From positions 8,656 through 45,537 of the forward strand of contig SWDR01000025.1 of NCBI GenBank assembly GCA_005116815.1: a stretch of 36,882 bases of DNA. Reading direction: 5' to 3'. This DNA is from Nitrospira sp. GTDB lineage: Bacteria; Nitrospirota; Nitrospiria; Nitrospirales; Nitrospiraceae. Positions within the stretch are counted from its first letter, which is position 1, and every line of letters starts with the position of its first letter. Of this stretch, positions 1 through 36,882 are shown piece after piece. A program made the position numbers and the translations under genes. Below the pieces are notes generated by a model. That model did no database searches. It had not been told where the DNA came from and worked only from the letters and a program-made list of their open reading frames with translations.

Positions 1-1230
1 AATTCCTGGTCGGCCTTCATGATGGCTCCGGCCGGTGTCGATGCGAAGGGTCGGTTTCTGGGGAACGGATGGCATTTGCTCCATTCGGCCCTGTGGAATC
101 CATTGAACGTCCATCGTTTCCTGGCAGACATTATGTCCGGTGGCGCGGTGGTGTTGGCCTATGCCTGCTATCGCTTCTTTACCAGCAAGACCGACGAAGA
201 GCGCGCCTATTTCGATTGGGTGGGGTATGTGTTTCTGTTCGTCACGGTCTGCGCGTTGTTGCCCATGCCCTTTGCCGGCTATTGGTTGATGCGGTCGGTC
301 TATGCGTTTAGCCAGAGCATGGGTGTCACGATGATGGGGGGCTTGCTCACCTGGCTTTTCGTGGTGCAGGCGCTCTTGATCGGTGCATTGTTTCTTGGCG
401 TGAATTATTACCTGTGGCAGAGCATGGCGCGCCTTCGTGGCGGTGAACGGTATCAGCCGTACTACCAGTCGCTGCTTGGGGTCTTGATCTTGGCCTTGTT
501 TATTTGGCTGACGCCGCACACCGTCATGATGTCGGGCAGTGAAGTGAAGGCGATGGGCGGCTCGTCGCATCCCGTGGTCGGCAACTACGGCGTGATGTCG
601 GCGAAGAACGGCGCAGTCAATATCTTGATTCTCGTGACCACGCTGAGTTTTATCTACTACCGGCGGGCCAATCGAACGATGGTGGTTTCCTGGGTGAAGA
701 AAGGCAATTTTCTGATCGGCGCACTGTTTCTGATCGGCGCACTCAACATCATCTGCCTCTCGGTCTATGGGTTCTATCTGCCGGCGAAGCTTCGCGTCGG
801 GTTATCGTCGCCGCAGGCGGTGACGACGTTCACGGTTCTGGTGGGCGCGCTGGTGATCAATCGCATGATGCTCAAGGGGGCGCTCGTTCGTGGGCCGGTC
901 CAATGGGGGAAGATCTCGGTCAGAGGCATGGTGGGCCTATTCGGCCTGGCTGCTGCTTTCTCATGGGTCATGGGTCTCATGGGTTATATTCGTTCTTCCG
1001 GGCGGTTGGCCTGGCATGTGAGCGAGGTGATGGCCGATGTGTCACCCTGGGCGTTTACGCCGGACCTGGCGTTTGCAGCGAAGATGGTGACGCTCAACAT
1101 GGTGGTGTTCTGGGGTGCGGTGTTTGCGCTCTTCTGGATGTGCCAGCGTGATCAGTTGCCTGTGATGGGAGAAGACTTGGCCGAAGGAAATGCGACGGTC
1201 CTGGCGCCGTCGTCGTCGCAAGAGGCATGA
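1..1230 (+). CDS. Cytochrome bd-like terminal oxidase, first copy (5' end outside window)
   Basis: This is the C-terminal two thirds of a polytopic oxidase subunit. The reading frame is open from base 1, and the first ATG (19) is internal: the residues before it (NSWSAF) match the interior of the complete paralog at 4792-6705. About ten hydrophobic helices are visible. Shared His-containing motifs are WHLLHSALWNPLNVHR, TPHTVMM, SHPVVGNYG and LAWHVSEV, candidate heme or metal ligands. The family resembles CydA-type quinol oxidases but is divergent; in Nitrospira these proteins are candidate terminal oxidases of nitrite oxidation (family knowledge). The role as an oxidase is inferred, and the electron donor cannot be read from sequence. 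The gene overlaps the next possible start by ATGA at 1227-1230, so it is probably transcribed together with the genes that follow. Confidence 0.88.
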   Translation, partial: NSWSAFMMAPAGVDAKGRFLGNGWHLLHSALWNPLNVHRFLADIMSGGAVVLAYACYRFFTSKTDEERAYFDWVGYVFLFVTVCALLPMPFAGYWLMRSVYAFSQSMGVTMMGGLLTWLFVVQALLIGALFLGVNYYLWQSMARLRGGERYQPYYQSLLGVLILALFIWLTPHTVMMSGSEVKAMGGSSHPVVGNYGVMSAKNGAVNILILVTTLSFIYYRRANRTMVVSWVKKGNFLIGALFLIGALNIICLSVYGFYLPAKLRVGLSSPQAVTTFTVLVGALVINRMMLKGALVRGPVQWGKISVRGMVGLFGLAAAFSWVMGLMGYIRSSGRLAWHVSEVMADVSPWAFTPDLAFAAKMVTLNMVVFWGAVFALFWMCQRDQLPVMGEDLAEGNATVLAPSSSQEA

Positions 1231-1265
1231 ACAGCGAAAGGGTTGAGCGTATGAGGGGTGGGGCG

Positions 1266-1910
1266 ATGATTCGACGATATCTCGCAGTCGGGCTGGTTAT
1301 CTGTGGAAGCGTCGTGATGCAGGGTGCGATCTCGGCTCAAAGTTCATCTTTGGTCCTTGAAGATTTTCAGGCAAAAGACGCGGACGGGTTTCCCTTGAAT
1401 TGGGATCATGAAAACCAACGAAGTCAGTCCAAGGGGCGGGATGCCTATAAAGTTCAGACCGAGAACGGTATAAGTTTTCTGGCGGCGAAGGATGCAGGAC
1501 AGAGAATCAAGAAGAAGAAGATCGATTGGGACCCGAAGGCGTTTCCGGTTCTGACCTGGCGCTGGCGCCTGCACAAATCTGCTACGGCAGGAACTGAGCC
1601 GATCGCGGCGATCTACGCCTCCCTGGATACGGATCTCATGTTCATCCCTGTGTTCACGAAATATATCTGGAGTGCCTCGAAGCCTGAGGGAACGGTGACT
1701 GAAGGGGGCATGTTCAGCGGTTCGGAGATCGTGGTGCAAAGCGGCACTAAGGACGTCGGTCAGTGGTTTGAGGAGCGCGTGAACGTCTATGAAGATTTCA
1801 AGCGGATTCATCAGCATGAACCGGCGGCGAAAGCCTGGGGTATTTCGATCATTGCCGGGCCAGGGGTGGAAATCGACTTTGGATCGATGGTTGCGAGCGC
1901 TGGCCGCTAA
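1266..1910 (+). CDS. DUF3047 family exported protein
   Basis: A 214-residue protein of unknown function. The start at 1266 is preferred over 1227 because GAGGGG at 1253-1258 sits 7 nt before it, and the protein then opens with a clean signal peptide ([17 protein letters not shown], cleavage near AISAQ). The rest resembles the DUF3047 family: an early EDFQ segment, a central WRWRL strand, the IAAIYASLD segment and a C-terminal [15 protein letters not shown] strand. The fold is probably a periplasmic beta-rich binding domain, but no reaction is known. It follows the oxidase gene directly and precedes a small membrane protein, so a role around the oxidase is possible but unproven. Confidence 0.75.
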
Positions 1911-1930
1911 CGAAATGGGTTGTCATTAGC

Positions 1931-2329
1931 ATGACCGAGTCTGGTACAGCACAAGTTGCGCCCCGCGCGATGCTCGATATCCTGTTCGGCGTGGCCGTTA
2001 TGGGAACGGTCGGGACGCTGATCGGGGTCATTATGGGCGGCGGCATATTACCGCTTGCGAGTGGGGCGGGGCTGGTACTCGGCGGTGTCATTGGGTTTAT
2101 GGGGGGGCGGCGCTTCCTGGTGAGTATCTTGGTGGGTACGGTGCTGGGCGGGGCGCTGGCTTGGTTTATCGCCGGTCCTGAGAGAATATCGGTCGGTGCC
2201 GGGGCTGGCGCTGCCATGGGTGGATTTTTGGGTGTGCAGATCTCGATGCTCTTAGATATGTACGCGGCCAGGAAGGCCGCATCTGAGCCGGCTGATCCCT
2301 CCGTGTCACGCACAATTGAAGGAGCATGA
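1931..2329 (+). CDS. Small glycine-rich membrane protein, unknown function
   Basis: 132 residues, mostly hydrophobic, with glycine-zipper-like runs ([39 protein letters not shown]) giving three or four closely packed helices between about residues 14 and 100. Both ends are hydrophilic. No signal peptide distinct from the helices and no catalytic motif are visible. I do not recognise a named family. It lies 20 bp after the DUF3047 gene and 6 bp before the first SUMF1-like gene, so it belongs to the same transcription unit. The ribosome binding site is weak; translation may depend on the upstream gene. Confidence 0.65.
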
Positions 2330-2335
2330 GCCGTC

Positions 2336-3259
2336 ATGGAAGATAAGAAAGTGTTGATCGGCTCGATCGTATTTGTCTTTGGATCGTTTATCCTGATGGT
2401 CGGCCTGTTGGTCTATGAGTCGTACAAGGCGAAGCAGATGAAAGCGCTAGCCTTGTCGATCACGACGGAGACTCGTCTTGTGCCGAGCAATGTGACGTCG
2501 CAGGATTACTCGATGTATAAAACGAAGATGGGCGATGAGGGGCGCGAGATGGTGCAGATCCCCGAAGGTCCGTTTATCATGGGCAGCAAAGATGGTGATC
2601 CAGACGAAGTGCCGGAGCGGCAAGTATTTCTCAAGGCGTTCTTTCTGGACAAGAGAGAAGTGTCGCAAGAGGAATATGCCCGGTTCGCCAAAATGACGAA
2701 GCGGCCGTTACCGAAGATTGAAGTGTTTGAAGACGATCAATCCAAGCTGCTGAAGCCGGAGTTTGCGGCGATGAGTATGTCGTGGGATGAAGCGGGGGCC
2801 TATTGTAAATGGGCGGGAAAGCGCCTGCCCACGGAAGCGGAATGGGAAAAGGCCGGTCGTGGTGAGGGAAAACGGAAGTACGCGTGGGGCGATATCTTCG
2901 TGACGGGGCATGCGAATGCCAATGTGGATGGGAGCGAGGACGGCTATCGGTATCTCGCGCCTCCCGGGTCGTTCGAATCCGGGAGAAGCCCCTATGGAAT
3001 CTATGACATGACGGGAAACGTCGCGGAATGGGTCGCAGATTCGTACGATGAGCATTACTACCAGAAAGCGCCCTACCGTGACCCGAAGGGGCCTGACGAT
3101 GTCGATTTGAAGGTGGTGCGCGGGGGGTCGTGGCGAGAGACTGAGCATAACGCCCGGCTCTCCAAGCGATTTGCGGCGAAGCATTGGCGGACGGATATTA
3201 CGATCGGGTTCCGCTGTGCCAGCGATATGGAGGTTGGCGATAGCCCTGCGGCGTCATAA
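2336..3259 (+). CDS. Membrane-anchored SUMF1/FGE-fold protein, first copy
   Basis: 307 residues: one N-terminal transmembrane anchor (about 5-27), a short linker, then a full formylglycine-generating-enzyme-like (SUMF1/PF03781) domain from about residue 64 to the end. Family landmarks are MVQIPEGPFIMGS, RLPTEAEWEKAGRG, YGIYDMTGNVAEWV, VVRGGSW and the terminal IGFRCA. True FGE uses a pair of cysteines after the RGGSW motif; here that stretch (RETEHNARLSKRF) has none. Oxidation of sulfatase cysteines is therefore unlikely, and a structural, binding or assembly role is more plausible. The enzyme domain should face the periplasm. It lies 5 bp before a second, diverged copy. Confidence 0.85.
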   Translation: MEDKKVLIGSIVFVFGSFILMVGLLVYESYKAKQMKALALSITTETRLVPSNVTSQDYSMYKTKMGDEGREMVQIPEGPFIMGSKDGDPDEVPERQVFLKAFFLDKREVSQEEYARFAKMTKRPLPKIEVFEDDQSKLLKPEFAAMSMSWDEAGAYCKWAGKRLPTEAEWEKAGRGEGKRKYAWGDIFVTGHANANVDGSEDGYRYLAPPGSFESGRSPYGIYDMTGNVAEWVADSYDEHYYQKAPYRDPKGPDDVDLKVVRGGSWRETEHNARLSKRFAAKHWRTDITIGFRCASDMEVGDSPAAS

Positions 3260-3264
3260 CAGAC

Positions 3265-4143
3265 ATGCTCGAAACCAAATTTAAGATTGTGTTCTTGCTG
3301 GCCGTTCTCGCGTTTGCGGCACTTCCCATCATGGGAATTATTCGTGGCACGACGCTCACCCCGTTCGAAGCAGCTTCCCCTGATTCCACCGATTCGTCCT
3401 CACCTGAGCCGCTGGATTCCTCGCAGGTTTCTCGTGAAGAGCCGGTTCGGGAAGAGATGATCTCAATCCCGGCAGGGCCTTTCATTCGGGGGACCGATCA
3501 CGGAGGATTCGATGAACGGCCGCAGCGCACGTTGGTGCTCGATGCGTTTGCGATCGATCGGTACGAAGTCACGAATTTTCAATATCAGCAATTCGTCGAT
3601 GCGACCGGCCATCGTAAGTCTGGCCCTCCTTCCCGTTACGCCAAGAACATGAGCAAGATGCGCGGCATGAATCAGCCTGTGGTGTACGTGTCATGGGACG
3701 ATGCGGAGACATTTTGCCATTGGAAGGGAAAGCGGCTTCCCACCGAGGCTGAGTGGGAGAAAGCGATGAGGGGAACGGATGGCCGTCTCTGGCCCTGGGG
3801 CAACGTGGAGCAGCCTAATGGAGCGAATTGGGCCAGGGTGCAGGATGGCTTCGAGGTCGCAGCGCCGGTCGGTGCCTTCCTGCCCGATACGAGCCCGTAT
3901 GGCGTCATGGATGGGGCGGGAAACGTGATGGAATGGGTTAGTGACTGGTATGCGGAGACCTACTTCAAGGAAGCGCCTGAACAAAACCCTCAGAGCCCTG
4001 AATATGGCACCTTTCGGGCGCTCCGAGGGGGAGGATACGCGACCACAGGGGCTGATATTCGTATCACCAGCCGGAGCAAGATGGTGCAGGACTTTCGCGA
4101 TGAAACTATTGGATTTCGCTGTGCGGTTTCAGGTGTGAAATGA
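3265..4143 (+). CDS. Membrane-anchored SUMF1/FGE-fold protein, second copy
   Basis: 292 residues with the same layout as its upstream neighbour: N-terminal hydrophobic anchor (about 5-25), a Ser/Pro/Glu-rich linker (about 35-60), then the SUMF1-type domain (MISIPAGPFIRGT, RLPTEAEWEKAMRG, YGVMDGAGNVMEWVSDW, ALRGGGY, IGFRCA). The stretch after the RGGG motif (ATTGADIRITSRSKM) again lacks the two cysteines of genuine FGE. The pair probably arose by tandem duplication and may act as a heterodimer, possibly in assembly of the neighbouring oxidase; that is inference from position only. No clear Shine-Dalgarno is seen, so coupling to the upstream stop (5 bp away) is likely. Confidence 0.83.
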   Translation: MLETKFKIVFLLAVLAFAALPIMGIIRGTTLTPFEAASPDSTDSSSPEPLDSSQVSREEPVREEMISIPAGPFIRGTDHGGFDERPQRTLVLDAFAIDRYEVTNFQYQQFVDATGHRKSGPPSRYAKNMSKMRGMNQPVVYVSWDDAETFCHWKGKRLPTEAEWEKAMRGTDGRLWPWGNVEQPNGANWARVQDGFEVAAPVGAFLPDTSPYGVMDGAGNVMEWVSDWYAETYFKEAPEQNPQSPEYGTFRALRGGGYATTGADIRITSRSKMVQDFRDETIGFRCAVSGVK

Positions 4144-4210
4144 GCGCGGAACTGGAGCCTGAAACCGAAAGAAATCTACAACAAATCAAAGTGGTAGAGA
4201 ATGAGGAACA

Positions 4211-4252
4211 CGGCCAAAATTATATTGACAACCATTCCGGCCAAAACTATAA
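4211..4252 (+). repeat. Two direct repeats overlapping the oxidase promoter
   Basis: CGGCCAAAATTATA (4211-4224) and CGGCCAAAACTATA (4239-4252) differ at one base and start 28 bp apart. The first lies just upstream of the -35 box; the second fills the end of the spacer and most of the -10 box. This spacing could serve a dimeric repressor or activator, or could be chance; no known operator consensus is recognised. Confidence 0.5.
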
Positions 4253-4253
4253 T
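4225..4253 (+). promoter_or_regulatory. Consensus sigma70 promoter of the oxidase operon
   Basis: TTGACA (4225-4230), 17-bp spacer, TATAAT (4248-4253): a perfect match to the housekeeping consensus with ideal spacing. The start of transcription would be near 4260, leaving a leader of about 140 nt before the first microprotein start at 4403. It lies in a locally A/T-rich stretch after the second SUMF1-like gene, so it separates the upstream unit from the complete oxidase operon. Confidence 0.8.
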
Positions 4254-4402
4254 GTCGAACACTTTTGAGTTTGCAATCATCGATTTTCCCCTGATATTTC
4301 GTGTGCGGCAAAGAATTTTGAATAACATATGAATATCTGTGTGTCAAGAATTCGCTGAGCTGAATTAGGCGCGTATTATTTCCATCAGGAGAAGGAGACA
4401 CG

Positions 4403-4525
4403 ATGGCAACAGCAGAAGTAGATAGCGAGTTTAAGGTTAAGGTCGGTCGGATGATTTTCTACATTACCTGCGCGGCAGGTTTGTGGTTTTTTTATTGGTT
4501 CGCAGGAATTCAGTGCCCCTGCTAG
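4403..4525 (+). CDS. 40-residue single-helix membrane microprotein A
   Basis: ATG at 4403 follows a purine-rich GGAGAAGGAG (4388-4397) ribosome site. The peptide has a charged 16-residue head (MATAEVDSEFKVKVGR), one hydrophobic helix of about 20 residues rich in aromatic residues (FFYWF), and a CPC tail at the very end. It is the first gene after the strong promoter and is followed by a second microprotein and the oxidase. By analogy with small subunits such as CydX or CcoQ it may be an accessory subunit of the oxidase; the terminal Cys-Pro-Cys could bind metal or form a disulfide. No homology to a named family is recognised. Confidence 0.6.
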   Translation: MATAEVDSEFKVKVGRMIFYITCAAGLWFFYWFAGIQCPC

Positions 4526-4587
4526 GAGAGGGCCGCTGTTTTTCTGGGATTTCTTGAACGTCTGCAAGTTGTGAGGGAGGGATTCTC

Positions 4588-4710
4588 ATGGGTCAGACAA
4601 TCGTTTATGTGGTGGTGTCGCTCGTTATTTGCGTCGCCTACTTCACGGCAGTGGATCACTTTTTGATGGATTCGCAGGGGCTGGACTTCTGGTATTTGTT
4701 CCGGAAGTAG
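4588..4710 (+). CDS. 40-residue single-helix membrane microprotein B
   Basis: ATG at 4588 is preceded by GAGGGAGGGA (4573-4582). The peptide starts directly with a hydrophobic helix (about residues 4-22, IVYVVVSLVICVAYF) and ends with a short soluble tail (DFWYLFRK). The TM followed by a VD motif faintly recalls the last helix of SecE, but the protein is far too short for that to be convincing. It lies 62 bp after microprotein A and 81 bp before the oxidase start, which suggests a small structural subunit of the oxidase complex. Function is inferred from position only. Confidence 0.6.
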   Translation: MGQTIVYVVVSLVICVAYFTAVDHFLMDSQGLDFWYLFRK

Positions 4711-4791
4711 GTTCTGGGTCTATTCTGTGCTGAGTTGAGTTTGCGGGGAATTGTGATGAGTCTTTTCCGGAATGCATTAAGGAGGTATCCC

Positions 4792-6705
4792 ATGGGTTTA
4801 GTGGCTGGGAAGAAGCTGTTCTCAATCATGGCGCTTTGCGCGATGATTGGCCTTCTCCTGCTCCCCATCGCTGTATCGCTTCCAACACTGGCTATGGGCG
4901 CGGATGCGCCTGATGCGGTGAAAAAGGATGGTGAGGCGAAGGTCGAGAAGGGGAGAGACGTTTATTATAAGACCGAGGGTATCGTTGCCGGCGCTCCTGC
5001 TCCGAAGACGGTCGATGGTCCTCGGGATTATCCGCGATACAACTTCGAGAGTCGCGTGTTGCTTTGGTTCGCAAATCAGCAGCACCTCTATTACGGAAGT
5101 TTTGTACTCGCGGTTCCGATTTTCTGCATGGTCATCGAGTTCATGGGAGTGGTGACGAAGGATAAGGCGATGGCCAAGCGGTATGACCAGTTGGCCTACG
5201 ACTTCATCAAGATCAGTTTGACGGCCTATTCGCTGACCGCCATTCTCGGTGGTATCCTGATCTTCACCTTCCTGACTCTCTATCCTGCCTTCTTCGGTTA
5301 CTTATCCAGCATCTTCCGCCCAGTCATGCATATCTATGCATTGATGTTCGTTGCGGAGAGCGGAACCCTCTACATCTATTATTACGGCTGGGACAAGATG
5401 CGGGAAGGGTTCCTCAAGTGGATTCACTTGAGCATGTCCGTAATTTTGAACGTGATCGGGACGTTGCTCATGTTCCTGGCGAATTCCTGGATCGGGTTCA
5501 TGATGTCGCCTGCCGGTGTCGATGAGCAGGGGCGCTATCTTGGGAACATCTGGCACGTCATTCATACCGCGCTCTGGAATCCGCTCAATGTGCATCGCAT
5601 TTTGGGTAACATGGCGTTCGGCGGTGGTGTCGTGGCGGCCTATGCGGCGTACAAGTTCTTGGCCTCCAAGACCGATGAGGATCGTGCGCACTATGATTGG
5701 ATGGGTTATATCGCCATGGCGCTCGGCGTGGCGTTCTTGATCCCCTTGCCATTTGCCGGGTATTGGCTGATGCGTGAAGTGTATGCCTATCGTCAACAGA
5801 TGGGTATTACCCTCATGGGCGGTCTTCTGGCTTGGCTCTTCATCATTCAGGCTACGATGATCGGCATTCTCTTCCTCAGCACCAACTACTATCTCTGGCA
5901 GGCTCTCGGCCGGATGCGTGGCGCCGAGAAGTATCAACGCTACATCAAGTATCTCGTGTTCGTCCTCTGTTGCGGCTACCTGGTGTTCATTACTCCTCAC
6001 ACGATCGTCATGACTCCCGCTGAGCTCAAGGCGATGGGTGGCCAGCAGCACCCGGTGTTGGGGAACTATGGCGTTATGTCGGCTAAGAACGGCGGCATCA
6101 ACGTCATTATTACGACCACCATTCTGAGCTTCGTGTGGTACATGCGAGGCAACAAGGTTTCGACGGTATCCTGGTCGAAATTTGGCAATATCTTCATGGG
6201 CTGCTTCTTCGGTTGCGCCTATGTGAATATCGTCGGACTCGCGGTCCTGGGATATTATATTCCGGCAAACGTGCGAGTCGGTCTATCGGTTCCTCAGGTG
6301 GCGACGACCCTATCCTGCCTCTTCTTCATGTTTGCGCTCAACAGCTTCATGATGAAGGGTGCAAAGCAGATGGGCCCCATCGAGTGGGGGAAGATCTCGG
6401 CTCGTTCGCAATATGCGTTAATCATGCTCGCGACGGCCTTTACTTGGATGATGGGGTTGATGGGGTATATTCGCTCATCGGTCCGATTGTTCTGGCACGT
6501 GAATGAGATTATGCGCGACAACTCACCTTGGGCCTATACCCATACGGTGGGATTTGCCGCAAATATGATTTCATTCAATGTGTTGTTCTTCTGGATCAGC
6601 ATTCTCTTTGTCTTCTGGCTGGGCAGCCTTGGGATAAAGAAGGCGCCAGTTGAAGCAAAGGCAGGGGTCCCTGGTGGGGCTGCACAGCCGGCTGGGAGCC
6701 ACTGA
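4792..6705 (+). CDS. Cytochrome bd-like terminal oxidase, complete copy
   Basis: 637 residues. The ATG at 4792 is chosen because TAAGGAGGT lies 7 nt upstream; a TTG at 4735 would add an unlikely leader. An N-terminal hydrophobic signal-like segment ends near AMGADA (about residue 36), followed by a short periplasmic part and about a dozen transmembrane helices. Candidate heme or metal ligands shared with CydA-like proteins or with the first copy include H98 (NQQHLYYG), H180 and E189 (MHIYALMFVAESGTL), H212, H255 and H258 (WHVIHTALWNPLNVHR), TPHTIVM, QHPVLGNYG and FWHVNEI. In Nitrospira such proteins are proposed to reduce O2 at the end of nitrite oxidation, perhaps fed by cytochrome c rather than quinol; the c-type cytochromes downstream fit that idea. 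No CydB-like subunit is present here. Confidence 0.9.
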   Translation: MGLVAGKKLFSIMALCAMIGLLLLPIAVSLPTLAMGADAPDAVKKDGEAKVEKGRDVYYKTEGIVAGAPAPKTVDGPRDYPRYNFESRVLLWFANQQHLYYGSFVLAVPIFCMVIEFMGVVTKDKAMAKRYDQLAYDFIKISLTAYSLTAILGGILIFTFLTLYPAFFGYLSSIFRPVMHIYALMFVAESGTLYIYYYGWDKMREGFLKWIHLSMSVILNVIGTLLMFLANSWIGFMMSPAGVDEQGRYLGNIWHVIHTALWNPLNVHRILGNMAFGGGVVAAYAAYKFLASKTDEDRAHYDWMGYIAMALGVAFLIPLPFAGYWLMREVYAYRQQMGITLMGGLLAWLFIIQATMIGILFLSTNYYLWQALGRMRGAEKYQRYIKYLVFVLCCGYLVFITPHTIVMTPAELKAMGGQQHPVLGNYGVMSAKNGGINVIITTTILSFVWYMRGNKVSTVSWSKFGNIFMGCFFGCAYVNIVGLAVLGYYIPANVRVGLSVPQVATTLSCLFFMFALNSFMMKGAKQMGPIEWGKISARSQYALIMLATAFTWMMGLMGYIRSSVRLFWHVNEIMRDNSPWAYTHTVGFAANMISFNVLFFWISILFVFWLGSLGIKKAPVEAKAGVPGGAAQPAGSH

Positions 6706-6729
6706 TCATCTTTAGGATCTTGCTTGGGG

Positions 6730-6760
6730 GAGTGGAGGCGCGTCGTACGTGCCTCCGCTC
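6730..6760 (+). promoter_or_regulatory. Intercistronic RNA hairpin, no U-tract
   Basis: Left arm 6730-6742 and right arm 6748-6760 pair over 13 bp with two G-U wobbles around a 5-nt loop (TCGTA). There is no T-run after it, so it is not a classical terminator. It sits between the oxidase stop and the ribosome site of the next gene, where such hairpins often set transcript stability and relative expression. Confidence 0.5.
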
Positions 6761-6787
6761 TTACCAAAACCTCAGGAGGTTACAATC

Positions 6788-8101
6788 GTGGGCGATCTGA
6801 TAAACGAAGCGATTTCAATAGGGTGGCCGCTGTTCGCGCTGCTGGCGGGGCTTCTCGTGTATTCCCTGGTATCGATTAGCGATCCTGTGGCAAAAAAACG
6901 CGCAACCTTCAAGCTCTTTATTGGCATCATTGCATCCTTCATGCTGATGGTGGCAATTGCGCATTATAAGACCAGCTTTTATGAAGCAAATCGAATGTTG
7001 CCAGTTTCTCTAGTTCTTATTACCTCGATGTGCTTCATGATGGGGATCTACTTCCCCAATCAAGCTGCTTTGCTCAAGATCGGCGGCTTCATGTTCTTGG
7101 TTGCTGCTGGCCTATCAGGGTATGGCAATTGGTTGCCGCAGGTCGAAGGTGGGTTTCCTCCGAAAGAAGAGAAGCTTCAGTATGAGGCAATGACCTCGCA
7201 GCAGTTGGCTGACGAAGGCGAAAAGATCATCTTCGGAGGGATTGGGCAAAATAAGGTTCAGGGCGCAATTGGGAAAGGGCAATGTCCTCTTTGTCATGCG
7301 TTCCACAAGGGAATGCTGGGGGAGCGAGCGCCGAACCTTGACGGTATTCCTGAGCGTGCAGGTAAGGAGCGGCTGGAAGATCCAAAGTACAGCAAGGGGA
7401 AGCCTGCAGGTAGAGACTATGCTCAGAAGGAAGCATTTCCTGGAGCGGGCACCGCAGAGAATGGCCAAGAGTATATCGCTGAGTCCCATTCCTGCCCGAG
7501 CTGTTACGTTGTTGCCGGCTTCGGCGTCAAGGGTACAAACGATAAAGAAAGCCCAATGCCTGCCATCCACAAGCCACCGATCTCGCTGAGTCTCCCAGAG
7601 TTAGCGGCTGTTGATACGTGGCTCTATATCCGCGAAGGGCGAGACGCTCCGACATACGAAGAGATCGTGAAGTCGTATGAGAAGTTTATTCCGGAGGCTG
7701 ACCGTCCGAAGCAGCAGGAAGAGAAGGCTGCCGGGCCGGCAAGTGCCTTGATGGCGGATGGAACCGAGCCGGTAGACCAGATTTTTGCGAAGGCGCAGTG
7801 CGTGGCCTGCCATACGATTCCTGGTATTCCAGGGGCGGTCGGTACGATTGGTCCTAAGCTCGAAGAAGGCACGAATGCTCCTCTTCGCATCAAGGACAAG
7901 GACTATAAGGGAACGGCCAAGACAGTTCCAGATTACATTATGGAGTCGATCGTTTCGCCTAGTGCCTATGTGGTGAAGCCATTCCCGGATAATACGATGC
8001 CGAAGGTGTTCGGGCAGAAGCTCAGCGCCGGGGCGCTCAAGAAGATCGTCGACTATCTGTCGCAGGTGAAGGCGGGATCGCCACCACCGAAGATTTCATA
8101 A
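6788..8101 (+). CDS. Membrane-anchored diheme cytochrome c of the oxidase operon
   Basis: 437 residues. The GTG at 6788 is chosen because CAGGAGGT ends 7 nt before it. Four transmembrane helices (to about residue 115) are followed by two cytochrome c domains. Heme motifs are CPLCH (166-170) and CVACH (338-342). Each domain carries the same distal segment (ESHSCPSCYVVAGF and ESIVSPSAYVVKPF) followed by a possible Met ligand in an MP motif, typical of class I cytochrome c. The first domain has two extra Cys (236, 239) in that segment. The likely job is to pass electrons on the periplasmic face to the oxidase encoded just upstream. Confidence 0.85.
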   Translation: MGDLINEAISIGWPLFALLAGLLVYSLVSISDPVAKKRATFKLFIGIIASFMLMVAIAHYKTSFYEANRMLPVSLVLITSMCFMMGIYFPNQAALLKIGGFMFLVAAGLSGYGNWLPQVEGGFPPKEEKLQYEAMTSQQLADEGEKIIFGGIGQNKVQGAIGKGQCPLCHAFHKGMLGERAPNLDGIPERAGKERLEDPKYSKGKPAGRDYAQKEAFPGAGTAENGQEYIAESHSCPSCYVVAGFGVKGTNDKESPMPAIHKPPISLSLPELAAVDTWLYIREGRDAPTYEEIVKSYEKFIPEADRPKQQEEKAAGPASALMADGTEPVDQIFAKAQCVACHTIPGIPGAVGTIGPKLEEGTNAPLRIKDKDYKGTAKTVPDYIMESIVSPSAYVVKPFPDNTMPKVFGQKLSAGALKKIVDYLSQVKAGSPPPKIS

Positions 8102-8144
8102 TCGTGTCTGTCTACCTCTTTTGTTCAGCAAAGGGAGTTTGCCG

Positions 8145-9182
8145 ATGAAAGCATTAATGTCAGTCGCGGCACTCATAGGAGCAGTTGGGATACTCCTGCT
8201 TGCCGGAATGATTGTCGATATCATTCCGTCAAATACGGTGCGCCTGGTCGAAGGTTACATGCCCATGCAAGTGCTCTTTGAGCTCACGCTGTTTGTCGCG
8301 GGCTTTACAGGGCTCAGTTACATGTTGGGTTCCATGGGAATGGCGGTCCCTCGCTTCTGGCAGGGGATTTTATTCTGGTCGTTCATTCTCCTGTATTTGA
8401 AATATCGGGTCTATCCGCCGATTCCGTTCAGCGTTCGGGCTATGTACGGAACCGTCTCCCTCATAGCTGTGTTTATGTGGGTTTCCGCGAACGAAGAAGA
8501 TTGGAAGAAGTTTAAGCAGCCGATCATGAACATTTTGGATGCCCAGACCGGGGCAAACAAATTACTACGTTATGCCTATCTAGTTCTGTTGCCCATTCTG
8601 ATCGGCGGGTTCTCCTACAACGCGATGGTGCCGAAGTCGGAGGAGCCCATCGAGTTGCGCACGGTGCATCCTGCGCCCCCGGCCAGCACCAAGGTGCATG
8701 GTAAGACGTATACACTTCAAACGTCGCAGAATCCCTATCGTGTCAACCTCGAAGGGAAGTTCGATCAGGAATATAGCAACGCGAATATTGTGGAGCAGGG
8801 CATGGGCCGGTTGATGAAGCCGAACGCCAATCCCTGGGATAAAGATGCTCAGGGTTATCTGAAGTATGTGCGTGAGGGAGGAGAAATCTTCTTCCAAAAC
8901 TGCCACTTCTGCCACGGCGATAACTTGAACGGTCGCGGCCTCCATGCATTCGCATTCAATCCAATTCCTGCGAACTTTACGGATCCGGGAACGATTGCAC
9001 AATTACAGGAAACGTTTATTTTCTGGCGCGTCTCCAAGGGTGGAATCGGGTTGCCCAACGAAGGCTTTCCCTGGGCCTCAGTGATGCCACCGTGGGAACA
9101 GCATCTGACTGTAGATGAAATCTGGAAAGTGATCTTGTTCGAATATTGGCATACGGGGTATTACCCCCGAACCTGGGACTAA
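8145..9182 (+). CDS. Membrane-anchored monoheme cytochrome c of the oxidase operon
   Basis: 345 residues. The ATG at 8145 has AAGGGAG 7 nt upstream and is preferred over a TTG at 8121. About five transmembrane helices (residues 1-165) precede a periplasmic cytochrome c domain with CHFCH at 253-257 and a possible axial Met near the VMPPWEQHL segment. The domain keeps the usual GDNLNGRG and final LTVDEIWKVILFEY helix. It lies 43 bp after the diheme cytochrome and 50 bp before the c-c-EbdC fusion protein, so the three probably form one electron-transfer module with the oxidase. Confidence 0.83.
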   Translation: MKALMSVAALIGAVGILLLAGMIVDIIPSNTVRLVEGYMPMQVLFELTLFVAGFTGLSYMLGSMGMAVPRFWQGILFWSFILLYLKYRVYPPIPFSVRAMYGTVSLIAVFMWVSANEEDWKKFKQPIMNILDAQTGANKLLRYAYLVLLPILIGGFSYNAMVPKSEEPIELRTVHPAPPASTKVHGKTYTLQTSQNPYRVNLEGKFDQEYSNANIVEQGMGRLMKPNANPWDKDAQGYLKYVREGGEIFFQNCHFCHGDNLNGRGLHAFAFNPIPANFTDPGTIAQLQETFIFWRVSKGGIGLPNEGFPWASVMPPWEQHLTVDEIWKVILFEYWHTGYYPRTWD

Positions 9183-9232
9183 TCGTTCAAGGGAATTTCT
9201 AGCCAACCTGGATTTACGACATGAGGGAAACC

Positions 9233-11008
9233 ATGAAGAATTCGTTTAGTCTGAAGGCGGGGGCGCTCCTCGCGACTGCCTTTGGAATTATCCTGGTCTC
9301 CGGGAGCACCGGGGGCGTAGCGTTTGCCGCAGATGCGCTTCCTGAGGGTTTCAAGAAGGCAGAATTGTCTCCTGAACCTGCTGCCGACATGATTGAGGCA
9401 GGCAAGCGTGTGTACTTTACCAAGTGTGTTTGGTGCCACGGAGTCGATGGTGCGGGTGATGGACCAGGCGCAGACCGTCTCTGGCCTCGTCCCCGTAACT
9501 TCAATCAGGGTACGTTCAAGATTCGGCGTACGGCGAGCGGTGAGTTACCGTTGTTCGATGCCAAGAAGCCGATTCCAGGTCAGAACGACCTGTTCGAGAC
9601 CGTCACACATGGTCTCCCTGGTTCTGCCATGCCATCGTGGGAAGGTATTCTGACGGAAGAGCAACGGCTCCAAGTCTTGTCTTTTGTCACGACACAGCTG
9701 GTGAAGGACAGAAAGTTCACCGATAAGGCATCTGAAAGTCAGACCGTTCTACAGCTTGATGAGTTGAAGCCTATTGCTGTTTCAGAAGAGAGTTTAAAGA
9801 AGGGCGCAGAGCTCATCGTCGAGAAGAAGTGTGTGGAATGTCACGGCGCTGAAGGCCGTGGCGATGGTAATGCGTTCAATCTGAAAGACGATTGGGGCTT
9901 TTCGATTCAGCCTGCAAATTGGCACAAGTGCTGGAACTTCAGGGGCAGCCGCCAAGACCCCTACAACGTCAAGAATATTTTCAGGACGTTTTCAACCGGA
10001 GTCAACGGCACGCCAATGCCTTCGTTCGCTGACAACAGCACGGTCGAAGAGCGATGGCACATTGCCAACTTCGTGAACTCGTTGTGCGAGCGCGAAGCTG
10101 ACGGGAAGCCCCTTTCAATCGATCCGTTGGCGGACAAGCCGAAGATCAACTTCGTGGTGTCGTCAGGGGTGGTTGAAGGAGAGATTCCTGCAGATCCCGA
10201 GCATGAATTGTGGAAGAATCGAGCCAGACGGTATGTGGCAATGGGCGGTCAGATTACCCACAAGCCAAGAAATTTCGTGAATCGCATCGACGATATTTGG
10301 GTGAAGTCTCTCTACAACGACAAACATGTCGTATTCATGTTCCAGTGGGACGACCGGACGAAGAGCGTGGCCGAAGGAAAGTTGCCTTGGGCGCCGACGT
10401 CTGTGAATGTCGATGTCAAAGAACAAGATCCGAAGACTGGCGAAGAGGGTTCGATTGCCTCGCATCAGAATAACTACACGGTGTACAACGATGCGATCGC
10501 GATGCAAACGGCCGTGAAGTGGAAAGAACTTCCGGCGCCGATTAAGCCGCGGTACCTGTTCGGCAGCAACGAGCAGTTCCCTGTCGATATTGTGAAGTGG
10601 GAAGCTGATGGCTCACTCCGTGCCTTTGAAGGTACGGGATGGGACAAGGACTTCACACAGCGCGATACTTATGAAGAGAATATCAAGATTCTTCATTCAG
10701 AGTGGAAGAATGGACGTTGGACGGTCATCATTCAGCGTCCTTTGGGAAACAAGAAGGATCAGGATTACGACGAAGATACCTTCTTCGAAATGGGACAGTA
10801 CATTCCCACGGTGTTCTTCGCTTGGGACGGCCACAATGGCGACGCAGGACGGAAGATGGCCGTTTCGGCCTTCTACTACACATTCCTGGAGCCGCCAACG
10901 CCTCGCGAAGCCTACATCTATCCGGTTGTGATTGCCTTTGGTGTGGTCCTCCTGGAAGGGTGGGTCCTCACGAGACGATCGAACAAGCGGAAGGGAAAGA
11001 CCCTCTAA
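9233..11008 (+). CDS. Two cytochrome c domains fused to an EbdC/NxrC-like domain
   Basis: 591 residues. The ATG at 9233 is chosen because GAGGGA lies 4 nt upstream and a signal peptide follows (cleavage near VAFAADA). Domains in order: cytochrome c with CVWCH (65-69), a second cytochrome c with CVECH (200-204), then an ethylbenzene-dehydrogenase-gamma-like beta domain (about 310-550) and one C-terminal helix (about 560-580) with a basic tail. Such gamma subunits bind heme b through Met and Lys. Here the matching positions appear to be Phe443 and Gln501, so heme b binding by this domain is doubtful. As the last gene of the oxidase operon, it may link a periplasmic donor to the membrane cytochromes. 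Confidence 0.85.
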   Translation: MKNSFSLKAGALLATAFGIILVSGSTGGVAFAADALPEGFKKAELSPEPAADMIEAGKRVYFTKCVWCHGVDGAGDGPGADRLWPRPRNFNQGTFKIRRTASGELPLFDAKKPIPGQNDLFETVTHGLPGSAMPSWEGILTEEQRLQVLSFVTTQLVKDRKFTDKASESQTVLQLDELKPIAVSEESLKKGAELIVEKKCVECHGAEGRGDGNAFNLKDDWGFSIQPANWHKCWNFRGSRQDPYNVKNIFRTFSTGVNGTPMPSFADNSTVEERWHIANFVNSLCEREADGKPLSIDPLADKPKINFVVSSGVVEGEIPADPEHELWKNRARRYVAMGGQITHKPRNFVNRIDDIWVKSLYNDKHVVFMFQWDDRTKSVAEGKLPWAPTSVNVDVKEQDPKTGEEGSIASHQNNYTVYNDAIAMQTAVKWKELPAPIKPRYLFGSNEQFPVDIVKWEADGSLRAFEGTGWDKDFTQRDTYEENIKILHSEWKNGRWTVIIQRPLGNKKDQDYDEDTFFEMGQYIPTVFFAWDGHNGDAGRKMAVSAFYYTFLEPPTPREAYIYPVVIAFGVVLLEGWVLTRRSNKRKGKTL

Positions 11009-11041
11009 CGTTCATCTGAGCGCGAGAGTCTGGAAAAGTAT

Positions 11042-11077
11042 GAGGGGGTGGGGGTAACCCACCCCCTCTTTCTTTTT
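11042..11077 (+). terminator. Intrinsic terminator of the oxidase operon
   Basis: A perfect 11-bp stem, GAGGGGGTGGG (11042-11052) with CCCACCCCCTC (11058-11068), a 5-nt loop GGTAA, then TTTCTTTTT. It lies 34 bp after the stop at 11008 and ends the transcription unit. Confidence 0.92.
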
Positions 11078-11099
11078 GGCCGTCGGCTTTGAGGATATG

Positions 11100-11717
11100 A
11101 TGGAGCGAGACATAACCGGCATCCTGCTTGCCGGGGGGAAAAGCCGGAGAATGGGCGAGGATAAACGGTATCTCGTTGTGGGAGAACAGACCCTCCTTGA
11201 ACGAGGACTCGCCGTGCTTCGCTCAATCTTTGAGGAGGTATTGGTCGTCATTGCGCAGGATAGTCCTGGACTCGATGTCGACGCGAGAATTGTTCGAGAC
11301 TTGGTGCCGGATTGCGGCAGTCTTGGAGGGCTGTATACCGGGCTTACTGAGGCCACGACACCCTATATATTCGTGGTTGCCTGCGATATGCCGTTTCTGG
11401 ATCAGGCGGTTATTTCGCAGTTCACAAGTCGAAGAACGTCTACAGACATTGTTATGGCGAAACTCGCGGGCCGTTTACATCCAATGCACGCTTTGTATAG
11501 CAAGCGGTGCCTGCCTGTTATTGAACAGATGGTTTTGGCACGACAGCTCAAGATCCAAGCGATCGCGTCCTGCAAGTCTCTCCGAGTTCAATATGTGACT
11601 GAGGGGGATCTGGTTGGGATCGACCCATCCGGCCGTTCCTTCCAAAATGTGAATACACCTGCAGATCTTGAAGTCGCACGGTCCTTGCTGGCTCAGTCCC
11701 CTCCCTCTGGACAGTAA
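11100..11717 (+). CDS. mobA: Molybdenum cofactor guanylyltransferase
   Basis: MobA transfers GMP from GTP to molybdopterin to make the bis-MGD cofactor used by DMSO-reductase-family enzymes such as nitrite oxidoreductase and Nar. The glycosyltransferase-A-like fold is clear: ILLAGGKSRRMGEDKRYL near the N-terminus (nucleotide binding), the PDCGSLGGLYTGL segment, and VVACDMPFLD with the metal-binding Asp. About 205 residues, usual for the family. Start choice is uncertain between adjacent ATGs at 11097 and 11100; 11100 has better spacing from GAGG. It directly follows the oxidase operon terminator, and no promoter is obvious. Confidence 0.9.
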   Translation: MERDITGILLAGGKSRRMGEDKRYLVVGEQTLLERGLAVLRSIFEEVLVVIAQDSPGLDVDARIVRDLVPDCGSLGGLYTGLTEATTPYIFVVACDMPFLDQAVISQFTSRRTSTDIVMAKLAGRLHPMHALYSKRCLPVIEQMVLARQLKIQAIASCKSLRVQYVTEGDLVGIDPSGRSFQNVNTPADLEVARSLLAQSPPSGQ

Positions 11718-11725
11718 GGTAGATC

Positions 11726-12715
11726 GTGGCAAGAACGATCGTCATGATCCATCCCGGTGGCCTTGGCGATGTGCTCTTGGCTGTTCCTGCCATGACACGA
11801 TTGCGCATCCGCTTTCCCAGCCATCGGCTCCTGCTCTGTGCCGGGGACCAAGTCGCAACGCTGCTGCTTGCATGCAGAATTATCGATGACGGGACCTCTG
11901 TGCAGGGACGTGCTTGTGCGGACCTGTTTGCCGGTTCGGCTACAGGTCAGCTACAGACATGGCTGGAGGATTGTGATCTTGCCATTGGCTGGATGGAGGA
12001 TGTCGATGGCAGGTTGAGCGGGGCACTCAAGGCAGCTGGCGTCCGCGAGGTGATCGTGAGGTCTCCATTCTCGCTCACGATCCATGCGATACACCAACGC
12101 GATCGGTTTCTTGAGGCGATCAATGAGGCGCCGTATGACGATGAGGGATATGCAGGGTTGACGGTGACGGAACCGCTCCTCTCTCTCGGACAAGCCTGTC
12201 TTGAAACGGCGGGTCTTTCGGGCGGCCAACCTTTTGCCGTCATTCACCCTGGGAGTGGGAGTGCCCATAAGTGTGTGGGCCCAGAGATACTCGCGTCCGT
12301 CGTTGCCGCGCTTCAGCATTCCAGAACGATCCCAGTGATTCTCGAGGGGCCGGCAGACCGGGAGCCGGTCGCGCGGCTCTTCCAGTCATGTCTACAACCG
12401 CCGGTTGTCTTGAAGGGCCTGGATGTTCTCACCGTTGCCGGGGTGCTGGCTCACGCACGGTTCTTTCTCGGGCAGGATTCAGGCGTGACACATATGGCGG
12501 GGTTATTAGGGGTGCGTACGGTGGCTCTCTTTGGTCCAACTGATCCTAATCGCTGGGCTCCCCGTGGCGCCCATGTCACCATCGTGCAGGGGCCTCCTTG
12601 TCTCTGCCGGTCGTGGGGCGATGTCAGGCATTGCGAGGAGCAATCCTGCCTCAAGATATCGCAGAAGGATCTTGTGTCACTCTGTCGGGCACAGCTCAGA
12701 GAGGCTGTGGTCTGA
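11726..12715 (+). CDS. Glycosyltransferase family 9 (heptosyltransferase-like)
   Basis: 329 residues; the GTG start at 11726 follows AAGGT 8 bp after mobA. The N-terminal half has the GT9 signature (IVMIHPGGLGDVLLAVPAM). The C-terminal half has the ADP-heptose-binding landmarks: FAVIHPGSGSAHK, FLGQDSGVTHMAGLLGV and ALFGPTDPNRWAP. The end carries a Cys-rich stretch (PCLCRSW, HCEEQSC) common in this family. Such enzymes add heptose to the lipopolysaccharide inner core at the cytoplasmic membrane. The exact acceptor, and thus WaaC, WaaF or WaaQ identity, cannot be told from sequence alone. Confidence 0.85.
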   Translation: MARTIVMIHPGGLGDVLLAVPAMTRLRIRFPSHRLLLCAGDQVATLLLACRIIDDGTSVQGRACADLFAGSATGQLQTWLEDCDLAIGWMEDVDGRLSGALKAAGVREVIVRSPFSLTIHAIHQRDRFLEAINEAPYDDEGYAGLTVTEPLLSLGQACLETAGLSGGQPFAVIHPGSGSAHKCVGPEILASVVAALQHSRTIPVILEGPADREPVARLFQSCLQPPVVLKGLDVLTVAGVLAHARFFLGQDSGVTHMAGLLGVRTVALFGPTDPNRWAPRGAHVTIVQGPPCLCRSWGDVRHCEEQSCLKISQKDLVSLCRAQLREAVV

Positions 12716-12814
12716 CAGAGAATGCCATCCTGCTGCCTTGTCACTACCCATCCCGTATGCTACAGTGGCCAGTTCGTTTTCCCTTTCATTGCTAATGACT
12801 TAGGAGTTTTTATC

Positions 12815-14569
12815 TTGTCCAGCGGGGTCGTTCAGGAAAAGGTCACCAGCGCGCTCCTCGGAGCGCTCAATGGAGCCAAACAGAAGGGCCAATTGAAGAC
12901 GGAAGCCTGGCCTGAACTGAGTCTGGATGCTCCTAAACGGCCTGAATGGGGAGACTTAGCCTCAACGGTTGCGATGTCGCTCGCGGCCTCCGAGCAACGA
13001 GCGCCCCATGACATTGCCCAAATTATCATCGACAACCTTTCTCAGCGCGAACAACTCTTCGACCGGGTCGAAATTGCCAGGCCCGGGTTCCTGAACCTCA
13101 CGCTCAAACCTTCCATTTGGCAGGAAGTGCTCAGAGAAATCGAGACGCAAGGATCAACCTACGGGCGAGCTGAATTGGGTGAGAGTCGTCGTGTCTTGGT
13201 GGAATACGTGAGTGCAAATCCGACTGGCCCGTTGCATGTGGGCCATGGGCGAGGCGCGGCGGTCGGGCAGGCGGTCGCGAATATGCTCAAGGCTGTCGGG
13301 TATGACGTCGTGAGTGAGTACTATATCAACGACGCCGGCCGGCAGATGAAATTGCTGGGAACCTCCGTCTACGCCAGGTACGAAGCATTGTCCAATCGAC
13401 CGTTCGAGTTTCCGACAGAGGGTTATCACGGGGCCTACATCACGGCTGTGGCCGAGCATGTCAAACAACAGCTCGAGTCTGAGCTGACTGGACGAACGGC
13501 TGCAGAGGTGGAGGAACGCTGTCGCACGTTTGCCTATCAGGAGTTACTGGGGCTGATTCGCGAGGATCTGAAGTATTTCGGGATCGAGTTCGAGTCCTGG
13601 TTCAGCGAGGCCTCCCTTGTAGATTCTGGTGCGGTGCAGCGGGTGTTGGATGAATTGAAAGCGCAGCAGTTCCTATTCGAGGAGGAAGGGGCCTGGTGGT
13701 TTCGATCCTCGGCATTCGGTGATGAGAAGGATCGTGTCGTCCGGAAGCAGGACGGCGAGTATACCTACCTGGCGTCCGATATCGCCTACCATCAGGATAA
13801 GTTGCGGCGGGGATACGATCTCTTGATCGACGTCTGGGGCGCGGATCACCATGGTTACATTCCCCGCATGCAAGCGGTCGTGCAGGCCTATGGGCATCCG
13901 AAAGATCGTCTTCAGGTCGTGCTGGTTCAGATGGTGAATCTATTGCGTGGCGGGAAAAAAGTGGAAATGTCGAAGCGGGCCGGCGAGTTCATTACGATGC
14001 GGGAAGTCATCGATGAAGTCGGGGCCGACGCGGCCAAATTCTTTTTCTTGATGCGCGATTCCAATTCACATCTCGACTTCGATTTGGAGCTGGCGAAGCA
14101 GCGGTCATCCGATAATCCCGTCTATTATGTGCAGTATGCCCATGCCAGGATCGCCAGCCTCTGGCGCGTCGCGGCGGCGCGAGGCATCGCCTGTCCTTTG
14201 CCGAGCGAGACTGATTTGACCGTGTTGACGGATCCGGATGAATTGGGGTTGATTCGCAAGCTCTCCGCGTATCCGTCAGTCCTCCAGGGCAGTGCCCTGG
14301 CCTATGAGCCTCACCGGATGACCTATTATCTTCAGCAGTTAGCCGGGTTGCTCCATACGTTTTACAACAAGCACCGGATTCTACCTCCCGCTGCGGATCG
14401 AGATCTTCTGGCTGTTACGCCGGAGGGATTGGTCCCTGTCGAGGGAGTGCCGAAAGAAGTGCTGGTCCCTGAACGGACTGCGGCAAGATTGGCGCTGATG
14501 CGAGGCATCCAGCAAGTTTTAAAGAATGGACTCGGCGTACTCGGGGTTTCCGCACCGGATCAGATGTAG
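12815..14569 (+). CDS. argS: Arginyl-tRNA synthetase
   Basis: Charges tRNA-Arg with arginine. The TTG at 12815 is chosen: TAGGAG lies 8 nt upstream, and the protein then begins as class I ArgS enzymes do, with the N-terminal Add-1 domain. An upstream ATG at 12722 would add 31 atypical residues. The HIGH-type motif appears in ANPTGPLHVGHGRGA and the KMSKS-type motif as VEMSKRAGEF. The C-terminal DALR anticodon domain (YVQYAHARIASLW and onward) completes a protein of 584 residues, a normal length. The neighbouring housekeeping genes show no functional link. Confidence 0.95.
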   Translation: MSSGVVQEKVTSALLGALNGAKQKGQLKTEAWPELSLDAPKRPEWGDLASTVAMSLAASEQRAPHDIAQIIIDNLSQREQLFDRVEIARPGFLNLTLKPSIWQEVLREIETQGSTYGRAELGESRRVLVEYVSANPTGPLHVGHGRGAAVGQAVANMLKAVGYDVVSEYYINDAGRQMKLLGTSVYARYEALSNRPFEFPTEGYHGAYITAVAEHVKQQLESELTGRTAAEVEERCRTFAYQELLGLIREDLKYFGIEFESWFSEASLVDSGAVQRVLDELKAQQFLFEEEGAWWFRSSAFGDEKDRVVRKQDGEYTYLASDIAYHQDKLRRGYDLLIDVWGADHHGYIPRMQAVVQAYGHPKDRLQVVLVQMVNLLRGGKKVEMSKRAGEFITMREVIDEVGADAAKFFFLMRDSNSHLDFDLELAKQRSSDNPVYYVQYAHARIASLWRVAAARGIACPLPSETDLTVLTDPDELGLIRKLSAYPSVLQGSALAYEPHRMTYYLQQLAGLLHTFYNKHRILPPAADRDLLAVTPEGLVPVEGVPKEVLVPERTAARLALMRGIQQVLKNGLGVLGVSAPDQM

Positions 14570-14584
14570 CGTGCACAAGGGACT

Positions 14585-15748
14585 ATGAATTTTTCAGTGC
14601 TGCAGGAAGATCGTAAGACGAGTGCGCGGTTGGGGAGACTCAGCACCGCCCATGGTGCTATCGACACGCCGGCCTTCATGCCGGTTGGCACGTTGGGGCC
14701 AGTGAAAGGGATCGACCCCGCCGATCTCGAGCAGCTCGGCTTTGGTCTGATGCTGAACAACGCGTACCACCTCTATCTGCGGCCTGGACACAAGATTATA
14801 GCTGAGATGGGCGGGTTACATCGTTTCACGGGGTGGCCCGGAGCGATCTTGACGGATAGCGGTGGATTTCAGATTTTCAGTCTCGCCAAATTGTGCAAGG
14901 TCTCGGATGAAGGCGTGAGTTTTCAGTCGCATCTCGATGGGTCCACGCATTTCATCTCACCGGAGACGGCCATCGAGATCGAGGAGGCGCTGGGGGCCGA
15001 TATCATGATGGCGTTCGATCATTGTGTGGCCTTGCCGGCTGAAAAAGAGGTAGTGCGGGATGCGGTGCGACGGACCACCCTCTGGGCGAAACGCTGTCAG
15101 GACAGTCGGCGTCGCACGGATCAAGCCCTCTTCGGAATTGTGCAAGGCGGGTTGGACGCAGAGCTCCGCGTCACGTCCGCACGCGACCTCGTCGGGCTTG
15201 GCTTCGAGGGGTATGCGGTCGGGGGGCTCTCGGTGGGAGAATCGAAGGCCGAGATGCATGCCATGTTGGATGTGACGGTGCCGGAGCTGCCGACTGCAAA
15301 GCCTCGCTATTTGATGGGCGTCGGGATGCCGGAGGACTTGATCGAAGGCGTTGCTCGGGGGATCGATCTCTTCGATTGTGTCGTGCCGTCTCGCCATGGG
15401 CGGACCGGCTCGCTGTTTACCAGTTTTGGGCGAGTGGTGATCAAGCAAGCGCGGTATATCCGTGATGAGCAGCCGATCGATCCGGCTTGCGGCTGTCCGG
15501 TCTGCGCACGCTACTCGCGGGCCTATCTGCATCACCTTTACCAGGTGAAAGAAATGTTGTCGTCGAGACTGAATACGATCCACAATCTCTGGTATTTTGC
15601 CGAGCTGATGGGCCAGATACGGTCAGCGATCGCACAGGGGACGTTGCAGTCGTTCCGGGACGAGTTCTACCGATCCCGGGCGGCATCGGACGTGTCCGCG
15701 ATCGACGTGGCTGAGGCTGATATTCACCGGCATGCCAGGTTGGACTAA
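14585..15748 (+). CDS. tgt: tRNA-guanine transglycosylase
   Basis: 387 residues. The enzyme exchanges guanine-34 of tRNA-Asp, -Asn, -His and -Tyr for the queuosine precursor preQ1. Visible signatures: TPAFMPVGTLGPVKG, the catalytic region DSGGFQIFSLAKL, GIVQGGLDAELR, the nucleophile region FDCVVPSRHGRTG, and the zinc site C-x-C-x2-C with a downstream His (CGCPVCARYSRAYLHHL to NTIHN). AAGGGA lies 5 nt before the ATG. It follows argS by 15 bp and precedes yajC-secD-secF, a common bacterial arrangement (tgt-yajC-secD-secF). Confidence 0.96.
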   Translation: MNFSVLQEDRKTSARLGRLSTAHGAIDTPAFMPVGTLGPVKGIDPADLEQLGFGLMLNNAYHLYLRPGHKIIAEMGGLHRFTGWPGAILTDSGGFQIFSLAKLCKVSDEGVSFQSHLDGSTHFISPETAIEIEEALGADIMMAFDHCVALPAEKEVVRDAVRRTTLWAKRCQDSRRRTDQALFGIVQGGLDAELRVTSARDLVGLGFEGYAVGGLSVGESKAEMHAMLDVTVPELPTAKPRYLMGVGMPEDLIEGVARGIDLFDCVVPSRHGRTGSLFTSFGRVVIKQARYIRDEQPIDPACGCPVCARYSRAYLHHLYQVKEMLSSRLNTIHNLWYFAELMGQIRSAIAQGTLQSFRDEFYRSRAASDVSAIDVAEADIHRHARLD

Positions 15749-15773
15749 CCCTGTCGAGGAGGACGCTGTTCGC

Positions 15774-16118
15774 ATGGTAATGCAATCGGTCGCATGGGCT
15801 CAAGGAATCGGTGGTGGAGGGGCGAGTTCGAGCTCCGGGACGCTCTTGTCTCTCATTCCGTTTGCGCTGATCTTCGTGATTTTTTACTTCCTGCTCATTT
15901 TGCCGCAGCAAAAACGCGCGAAACAGCAGAAGGCCTTGCTGGAGGCCCTGAAGAAGGGCGACAAGGTGATCACGGGGTCGGGCATCTGGGGGACCGTGAC
16001 GAATCTCGGGAAAGAGACGGTGACGCTGCAGATCGCCGATAGTGCCAAGATCCGGATACAACGGGAGCACATCGCTCGATTGCGCGCCGACGATGAAGAC
16101 AAGGATAAGGATTCGTAG
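15774..16118 (+). CDS. yajC: Sec translocon accessory protein YajC
   Basis: 114 residues with one membrane helix (SLIPFALIFVIFYFLLILP) followed by the family's QQKRAKQQKALLEALKKGD and a small beta domain (VITGSGIWGTVTNL). YajC associates with SecD and SecF in the inner membrane. The start at 15774 is preferred because GAGGAGGA (15756-15763) lies 10 nt upstream; an ATG at 15732 overlaps the end of tgt. The C-terminus is highly charged (DEDKDKDS). Confidence 0.93.
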   Translation: MVMQSVAWAQGIGGGGASSSSGTLLSLIPFALIFVIFYFLLILPQQKRAKQQKALLEALKKGDKVITGSGIWGTVTNLGKETVTLQIADSAKIRIQREHIARLRADDEDKDKDS

Positions 16119-16148
16119 ACCGCGAGCGACAAAGGGGTTACAGATCAT

Positions 16149-17792
16149 ATGAAAAAAGTGGGTGGGCGGTTAACATTGCTGGCGTTGGTGGTCGTCGTAT
16201 CGGTGATCTTTTTCATCCCGTCCTATCAGCCGTTCTATCAGGCCCTGCCTGGCTGGCTGAAGAACGTGATGCCGAACAAAGGGATTACCCTGGGGCTGGA
16301 TCTTCAAGGCGGGATTCATCTCGTCATGGAAGTGGACGAAGATCGTGCGGTCGAAATCGCCGTCGATCGTTCGGTCGTGTCGCTGCAAGACTTGTTGGTC
16401 GATAAGAAAATTCCCGTCGAGTCTGTGACCAGGACGGGACCGACCCAGGTCACGATCCAATTCCAAAATGCCGAACTCAAGGCGCAGATCCAGAAGATGC
16501 TCGACGACTATCCGACCTTCACCGAGACGGAGTCCGCGGGGTCGGCGAATAAGCTGGTGTGGGAGTTGCGCGATATAGAGGTCAAGCGGATTAAGGATTC
16601 CGCGATCAACCAGGCCTTGGAAACGATCCGGAACCGCATCGACCAGTTCGGCGTGGCCGAGCCGATGGTGCAACGGCAGGGGCTGAAGCAAATCGTCGTG
16701 CAGCTGCCCGGCGTCAAAGAGCCCAAGCGCGCCAAGGATTTGATCAAAGAGACGGCCTTGCTCGAGTTTAAAATGCTCGACGAGGACAACCAGCTGAAGC
16801 TCGATCTGCCGGCCCGCATTCCGAAAGAAAAAGAAGCGGACATTCTCAGGGAAGCCGAGGCGAAGTTGCCAGTCGGCGATCAAATTCTTTTCGAACGTGC
16901 GGTCGACAAAGACACCGGGCGCGAATACCGGATTCCCTATCTCGTGAAAAAGCGGGTCATGTTGACCGGCGATGTGTTGAGCGATGCGCGGGTGTCGATC
17001 GGTCAATTCAACGATCCCTACGTCTCGATCAGCTTTGACGCCAAGGGAGGTCGAGAGTTCGAACGGATCACGGGCGACAACGTCAAGAAGCGCATGGCCG
17101 TGGTGCTCGACAACACGATCTACTCGGCTCCGGTCATTCAGGAACGTATTACCGGGGGGCGCGCGCAAATTACCGGGACGTTCTCGATGCAAGAGGCTAG
17201 CGACCTGGCCATCGTTCTTCGGGCCGGCGCCCTGCCGGCTCCGCTCAAGATCATTCAAGATCTCACCGTCGGACCGTCGTTGGGGAAGGACTCGATCGAC
17301 AAAGGCATCCAGGCCACGTTGTTTGCCGGAGCACTGGTGGTCCTGTTCATGATGGTCTATTACCGGACGTCCGGGGTGATTGCGGACTTTGCGCTGGCGC
17401 TGAATTTGCTCTGTCTCATGGGGGCCCTTTCTGCGCTGAACGCCACCTTGACCCTGCCGGGCATTGCCGGAATTGTGCTTACGATCGGAATGGGCGTCGA
17501 TTCAAACGTCCTGATCTTCGAGCGTATCCGCGAAGAGCTGCGACTCGGGAAAGCGGTCAGGCTTGCGGTGGATGGTGGATACGATAAGGCGATGTTGACG
17601 ATTGTCGACTCGCACGTGACCACGCTGATCACCGGAGTGGCGCTGTTTCTCTTCGGTACGGGGCCGATCAAAGGATTTGCCGTGACCTTGTGTCTCGGCA
17701 TCGGGATCAATCTGTTTACCGCCCTGGTGGGCACGAAGGTCATCTTCGACCTTATGAATCAACGACACAAAGTCGAACAGTTAAGCATCTAG
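16149..17792 (+). CDS. secD: Protein-export membrane protein SecD
   Basis: 547 residues, full length. SecD uses the proton gradient, together with SecF, to assist late steps of Sec export. It has one N-terminal helix, then the LGLDLQGGIHLVMEV motif, a large periplasmic P1 region, and a C-terminal block of about five helices with the conserved GMGVDSNVLIFERIREE in helix 4. It lies 30 bp after yajC and 15 bp before the secF start. SecD is intact here, which contrasts with its truncated partner. Confidence 0.96.
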   Translation: MKKVGGRLTLLALVVVVSVIFFIPSYQPFYQALPGWLKNVMPNKGITLGLDLQGGIHLVMEVDEDRAVEIAVDRSVVSLQDLLVDKKIPVESVTRTGPTQVTIQFQNAELKAQIQKMLDDYPTFTETESAGSANKLVWELRDIEVKRIKDSAINQALETIRNRIDQFGVAEPMVQRQGLKQIVVQLPGVKEPKRAKDLIKETALLEFKMLDEDNQLKLDLPARIPKEKEADILREAEAKLPVGDQILFERAVDKDTGREYRIPYLVKKRVMLTGDVLSDARVSIGQFNDPYVSISFDAKGGREFERITGDNVKKRMAVVLDNTIYSAPVIQERITGGRAQITGTFSMQEASDLAIVLRAGALPAPLKIIQDLTVGPSLGKDSIDKGIQATLFAGALVVLFMMVYYRTSGVIADFALALNLLCLMGALSALNATLTLPGIAGIVLTIGMGVDSNVLIFERIREELRLGKAVRLAVDGGYDKAMLTIVDSHVTTLITGVALFLFGTGPIKGFAVTLCLGIGINLFTALVGTKVIFDLMNQRHKVEQLSI

Positions 17793-17807
17793 TTCGAAGG
17801 AGCCGGC

Positions 17808-18262
17808 ATGTTAGAGATTCTTGGAAAAACAAATTTCGATTTCATGGGGAAGCGCCGTTTCGCCTTTCTGTTTTCCGGCATCATGGTGGTGCTGGGGATT
17901 GTGGCGGTCGTTCAGATCGCGAGAGGGTCGGCGAACCTCGGCATCGACTTCGCGGGCGGGACTGCGGTCCAGCTGAAGTTCGAGCAAGCGATTCGAATCG
18001 ACGAAGCTCGAAAAGTGTTGGAAGCCAACGGCCTGGGCAACGCCGAGTTGCAAGAGTTCGGTCAGGAGAACAAACTCCTGATCCGTCTGAAGGCCTCGAC
18101 GACCATTGAAGAGAAAGTTGCCGAGCGGGTCGTGGCGGTCTTCACAAAGGAATTTCCCGCGAACCATTTCGTGGTGGATTCCAGCACGGAAATCGGACCG
18201 ACTATCGGACATAAATTACAAGAGGACGCCCTCATCGCGATCCTCATTTCCTTTGCCGGGGC
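17808..18262 (+). pseudogene. secF: secF 5' remnant (truncated)
   Basis: The first ~150 residues are SecF: N-terminal helix (about 16-36), LGIDFAGGTAVQLKF, the periplasmic domain, then IGPTIGHKLQEDALIAILIS at the start of helix 2. Normal SecF (about 300 residues) continues with four more helices containing a second conserved VVVFDRIRE-type motif; none of that is present. The reading frame runs without a stop into sensor-kinase sequence at about 18258-18265. GAAGGAG precedes the ATG. The SecF part alone should not function. Confidence 0.85.
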
Positions 18263-20633
18263 CCTTCGAGGGCTGAAAGCCGGCTGGTCCTTGGTGGCGG
18301 ACGATTCCCATGGAAGCCGGAATGCCTTGATCGGGTTCGCGCCGGTCCGATTCGGCGAGAGCTTGGTCTCTGGGAGCCTCGGCGGAAAACAATGGATCAC
18401 CGTGGTGCGGCAGGATCCCCAGGAGACCTATGCGCCGCTTGCCGAACTCGTCGCGAAAGTACTGCTCTACGGGTTGCTGGTCCTGGCTGTGCTCTGGGGA
18501 ACTGGAGTGGTGGTGGCTAGGCGGATTGCCCGCCCCATTCAGCTGTTACACGACGGGGTGCGTGAAATCGGAAGCGGACGATTGGACCGGCGGCTCGAGC
18601 TGAAGACCGGAGATGAAATTGAAGGGCTCGCCGATGCGTTCAATCAGATGGCAACGAACCTCCAACGATCGTTTGCGCAGATCGAGCAGCGGGTGGTGGA
18701 TGTCCATCGCCTGGAGGAGAAGTATCGCGATTTGATCGAACATTCTCCGGAGATGATCTATCAATTGAACCGGAGCGGCCGCTTCGTCCATGTGAACAAG
18801 ACGGGGCTCGAGAAGCTGAAATATACTCTTGATGAAATGCTGTCGATGAAGCTGTGGGAGCTGGTGCCGCGAGGGCAGGAGCCACTCGTCTTGCAGTACT
18901 TAGAACGATTAGTGGCACAGGGGCGCAGTTCGATCGAGACGGTGTTCGTGGCAAAAGACGGTCACCCGATCGATGTGGAAATTCATGCCACAGCATTGAT
19001 CGATCAAGAACGAGGCGGGCTGGTGCACTCACGCGCCTTTGTGCGCGACGTGACCGAACGGCGCCGGCTTGAGCAGCAGTTGCAGGAATATACGACGAAG
19101 CTCGAGACGGCGGTGTCGGAGCGGACCCAGCAGCTCGTGGCCTCGCAGGCTCGCTACAAGGCGCTGTTCGACTTGGTGGCCGACTCGGTCTTTATGGTGG
19201 ATCCGAGCGGAATGATCGTGGCCGTCAATAAACGCGAGGAGCAAGCGCTGGGGTATGCAGAGGCGAACGTGGTCGGCCGCAGTCTGCTCGAAGTGGTGCT
19301 CGCCGGTTATCACGATTCGTTACGCGGATGGCTGAGCGACATCATTACGGGGCAGCGGAAAGTGCCGACCCAGGAGATCATGGTGCGCCATGCCGACGGG
19401 CTGGAAACTCCGGCTGAAATGGATTTGATCCGAGTTGGAGTGGCAGATAAGCTCTTGGTGATGGTGCAGTTACGGGACATCACCGATCGGAAGGCGCTCG
19501 AACGGCAGTTGGAGACGTACCGAGAGGAGTTGGAAGATAAGGTCCGAGAACGCACGCGTGAAATCGAAGAGACCAAACAGTATCTTGAGAATCTGCTCGA
19601 GAACGCGAACGATGTCATCTATACCCTCGATACCGAGCAGCGGTTTACCTATGTGAACAGCAAGGTCGAAGCGTGGGGTTATCGGAAGGACGATCTGATC
19701 GGGCGCCCATACCTTGCGCTGCTCTCCAAGCGCCATCGGGGGAAGCGTCTCAAGAGCACTCTGGATATCGGTGCGAAGCAGGTGTATGAGGTTGAAGTGG
19801 TGACGCGCACAGGGGAGCCGAGGGCGGTCATGGTGAGTGTCTCGCCCCTGCACGATGTCGAGGGTGCGATACTTGGTGTCTTGGGCATTGCGCGAGATAT
19901 GACCGAGACCAAGAAGTTGGAGCAGCAGATCAGGAATTCCGAGAAGCTGGCCTCGGTCGGAAGGCTCGCCGCAGGGGTGGCCCACGAAATCAATAATCCC
20001 CTCGGCGGCATCCTCAACTGTCTCTACAACTTGAGGAAAGGGACGCTGTCGCCGGGCCGGCAAGAGGAATATCGGGTGTCGATGGAGGATGGCGTGCGGC
20101 GCGTGCAAAAGATTGTCCGGCAGCTTCTCGATTTTTCCCAGCAGCATGAGCCGGAGTTTGCGCTGACGGATATCAATCACGTCGTCGATCGGGTGTTGGT
20201 CTTGACGACGCATCTCTTTGCCCCGAACCGAATCCGGTTGGAGACGGTACTCGGACAGGGGCTGCCGAATGTGATGATCGACCAGCACATGATCGAGCAG
20301 GTGCTGATGAATTTGGTCTTGAATGCGGTGCATGCGATGAAGGACGGCGGGGCGCTGACGATTCGAACCTCTGTGGTCGAAGGAGTCTGCCTGGTCGAAG
20401 TGCGCGATACGGGATCGGGCATTCCGCCGGCGGTTCTGCCGAGGATTTTCGATCCTTTCTTTACGACGAAGAGCGAAGGTGAAGGGACCGGTCTCGGCTT
20501 GTCGGTCAGTCTCGGTATCGTCGAGCGCCACGGCGGAAAGATCGTGGTGGATAGTGAGGTCGGGAAAGGGACGACCTTTACCCTCTATCTTCCTGTATCG
20601 AGAGAACGTTCGTTGTTGGAGAGGGTGTCATGA
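17808..20633 (+). CDS. SecF N-terminus fused in frame to a PAS sensor histidine kinase
   Basis: 941 residues. Residues 1 to about 152 are SecF. From there the sequence is a membrane sensor kinase lacking its own N-terminus: the end of a periplasmic dCache-like sensor (WITVVRQDPQETYAPL), a transmembrane helix (about 220-240), HAMP (about 236-292), three PAS domains (about 305-420, 445-560, 595-705) separated by coiled linkers, HisKA with H726 in AAGVAHEINNPLGG, and HATPase_c with N box (LMNLVLNAVHAM), DTGSGIPP, FDPFFTTK and GTGLGLS. The kinase core is complete. The SecF second helix would place the Cache fragment on the wrong side of the membrane, so the fusion is either non-functional or an artefact. 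It is coupled by ATGA to the response regulator. Confidence 0.85.
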   Translation: MLEILGKTNFDFMGKRRFAFLFSGIMVVLGIVAVVQIARGSANLGIDFAGGTAVQLKFEQAIRIDEARKVLEANGLGNAELQEFGQENKLLIRLKASTTIEEKVAERVVAVFTKEFPANHFVVDSSTEIGPTIGHKLQEDALIAILISFAGALRGLKAGWSLVADDSHGSRNALIGFAPVRFGESLVSGSLGGKQWITVVRQDPQETYAPLAELVAKVLLYGLLVLAVLWGTGVVVARRIARPIQLLHDGVREIGSGRLDRRLELKTGDEIEGLADAFNQMATNLQRSFAQIEQRVVDVHRLEEKYRDLIEHSPEMIYQLNRSGRFVHVNKTGLEKLKYTLDEMLSMKLWELVPRGQEPLVLQYLERLVAQGRSSIETVFVAKDGHPIDVEIHATALIDQERGGLVHSRAFVRDVTERRRLEQQLQEYTTKLETAVSERTQQLVASQARYKALFDLVADSVFMVDPSGMIVAVNKREEQALGYAEANVVGRSLLEVVLAGYHDSLRGWLSDIITGQRKVPTQEIMVRHADGLETPAEMDLIRVGVADKLLVMVQLRDITDRKALERQLETYREELEDKVRERTREIEETKQYLENLLENANDVIYTLDTEQRFTYVNSKVEAWGYRKDDLIGRPYLALLSKRHRGKRLKSTLDIGAKQVYEVEVVTRTGEPRAVMVSVSPLHDVEGAILGVLGIARDMTETKKLEQQIRNSEKLASVGRLAAGVAHEINNPLGGILNCLYNLRKGTLSPGRQEEYRVSMEDGVRRVQKIVRQLLDFSQQHEPEFALTDINHVVDRVLVLTTHLFAPNRIRLETVLGQGLPNVMIDQHMIEQVLMNLVLNAVHAMKDGGALTIRTSVVEGVCLVEVRDTGSGIPPAVLPRIFDPFFTTKSEGEGTGLGLSVSLGIVERHGGKIVVDSEVGKGTTFTLYLPVSRERSLLERVS

Positions 20634-22069
20634 AGGGGCTGAAGATTCTGCTCGTTGATGATGAGCCGCTGATGCGGCTTTCGATGGTCGATGCGTTGGA
20701 AGCGGTTGGCCATGACGTCTTGGCGGCGGCATCCGGGACGGAGGGGATCGACGCCGTTCGTCAGCGGCCATTCGATCTGGTGATCACCGATCTCCGGCTG
20801 CCCGGCGCAGATGGATTGACGGTGTTGGCTGCGACGAAAGAGCAATCGGCCCAGACGGAGGTCGTGGTGATTACGGCCCACGGGTCGGTGGAGACGGCGG
20901 TCGGCGCCATGAAACTCGGCGCGTTCGACTACATCACCAAACCGTTTCAGATGGACGAATTGCTGTTGATCGTCGAGCGTGCAGGCCGTGTGGTGGCGTT
21001 GCGGCGAGAGAATCAGGATCTCAAGGAGGCATTGGAGCACAAGTTCAGCTTCGGGGGCATCCTCGGCACCAACAATCAAATGCGTGCGGTACTTGAGAAA
21101 ATAAAATTGGTGGCAGGGACGGATTCGACCACGTTGATTTTGGGAGAGAGCGGCACGGGCAAGGAGTTGGTCGCCAATGCCATTCACCAAAACAGCGCTA
21201 GAAGCCAGTATCCGTTGATCAAGGTGAGTTGTGCGGCGTTGCCGGAAACCCTCTTGGAAGCGGAACTATTCGGTCATGAGAAGGGGGCCTTCACTGGAGC
21301 GATGAAGCAGCGGCGTGGGCGATTTGAACTGGCGCATCGAGGTACGTTATTCCTCGACGAAATCGGTGAAATCTCGCCGATCATCCAAGTGAAATTGCTG
21401 AGGGTGCTACAAGAAAGGCAGTTTGAGCGTGTGGGAGGGAACGACACGATCGACGTCGACGTGCGTCTGGTGTGTGCGACCCAGAGGGATCTTCGAAAAG
21501 AAGTGTCTCAGGGGCGGTTCCGGGAAGATTTGTTCTACCGGCTCAATGTCGTGCCCATCGTGATTCCGCCGTTACGCCAGCGGCAGGAAGATATCATGGT
21601 CATCGGGGAGCATGTGTTGAAGGTCTGTTCCGCCAAGATGAATAAGACGGTGAAGGGGTTTTCTTCCGCCGCGCGTGAGCTCTTCTTGCGGTACTCATTT
21701 CCCGGGAACGTGCGGGAATTGGAGAACATGGTTGAACGTGCGGTGGCGTTGGGACGGGATCGCGAACCGATTCAACCGTCTGATCTGTGCGGGTTTCAGT
21801 CCTGTCCCTATACGGGCGGGGTGCCGCAAGAGTCCTGTGGATTTTGTAGCGAAGGGCTGACGGGGCAGAAGCGCGAGGAGCGTCCACTGACCTCGCTGGC
21901 GACGGCGCGTGAACAGTTTGAGAAAGAATATATTGTGTCGGTGTTGGCGCGGGTGGAAGGCAGCCGCACGACCGGTGCGAAGATTCTCGGCCTTTCGCGG
22001 AAAGCTCTCTGGGAAAAGTGCAAGCGCTACGGCATTCCGTCGGCCAAAGACGAACCGGAGGAGGTCTAG
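20630..22069 (+). CDS. NtrC-family sigma54-dependent response regulator
   Basis: 479 residues: receiver domain (about 1-120; phospho-acceptor Asp in LVITDLRLPGADG, conserved VVITAHGS and ITKPF), AAA+ ATPase (about 140-375; Walker A GESGTGKE near 171, GAFTGA at 219-224 for sigma54 contact, Walker B GTLFLDEIGEI), and a C-terminal Fis-type helix-turn-helix (TGAKILGLSRKALWEKCKRYG). Between ATPase and HTH is an unusual cysteine-rich linker (about 387-411) with a CX4CX10CX2C pattern. The start overlaps the kinase stop (ATGA), so the two are a cognate pair. Targets are sigma54 promoters, not identified here. Confidence 0.93.
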   Translation: MKGLKILLVDDEPLMRLSMVDALEAVGHDVLAAASGTEGIDAVRQRPFDLVITDLRLPGADGLTVLAATKEQSAQTEVVVITAHGSVETAVGAMKLGAFDYITKPFQMDELLLIVERAGRVVALRRENQDLKEALEHKFSFGGILGTNNQMRAVLEKIKLVAGTDSTTLILGESGTGKELVANAIHQNSARSQYPLIKVSCAALPETLLEAELFGHEKGAFTGAMKQRRGRFELAHRGTLFLDEIGEISPIIQVKLLRVLQERQFERVGGNDTIDVDVRLVCATQRDLRKEVSQGRFREDLFYRLNVVPIVIPPLRQRQEDIMVIGEHVLKVCSAKMNKTVKGFSSAARELFLRYSFPGNVRELENMVERAVALGRDREPIQPSDLCGFQSCPYTGGVPQESCGFCSEGLTGQKREERPLTSLATAREQFEKEYIVSVLARVEGSRTTGAKILGLSRKALWEKCKRYGIPSAKDEPEEV

Positions 22070-22100
22070 CAGGATGCTAAAAAAGTTCGCCAGCCGGGAA

Positions 22101-22183
22101 ACGATGAACAATGAGCGATGAATGATGAGTAATGACATGCTTCCACTCCCGCATTCATCGTTCATAGATCATCACTCATAGTC
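22101..22183. repeat. Imperfect inverted, low-complexity repeat between convergent genes
   Basis: A run of ATGA-type units (22101-22136) is followed by a run of TCAT-type units (22151-22183). The best arms are ATGAGCGATGAATG (22111-22124) and CATTCATCGTTCAT (22152-22165), pairing over 13 of 14 positions. It fills the gap between the + strand regulator gene and the - strand WD40 gene and could act as a two-way terminator. There is no T-tract. Confidence 0.6.
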
Positions 22184-22190
22184 TAGTTGT

Positions 22191-23291
22191 CTACTCCGCC
22201 GGTTCCGTTCCCCCCACCCAGATTTTCACCGTGCGATCCCATGACGCACTGGCTAATGTCATGCCGTCTGGAGAGAGGGTAATTCCTCGGATGCCTGTGG
22301 TATGGGCTTTGAGCGTTCTAAAGCAGCGGCCGTTCGAGAGGTCCCAGAAGCGAATCGTGGCATCATCGCCGGCGCTGAGGAGTACCTTGCTGTCCGGGGT
22401 CACGGCGAGCGCACGGACCCAGCCGGTATGGCCTTTCAGCGTCCGCTGTTCTGTGAACTGGGGCATGTCGAATAACTTGATCGTCTGGTCACGGCTCCCG
22501 GTGATCAGGAGTTTGGCATCGGGGGTAAACGCCATGGCGCCGATCCAATAGTCCATCGGCTTTTGGAATCCCCCGTCGTCTTCGACGAAGTATCCACGTG
22601 TTTCACTGGTATCGTCGGCATCCTGCTTCCAGTGCCCGTTATGCAGGATCCTCTCTTCTCCGCTCGGCAGCACTTCCCACAGTTTGATCTTGCCGATGTC
22701 CGTTCCACTGGCAAGGTGCATCCCGTCCGGTGAAAAGGCGACGCAGACCGACCAATGGTGGTCGTACTGGTCCTTGCCGAGGAGCGTCATGAGCTCGGTG
22801 CCGGTGGTCACTTCCCAGATCTTGATGTCTTTATTGTGGCTGCCGCGCGCGAGCATGAGGCCGTCTGGAGAGAGAGAGAGACTGACGACGTTATGGTCGT
22901 AGCGCGTAAAGAGCAGCTTCTTGGATTCACCGGTGTGCGGGTTCCAGAGGCGGATGGTGCGGTCCTCGCTGGCAGTGGCTAGCGTCTGGCCGTCTGGCGT
23001 AAACACGACGGATCGGATGTCCGCCGTATGTCCCCTGAGCGAGCGCAGGAGGCGTCCGGTTTCAATATCCCAAATGCGGACGAGCCGGTCGACCCCTCCA
23101 CTGGCAAGGGTCAATCCGTCCGGCGAGAAGGCGACGGACCATACGCCATGAGAATGGCCGCGATACGTCGTGCGCTCCCGTGCCCCTGTTTTCCAGTACT
23201 CGAGAAAGTCGACTGGCGCGGCGCCTGCTCGTGACGATGGGGTGAGCGGGGATGGCGAAAGGGCAAGTGGGGGCGCAATCTGATCAGCCAT
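22191..23291 (-). CDS. Seven-bladed WD40 repeat protein
   Basis: 366 residues, the only gene on the minus strand. After a Pro/Ser-rich start (about 1-40) there are seven WD40 repeats, each with the FSPDG-type turn and a terminal WD-like dipeptide: RIWDI, RLWNP, KIWEV, KLWEV, KLFDM, RFWDL and KIWVG. This closes a standard seven-bladed beta-propeller. Repeats 4 and 5 are separated by an insertion of about 35 residues (KQDADDTSETRGYF region). No signal peptide is visible, so it is probably a cytoplasmic protein-binding scaffold. AAGGAT precedes the ATG. It is divergent from the unknown gene at 23507; partner unknown. Confidence 0.9.
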   Translation of the reverse strand: MADQIAPPLALSPSPLTPSSRAGAAPVDFLEYWKTGARERTTYRGHSHGVWSVAFSPDGLTLASGGVDRLVRIWDIETGRLLRSLRGHTADIRSVVFTPDGQTLATASEDRTIRLWNPHTGESKKLLFTRYDHNVVSLSLSPDGLMLARGSHNKDIKIWEVTTGTELMTLLGKDQYDHHWSVCVAFSPDGMHLASGTDIGKIKLWEVLPSGEERILHNGHWKQDADDTSETRGYFVEDDGGFQKPMDYWIGAMAFTPDAKLLITGSRDQTIKLFDMPQFTEQRTLKGHTGWVRALAVTPDSKVLLSAGDDATIRFWDLSNGRCFRTLKAHTTGIRGITLSPDGMTLASASWDRTVKIWVGGTEPAE

Positions 23292-23347
23292 GTTTCATAA
23301 TCCTTACGGTCGGAACAAGATGAAGCGGCCCACGACGACCGGCTTGA

Positions 23348-23377
23348 TTGCAAATCGGCGATTCGGGCCCGTATAAT
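23348..23377 (+). promoter_or_regulatory. Putative sigma70 promoter
   Basis: TTGCAA (23348-23353), 18-bp spacer, TATAAT (23372-23377). Predicted transcription start near 23384, giving a leader of about 120 nt before the ATG at 23507. It lies in the divergent gap between the WD40 gene and the unknown gene. No opposing promoter for the WD40 gene is clear. Confidence 0.55.
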
Positions 23378-23506
23378 TCGCGTCGGCTTGAGGTGATCGT
23401 AAGAGAAGCTCCGCTATCAAGTCAAGCCGTGATGAGAGCCGGTTTGCATCCCGCAACGGGGTGTGCCGTCGAGCCCAGTCCGGATGTGGACGATCAAGGA
23501 CTATCT

Positions 23507-24505
23507 ATGGAACTTCGTTTTCAGCCTGCATTGTTGCAAGAGGTGATCGACTCGTTCGTTGAAAAGACGGAACGGGAAGGCGACCCCACCTATTATAAGG
23601 AGTTTCACGAACTCGCCGATCCGATCTATGAGAAGTTTACGCTTGATGATCGTGAGAGTGAGTTCAAGAAGCTCTACCAGTATATGTTCGGCACCTGGGG
23701 ATTTTCCGACATCATCCGCGATGCCTTCAACGAGTATCCTCTCTTGAAAGAGCGCGTCGGGATCGTGCTCGTCAAAGGGGTGCTCAAGGAAGATCAGGAA
23801 GGTGTCGACATTCTTCGGAAGTGGGGATCTGTCGAGCATGAGATGGCTCGGGAGTTCGAAGAGAAAGGATTGAAGGGCGTCGGGATTAAGCTGATTCCAC
23901 GCCGATTCTACGATCCTGCGCTTACGCGCTATTGCCGCCATGAATTGTTGCATATCTCTGACATGCTGGATCCCGTCTTTGGGTACGATCCCGATACGAA
24001 GGTCGGGCAGAATCCCGGCGAAGAAACCCTCATCCTCCATCGTTATCGGATTTTATGGAGTCTCACCGTCGACAGCCGTCTGACGGCAGCCGGCAAAGAG
24101 CCGATGCTGAGAAAAGAGGATCGGTTTAAAGAGTTTCGTTCTTGGTATCGCAAAATCCCCGCACCACAATTGAAATCTGTATTCGAGGGGCTGTGGCAGA
24201 CCAGTTTCTTCACCCACTCGGAATTGATCGAAATGGCTTCGGACACCTTGCGCGTGATGGATCGCGCCGTGGATGTCGAGGGCGGCGAGGTTCCGGAAAC
24301 CGAAAATAAAGTGATGTTGATGCCGGGCTTCCCCTGCCCTCTGTGCCGATTTCCCACCTATTCGTGGGTCGAGGATATGGGCAACAAGATCGAGGGATAT
24401 GTGCTCGATTTTATCCGCGAGAATCACCCGGGCTGGGATATCGAATTCGGGGCCTGTGATCGTTGCGTCGAGGTCTACAAGCTGCGCGCCGACGGTGTCA
24501 TGTAA
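23507..24505 (+). CDS. Unknown protein with HExxH motif and a Cys4 (CxxC...CxxC) pair
   Basis: 332 residues, soluble, no signal peptide. The ATG at 23507 is chosen for AAGGA 6 nt upstream; an earlier start at 23348 would lie inside the promoter. The central part holds HELLH (residues 145-149) in a segment continuing HISDMLDP, a zinc-metallopeptidase-like signature. The C-terminus holds CPLC (277-280) and CDRC (317-320), which could form a zinc ribbon or rubredoxin-like site. I do not recognise a named family. It is the first gene of the presumed nitrite-oxidoreductase accessory cluster and is followed 14 bp later by a ferredoxin gene, so a role in cofactor insertion or maturation is conceivable. 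Confidence 0.75.
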   Translation: MELRFQPALLQEVIDSFVEKTEREGDPTYYKEFHELADPIYEKFTLDDRESEFKKLYQYMFGTWGFSDIIRDAFNEYPLLKERVGIVLVKGVLKEDQEGVDILRKWGSVEHEMAREFEEKGLKGVGIKLIPRRFYDPALTRYCRHELLHISDMLDPVFGYDPDTKVGQNPGEETLILHRYRILWSLTVDSRLTAAGKEPMLRKEDRFKEFRSWYRKIPAPQLKSVFEGLWQTSFFTHSELIEMASDTLRVMDRAVDVEGGEVPETENKVMLMPGFPCPLCRFPTYSWVEDMGNKIEGYVLDFIRENHPGWDIEFGACDRCVEVYKLRADGVM

Positions 24506-24519
24506 CGGTGTAAATCACT

Positions 24520-25122
24520 GTGGCTACCGATTCGTCATACGGGCGTCGCGACTTTCTCAAGGATTCCGTCGTGTCCGTCGCCAAGGCGGCGCAGGAGTTT
24601 GCTAAACATCAAGCTGCGGCGCCGGAGCAGCTGGCTCCCCCACCGGTACGGACGGATTGGTTGCGCCCTCCTGGTGCTGTGGACGAGGCGTTGTTTCTCG
24701 AGCGATGCACGCAGTGCGGCGATTGCGCCAAGGTCTGTCCCTACGGATCGATCACATTCCATCCGCAGAACGGGACGCCGGTGATTTTTGCGGATCAGGT
24801 GCCCTGCTACCTTTGCGAGGATGTGCCCTGCATTACGGCCTGCGCCACTGACGCGTTGCTTCCAATCGAAAGACGCGAGCAGATTCGAATGGGCAGGGCA
24901 GTGGTATCGCATCGAGTCTGCACGGCAGGGCAGGGCTGTCATGCCTGTGCGTCGAAGTGTCCTACGGATGCCTTATCAATGGACTTCGATATGCAGCGGC
25001 TTGTGGTGACGGCTGAGCGTTGCGTCGGATGTGGATTGTGCGAGCAAGTCTGTCGAACGGTGAATGATCACGTGGCCATTCGAATCACACCGTATAGATT
25101 GCTGGCGCAAACGAGTTCGTAG
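24520..25122 (+). CDS. Four-cluster ferredoxin-type protein (NapG/MauM-like)
   Basis: 200 residues with 16 cysteines in four groups: CTQCGDCAKVCP, CYLCEDVPCITACA, CTAGQGCHACASKCP and CVGCGLCEQVCR, consistent with four [4Fe-4S] clusters as in NapF/NapG/MauM-type proteins. The N-terminus has a twin-arginine-like SYGRRDFLKD motif, but the following stretch (SVVSVAKAAQEFAKHQ) is not hydrophobic enough for a classic Tat signal. It may therefore be cytoplasmic or ride with a partner. The GTG start has a weak ribosome site, and translation may be coupled to the upstream gene 14 bp away. Likely role: electron transfer to or assembly of a molybdoenzyme. Confidence 0.85.
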   Translation: MATDSSYGRRDFLKDSVVSVAKAAQEFAKHQAAAPEQLAPPPVRTDWLRPPGAVDEALFLERCTQCGDCAKVCPYGSITFHPQNGTPVIFADQVPCYLCEDVPCITACATDALLPIERREQIRMGRAVVSHRVCTAGQGCHACASKCPTDALSMDFDMQRLVVTAERCVGCGLCEQVCRTVNDHVAIRITPYRLLAQTSS

Positions 25123-25242
25123 TCCACAGAAATGTGTCTGAATGCAAGCAGGAAAATTGAAGCAAAAGTGAACGTATTACGCGGGAGAATAATTTGAGAA
25201 ATCATCGGCTTAGGTTATCCCTTGCACAGGGTGAGATCGCGC

Positions 25243-25271
25243 TTGACAACCCCTGGGCCTTTACCTATCAT
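25243..25271 (+). promoter_or_regulatory. Sigma70 promoter of the TorD-like gene
   Basis: TTGACA (25243-25248), 17-bp spacer, TATCAT (25266-25271): near consensus. Predicted start near 25278, giving a leader of about 75 nt before the ATG at 25354. It lies in the 231-bp gap after the ferredoxin gene; the rest of that gap shows no recognisable feature. Confidence 0.75.
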
Positions 25272-25353
25272 ACGCGAGCCTGTGCCAAAGGTTTGACCTC
25301 AAGTGCCCGGAAAATTGATGTGGGTAACAGGGTCAATCGAGGAGCTGATTCTC

Positions 25354-26325
25354 ATGACGAGTAAACAGCCGGTGCCAATGAATTCTCCAGTCGCAGCCGC
25401 GGTCATTCCAACGACGCCGGCCATTAAAGACTCGCCTGCGGTCGAACGCGCCCTCAATCGCAGCAAACTCTATCTGCTCGTGTCCTGGAGTTTGCTCTAC
25501 CCCGAAGACGATGAGTTTCTTGATTACGTACAATGTGGTGAGTTCGTCGAAGATGGTCGCGCCGCGATCGATGCCTTAGACGCAGCGCTCGACGGCATCG
25601 GTGGGGAGCGAGCCAAGCAAAAGCTGGTGCTGTTGCGCAAGCAGTTCGATCAGATCGGGAAAGTTGTCGCGTCAGAATGTGCGAACTGGCAACTCATCGA
25701 TCTGCAGGCCGAGCATCGTCGAGTCTTCAGTAATGTCATCACCCTTGATTGTCCTCCCTACGAAACGCTCTTCGGAAACGACCACGTGTTTGCGCAATCT
25801 CAGGTTATGGGGGATATCGCAGGATTCTATCGTGCGTTCGGGGTGGAGCTGTCCAAAGATATTCATGAGCGACTGGATCATTTGAGTGTCGAGTTTGAGT
25901 TCATGCATTTTCTCGCCTACAAGGAATCCTACTCCCGCTGCCACGATGGAGCAGACAAGACACAGATCGTTCTGGATGCGCAGAAAAAATTCGTCAAGAA
26001 TCATATCGGCCGGTGGGTCCCGCTGTTTTGCCTGATGTTGGGGAAGAAGGCGGATTCAGGTTTGTATAAACACGTAGCAGACTTAATGGCGGAGTGGATG
26101 GATTTTGAAGCAGCGTTCCTGGGGGTCATTCCGCAGCCCTATTCGGAAACTGATTATCGTCCGGCAACGTTTAATGCGCCAGAAGGCCAGACGTACGAGT
26201 GCGGCGCGCAAGATCAAGGAAACGAGCTGAGCCTGTTGCTGAACGAAGTGGGCGCCGAGTCGTTCTTGGATAAAAAGGATCAGGGCAAAGACAAGGAGGA
26301 GGGGGGGCCAAGTGGAACCGCCTAA
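25354..26325 (+). CDS. TorD/NarJ-like molybdoenzyme chaperone
   Basis: 323 residues. The ATG at 25354 is chosen for GAGGAG 9 nt upstream; a GTG at 25303 would add 17 residues. This all-helical family binds the apo catalytic subunit of DMSO-reductase-type enzymes, holds it for cofactor insertion and checks Tat export. Landmarks include the CPPYETLFG segment, IAGFYRAFGVEL, and DHLSVEFEFMHFLAYKE. There is an added disordered N-terminus rich in Pro and Ala and a charged C-terminal tail (DKKDQGKDKEE). No catalytic molybdoenzyme lies in this window, so the client (NXR alpha subunit suspected) is inferred. Confidence 0.88.
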   Translation: MTSKQPVPMNSPVAAAVIPTTPAIKDSPAVERALNRSKLYLLVSWSLLYPEDDEFLDYVQCGEFVEDGRAAIDALDAALDGIGGERAKQKLVLLRKQFDQIGKVVASECANWQLIDLQAEHRRVFSNVITLDCPPYETLFGNDHVFAQSQVMGDIAGFYRAFGVELSKDIHERLDHLSVEFEFMHFLAYKESYSRCHDGADKTQIVLDAQKKFVKNHIGRWVPLFCLMLGKKADSGLYKHVADLMAEWMDFEAAFLGVIPQPYSETDYRPATFNAPEGQTYECGAQDQGNELSLLLNEVGAESFLDKKDQGKDKEEGGPSGTA

Positions 26326-26423
26326 CCATTTGTCTGTATTCATGAGGGTCTCTATTTTTTGTTTGTCGGCAGTTATCTTGGGCCACCGTTCTTAATCTTT
26401 TAATCGAGAGGAGGAGTAGTCCT

Positions 26424-27377
26424 ATGAGAGTTGTGCAGACACACAGTAAGCGTGTGGTGTTTGGCATTCTTCTCTCTGCGTTGATCGTCGGCGTGATGCT
26501 GACGATCGGGCAGGTGCCGTTGGCTGTCAGCCAGCCGGTCACGATTCCGGCGAAGGCCATCAAGGGAGCGATTCCCATGGATGGAGCTAACCCGGTTTGG
26601 GAGAGTGTGCCAGGCGTGATCGTTCCGTTGAGCGGACAGCTGATCACCACACCGATGCACCCGAATATTTCGGTGAAGTCGGTGTTCGTGAAAGCCATGA
26701 CCAACGGGAAAGAAGTCGGTATGCGGTTGGAGTGGAGCGACCAGACCAAGAACGATACGACGATTGGTCCCCAGGACTTCCGGGATCAGGTGGCGCTTAT
26801 GTTCCCGGTCAACACGGCTGGAGCACCACCGTTCCAATGTATGGGCCAGTCGGGCGGCACCACCAACATCTGGCGGTGGAACGCAGAATGGCAGAAGGAT
26901 CTCGGCAAGGATAGCGCGGGTATGTGGGACGTGGACGATCAATACCCGGGCATTTTCTGGGACTACTATTTTGAAGAGCCGGCTGGCGGCGTGACCTATC
27001 CTGACCGGATCGGTCGCAGCCTCGGGCCCTTCAATCCTGGTATCTGGTCCGGCAACATCATGTCCGATCCGACGTTGCGTGTGAGCTCGGTCGAGGATCT
27101 GAACGCCAACGGCTTCAGCACCCTGACCACGCAAGCGCATCAGGATGTCATCGGAAACGGCGTGTGGGAGCCATCAGGTTCCGTCAAGGGCGGTGGATAC
27201 ACTGGTCCAACCTGGCGCGTGGTGGTGAAGCGCTCGTTGGAAACCGGTGATGCCAACGATACTCAGTTCAAGGCGGGAATGTCTGTGCCCATCGCCTTTG
27301 CGGTGTGGGACGGCAACAACGTCGAGCGTAACGGCATGAAGGCGCTCTCCACCTGGTTTACCCTGAAGCTTCAGTAG
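26424..27377 (+). CDS. nxrC: NxrC-like exported heme b subunit (EbdC family)
   Basis: 317 residues. A signal peptide (MRVVQTHSKR then a hydrophobic run, cleavage near AVSQP) is followed by an ethylbenzene-dehydrogenase-gamma-like domain covering the rest. GAGGAGGAG precedes the ATG. Members bind one heme b with a Met and a Lys. Here Met140 (FQCMGQ) and Lys269 (WRVVVKRSL) are the best candidates, so heme binding looks intact. In Nitrospira such proteins are proposed as the gamma subunit of periplasmic nitrite oxidoreductase, taking electrons from the FeS beta subunit to cytochromes. The alpha and beta genes are not present here, so the assignment is provisional. Confidence 0.8.
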   Translation: MRVVQTHSKRVVFGILLSALIVGVMLTIGQVPLAVSQPVTIPAKAIKGAIPMDGANPVWESVPGVIVPLSGQLITTPMHPNISVKSVFVKAMTNGKEVGMRLEWSDQTKNDTTIGPQDFRDQVALMFPVNTAGAPPFQCMGQSGGTTNIWRWNAEWQKDLGKDSAGMWDVDDQYPGIFWDYYFEEPAGGVTYPDRIGRSLGPFNPGIWSGNIMSDPTLRVSSVEDLNANGFSTLTTQAHQDVIGNGVWEPSGSVKGGGYTGPTWRVVVKRSLETGDANDTQFKAGMSVPIAFAVWDGNNVERNGMKALSTWFTLKLQ

Positions 27378-27438
27378 GGAAACCGGTCTCTGGAGAGACC
27401 ATCTCTTACCGCTAGGGTAGGAGTCAGAGCCAACAAGA

Positions 27439-27483
27439 AAACCCCAGTCCGGCGCGAAGCTGGACTGGGGTTTCTCTTTTTTT
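27439..27483 (+). terminator. Intrinsic terminator after the nxrC-like gene
   Basis: A perfect 12-bp stem (AAACCCCAGTCC at 27439-27450; GGACTGGGGTTT at 27462-27473) with an 11-nt loop, then TCTC and a run of T. It lies about 60 bp after the stop at 27377, in the 269-bp gap before the radical SAM gene. Confidence 0.92.
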
Positions 27484-27555
27484 ATTGGCAGGCTGGACAA
27501 TGTCGTCGGCAAGTCGTTACGCCTTGCTCTATGCGATGAGCAGGACCTCCGAGGG

Positions 27556-27585
27556 TTGCATTTGGCCGATACCGGAGTGTATAAA
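27556..27585 (+). promoter_or_regulatory. Putative sigma70 promoter of the radical SAM gene
   Basis: TTGCAT (27556-27561), 18-bp spacer, TATAAA (27580-27585), about 60 bp before the ATG at 27647. A moderate match, but the only clear one between the upstream terminator and the gene. Confidence 0.45.
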
Positions 27586-27646
27586 ACATTGGCCGATTTT
27601 ATTGAGAAAACGTCTTATTTTTCACTCCAGTTGGTGGTGATTTAGC

Positions 27647-29431
27647 ATGAAGGTTTCACTGCTCTTTCCTCCAACGTGGCATCCCTCACAGCCCTATCTC
27701 AGCCTTCCTTCATTGACGGGATTCCTCGTGCAGGGCGGCGTCTCGAACGTCTCGCAACGCGATCTTGGGATTGAACTCTTAGACGGAGTGGTGACGCACG
27801 CCTACGGAGTGGAACTGTATCAGGAATTGCTCGATAAACGACGAGCGCTTGAACAGAATCGAACCGGTGAAACTGGACCGGGGAGTGCCGAGCATTTGGC
27901 GAGAGTCGTGGAGTCGCTGGACCGCTTCCCCTATCTCATTGATCGGATTGAGCCGGCCAAAGAGACCCTTCGCGGGGAAGGCTTTTACGATATTGAATCC
28001 TACAAAGAAAGCCTCTTTCTCATCGATAAATGGCTGGAGGTCATCTCCACGGTCTACTTCCCGACCAGGCTGACAGTCGTGGATAATCAGTTCGGCAATT
28101 GCTCCATCTATTCGTCCAAAGACCTGATGAAGATCATCAGGGATGAGACGCAGAACCCCTACATCAAGCTGTTCCGTGAACGATTCCTTCAGTCGATTAT
28201 CCGTGATCAGCCGGACTTGATCGGTGTCTCCATCACGGCTACGTCACAGATTATTCCCGGTCTCACGCTCTGCCGTCTGATCAAGGAAGCCGCGCCCAAC
28301 ATTCATTTGACGATCGGCGGGAGCATCTTCACCAGATTGGTCGACAACTTGCGGCGCTGTCCGAGCCTCTTCGATCTGACGGACGATATCATCGTGTTCG
28401 AGGGCGAAACCGCGCTGCTTGAGCTCGTTCATCAATTGGACGGGAAAAAGGACTATAGCAAGGTGCCCAACCTGATCTACCGCCAGAACGGGAAGATCAC
28501 GGTCAATCAGCCCTTCTACTCGGAAAATATCAATCAGCTGCCGGCGCCGAATTACGATGGCTTCCCGCTTGGACTGTACCTGTCGCCGGAGCCGGTGTTG
28601 CCCGTGCAGTTTTCGCGAGGCTGCTACTATAAGGATTGTGCATTCTGCGCCCTCACGCTGGATCACCAGAATTTCAGGCAGAAAGAGCCGGGCCGTACCA
28701 TCGAAGAGTTGGAATGGTTGACGCAGCGCTATGGGGCCAAGCGGTTTTTCTTTACGGACGAATGTTTCGCCCTCTCGCCGACCAAGCGATTGTGCCAGCA
28801 AATGATCGAGAAGAAGCTGGACATCAAATGGACCTGCGAGATGCGGTTCGAGAAGCATCTGACACGTGAGCTCCTCGCGTCGATGCGGGATGCGGGTTGT
28901 CTGAAGATCGTCTTCGGATTGGAGTCGTTCAACCAGCGGGTGATGGACTTCATGAAGAAAGGGATCAAGCAGGAATGGGTGCGGCGCATCGCCGACGATT
29001 GTGTCGACTTGGGGATCGCCGTGCATTGTTACATCATCGTGGGGTTCCCGACCGAGAAGGAAGAGGAAGCCCGCGAGACGATGAATTTCATCGTCGAGAA
29101 CAAGCGGCTCAACGAATCGTACGGGTTCTCCTGCCAGCCCTGCCTCTTCGATTTGGAAAAAGAAGCCCCGATCATGAGCGATCCTGGCAGTTATGGCATC
29201 CGGCGCATCATGCGCCCGTCGGCAGAAGACCTCAGCCTTGGATTTTTCTATGAAGTGTCGGAAGGCATGACGCCGGATGAATCGGAACGGCTCTACCAGC
29301 ATGTCTATGAAAAGGTCAGCGAAGTGGTCTGTGAGTTGCCCTTCAACTACTCGATGGCCGATGGATTGCTGTATATCGCCAGGGCCAAGGCCCAGGAAGT
29401 GGGCGTGCCACAGCCGACAGGGTCTGAGTAG
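27647..29431 (+). CDS. B12-binding-domain radical SAM protein
   Basis: 594 residues: an N-terminal cobalamin-binding-like Rossmann domain (starts MKVSLLFPP; DLIGVSITATSQ and LTIGGSIF strands about residues 185-230), then a radical SAM barrel (about 315-520). The cluster-binding cysteines are Cys326, Cys331 and Cys334 in RGCYYKDCAFC, a CX4CX2C spacing instead of the usual CX3CX2C. The barrel shows TDECFAL and IVFGLESFNQRVMDFMKKG, typical of this superfamily. No DxHxxG motif for base-off cobalamin is seen. The substrate is unknown. It sits among molybdoenzyme accessory genes, so a modification or cofactor-maturation role is possible. Confidence 0.85.
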   Translation: MKVSLLFPPTWHPSQPYLSLPSLTGFLVQGGVSNVSQRDLGIELLDGVVTHAYGVELYQELLDKRRALEQNRTGETGPGSAEHLARVVESLDRFPYLIDRIEPAKETLRGEGFYDIESYKESLFLIDKWLEVISTVYFPTRLTVVDNQFGNCSIYSSKDLMKIIRDETQNPYIKLFRERFLQSIIRDQPDLIGVSITATSQIIPGLTLCRLIKEAAPNIHLTIGGSIFTRLVDNLRRCPSLFDLTDDIIVFEGETALLELVHQLDGKKDYSKVPNLIYRQNGKITVNQPFYSENINQLPAPNYDGFPLGLYLSPEPVLPVQFSRGCYYKDCAFCALTLDHQNFRQKEPGRTIEELEWLTQRYGAKRFFFTDECFALSPTKRLCQQMIEKKLDIKWTCEMRFEKHLTRELLASMRDAGCLKIVFGLESFNQRVMDFMKKGIKQEWVRRIADDCVDLGIAVHCYIIVGFPTEKEEEARETMNFIVENKRLNESYGFSCQPCLFDLEKEAPIMSDPGSYGIRRIMRPSAEDLSLGFFYEVSEGMTPDESERLYQHVYEKVSEVVCELPFNYSMADGLLYIARAKAQEVGVPQPTGSE

Positions 29432-29448
29432 CCGTGTTCTGTACGGCG

Positions 29449-29478
29449 TTGACCCTGGCTTTTCTCGATCGGTATAAT
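29449..29478 (+). promoter_or_regulatory. Sigma70 promoter of the unknown membrane protein gene
   Basis: TTGACC (29449-29454), 18-bp spacer, TATAAT (29473-29478). Predicted start near 29485, only about 20 nt before the coding start. It separates this gene from the radical SAM gene, whose stop lies 17 bp upstream of the -35 box. Confidence 0.7.
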
Positions 29479-29504
29479 TTGTCTTTTCCTCAAGGGTGTA
29501 TGGC

Positions 29505-30626
29505 GTGACGGCTACGAATCCTACCATCGACCGAATAACCGGGAAGATCGGCGATCAATCCCTGTTATTCCAGTACACGATCAAGCTTGTTCTGATTGTG
29601 TCCTTCTCGGAATTGATCCTCTATCGGCTAGTGTCCCGGTTGGGGATGCATCTCAGCAAGTTGGCGCAGACACATGAGTGGATCATTCCGACCTTCACGG
29701 CATTGACGGAGGTCGGGCAGTGGTTGCTCAATGTCGTGGCCATTCTGCTGTTTCTTGCCTTGGCGGTGGGGGTGATCAATCGAATGGCCGGCCGCGGGTT
29801 TGTCGGATCGAATAGGATCGTCATTCCCTGCGTGGTATTGCTGCTGCTCCTCACGGTGGGTTTCTTGTTGGTGCCTCCCGCCTTCCTGGGATCGGCCATC
29901 TATAATGCCGTCGCCTTGGTCGCCTTGATCTGTCTCATGGTGGAATACCTCTCCACCCACACCGAATGGTCGCATCGCGCCATGGGTGTGACCTATCTGC
30001 TGGGGATCGGGGGCTGGTTGTATTATCAGATCGTGTCGACGACCTATAGTTTTATCGGGACCGTGGCAGCCCCGCCATTCGTGTACGAGGCCCATCGCGG
30101 CGGCGAAGCCCTGATGGTCCTCTCCAGCATCCTCGTGTTCTGGGCCTACGGGCGTGGCGTGTCCTTTCGGACGCGCAATCAACGGCAACGCCGTCGCGCG
30201 ATCTGGTTTTGGGCGACGGCCGTGTCCTTTTTTACCATCATGCTGTTCCTGGATTTTCTGCTCAATCGATATGACCCGGCGTTGGCCGGCAACATTCGGA
30301 AGGCGGCCGACGGCATCGGGTGGATTTTTCAGTTCGGCATGGGCTACACGTTTTTCCTCCCCTTTGCGCTCTATATGACCGGTTTGCTCTGCTGGTCCTA
30401 TACGGTCATCAAGTTGCTGACCATGGGACGGCTCGCCGGCTACGGCATCGGACTGATGTTTATTGCCGGGTATGCGCTGCTCTATTCGAACCTGACGCTG
30501 ATGGTGGTGCTCGGTGTGATGCTGTTGACGATGGACCGGTATCGGCGTGACGCGACGGACCAGGCGCCGGCGACGAACGCCCCGATGATGAGCACACCGG
30601 ACTCATTGGTGGGCGGACATATCTAA
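29505..30626 (+). CDS. Polytopic membrane protein of unknown function
   Basis: About 373 residues with eight or nine hydrophobic helices spread over the length and a hydrophilic C-terminal tail (YRRDATDQAPATNAP). The GTG at 29505 is preferred over the GTG at 29496 because AAGGG lies 8 nt upstream of it. Histidines occur in loops (LGMHLSKLAQTHEW, THTEWSHRAMG, YEAHRGGEA) and could bind a heme, but none lies in a known motif. No named family is recognised; cytochrome-c-assembly-like or quinone-binding roles are open guesses. It has its own promoter and is followed by the TPR gene. Confidence 0.7.
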   Translation: MTATNPTIDRITGKIGDQSLLFQYTIKLVLIVSFSELILYRLVSRLGMHLSKLAQTHEWIIPTFTALTEVGQWLLNVVAILLFLALAVGVINRMAGRGFVGSNRIVIPCVVLLLLLTVGFLLVPPAFLGSAIYNAVALVALICLMVEYLSTHTEWSHRAMGVTYLLGIGGWLYYQIVSTTYSFIGTVAAPPFVYEAHRGGEALMVLSSILVFWAYGRGVSFRTRNQRQRRRAIWFWATAVSFFTIMLFLDFLLNRYDPALAGNIRKAADGIGWIFQFGMGYTFFLPFALYMTGLLCWSYTVIKLLTMGRLAGYGIGLMFIAGYALLYSNLTLMVVLGVMLLTMDRYRRDATDQAPATNAPMMSTPDSLVGGHI

Positions 30627-30652
30627 CGAACCTTTTTACTATAGGGAATCGT

Positions 30653-31462
30653 ATGAACGAACCAACCTCTTCTGTTTCTGAGCCAAGCCAAGCCGCTGTC
30701 GATCCGGGCGATCAGCCATTGAATCCCGACGAAGAAATTCTCGAGATCGAAAAACTCTTGGCCACCGAGCCAGACGATTTTCAGGCCCGCTGCCGATTGG
30801 GCGAGCTCTATTTCAGCAAAGGCCGGATGGACGATGCGCTCGTCGAGGTTAAGAAATCGATTGAGATGGCGGAGGGTCTCCGCGCAGAAATGAATCGATC
30901 GCTTGCGATGTACTATTCGAATTTGGGGACGATCTACGCGACGAAGGCCATGACGGACGAAGCGGAAGTCGAGTTCAAACATGCACTCGACGTGTTTCCT
31001 CACGATGTCCTGGCGCTCTTCAATCTCGGCCGGGTCTATGCGGACAAAAAGAAGTTCATGGAAGCCAAGGATTTCTACGAGCGTCTGGTCGAAATCACGC
31101 CGGACGATCCCATGGCCTGGTACAATCTTGCCGGAGTCTATGTCGAACTCGATAATCCCCAGGTGTCGGATTACAACACCATCGACATGGCCATCCAATG
31201 TTATATCCGTACGCTCGAACTGGACCCGAAGCATCTGGAGGGCAGTTTCAAGCTGATGGAGCTGGCGATGAATCACAAGAAGACCGATCTCGCCATCAAG
31301 GTGATGGAAGATGCCGTCGAGCAGAATCCAGAAGAGCCGCTGGCCTACTACAACCTGATCAGCGTCTACGACAAGGCCAAGATGTTCGAGCAGGCCGAGC
31401 AGGCGCGGAATCGGTTGAAGGAGCGGTTTTCCAAGCGGGCCAAAGAGACCAGCGCATCCTGA
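30653..31462 (+). CDS. Tetratricopeptide repeat protein
   Basis: 269 residues without signal peptide or membrane helix. At least four TPR units are visible, for example [60 protein letters not shown] and [14 protein letters not shown], with a longer spacer before the last repeats. TPR arrays bind peptide tails or partner proteins. It lies directly upstream of tatA and downstream of an unknown membrane protein, so it may help deliver or hold a complex during assembly. This role is inferred from position. Confidence 0.88.
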
Positions 31463-31490
31463 TTTACCCATTCGTACGGAGGAACACACC

Positions 31491-31781
31491 ATGTTTGGGA
31501 GTCTTGGTTTTACAGAATTGATCCTGATCCTCTTCATCGTGCTGATCATCTTCGGCGCGGGCAAATTGCCGCAGCTGGGAGAAGGGATCGGCAAGGCCAT
31601 CAAGGGCTTCAAGAAGTCCGTGCATGAGGCGGACCAGATCGAAGCCGAAGCCCTAGCGGCCCAGGCCGCGCAGCAACAGACGGCTGCGGCTCCGCAGCAA
31701 ACGATTGCGGCGCCTCCGGTGCAAGCCGCAGCGCCAGTGGTTCAGCAAGCCGAAACGGTTCAATCAGTTTCACGCGGCTAA
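31491..31781 (+). CDS. tatA: Twin-arginine translocase subunit TatA/TatE
   Basis: 96 residues: an N-terminal membrane helix ([19 protein letters not shown]), the [20 protein letters not shown] hinge and amphipathic helix, then an Ala/Gln/Pro-rich tail that is longer than strictly needed. TatA forms the pore for export of folded, cofactor-loaded proteins. Co-location with a TorD-like chaperone and exported NxrC-like proteins suggests a dedicated Tat copy for a molybdoenzyme complex. No tatB or tatC is present in the window. GGAGGAA precedes the ATG. Confidence 0.95.
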
Positions 31782-31807
31782 TCAGCCGGGATTAAGGTCA
31801 CAGGTCT

Positions 31808-33061
31808 ATGGAAACCGAACTGCAGCTCGCGACCGGTTATATCGAAACCTTCGCAGGCAACGGCAAGGCCCGGAGCACCGGCGATGGGAAGCGGGCGGTC
31901 AAATCGGGGATTCCCTTGCCCCACCACGCGGCATTGGACAAGGACGAGACCTGGTTTTATTTTGCCGAGTCCGGATCCGATCGCATCAGACGGGTCAATC
32001 TCAAGGATGGCCTGCTGCATAATTTTGCCGGGATCGGCGAAACCTGCTACAGCGGCGACGAAGGTCTCTGCGGGGAAGCCGGGCTCTACTTGCCGCTCGA
32101 CGTCGCCTTCGATTCCCGCAACGACCTCTATATCTGCGACTCCGGCAGTAACCGTATTCGCAAAGTCGACCGCGAGACCGGCATCATCACCACAATCATC
32201 GGCACCGGGCAACATGGGTTCAACGGAGATGGTCCGGCCCTTGAGACCAATCTCACCTGGCCCGCCGCCATCGCCTTCGACCCGGACGATGTGATGTATA
32301 TCGCCGATACCCAGGCGCACCGCATCCGCCGCTACGATCCCAAGACCGGCATGGTCACGACCGTTGCCGGGGCCTGGACAGCCGAAGACGAAGCACGCGA
32401 GCAGCCGCTCGTCGCGAGGAATCTCGTGGTGCTGTCCGGCGATGCGATCGGCATCGATTTCAGCGACGACCATGGCTGGCTCATGCCGGTCTGTTCGGAC
32501 GGACTGGATATGTCCATGTACCTCGACGACGGCAAGCCTGCGCTCGAGGCCCGCATCTACGATGTCGTCGGGCTGACGGTGAACGGGAAAGGCGATATCA
32601 TTTTCGTCGACAAGGGCAGCAACCGCGTCCGCAGCATCGATCACAAGACCGGGATTATCTCGACCGTGGCCGGTGTCTGCCGGTACGGCTACGACGGTGA
32701 CGACAAGCCGGCCGTCAGAGCGATGCTCCATGCGCCGGAAGCCGTGGTGGTGGACCATCAAGACAATCTCTACATCTCCGATACGATGAATCACCGCGTG
32801 CGGAAAGTCGACGTGGCGACCGGCGTGATTACCACGGTGGCGGGCAACGGGGACAGCGGCTACGAAGACAAGAATATGGGTGGCTGCGGCGCCGCGCGCT
32901 TCGTGGCGAAAGAATCCTCCGGGACCGTGAAGCATGGAGACGGGCTCCTCGGCATCGAGGCCGTCGTCAACTCTCCCGTCGGACTGTCGCTGGACTCCCA
33001 GGGCTATCTCTACATTTGCGAACGGGGCGAAAATAAAATTCGCCGCGTGAAACTCTGGTAG
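31808..33061 (+). CDS. NHL-repeat beta-propeller protein
   Basis: 417 residues with about six NHL-type repeats. Each shows a turn like GIITTIIGTGQHGFNGDG or GVITTVAGNGDSGYEDKN followed by YICDSGSNRIRKVD-type strands. No signal peptide is visible at the N-terminus (METELQLATGYIE), which is unusual next to exported proteins. AAGG lies about 10 nt before the ATG. NHL propellers bind proteins or small ligands; the function here is unknown. It stands 26 bp after tatA and is probably transcribed with it. Confidence 0.88.
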   Translation: METELQLATGYIETFAGNGKARSTGDGKRAVKSGIPLPHHAALDKDETWFYFAESGSDRIRRVNLKDGLLHNFAGIGETCYSGDEGLCGEAGLYLPLDVAFDSRNDLYICDSGSNRIRKVDRETGIITTIIGTGQHGFNGDGPALETNLTWPAAIAFDPDDVMYIADTQAHRIRRYDPKTGMVTTVAGAWTAEDEAREQPLVARNLVVLSGDAIGIDFSDDHGWLMPVCSDGLDMSMYLDDGKPALEARIYDVVGLTVNGKGDIIFVDKGSNRVRSIDHKTGIISTVAGVCRYGYDGDDKPAVRAMLHAPEAVVVDHQDNLYISDTMNHRVRKVDVATGVITTVAGNGDSGYEDKNMGGCGAARFVAKESSGTVKHGDGLLGIEAVVNSPVGLSLDSQGYLYICERGENKIRRVKLW

Positions 33062-33080
33062 AAGTCCCGAGGCCGTTGGT

Positions 33081-33109
33081 TTGGTCTCGCCTGGGGCTTG
33101 TGGTATTCT
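33081..33109 (+). promoter_or_regulatory. Weak putative sigma70 promoter
   Basis: TTGGTC (33081-33086), 17-bp spacer, TATTCT (33104-33109), about 45 bp before the ATG at 33155. The match is partial; read-through from the NHL gene is equally possible. Confidence 0.35.
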
Positions 33110-33154
33110 GAACCCGTAAGCATGTGGCTCGCGCCAGTCACCCGAGGACCTTGC

Positions 33155-33985
33155 ATGGTGCGTACGACGACGAAGATGGCTTCCCGCCCGTTACTGCTGT
33201 TGTTCCTCTTCATCCTGGTGACCGCCGGCCTCTTCGTGGGTTTCGACGTGCCCCTCGTCAGTTCCGAGGGCATGATGATTCGAGCGCGCCTCGTTGAGGG
33301 GGAGCTGCCGGCGGGCCCCGAGGATGCAGCATGGGCCAAGGTCGCGCCGATGACCCTTCCCTTGAGCGGTCAGGTCATTACCAGGCCGGTTTGGCCTGAA
33401 CCGACCGCACGAGCCCTCACGGTACGATCGCTCCACAACGGCACCGAAATCGCCTTTCTGCTGGAATGGCAGGACAACACTAAAAATGACCGTCTGACGC
33501 CAGGGACCTTTCGCGACGGTGTTGCGATCGGGCTGCCCCTCGGCGATGCGCCCGCGTTTTTCTGCATGGGCCAACTCGATCACTACATCAACATCTGGCA
33601 TTGGAAGGCCGATTGGCAGAGCGATATCGATCGCCGGGCCGCCAAGACGTCTGAAAAAGCCAAAGACGGCGTGCGGACATTTGAAGTCATTCCGCGCCGG
33701 GTCTCTTCCGTCGAGGATCTCATCGGCGGAGGCTTTAGCACGCTGACGACCAAAGAAAAGCAGGGGCGAGTGCAAGGGAAGGCGACCTGGAAAGATGGGG
33801 TTTGGCATGTCGTCATGCGCAGGCCGTTGGTGAGTGAAGAGCAAGAGAATGAAGCCAAGCTGATTCCAGGCCGGGTGCAAACCGTGTCGTTTGCCGTCTG
33901 GAACGGCGAGAACAAAGAGCGGAACGGGCAAAAGGCTGTCGCGCCCTGGTTCCAACTGGTGATTGATCCTATTGTAAAACTCTGA
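33155..33985 (+). CDS. Second NxrC-like exported protein (EbdC family)
   Basis: 276 residues. The ATG at 33155 is chosen: GAGGA lies 6 nt upstream and the protein begins with a basic head and signal helix (RPLLLLFLFILVTAGLFVGF). The rest is the same EbdC-like fold as the 26424 protein but shorter, lacking its central insert of about 45 residues. Shared landmarks: PLSGQVITRPV, LEWQDNTKNDR, CMGQ, SSVEDL, GGFSTLTT and FAVWNG. Met138 is kept, but the presumed heme-ligand Lys is replaced by Arg222 (WHVVMRRPL). It could bind heme b with altered ligation or be a heme-free structural paralog. Confidence 0.82.
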   Translation: MVRTTTKMASRPLLLLFLFILVTAGLFVGFDVPLVSSEGMMIRARLVEGELPAGPEDAAWAKVAPMTLPLSGQVITRPVWPEPTARALTVRSLHNGTEIAFLLEWQDNTKNDRLTPGTFRDGVAIGLPLGDAPAFFCMGQLDHYINIWHWKADWQSDIDRRAAKTSEKAKDGVRTFEVIPRRVSSVEDLIGGGFSTLTTKEKQGRVQGKATWKDGVWHVVMRRPLVSEEQENEAKLIPGRVQTVSFAVWNGENKERNGQKAVAPWFQLVIDPIVKL

Positions 33986-34021
33986 GTTTTTTAGTGGGAT
34001 GGTTGTAGAAAGGCACGAACG

Positions 34022-34507
34022 TTGGAGGTTGCGCGAATCGGTGCCGTCAGTGCTCACACACAGGCCCTTCGGAGTGGAAGGGCCTTTTTCTTGTGTGTCG
34101 GCCTGTGCCTGGCAATCCTCAACGGTGGTGGGCCGCCATCGGTGCATGCGGCGGAACCGGAGCCGATGACCGTGGATGAAGCGGCGAAATTGGGTGAAGA
34201 ATTCGGCGTGATCGTCGGCGACGTGGACGAAGACATCAAAAAAGAATTGAAACTCGAACGGGCGCAGGGCGTCGCGGTGTTCGAAGTGATCGGGAACTCG
34301 CGCGCCGACTATGCCGGCATCAAGGTCCGGTCCGTCATCAAAGAGATCGACAAGACCGAGATCAGAAACATGCTCGACTTCGGGAAAGCGATCAAGCGCG
34401 GGATGAAGGAATGCAACTTCACCGTCGGCACCTATGAGCCGGCCGATCCAGGCGATCCGGTCGGGTGGGGTGTGAATTTTCATTTCGTCGGATGCAAACG
34501 GGATTAA
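34022..34507 (+). CDS. Small periplasmic PDZ-like protein
   Basis: 161 residues if the TTG at 34022 is used (AGAAAGG about 8 nt upstream). The N-terminus is a signal peptide (RSGRAFFLCVGLCLAILNGG, cleavage near SVHAAEP). The mature part is a short PDZ-like fold (GVAVFEVIGNSRADYAGIK, then SVIKEIDKTEIRNMLDFGKA). There is no protease domain, so it probably binds peptide ends or a partner. The start is uncertain because a terminator-like hairpin (34062-34085) lies inside the signal-peptide codons; no better start follows it. It ends 2 bp before the pentaheme cytochrome gene. Confidence 0.7.
   Translation: MEVARIGAVSAHTQALRSGRAFFLCVGLCLAILNGGGPPSVHAAEPEPMTVDEAAKLGEEFGVIVGDVDEDIKKELKLERAQGVAVFEVIGNSRADYAGIKVRSVIKEIDKTEIRNMLDFGKAIKRGMKECNFTVGTYEPADPGDPVGWGVNFHFVGCKRD
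34062..34089 (+). terminator. Terminator-like hairpin within the PDZ gene start
   Basis: AGGCCCTT (34062-34069) pairs with AAGGGCCT (34078-34085) around an 8-nt loop and is followed by a T-run. It lies 77 bp after the stop of the second NxrC-like gene and would terminate that transcript, but it also overlaps the first codons of the next gene, so it may attenuate expression. Confidence 0.5.
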
Positions 34508-34509
34508 GC

Positions 34510-35814
34510 ATGGGACGACGCCAGTACGCACAACGAATCGCTTTCGGACTCTTCCTCCTGATCATCGTGGGCCTCATCGCGCTGTCGCATGGCCGCGCCC
34601 TGGCGCAGAAGGCAGAGGCTCCTGGTCAGGCCGACTGGGTGGCGGAGATTGAAAAGATTTTCATTCGATCGGAAGACTGCAAGCAATGCCACGATCGGCA
34701 TTATGAAGAATGGAAAGGCGTGCGCGAACAGACGCCGGATCTGAAAACCTTCGGCCGGGTCGATGCCGCGCTCCTACATGGCACATCGCTGGAGTCACCG
34801 GTGTTCCGTACGGTGTTGGGCGTCTGGCTGCAGACCAATCCAACGGCCGACGAGCGCCGCCGCTGTCTCGCCTGCCATGCGCCGTCGACGACGGTGTTCC
34901 CGCAACATGTCGAGAAGATTGTGGCGCAAGTGTTGGCCGGGAAGCCGCAAGTGGAAGGGATCGGCTGCGCCTCCTGTCACCTGATCAAGAGTGTCGAGCA
35001 CACACCCAACTCACCGCCGTCGTTCAAGATCGAGCCGGGCAAGATGATCTACGGCCCCTATGCCAATCCGGAGGAAAACCTCGTCCATCCGGCGACGCAG
35101 TCCGACCTGTTCCGTGGAGCGAACTACTGCGCCTCCTGCCATTTCGATAAGGTCAAGGATGAGACGCAGAAGGACCTGGCCGGGGAGATCTTGCAGGGCA
35201 CGGTCTGTCAGGATTGTCACATGGAGCCCTCGACCGGCAGCTCCACCTCAAGGCGCGGCTCCATGACTCGCGCCATCGGTCGGCATTGGTTCCGCGGTGT
35301 GGTGGTTCCCGGCACCCTCCTCAGAAATCGCAATCTGCAGGCCGAATGGATGCCCCGCGTGGATCTGGAGACCACCAAGTCGGCCTCCGCCGTAGAGGGC
35401 ACGGCGCTGGTGAAAATCGGCAGCCTCCCGCATAGCTTTCCAGACGGCGACCCGGTGCTCAAGCAGTTCTATCTAGTCCTGACCGCCAAGGATGCGCAGG
35501 GCAAGGTGCTGCAAGAAGAGACGAAGCAATTCGGTTTGCCCTACGACAAAATTCTTCGTGGCCAGATTCCCGATCCCTTCATCAAGGGGGGCCATACGAG
35601 AAAGGTCCCCTTCTCTCTGGCGATTCCCTCCGGTACGACCGCCGCGTCGATTGAAGCGGTGCTGAATTATGCGTTGATCCCGACGCCCGAGCCGGCGCTC
35701 AAAGAAAAGTATCTGGCCACCTTGGCGACCGACAAAGAGCGGGAGAGCGCGAAGAAGATTTTTGAAGAATATACGCAGCCCAGGCTCTTAACGTACCGGG
35801 CCAAAAATCTCTAG
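34510..35814 (+). CDS. Exported pentaheme cytochrome c, first copy
   Basis: 434 residues. The ATG at 34510 gives a basic head and signal helix (IAFGLFLLIIVGLIAL, cleavage near ALAQ). Five CxxCH motifs follow: CKQCH, CLACH, CASCH, CASCH and CQDCH, all in the first two thirds, in the style of the cytochrome c554 family. The C-terminal third is a heme-free beta region with VKIGSLPHSFPDGDP, similar to a conserved segment of other multiheme cytochromes. It is probably a periplasmic electron carrier between a molybdoenzyme and an oxidase, or an oxidoreductase of its own. The partner is unknown. A related gene follows. Confidence 0.88.
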   Translation: MGRRQYAQRIAFGLFLLIIVGLIALSHGRALAQKAEAPGQADWVAEIEKIFIRSEDCKQCHDRHYEEWKGVREQTPDLKTFGRVDAALLHGTSLESPVFRTVLGVWLQTNPTADERRRCLACHAPSTTVFPQHVEKIVAQVLAGKPQVEGIGCASCHLIKSVEHTPNSPPSFKIEPGKMIYGPYANPEENLVHPATQSDLFRGANYCASCHFDKVKDETQKDLAGEILQGTVCQDCHMEPSTGSSTSRRGSMTRAIGRHWFRGVVVPGTLLRNRNLQAEWMPRVDLETTKSASAVEGTALVKIGSLPHSFPDGDPVLKQFYLVLTAKDAQGKVLQEETKQFGLPYDKILRGQIPDPFIKGGHTRKVPFSLAIPSGTTAASIEAVLNYALIPTPEPALKEKYLATLATDKERESAKKIFEEYTQPRLLTYRAKNL

Positions 35815-35815
35815 C

Positions 35816-35944
35816 AGTCTGGTCTGTTTGGTTGATCTGGTTTGTCTAGTTTCTTTGGTTCGATGGACGAAAAGAACGAGATACATCAAACAAACTAGAT
35901 GAACCAGATAGACCAGATGAACCAAATAACCAGACAGACCAATT
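35816..35944. repeat. Imperfect inverted repeat built from TCTGGTT-like units
   Basis: Immediately after the cytochrome stop, TGGTT/TCTGG-type units (35816-35862) are followed by complementary CCAGA/AACCA-type units (35886-35944). GGTCTGTTTGGTT pairs with AACCAGACAGACC at 12 of 13 positions, and a second block of about 19 bp (ending at TCTAGTTT) pairs with about three mismatches. The right arm carries extra units. It can fold into a long hairpin in the 190-bp gap before the next cytochrome gene. Confidence 0.65.
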
Positions 35945-36005
35945 GAACAAGGCGCACCGGCTGACATTGTTGCAGTCTGACGAAAAGCCAAAACAGAAGG
36001 ATCGG

Positions 36006-36882
36006 ATGATGGTGCGACAGTCGATCGGTGCGAAGCTAGGAATCGGCATAGTGCTCGTCGCGGCCTTCGTGCTGTCGTATGGACTCAACGAAGGCCTCTA
36101 TGCGCAGGATGCTTCTAAGCCCACGCTCGAGAAGGCCTTTCCCAGCTCCAGCAAGTGTAAGCGTTGCCACGAGCGCGTGTTTGAAGAATGGGAAACCTCT
36201 CCGCTCTCGCGTTCGATCCATTCTCCGGCATTTCGCGCCTCGCTCGATGCTTTTCTCCAGTCTCCAGCCGGCAAAGACAAAGGGCTCTGTTTCCGTTGTC
36301 ATGCGCCCCATGTGCGCGAATTCCCCGAGCAGGCACAACTCTTCGTCGATCAAGCCAAGTCCGGCGACCCGTCGTTGGACGGCGTGGCTTGCGCACAATG
36401 TCACTTGATCAAGCAGGTCGATCGGACCAAACAACCGCCGGAGCCCAAGTACGAACTCGGCAGCAAAACGCTCTATGGCCCCTATAAGGATTTCGTCCAG
36501 AACCTCGCGCATCAGTCGATGGAGCTCGGGCTCTTTCAGAAATCCGATCTCTGTCTCAATTGCCATCAATCGGTCCCCTCGGCGGCCAACTTAGGCAAGA
36601 GCAACGATTTGCTCGGCAGCTGGGATCAAAGCAAGGCCGTGAAGTCCGGCAAAGAATGCCAGACCTGTCACATGCCGGAGCAGGTCGGCGAATCGGCGAA
36701 CGGGGAGAAGAAGCGGAAAACCGCCAACCATACTTTCCCCGGGCGCATCGGCAAGCTCCGCCAGGAAGCGGCCAAGCTGGATGTGCAGACCAAGATCGAG
36801 GGCGACAAGACCATGGTCACGGTGAAGGTGCAGAGTCTCGTGCCGCACAGTCTGCCAACCACCCATCCGGCCTGGGCGACGG
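36006..36882 (+). CDS. Exported pentaheme cytochrome c, second copy (3' end outside window)
   Basis: The frame is open from the ATG at 36006 (a second ATG follows at 36009; AGAAGG at 35995-36000) to the window end, 292 codons seen. A signal peptide (LGIGIVLVAAFVLSYGL, cleavage near YAQDA) is followed by five CxxCH motifs: CKRCH, CFRCH, CAQCH, CLNCH and CQTCH. The layout matches the first copy, including the LYGPY segment after heme 3 and a LVPHSLPTTHP segment in the C-terminal beta part. The two are paralogs, probably from tandem duplication. Likely periplasmic electron transfer; no specific partner can be named. Confidence 0.88.
   Translation, partial: MMVRQSIGAKLGIGIVLVAAFVLSYGLNEGLYAQDASKPTLEKAFPSSSKCKRCHERVFEEWETSPLSRSIHSPAFRASLDAFLQSPAGKDKGLCFRCHAPHVREFPEQAQLFVDQAKSGDPSLDGVACAQCHLIKQVDRTKQPPEPKYELGSKTLYGPYKDFVQNLAHQSMELGLFQKSDLCLNCHQSVPSAANLGKSNDLLGSWDQSKAVKSGKECQTCHMPEQVGESANGEKKRKTANHTFPGRIGKLRQEAAKLDVQTKIEGDKTMVTVKVQSLVPHSLPTTHPAWAT

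What the first reader, a model, noticed from the sequence alone, without database searches (positions are those of the whole stretch)
17808..18500. SecF truncated and fused in frame to a sensor histidine kinase
The sequence shows an open frame that begins as normal SecF up to the second helix and changes at about 18258-18265 into the end of a dCache sensor, a TM helix, HAMP, three PAS domains and a kinase core. Four SecF helices and the kinase N-terminus are missing. SecD and YajC upstream are intact. The membrane topology of the hybrid does not work well (the Cache remnant would face the cytoplasm). It is either a recent deletion joining neighbouring genes, a new protein, or an assembly artefact.
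Basis: partly seen in the sequence, partly recalled or inferred. Interest (0 to 1): 0.8.

Follow-up and report, generated by a model that had tools for sequence, protein, structure and literature searches.

The report
SecF–kinase fusion, probably an assembly join
In this Nitrospira draft genome a protein-export gene (secF) is cut short and joined to the back part of a neighbouring sensor-kinase gene, but no fused version was seen in the relatives examined and the same draft genome has other such abrupt joins, one of which cuts the DNA ligase gene, so the fusion is more likely an assembly error than a new protein.

Summary
Window 17808-20633 is one open frame of 941 codons: SecF residues 1-151, then, from the 18260|18261 junction, the last 790 residues of a HAMP/PAS/HisKA/HATPase kinase. 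In the nearest relative held (L042, about 95.6% DNA identity on both sides) secF and a dCache kinase gene are separate and whole, and 1,433 bp absent from the window lie between the joined points. Of the 80 best related loci, 70 have the two genes side by side, 3 are cut by a contig end, 7 lack secF on the piece held, 0 are fused. The junction word is in 1 of 32 genus genomes, this one. The 71.6%-complete bin shows no second SecF and not the missing DNA. It has 9 other blunt N-free joins in long frames in 367 kb, two of them also in frame, one cutting ligA; a relative pair shows 2 in 332 kb (P = 0.04). Both halves show no relaxed selection. Best reading: assembly join (0.68). Rival: a recent real deletion (0.27). 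A working hybrid is unlikely (0.03).

The parts
15732..16118 (+). yajC, intact
   Evidence: TIGR00739, 94.0 bits over cut-off 44.2
16149..17792 (+). secD, intact, 547 aa
   Evidence: TIGR01129, 467.5 bits over cut-off 244.4
17808..18260 (+). 5' part of secF, codons 1-151: helix 1, first periplasmic domain with the GG motif, first half of helix 2
   Evidence: TIGR00966 positions 1-135 of 279 and Sec_GG; 95.8% DNA identity to the secF of L042 over the first 450 bases
18260..18261 (+). junction; 1,433 bp of the L042 arrangement absent here (end of secF, intergenic DNA, start of the kinase gene)
   Evidence: junction word in 1 of 32 genus genomes
18261..20633 (+). 3' part of the kinase gene, kinase residues 270-1059: last stretch of the extracytoplasmic part, TM helix, HAMP, three PAS, HisKA, HATPase_c
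   Evidence: Pfam; intact copy with dCache_1 46-272 in L042; 96.2% DNA identity
20630..22069 (+). NtrC-type response regulator (receiver, sigma-54 activation, HTH_8) downstream of the kinase, intact
   Evidence: Pfam; same order in L042

Best explanation
The fusion is a join made during assembly of this metagenome bin. The cell's real chromosome probably carries a complete secF followed by a complete dCache sensor-kinase gene and its NtrC-type regulator, as in related Nitrospira; the draft has lost about 1.43 kb between the middle of secF and the end of the kinase's Cache region and has butted the two ends together without Ns. That the frame stays open is a one-in-three coincidence. Shown: the arrangement in relatives, the exact missing piece, that it was not found elsewhere in the bin, and other blunt joins in the same bin. 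Inferred: that the joins come from assembly and not from the organism.
For: 0 of 80 related loci are fused, 70 have both genes side by side; the junction word is in 1 of 32 genus genomes. Compared with G011, 366.7 kb of this bin (contigs C15, C18, C21) show 11 blunt N-free joins; 10 lie in long frames (at least 180 codons on one side). Of those 10, 6 also show as joins against G017 by the same rule and a seventh (C21:64467) by inspection of the G017 positions; 3 were compared with G011 only. One (C15:78383) cuts ligA after 164 of its 697 codons, the rest not being on the three contigs held; the start of the abstract of PMC3397958, seen in the listing, speaks of the indispensable role of NAD-dependent DNA ligase in replication. 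Three of 6 same-strand joins are in frame, no more than chance (P = 0.32). Control by the same rule: G017 against G011 has 4 joins in 332 kb, 2 in long frames; the 19 nearest loci have 0 in 67 kb (against G011) and 0 in 95 kb (against G017). Long-frame joins: 10 in 367 kb against 2 in 332 kb, P = 0.040, or against 2 in 400 kb with the 19 loci added, P = 0.017. The bin is 71.56% complete in 81 contigs and the three contigs examined carry 100-N gaps. Window-branch substitutions are 4 synonymous and 0 replacing in the SecF part, 20 and 2 in the kinase part, against 18 and 2 in secD.
Against: No reads or coverage could be examined. Counting joins of every kind, 11 in 367 kb against 4 in 332 kb is not significant (P = 0.12), nor against 4 in 400 kb (P = 0.065); the long-frame class was defined after the joins had been seen. 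Identity to L042, G009 and G011 is alike on both sides, so it is not a chimera of two species (against G017 it is 92.8% and 94.8%). The junction has no long shared word that would explain a usual assembly-graph error. At the ligA join the other side (a CorC/GldE-type gene) is only 68% identical in protein to G011's, so that place may differ for other reasons too; a second ligA in the rest of the bin was not searched for.
Confidence: 0.68

Rival explanations
1. A real, recent 1.43-kb deletion in this population or strain joined secF to the kinase gene by end-joining with almost no shared sequence. It removed SecF from the middle of helix 2 on and the kinase's first helix and dCache domain, so SecF function and the sensor are both lost; the hybrid is a by-product.
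For: Clean join, no N, equal identity to L042 on both sides (95.65% and 95.61%); no relaxed selection, as expected of a young deletion; SecDF depletion is described as causing cold sensitivity and precursor accumulation (passages of PMC8082313), so loss may be survivable; natural deletions and insertions in genes occur between relatives (2 long-frame joins in 332 kb of G017 against G011); another Nitrospira bin (G018) also has a broken secF-kinase locus.
Against: SecF is over cut-off in 27 of 32 genus genomes and no other of the 32 has the junction; the same bin has 9 other blunt joins in long frames, one cutting ligA, and it is hard to see all of them tolerated.
Confidence: 0.27
2. A working hybrid receptor: SecF's first periplasmic domain, anchored by helix 1, replaces the Cache sensor and reports Sec traffic through the kinase to the NtrC-type regulator next door.
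For: Frame open; kinase core and regulator intact; both halves show few replacing changes; topology would work if the half helix does not insert (KD 1.58).
Against: Single occurrence; SecF would be lost as a translocase subunit although secD and yajC are kept; the low replacing count is equally explained by youth or artefact.
Confidence: 0.03

Closest known systems
SecF (TIGR00966), subunit of SecDF-YajC
   Same: Residues 1-151: helix 1, first periplasmic domain, GG motif, start of helix 2
   Different: Lacks the rest: 135 of 279 model positions, 88.2 bits against a cut-off of 160; no SecD_SecF_C match at E 0.001, which the intact copy has at 198.8 bits
dCache-HAMP-PAS-PAS-PAS histidine kinase encoded between secF and an NtrC-type regulator in Nitrospira
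   Same: HAMP, three PAS, HisKA, HATPase_c at the same positions relative to the C-terminus
   Different: First 269 residues (TM1 and nearly all of dCache_1) missing
Local assembly errors and joins in metagenome-assembled genomes (PMC7111523, passages seen)
   Same: Incomplete or incorrect protein-coding genes at joins in a bin with scaffold gaps
   Different: That paper calls chimeras of two organisms rare and identifies errors by missing read support, which I could not test; here both sides look to come from the same organism

Membership tests
SecF (TIGR00966 / SecD_SecF_C) | Full-length score over the curated cut-off (160 bits) | tested here: not met
   88.2 bits, positions 1-135 of 279; 86.9 bits in the genome search
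SecF (TIGR00966 / SecD_SecF_C) | GG motif in the first periplasmic domain after helix 1 | tested here: met
   Sec_GG 24.7 bits over 20.3
HAMP/PAS sensor histidine kinase | HAMP, HisKA and HATPase_c over Pfam cut-offs | tested here: met
   58.1, 49.3 and 101.5 bits
dCache sensor kinase | Extracytoplasmic dCache_1 domain between two TM helices | tested here: not met
   No dCache_1 match at E 0.001 in the window protein; 73.5 bits at 46-272 in the intact relative
Assembly join in a metagenome bin | Arrangement absent from relatives | tested here: met
   0 of 80 loci fused; junction in 1 of 32 genus genomes
Assembly join in a metagenome bin | Excess of joins of the same kind in the same assembly | tested here: inconclusive
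   Long-frame joins 10 in 367 kb against 2 in 332 kb, P = 0.04; all joins 11 against 4, P = 0.12
Assembly join in a metagenome bin | No reads or read pairs support the join | not testable with these tools
   No reads held

The most novel reading that the evidence does not exclude
The deletion is real and created a hybrid receptor in which SecF's first periplasmic domain feeds a PAS-PAS-PAS kinase and its NtrC-type regulator, turning part of the export machine into a sensor of export.
Probability: 0.03. Interest if true: 0.7.

Novelty: not a real feature. Interest (0 to 1): 0.12.

Why it matters
As a warning: an in-frame, well-conserved and domain-rich 'new fusion protein' can come from a blunt join in a draft bin, and databases may hold it as a real protein. 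If the joins found are typical, this bin carries some tens of them (10 in 367 kb scales to about 54 in 1.97 Mb), so gene losses and fusions read from it should be checked against relatives. If the join were real, it would be a natural SecF-loss strain with intact secD and yajC.

Tried and rejected
A second SecF in the bin: family search of the own genome gave the truncated copy, two stretches of SecD and a place on C54 at 12.5 bits. The missing 1.43 kb elsewhere in the bin: only the two flanks matched well; other matches were 41 bases or shorter with E of 0.12 or more. Scaffold gap inside the fusion: rejected, no N in the window. Chimera of two species: not favoured, identity alike on both sides to L042, G009 and G011, though 92.8% and 94.8% to G017. 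Repeat-mediated collapse: no shared word over 3 bases at the junction. In-frame bias as a sign of selection: 3 of 6, P = 0.32. The 24-29 kb missing at another join (C15:25045): 18 kb of it from G017 found no match in the bin at E 1e-60 (the tool warns that an empty answer without a control shows nothing). Literature: no paper in the library held secDF, histidine kinase and Nitrospira together. One search used a wrong kinase frame and is replaced. The first controls used other length and identity limits; one search repeats them by one rule and gives weaker figures (P = 0.04 and 0.017 in place of 0.007), for which I lowered the artefact reading from 0.72 to 0.68 and raised the deletion from 0.24 to 0.27. 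Fisher tests on all joins were not significant (P = 0.11, 0.19, 0.12 and 0.065). Rows left out of the count of 10: C18:7667 (intergenic, G017 agrees with the bin) and C15:208940 against G017 (end of a G017 contig). Structure prediction was not used, since a fold of the hybrid would not separate artefact from deletion.

Full report
What is there. The frame 17808-20633 on the + strand is open for 941 codons. Its start is SecF: TIGR00966 positions 1-135 of 279, with the GG motif. From codon 152 on it is the C-terminal part of a sensor kinase with HAMP, three PAS stretches, HisKA and HATPase_c. yajC and secD before it, and an NtrC-type response regulator after it, are intact.

What it looks like in relatives. 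There secF is 4124-5041 (305 aa) and the kinase 5203-8382 (1059 aa, with dCache_1 at 46-272). The window aligns to L042 at 95.65% over 4,576 bases up to 18260 and at 95.61% over 6,200 bases from 18257; 1,433 bp of L042 are absent. G009, G011 and G017 show the same with 1,440 bp, counting the few bases that align on both sides. The search for related loci confirmed 191 relatives and kept the best 80. Of these 80, 70 have the two genes side by side in separate frames (secF aligned from residue 20 or before to 290 or beyond, the kinase from residue 60 or before; the kinase's far end was not required, and L118 and L121, for example, run off a contig end); 3 are adjacent but cut by a contig end, 7 have no secF on the piece held, and none is fused. 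The 70 include the complete chromosomes of N. moscoviensis (L070) and Ca. N. defluvii (L094) and the chromosome record of isolate UBC2 (L092). In a genus search SecF is over the family cut-off in 27 of 32 genomes; the five without are G000 itself, G018, G044, G014 and G003. The junction word is found in G000 alone of the 32.

Is the rest elsewhere? The own genome (71.56% complete, 81 contigs) has no other SecF over or near the cut-off and the missing DNA is not found in it beyond the two flanks. The 27 genomes mostly show one SecF (G047 has three pieces, G010 one more short piece), so a second copy in the unseen part is not expected, but it is not excluded.

How the junction is built. The window reads ...TTTGCCGGG|GCCCTTCG...; in L042 the left parent continues with ATCATT and the right parent is preceded by CATCGGT. 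The two share no exact word longer than CGG there. It is a blunt join without N, in an assembly whose examined contigs otherwise carry 100-N gaps; the window itself is exactly the stretch between two such gaps.

Is this assembly sound elsewhere? Three contigs (518 kb) were compared with the parts of relatives that I had fetched. Against G011, 366.7 kb of the bin could be aligned and showed 11 N-free joins with at most 30 bases between the parts and a displacement of at least 500 bases; one (C18:7667) is intergenic and G017 agrees with the bin there. The other 10 lie in long frames of G011: secF/kinase; C15:25045, tldD to a 269-aa frame with no family match, in frame; C15:32875, two response-regulator genes, in frame, about 1.33 kb missing; C15:48115, an RtcB-like gene; C15:78383, a CorC/GldE-type gene to ligA; C15:108273, a shikimate-kinase-type gene to a 16S rRNA methyltransferase (rsmI-type) gene; C15:204208, a hydroxyacid-dehydrogenase gene; C15:218153, a gspN gene; C21:60480, a 325-aa frame; C21:64467, a radical-SAM gene to a polysaccharide-deacetylase-type gene. 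A family match at E 1e-15 lies on both sides in 5 of the 10, counting secF/kinase; at C21:60480 the join is at the very end of the right-hand gene, so only the left frame is cut. Six of the 10 are also joins against G017 by the same rule and a seventh by inspection; three were compared with G011 only. ligA is cut after 164 of 697 codons and its rest is not on the three contigs held; the remainder of the bin was not searched for it, and the other side of that join is only 68% identical in protein.

Controls. By the same rule G017 against G011 gave 4 joins in 332 kb, 2 in long frames; the reverse gave one, at the end of a reference contig. The 19 nearest other loci gave 0 joins in 67 kb (against G011) and 0 in 95 kb (against G017) (with laxer limits 0 in 161 and 173 kb). 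Long-frame joins are commoner in the bin (10 in 367 kb against 2 in 332 kb, P = 0.040; with the 19 loci added, 2 in 400 kb, P = 0.017); all joins taken together are not significantly so (11 against 4, P = 0.12 and 0.065). The long-frame class was chosen after the joins were seen, and the control stretches were picked because they match the bin.

Age and selection. Taking codons where G009 and G017 agree, the window branch has 4 synonymous and 0 replacing substitutions in the SecF part, 20 and 2 in the kinase part, 18 and 2 in secD and 23 and 1 in the regulator. If three quarters of unselected changes were replacing (a rule of thumb, recalled), 2 or fewer of 26 would have a probability of about 7e-13. 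Nearly all changes therefore arose while both genes were under normal selection: the join is very young, or it does not exist in the cell, or (least likely) both halves are still constrained.

Topology. Hydropathy puts helices at 19-37 and 218-236 and a marginal one at 141-159 (1.58, against 2.19 for the intact SecF helix). With the marginal segment inserted the kinase would face outward; without it the kinase would be cytoplasmic (inference).

Judgement. The fusion is real in the sequence and single among the relatives examined. The simplest account that also covers the other joins, above all the one through ligA, is an assembly join (0.68). A real recent deletion remains possible (0.27); SecDF depletion is described as causing cold sensitivity and precursor accumulation (passages of PMC8082313), so loss of SecF could be survivable. 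A functional hybrid has no positive support (0.03). [quoted passage not shown]

Noticed in passing
L163:9525-9645 (G000:C15, about 129.5 kb): A dispersed repeat of about 120 bp whose ends are near-perfect inverted repeats (ggatgctcaaacaggc ... gcctgtttcagcatcc); some 40 matches listed in each of G009, G011 and G017, with scored candidates capped at 40 per genome; absent at the collinear place in G011 and G017; no Rfam match at E 0.1. Looks like a small mobile or palindromic element.
   Followed up: partly
L120:5827-7752 and L152:3346-3597 (G018, Nitrospira sp. CG24E): A second broken secF-kinase locus: the kinase gene lacks its first 476 residues and follows a stretch resembling the dispersed repeat, while secD lies on another scaffold shortly before a 100-N gap and no secF over cut-off is found in this 98%-complete bin. 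Misassembly or rearrangement, not resolved.
   Followed up: partly
window 17808-22069: The order secF-dCache kinase is conserved in Nitrospira (70 of 80 loci), in L042 with secD before and an NtrC-type regulator after, which hints at a functional link between SecDF and this two-component system; no paper in the library holds secDF, histidine kinase and Nitrospira together.
   Followed up: no
window 33983-34008 and 35812-36005: Intergenic length differences from G017 and G011 (about 205 bp shorter than G017 at the first place; mixed at the second).
   Followed up: no
G000 contigs C15 and C21 (L157-L176, L246-L248): Nine further blunt joins in long frames, including in-frame fusions of tldD with another frame (C15:25045) and of two response-regulator genes (C15:32875), and a ligA cut after 164 codons (C15:78383).
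   Followed up: yes
L113:1-910: A kinase gene of the same family with about 900 bp of DNA between it and the contig start in which no secF was found by tblastn at E 1e-30 or seen in the three forward frames.
   Followed up: no
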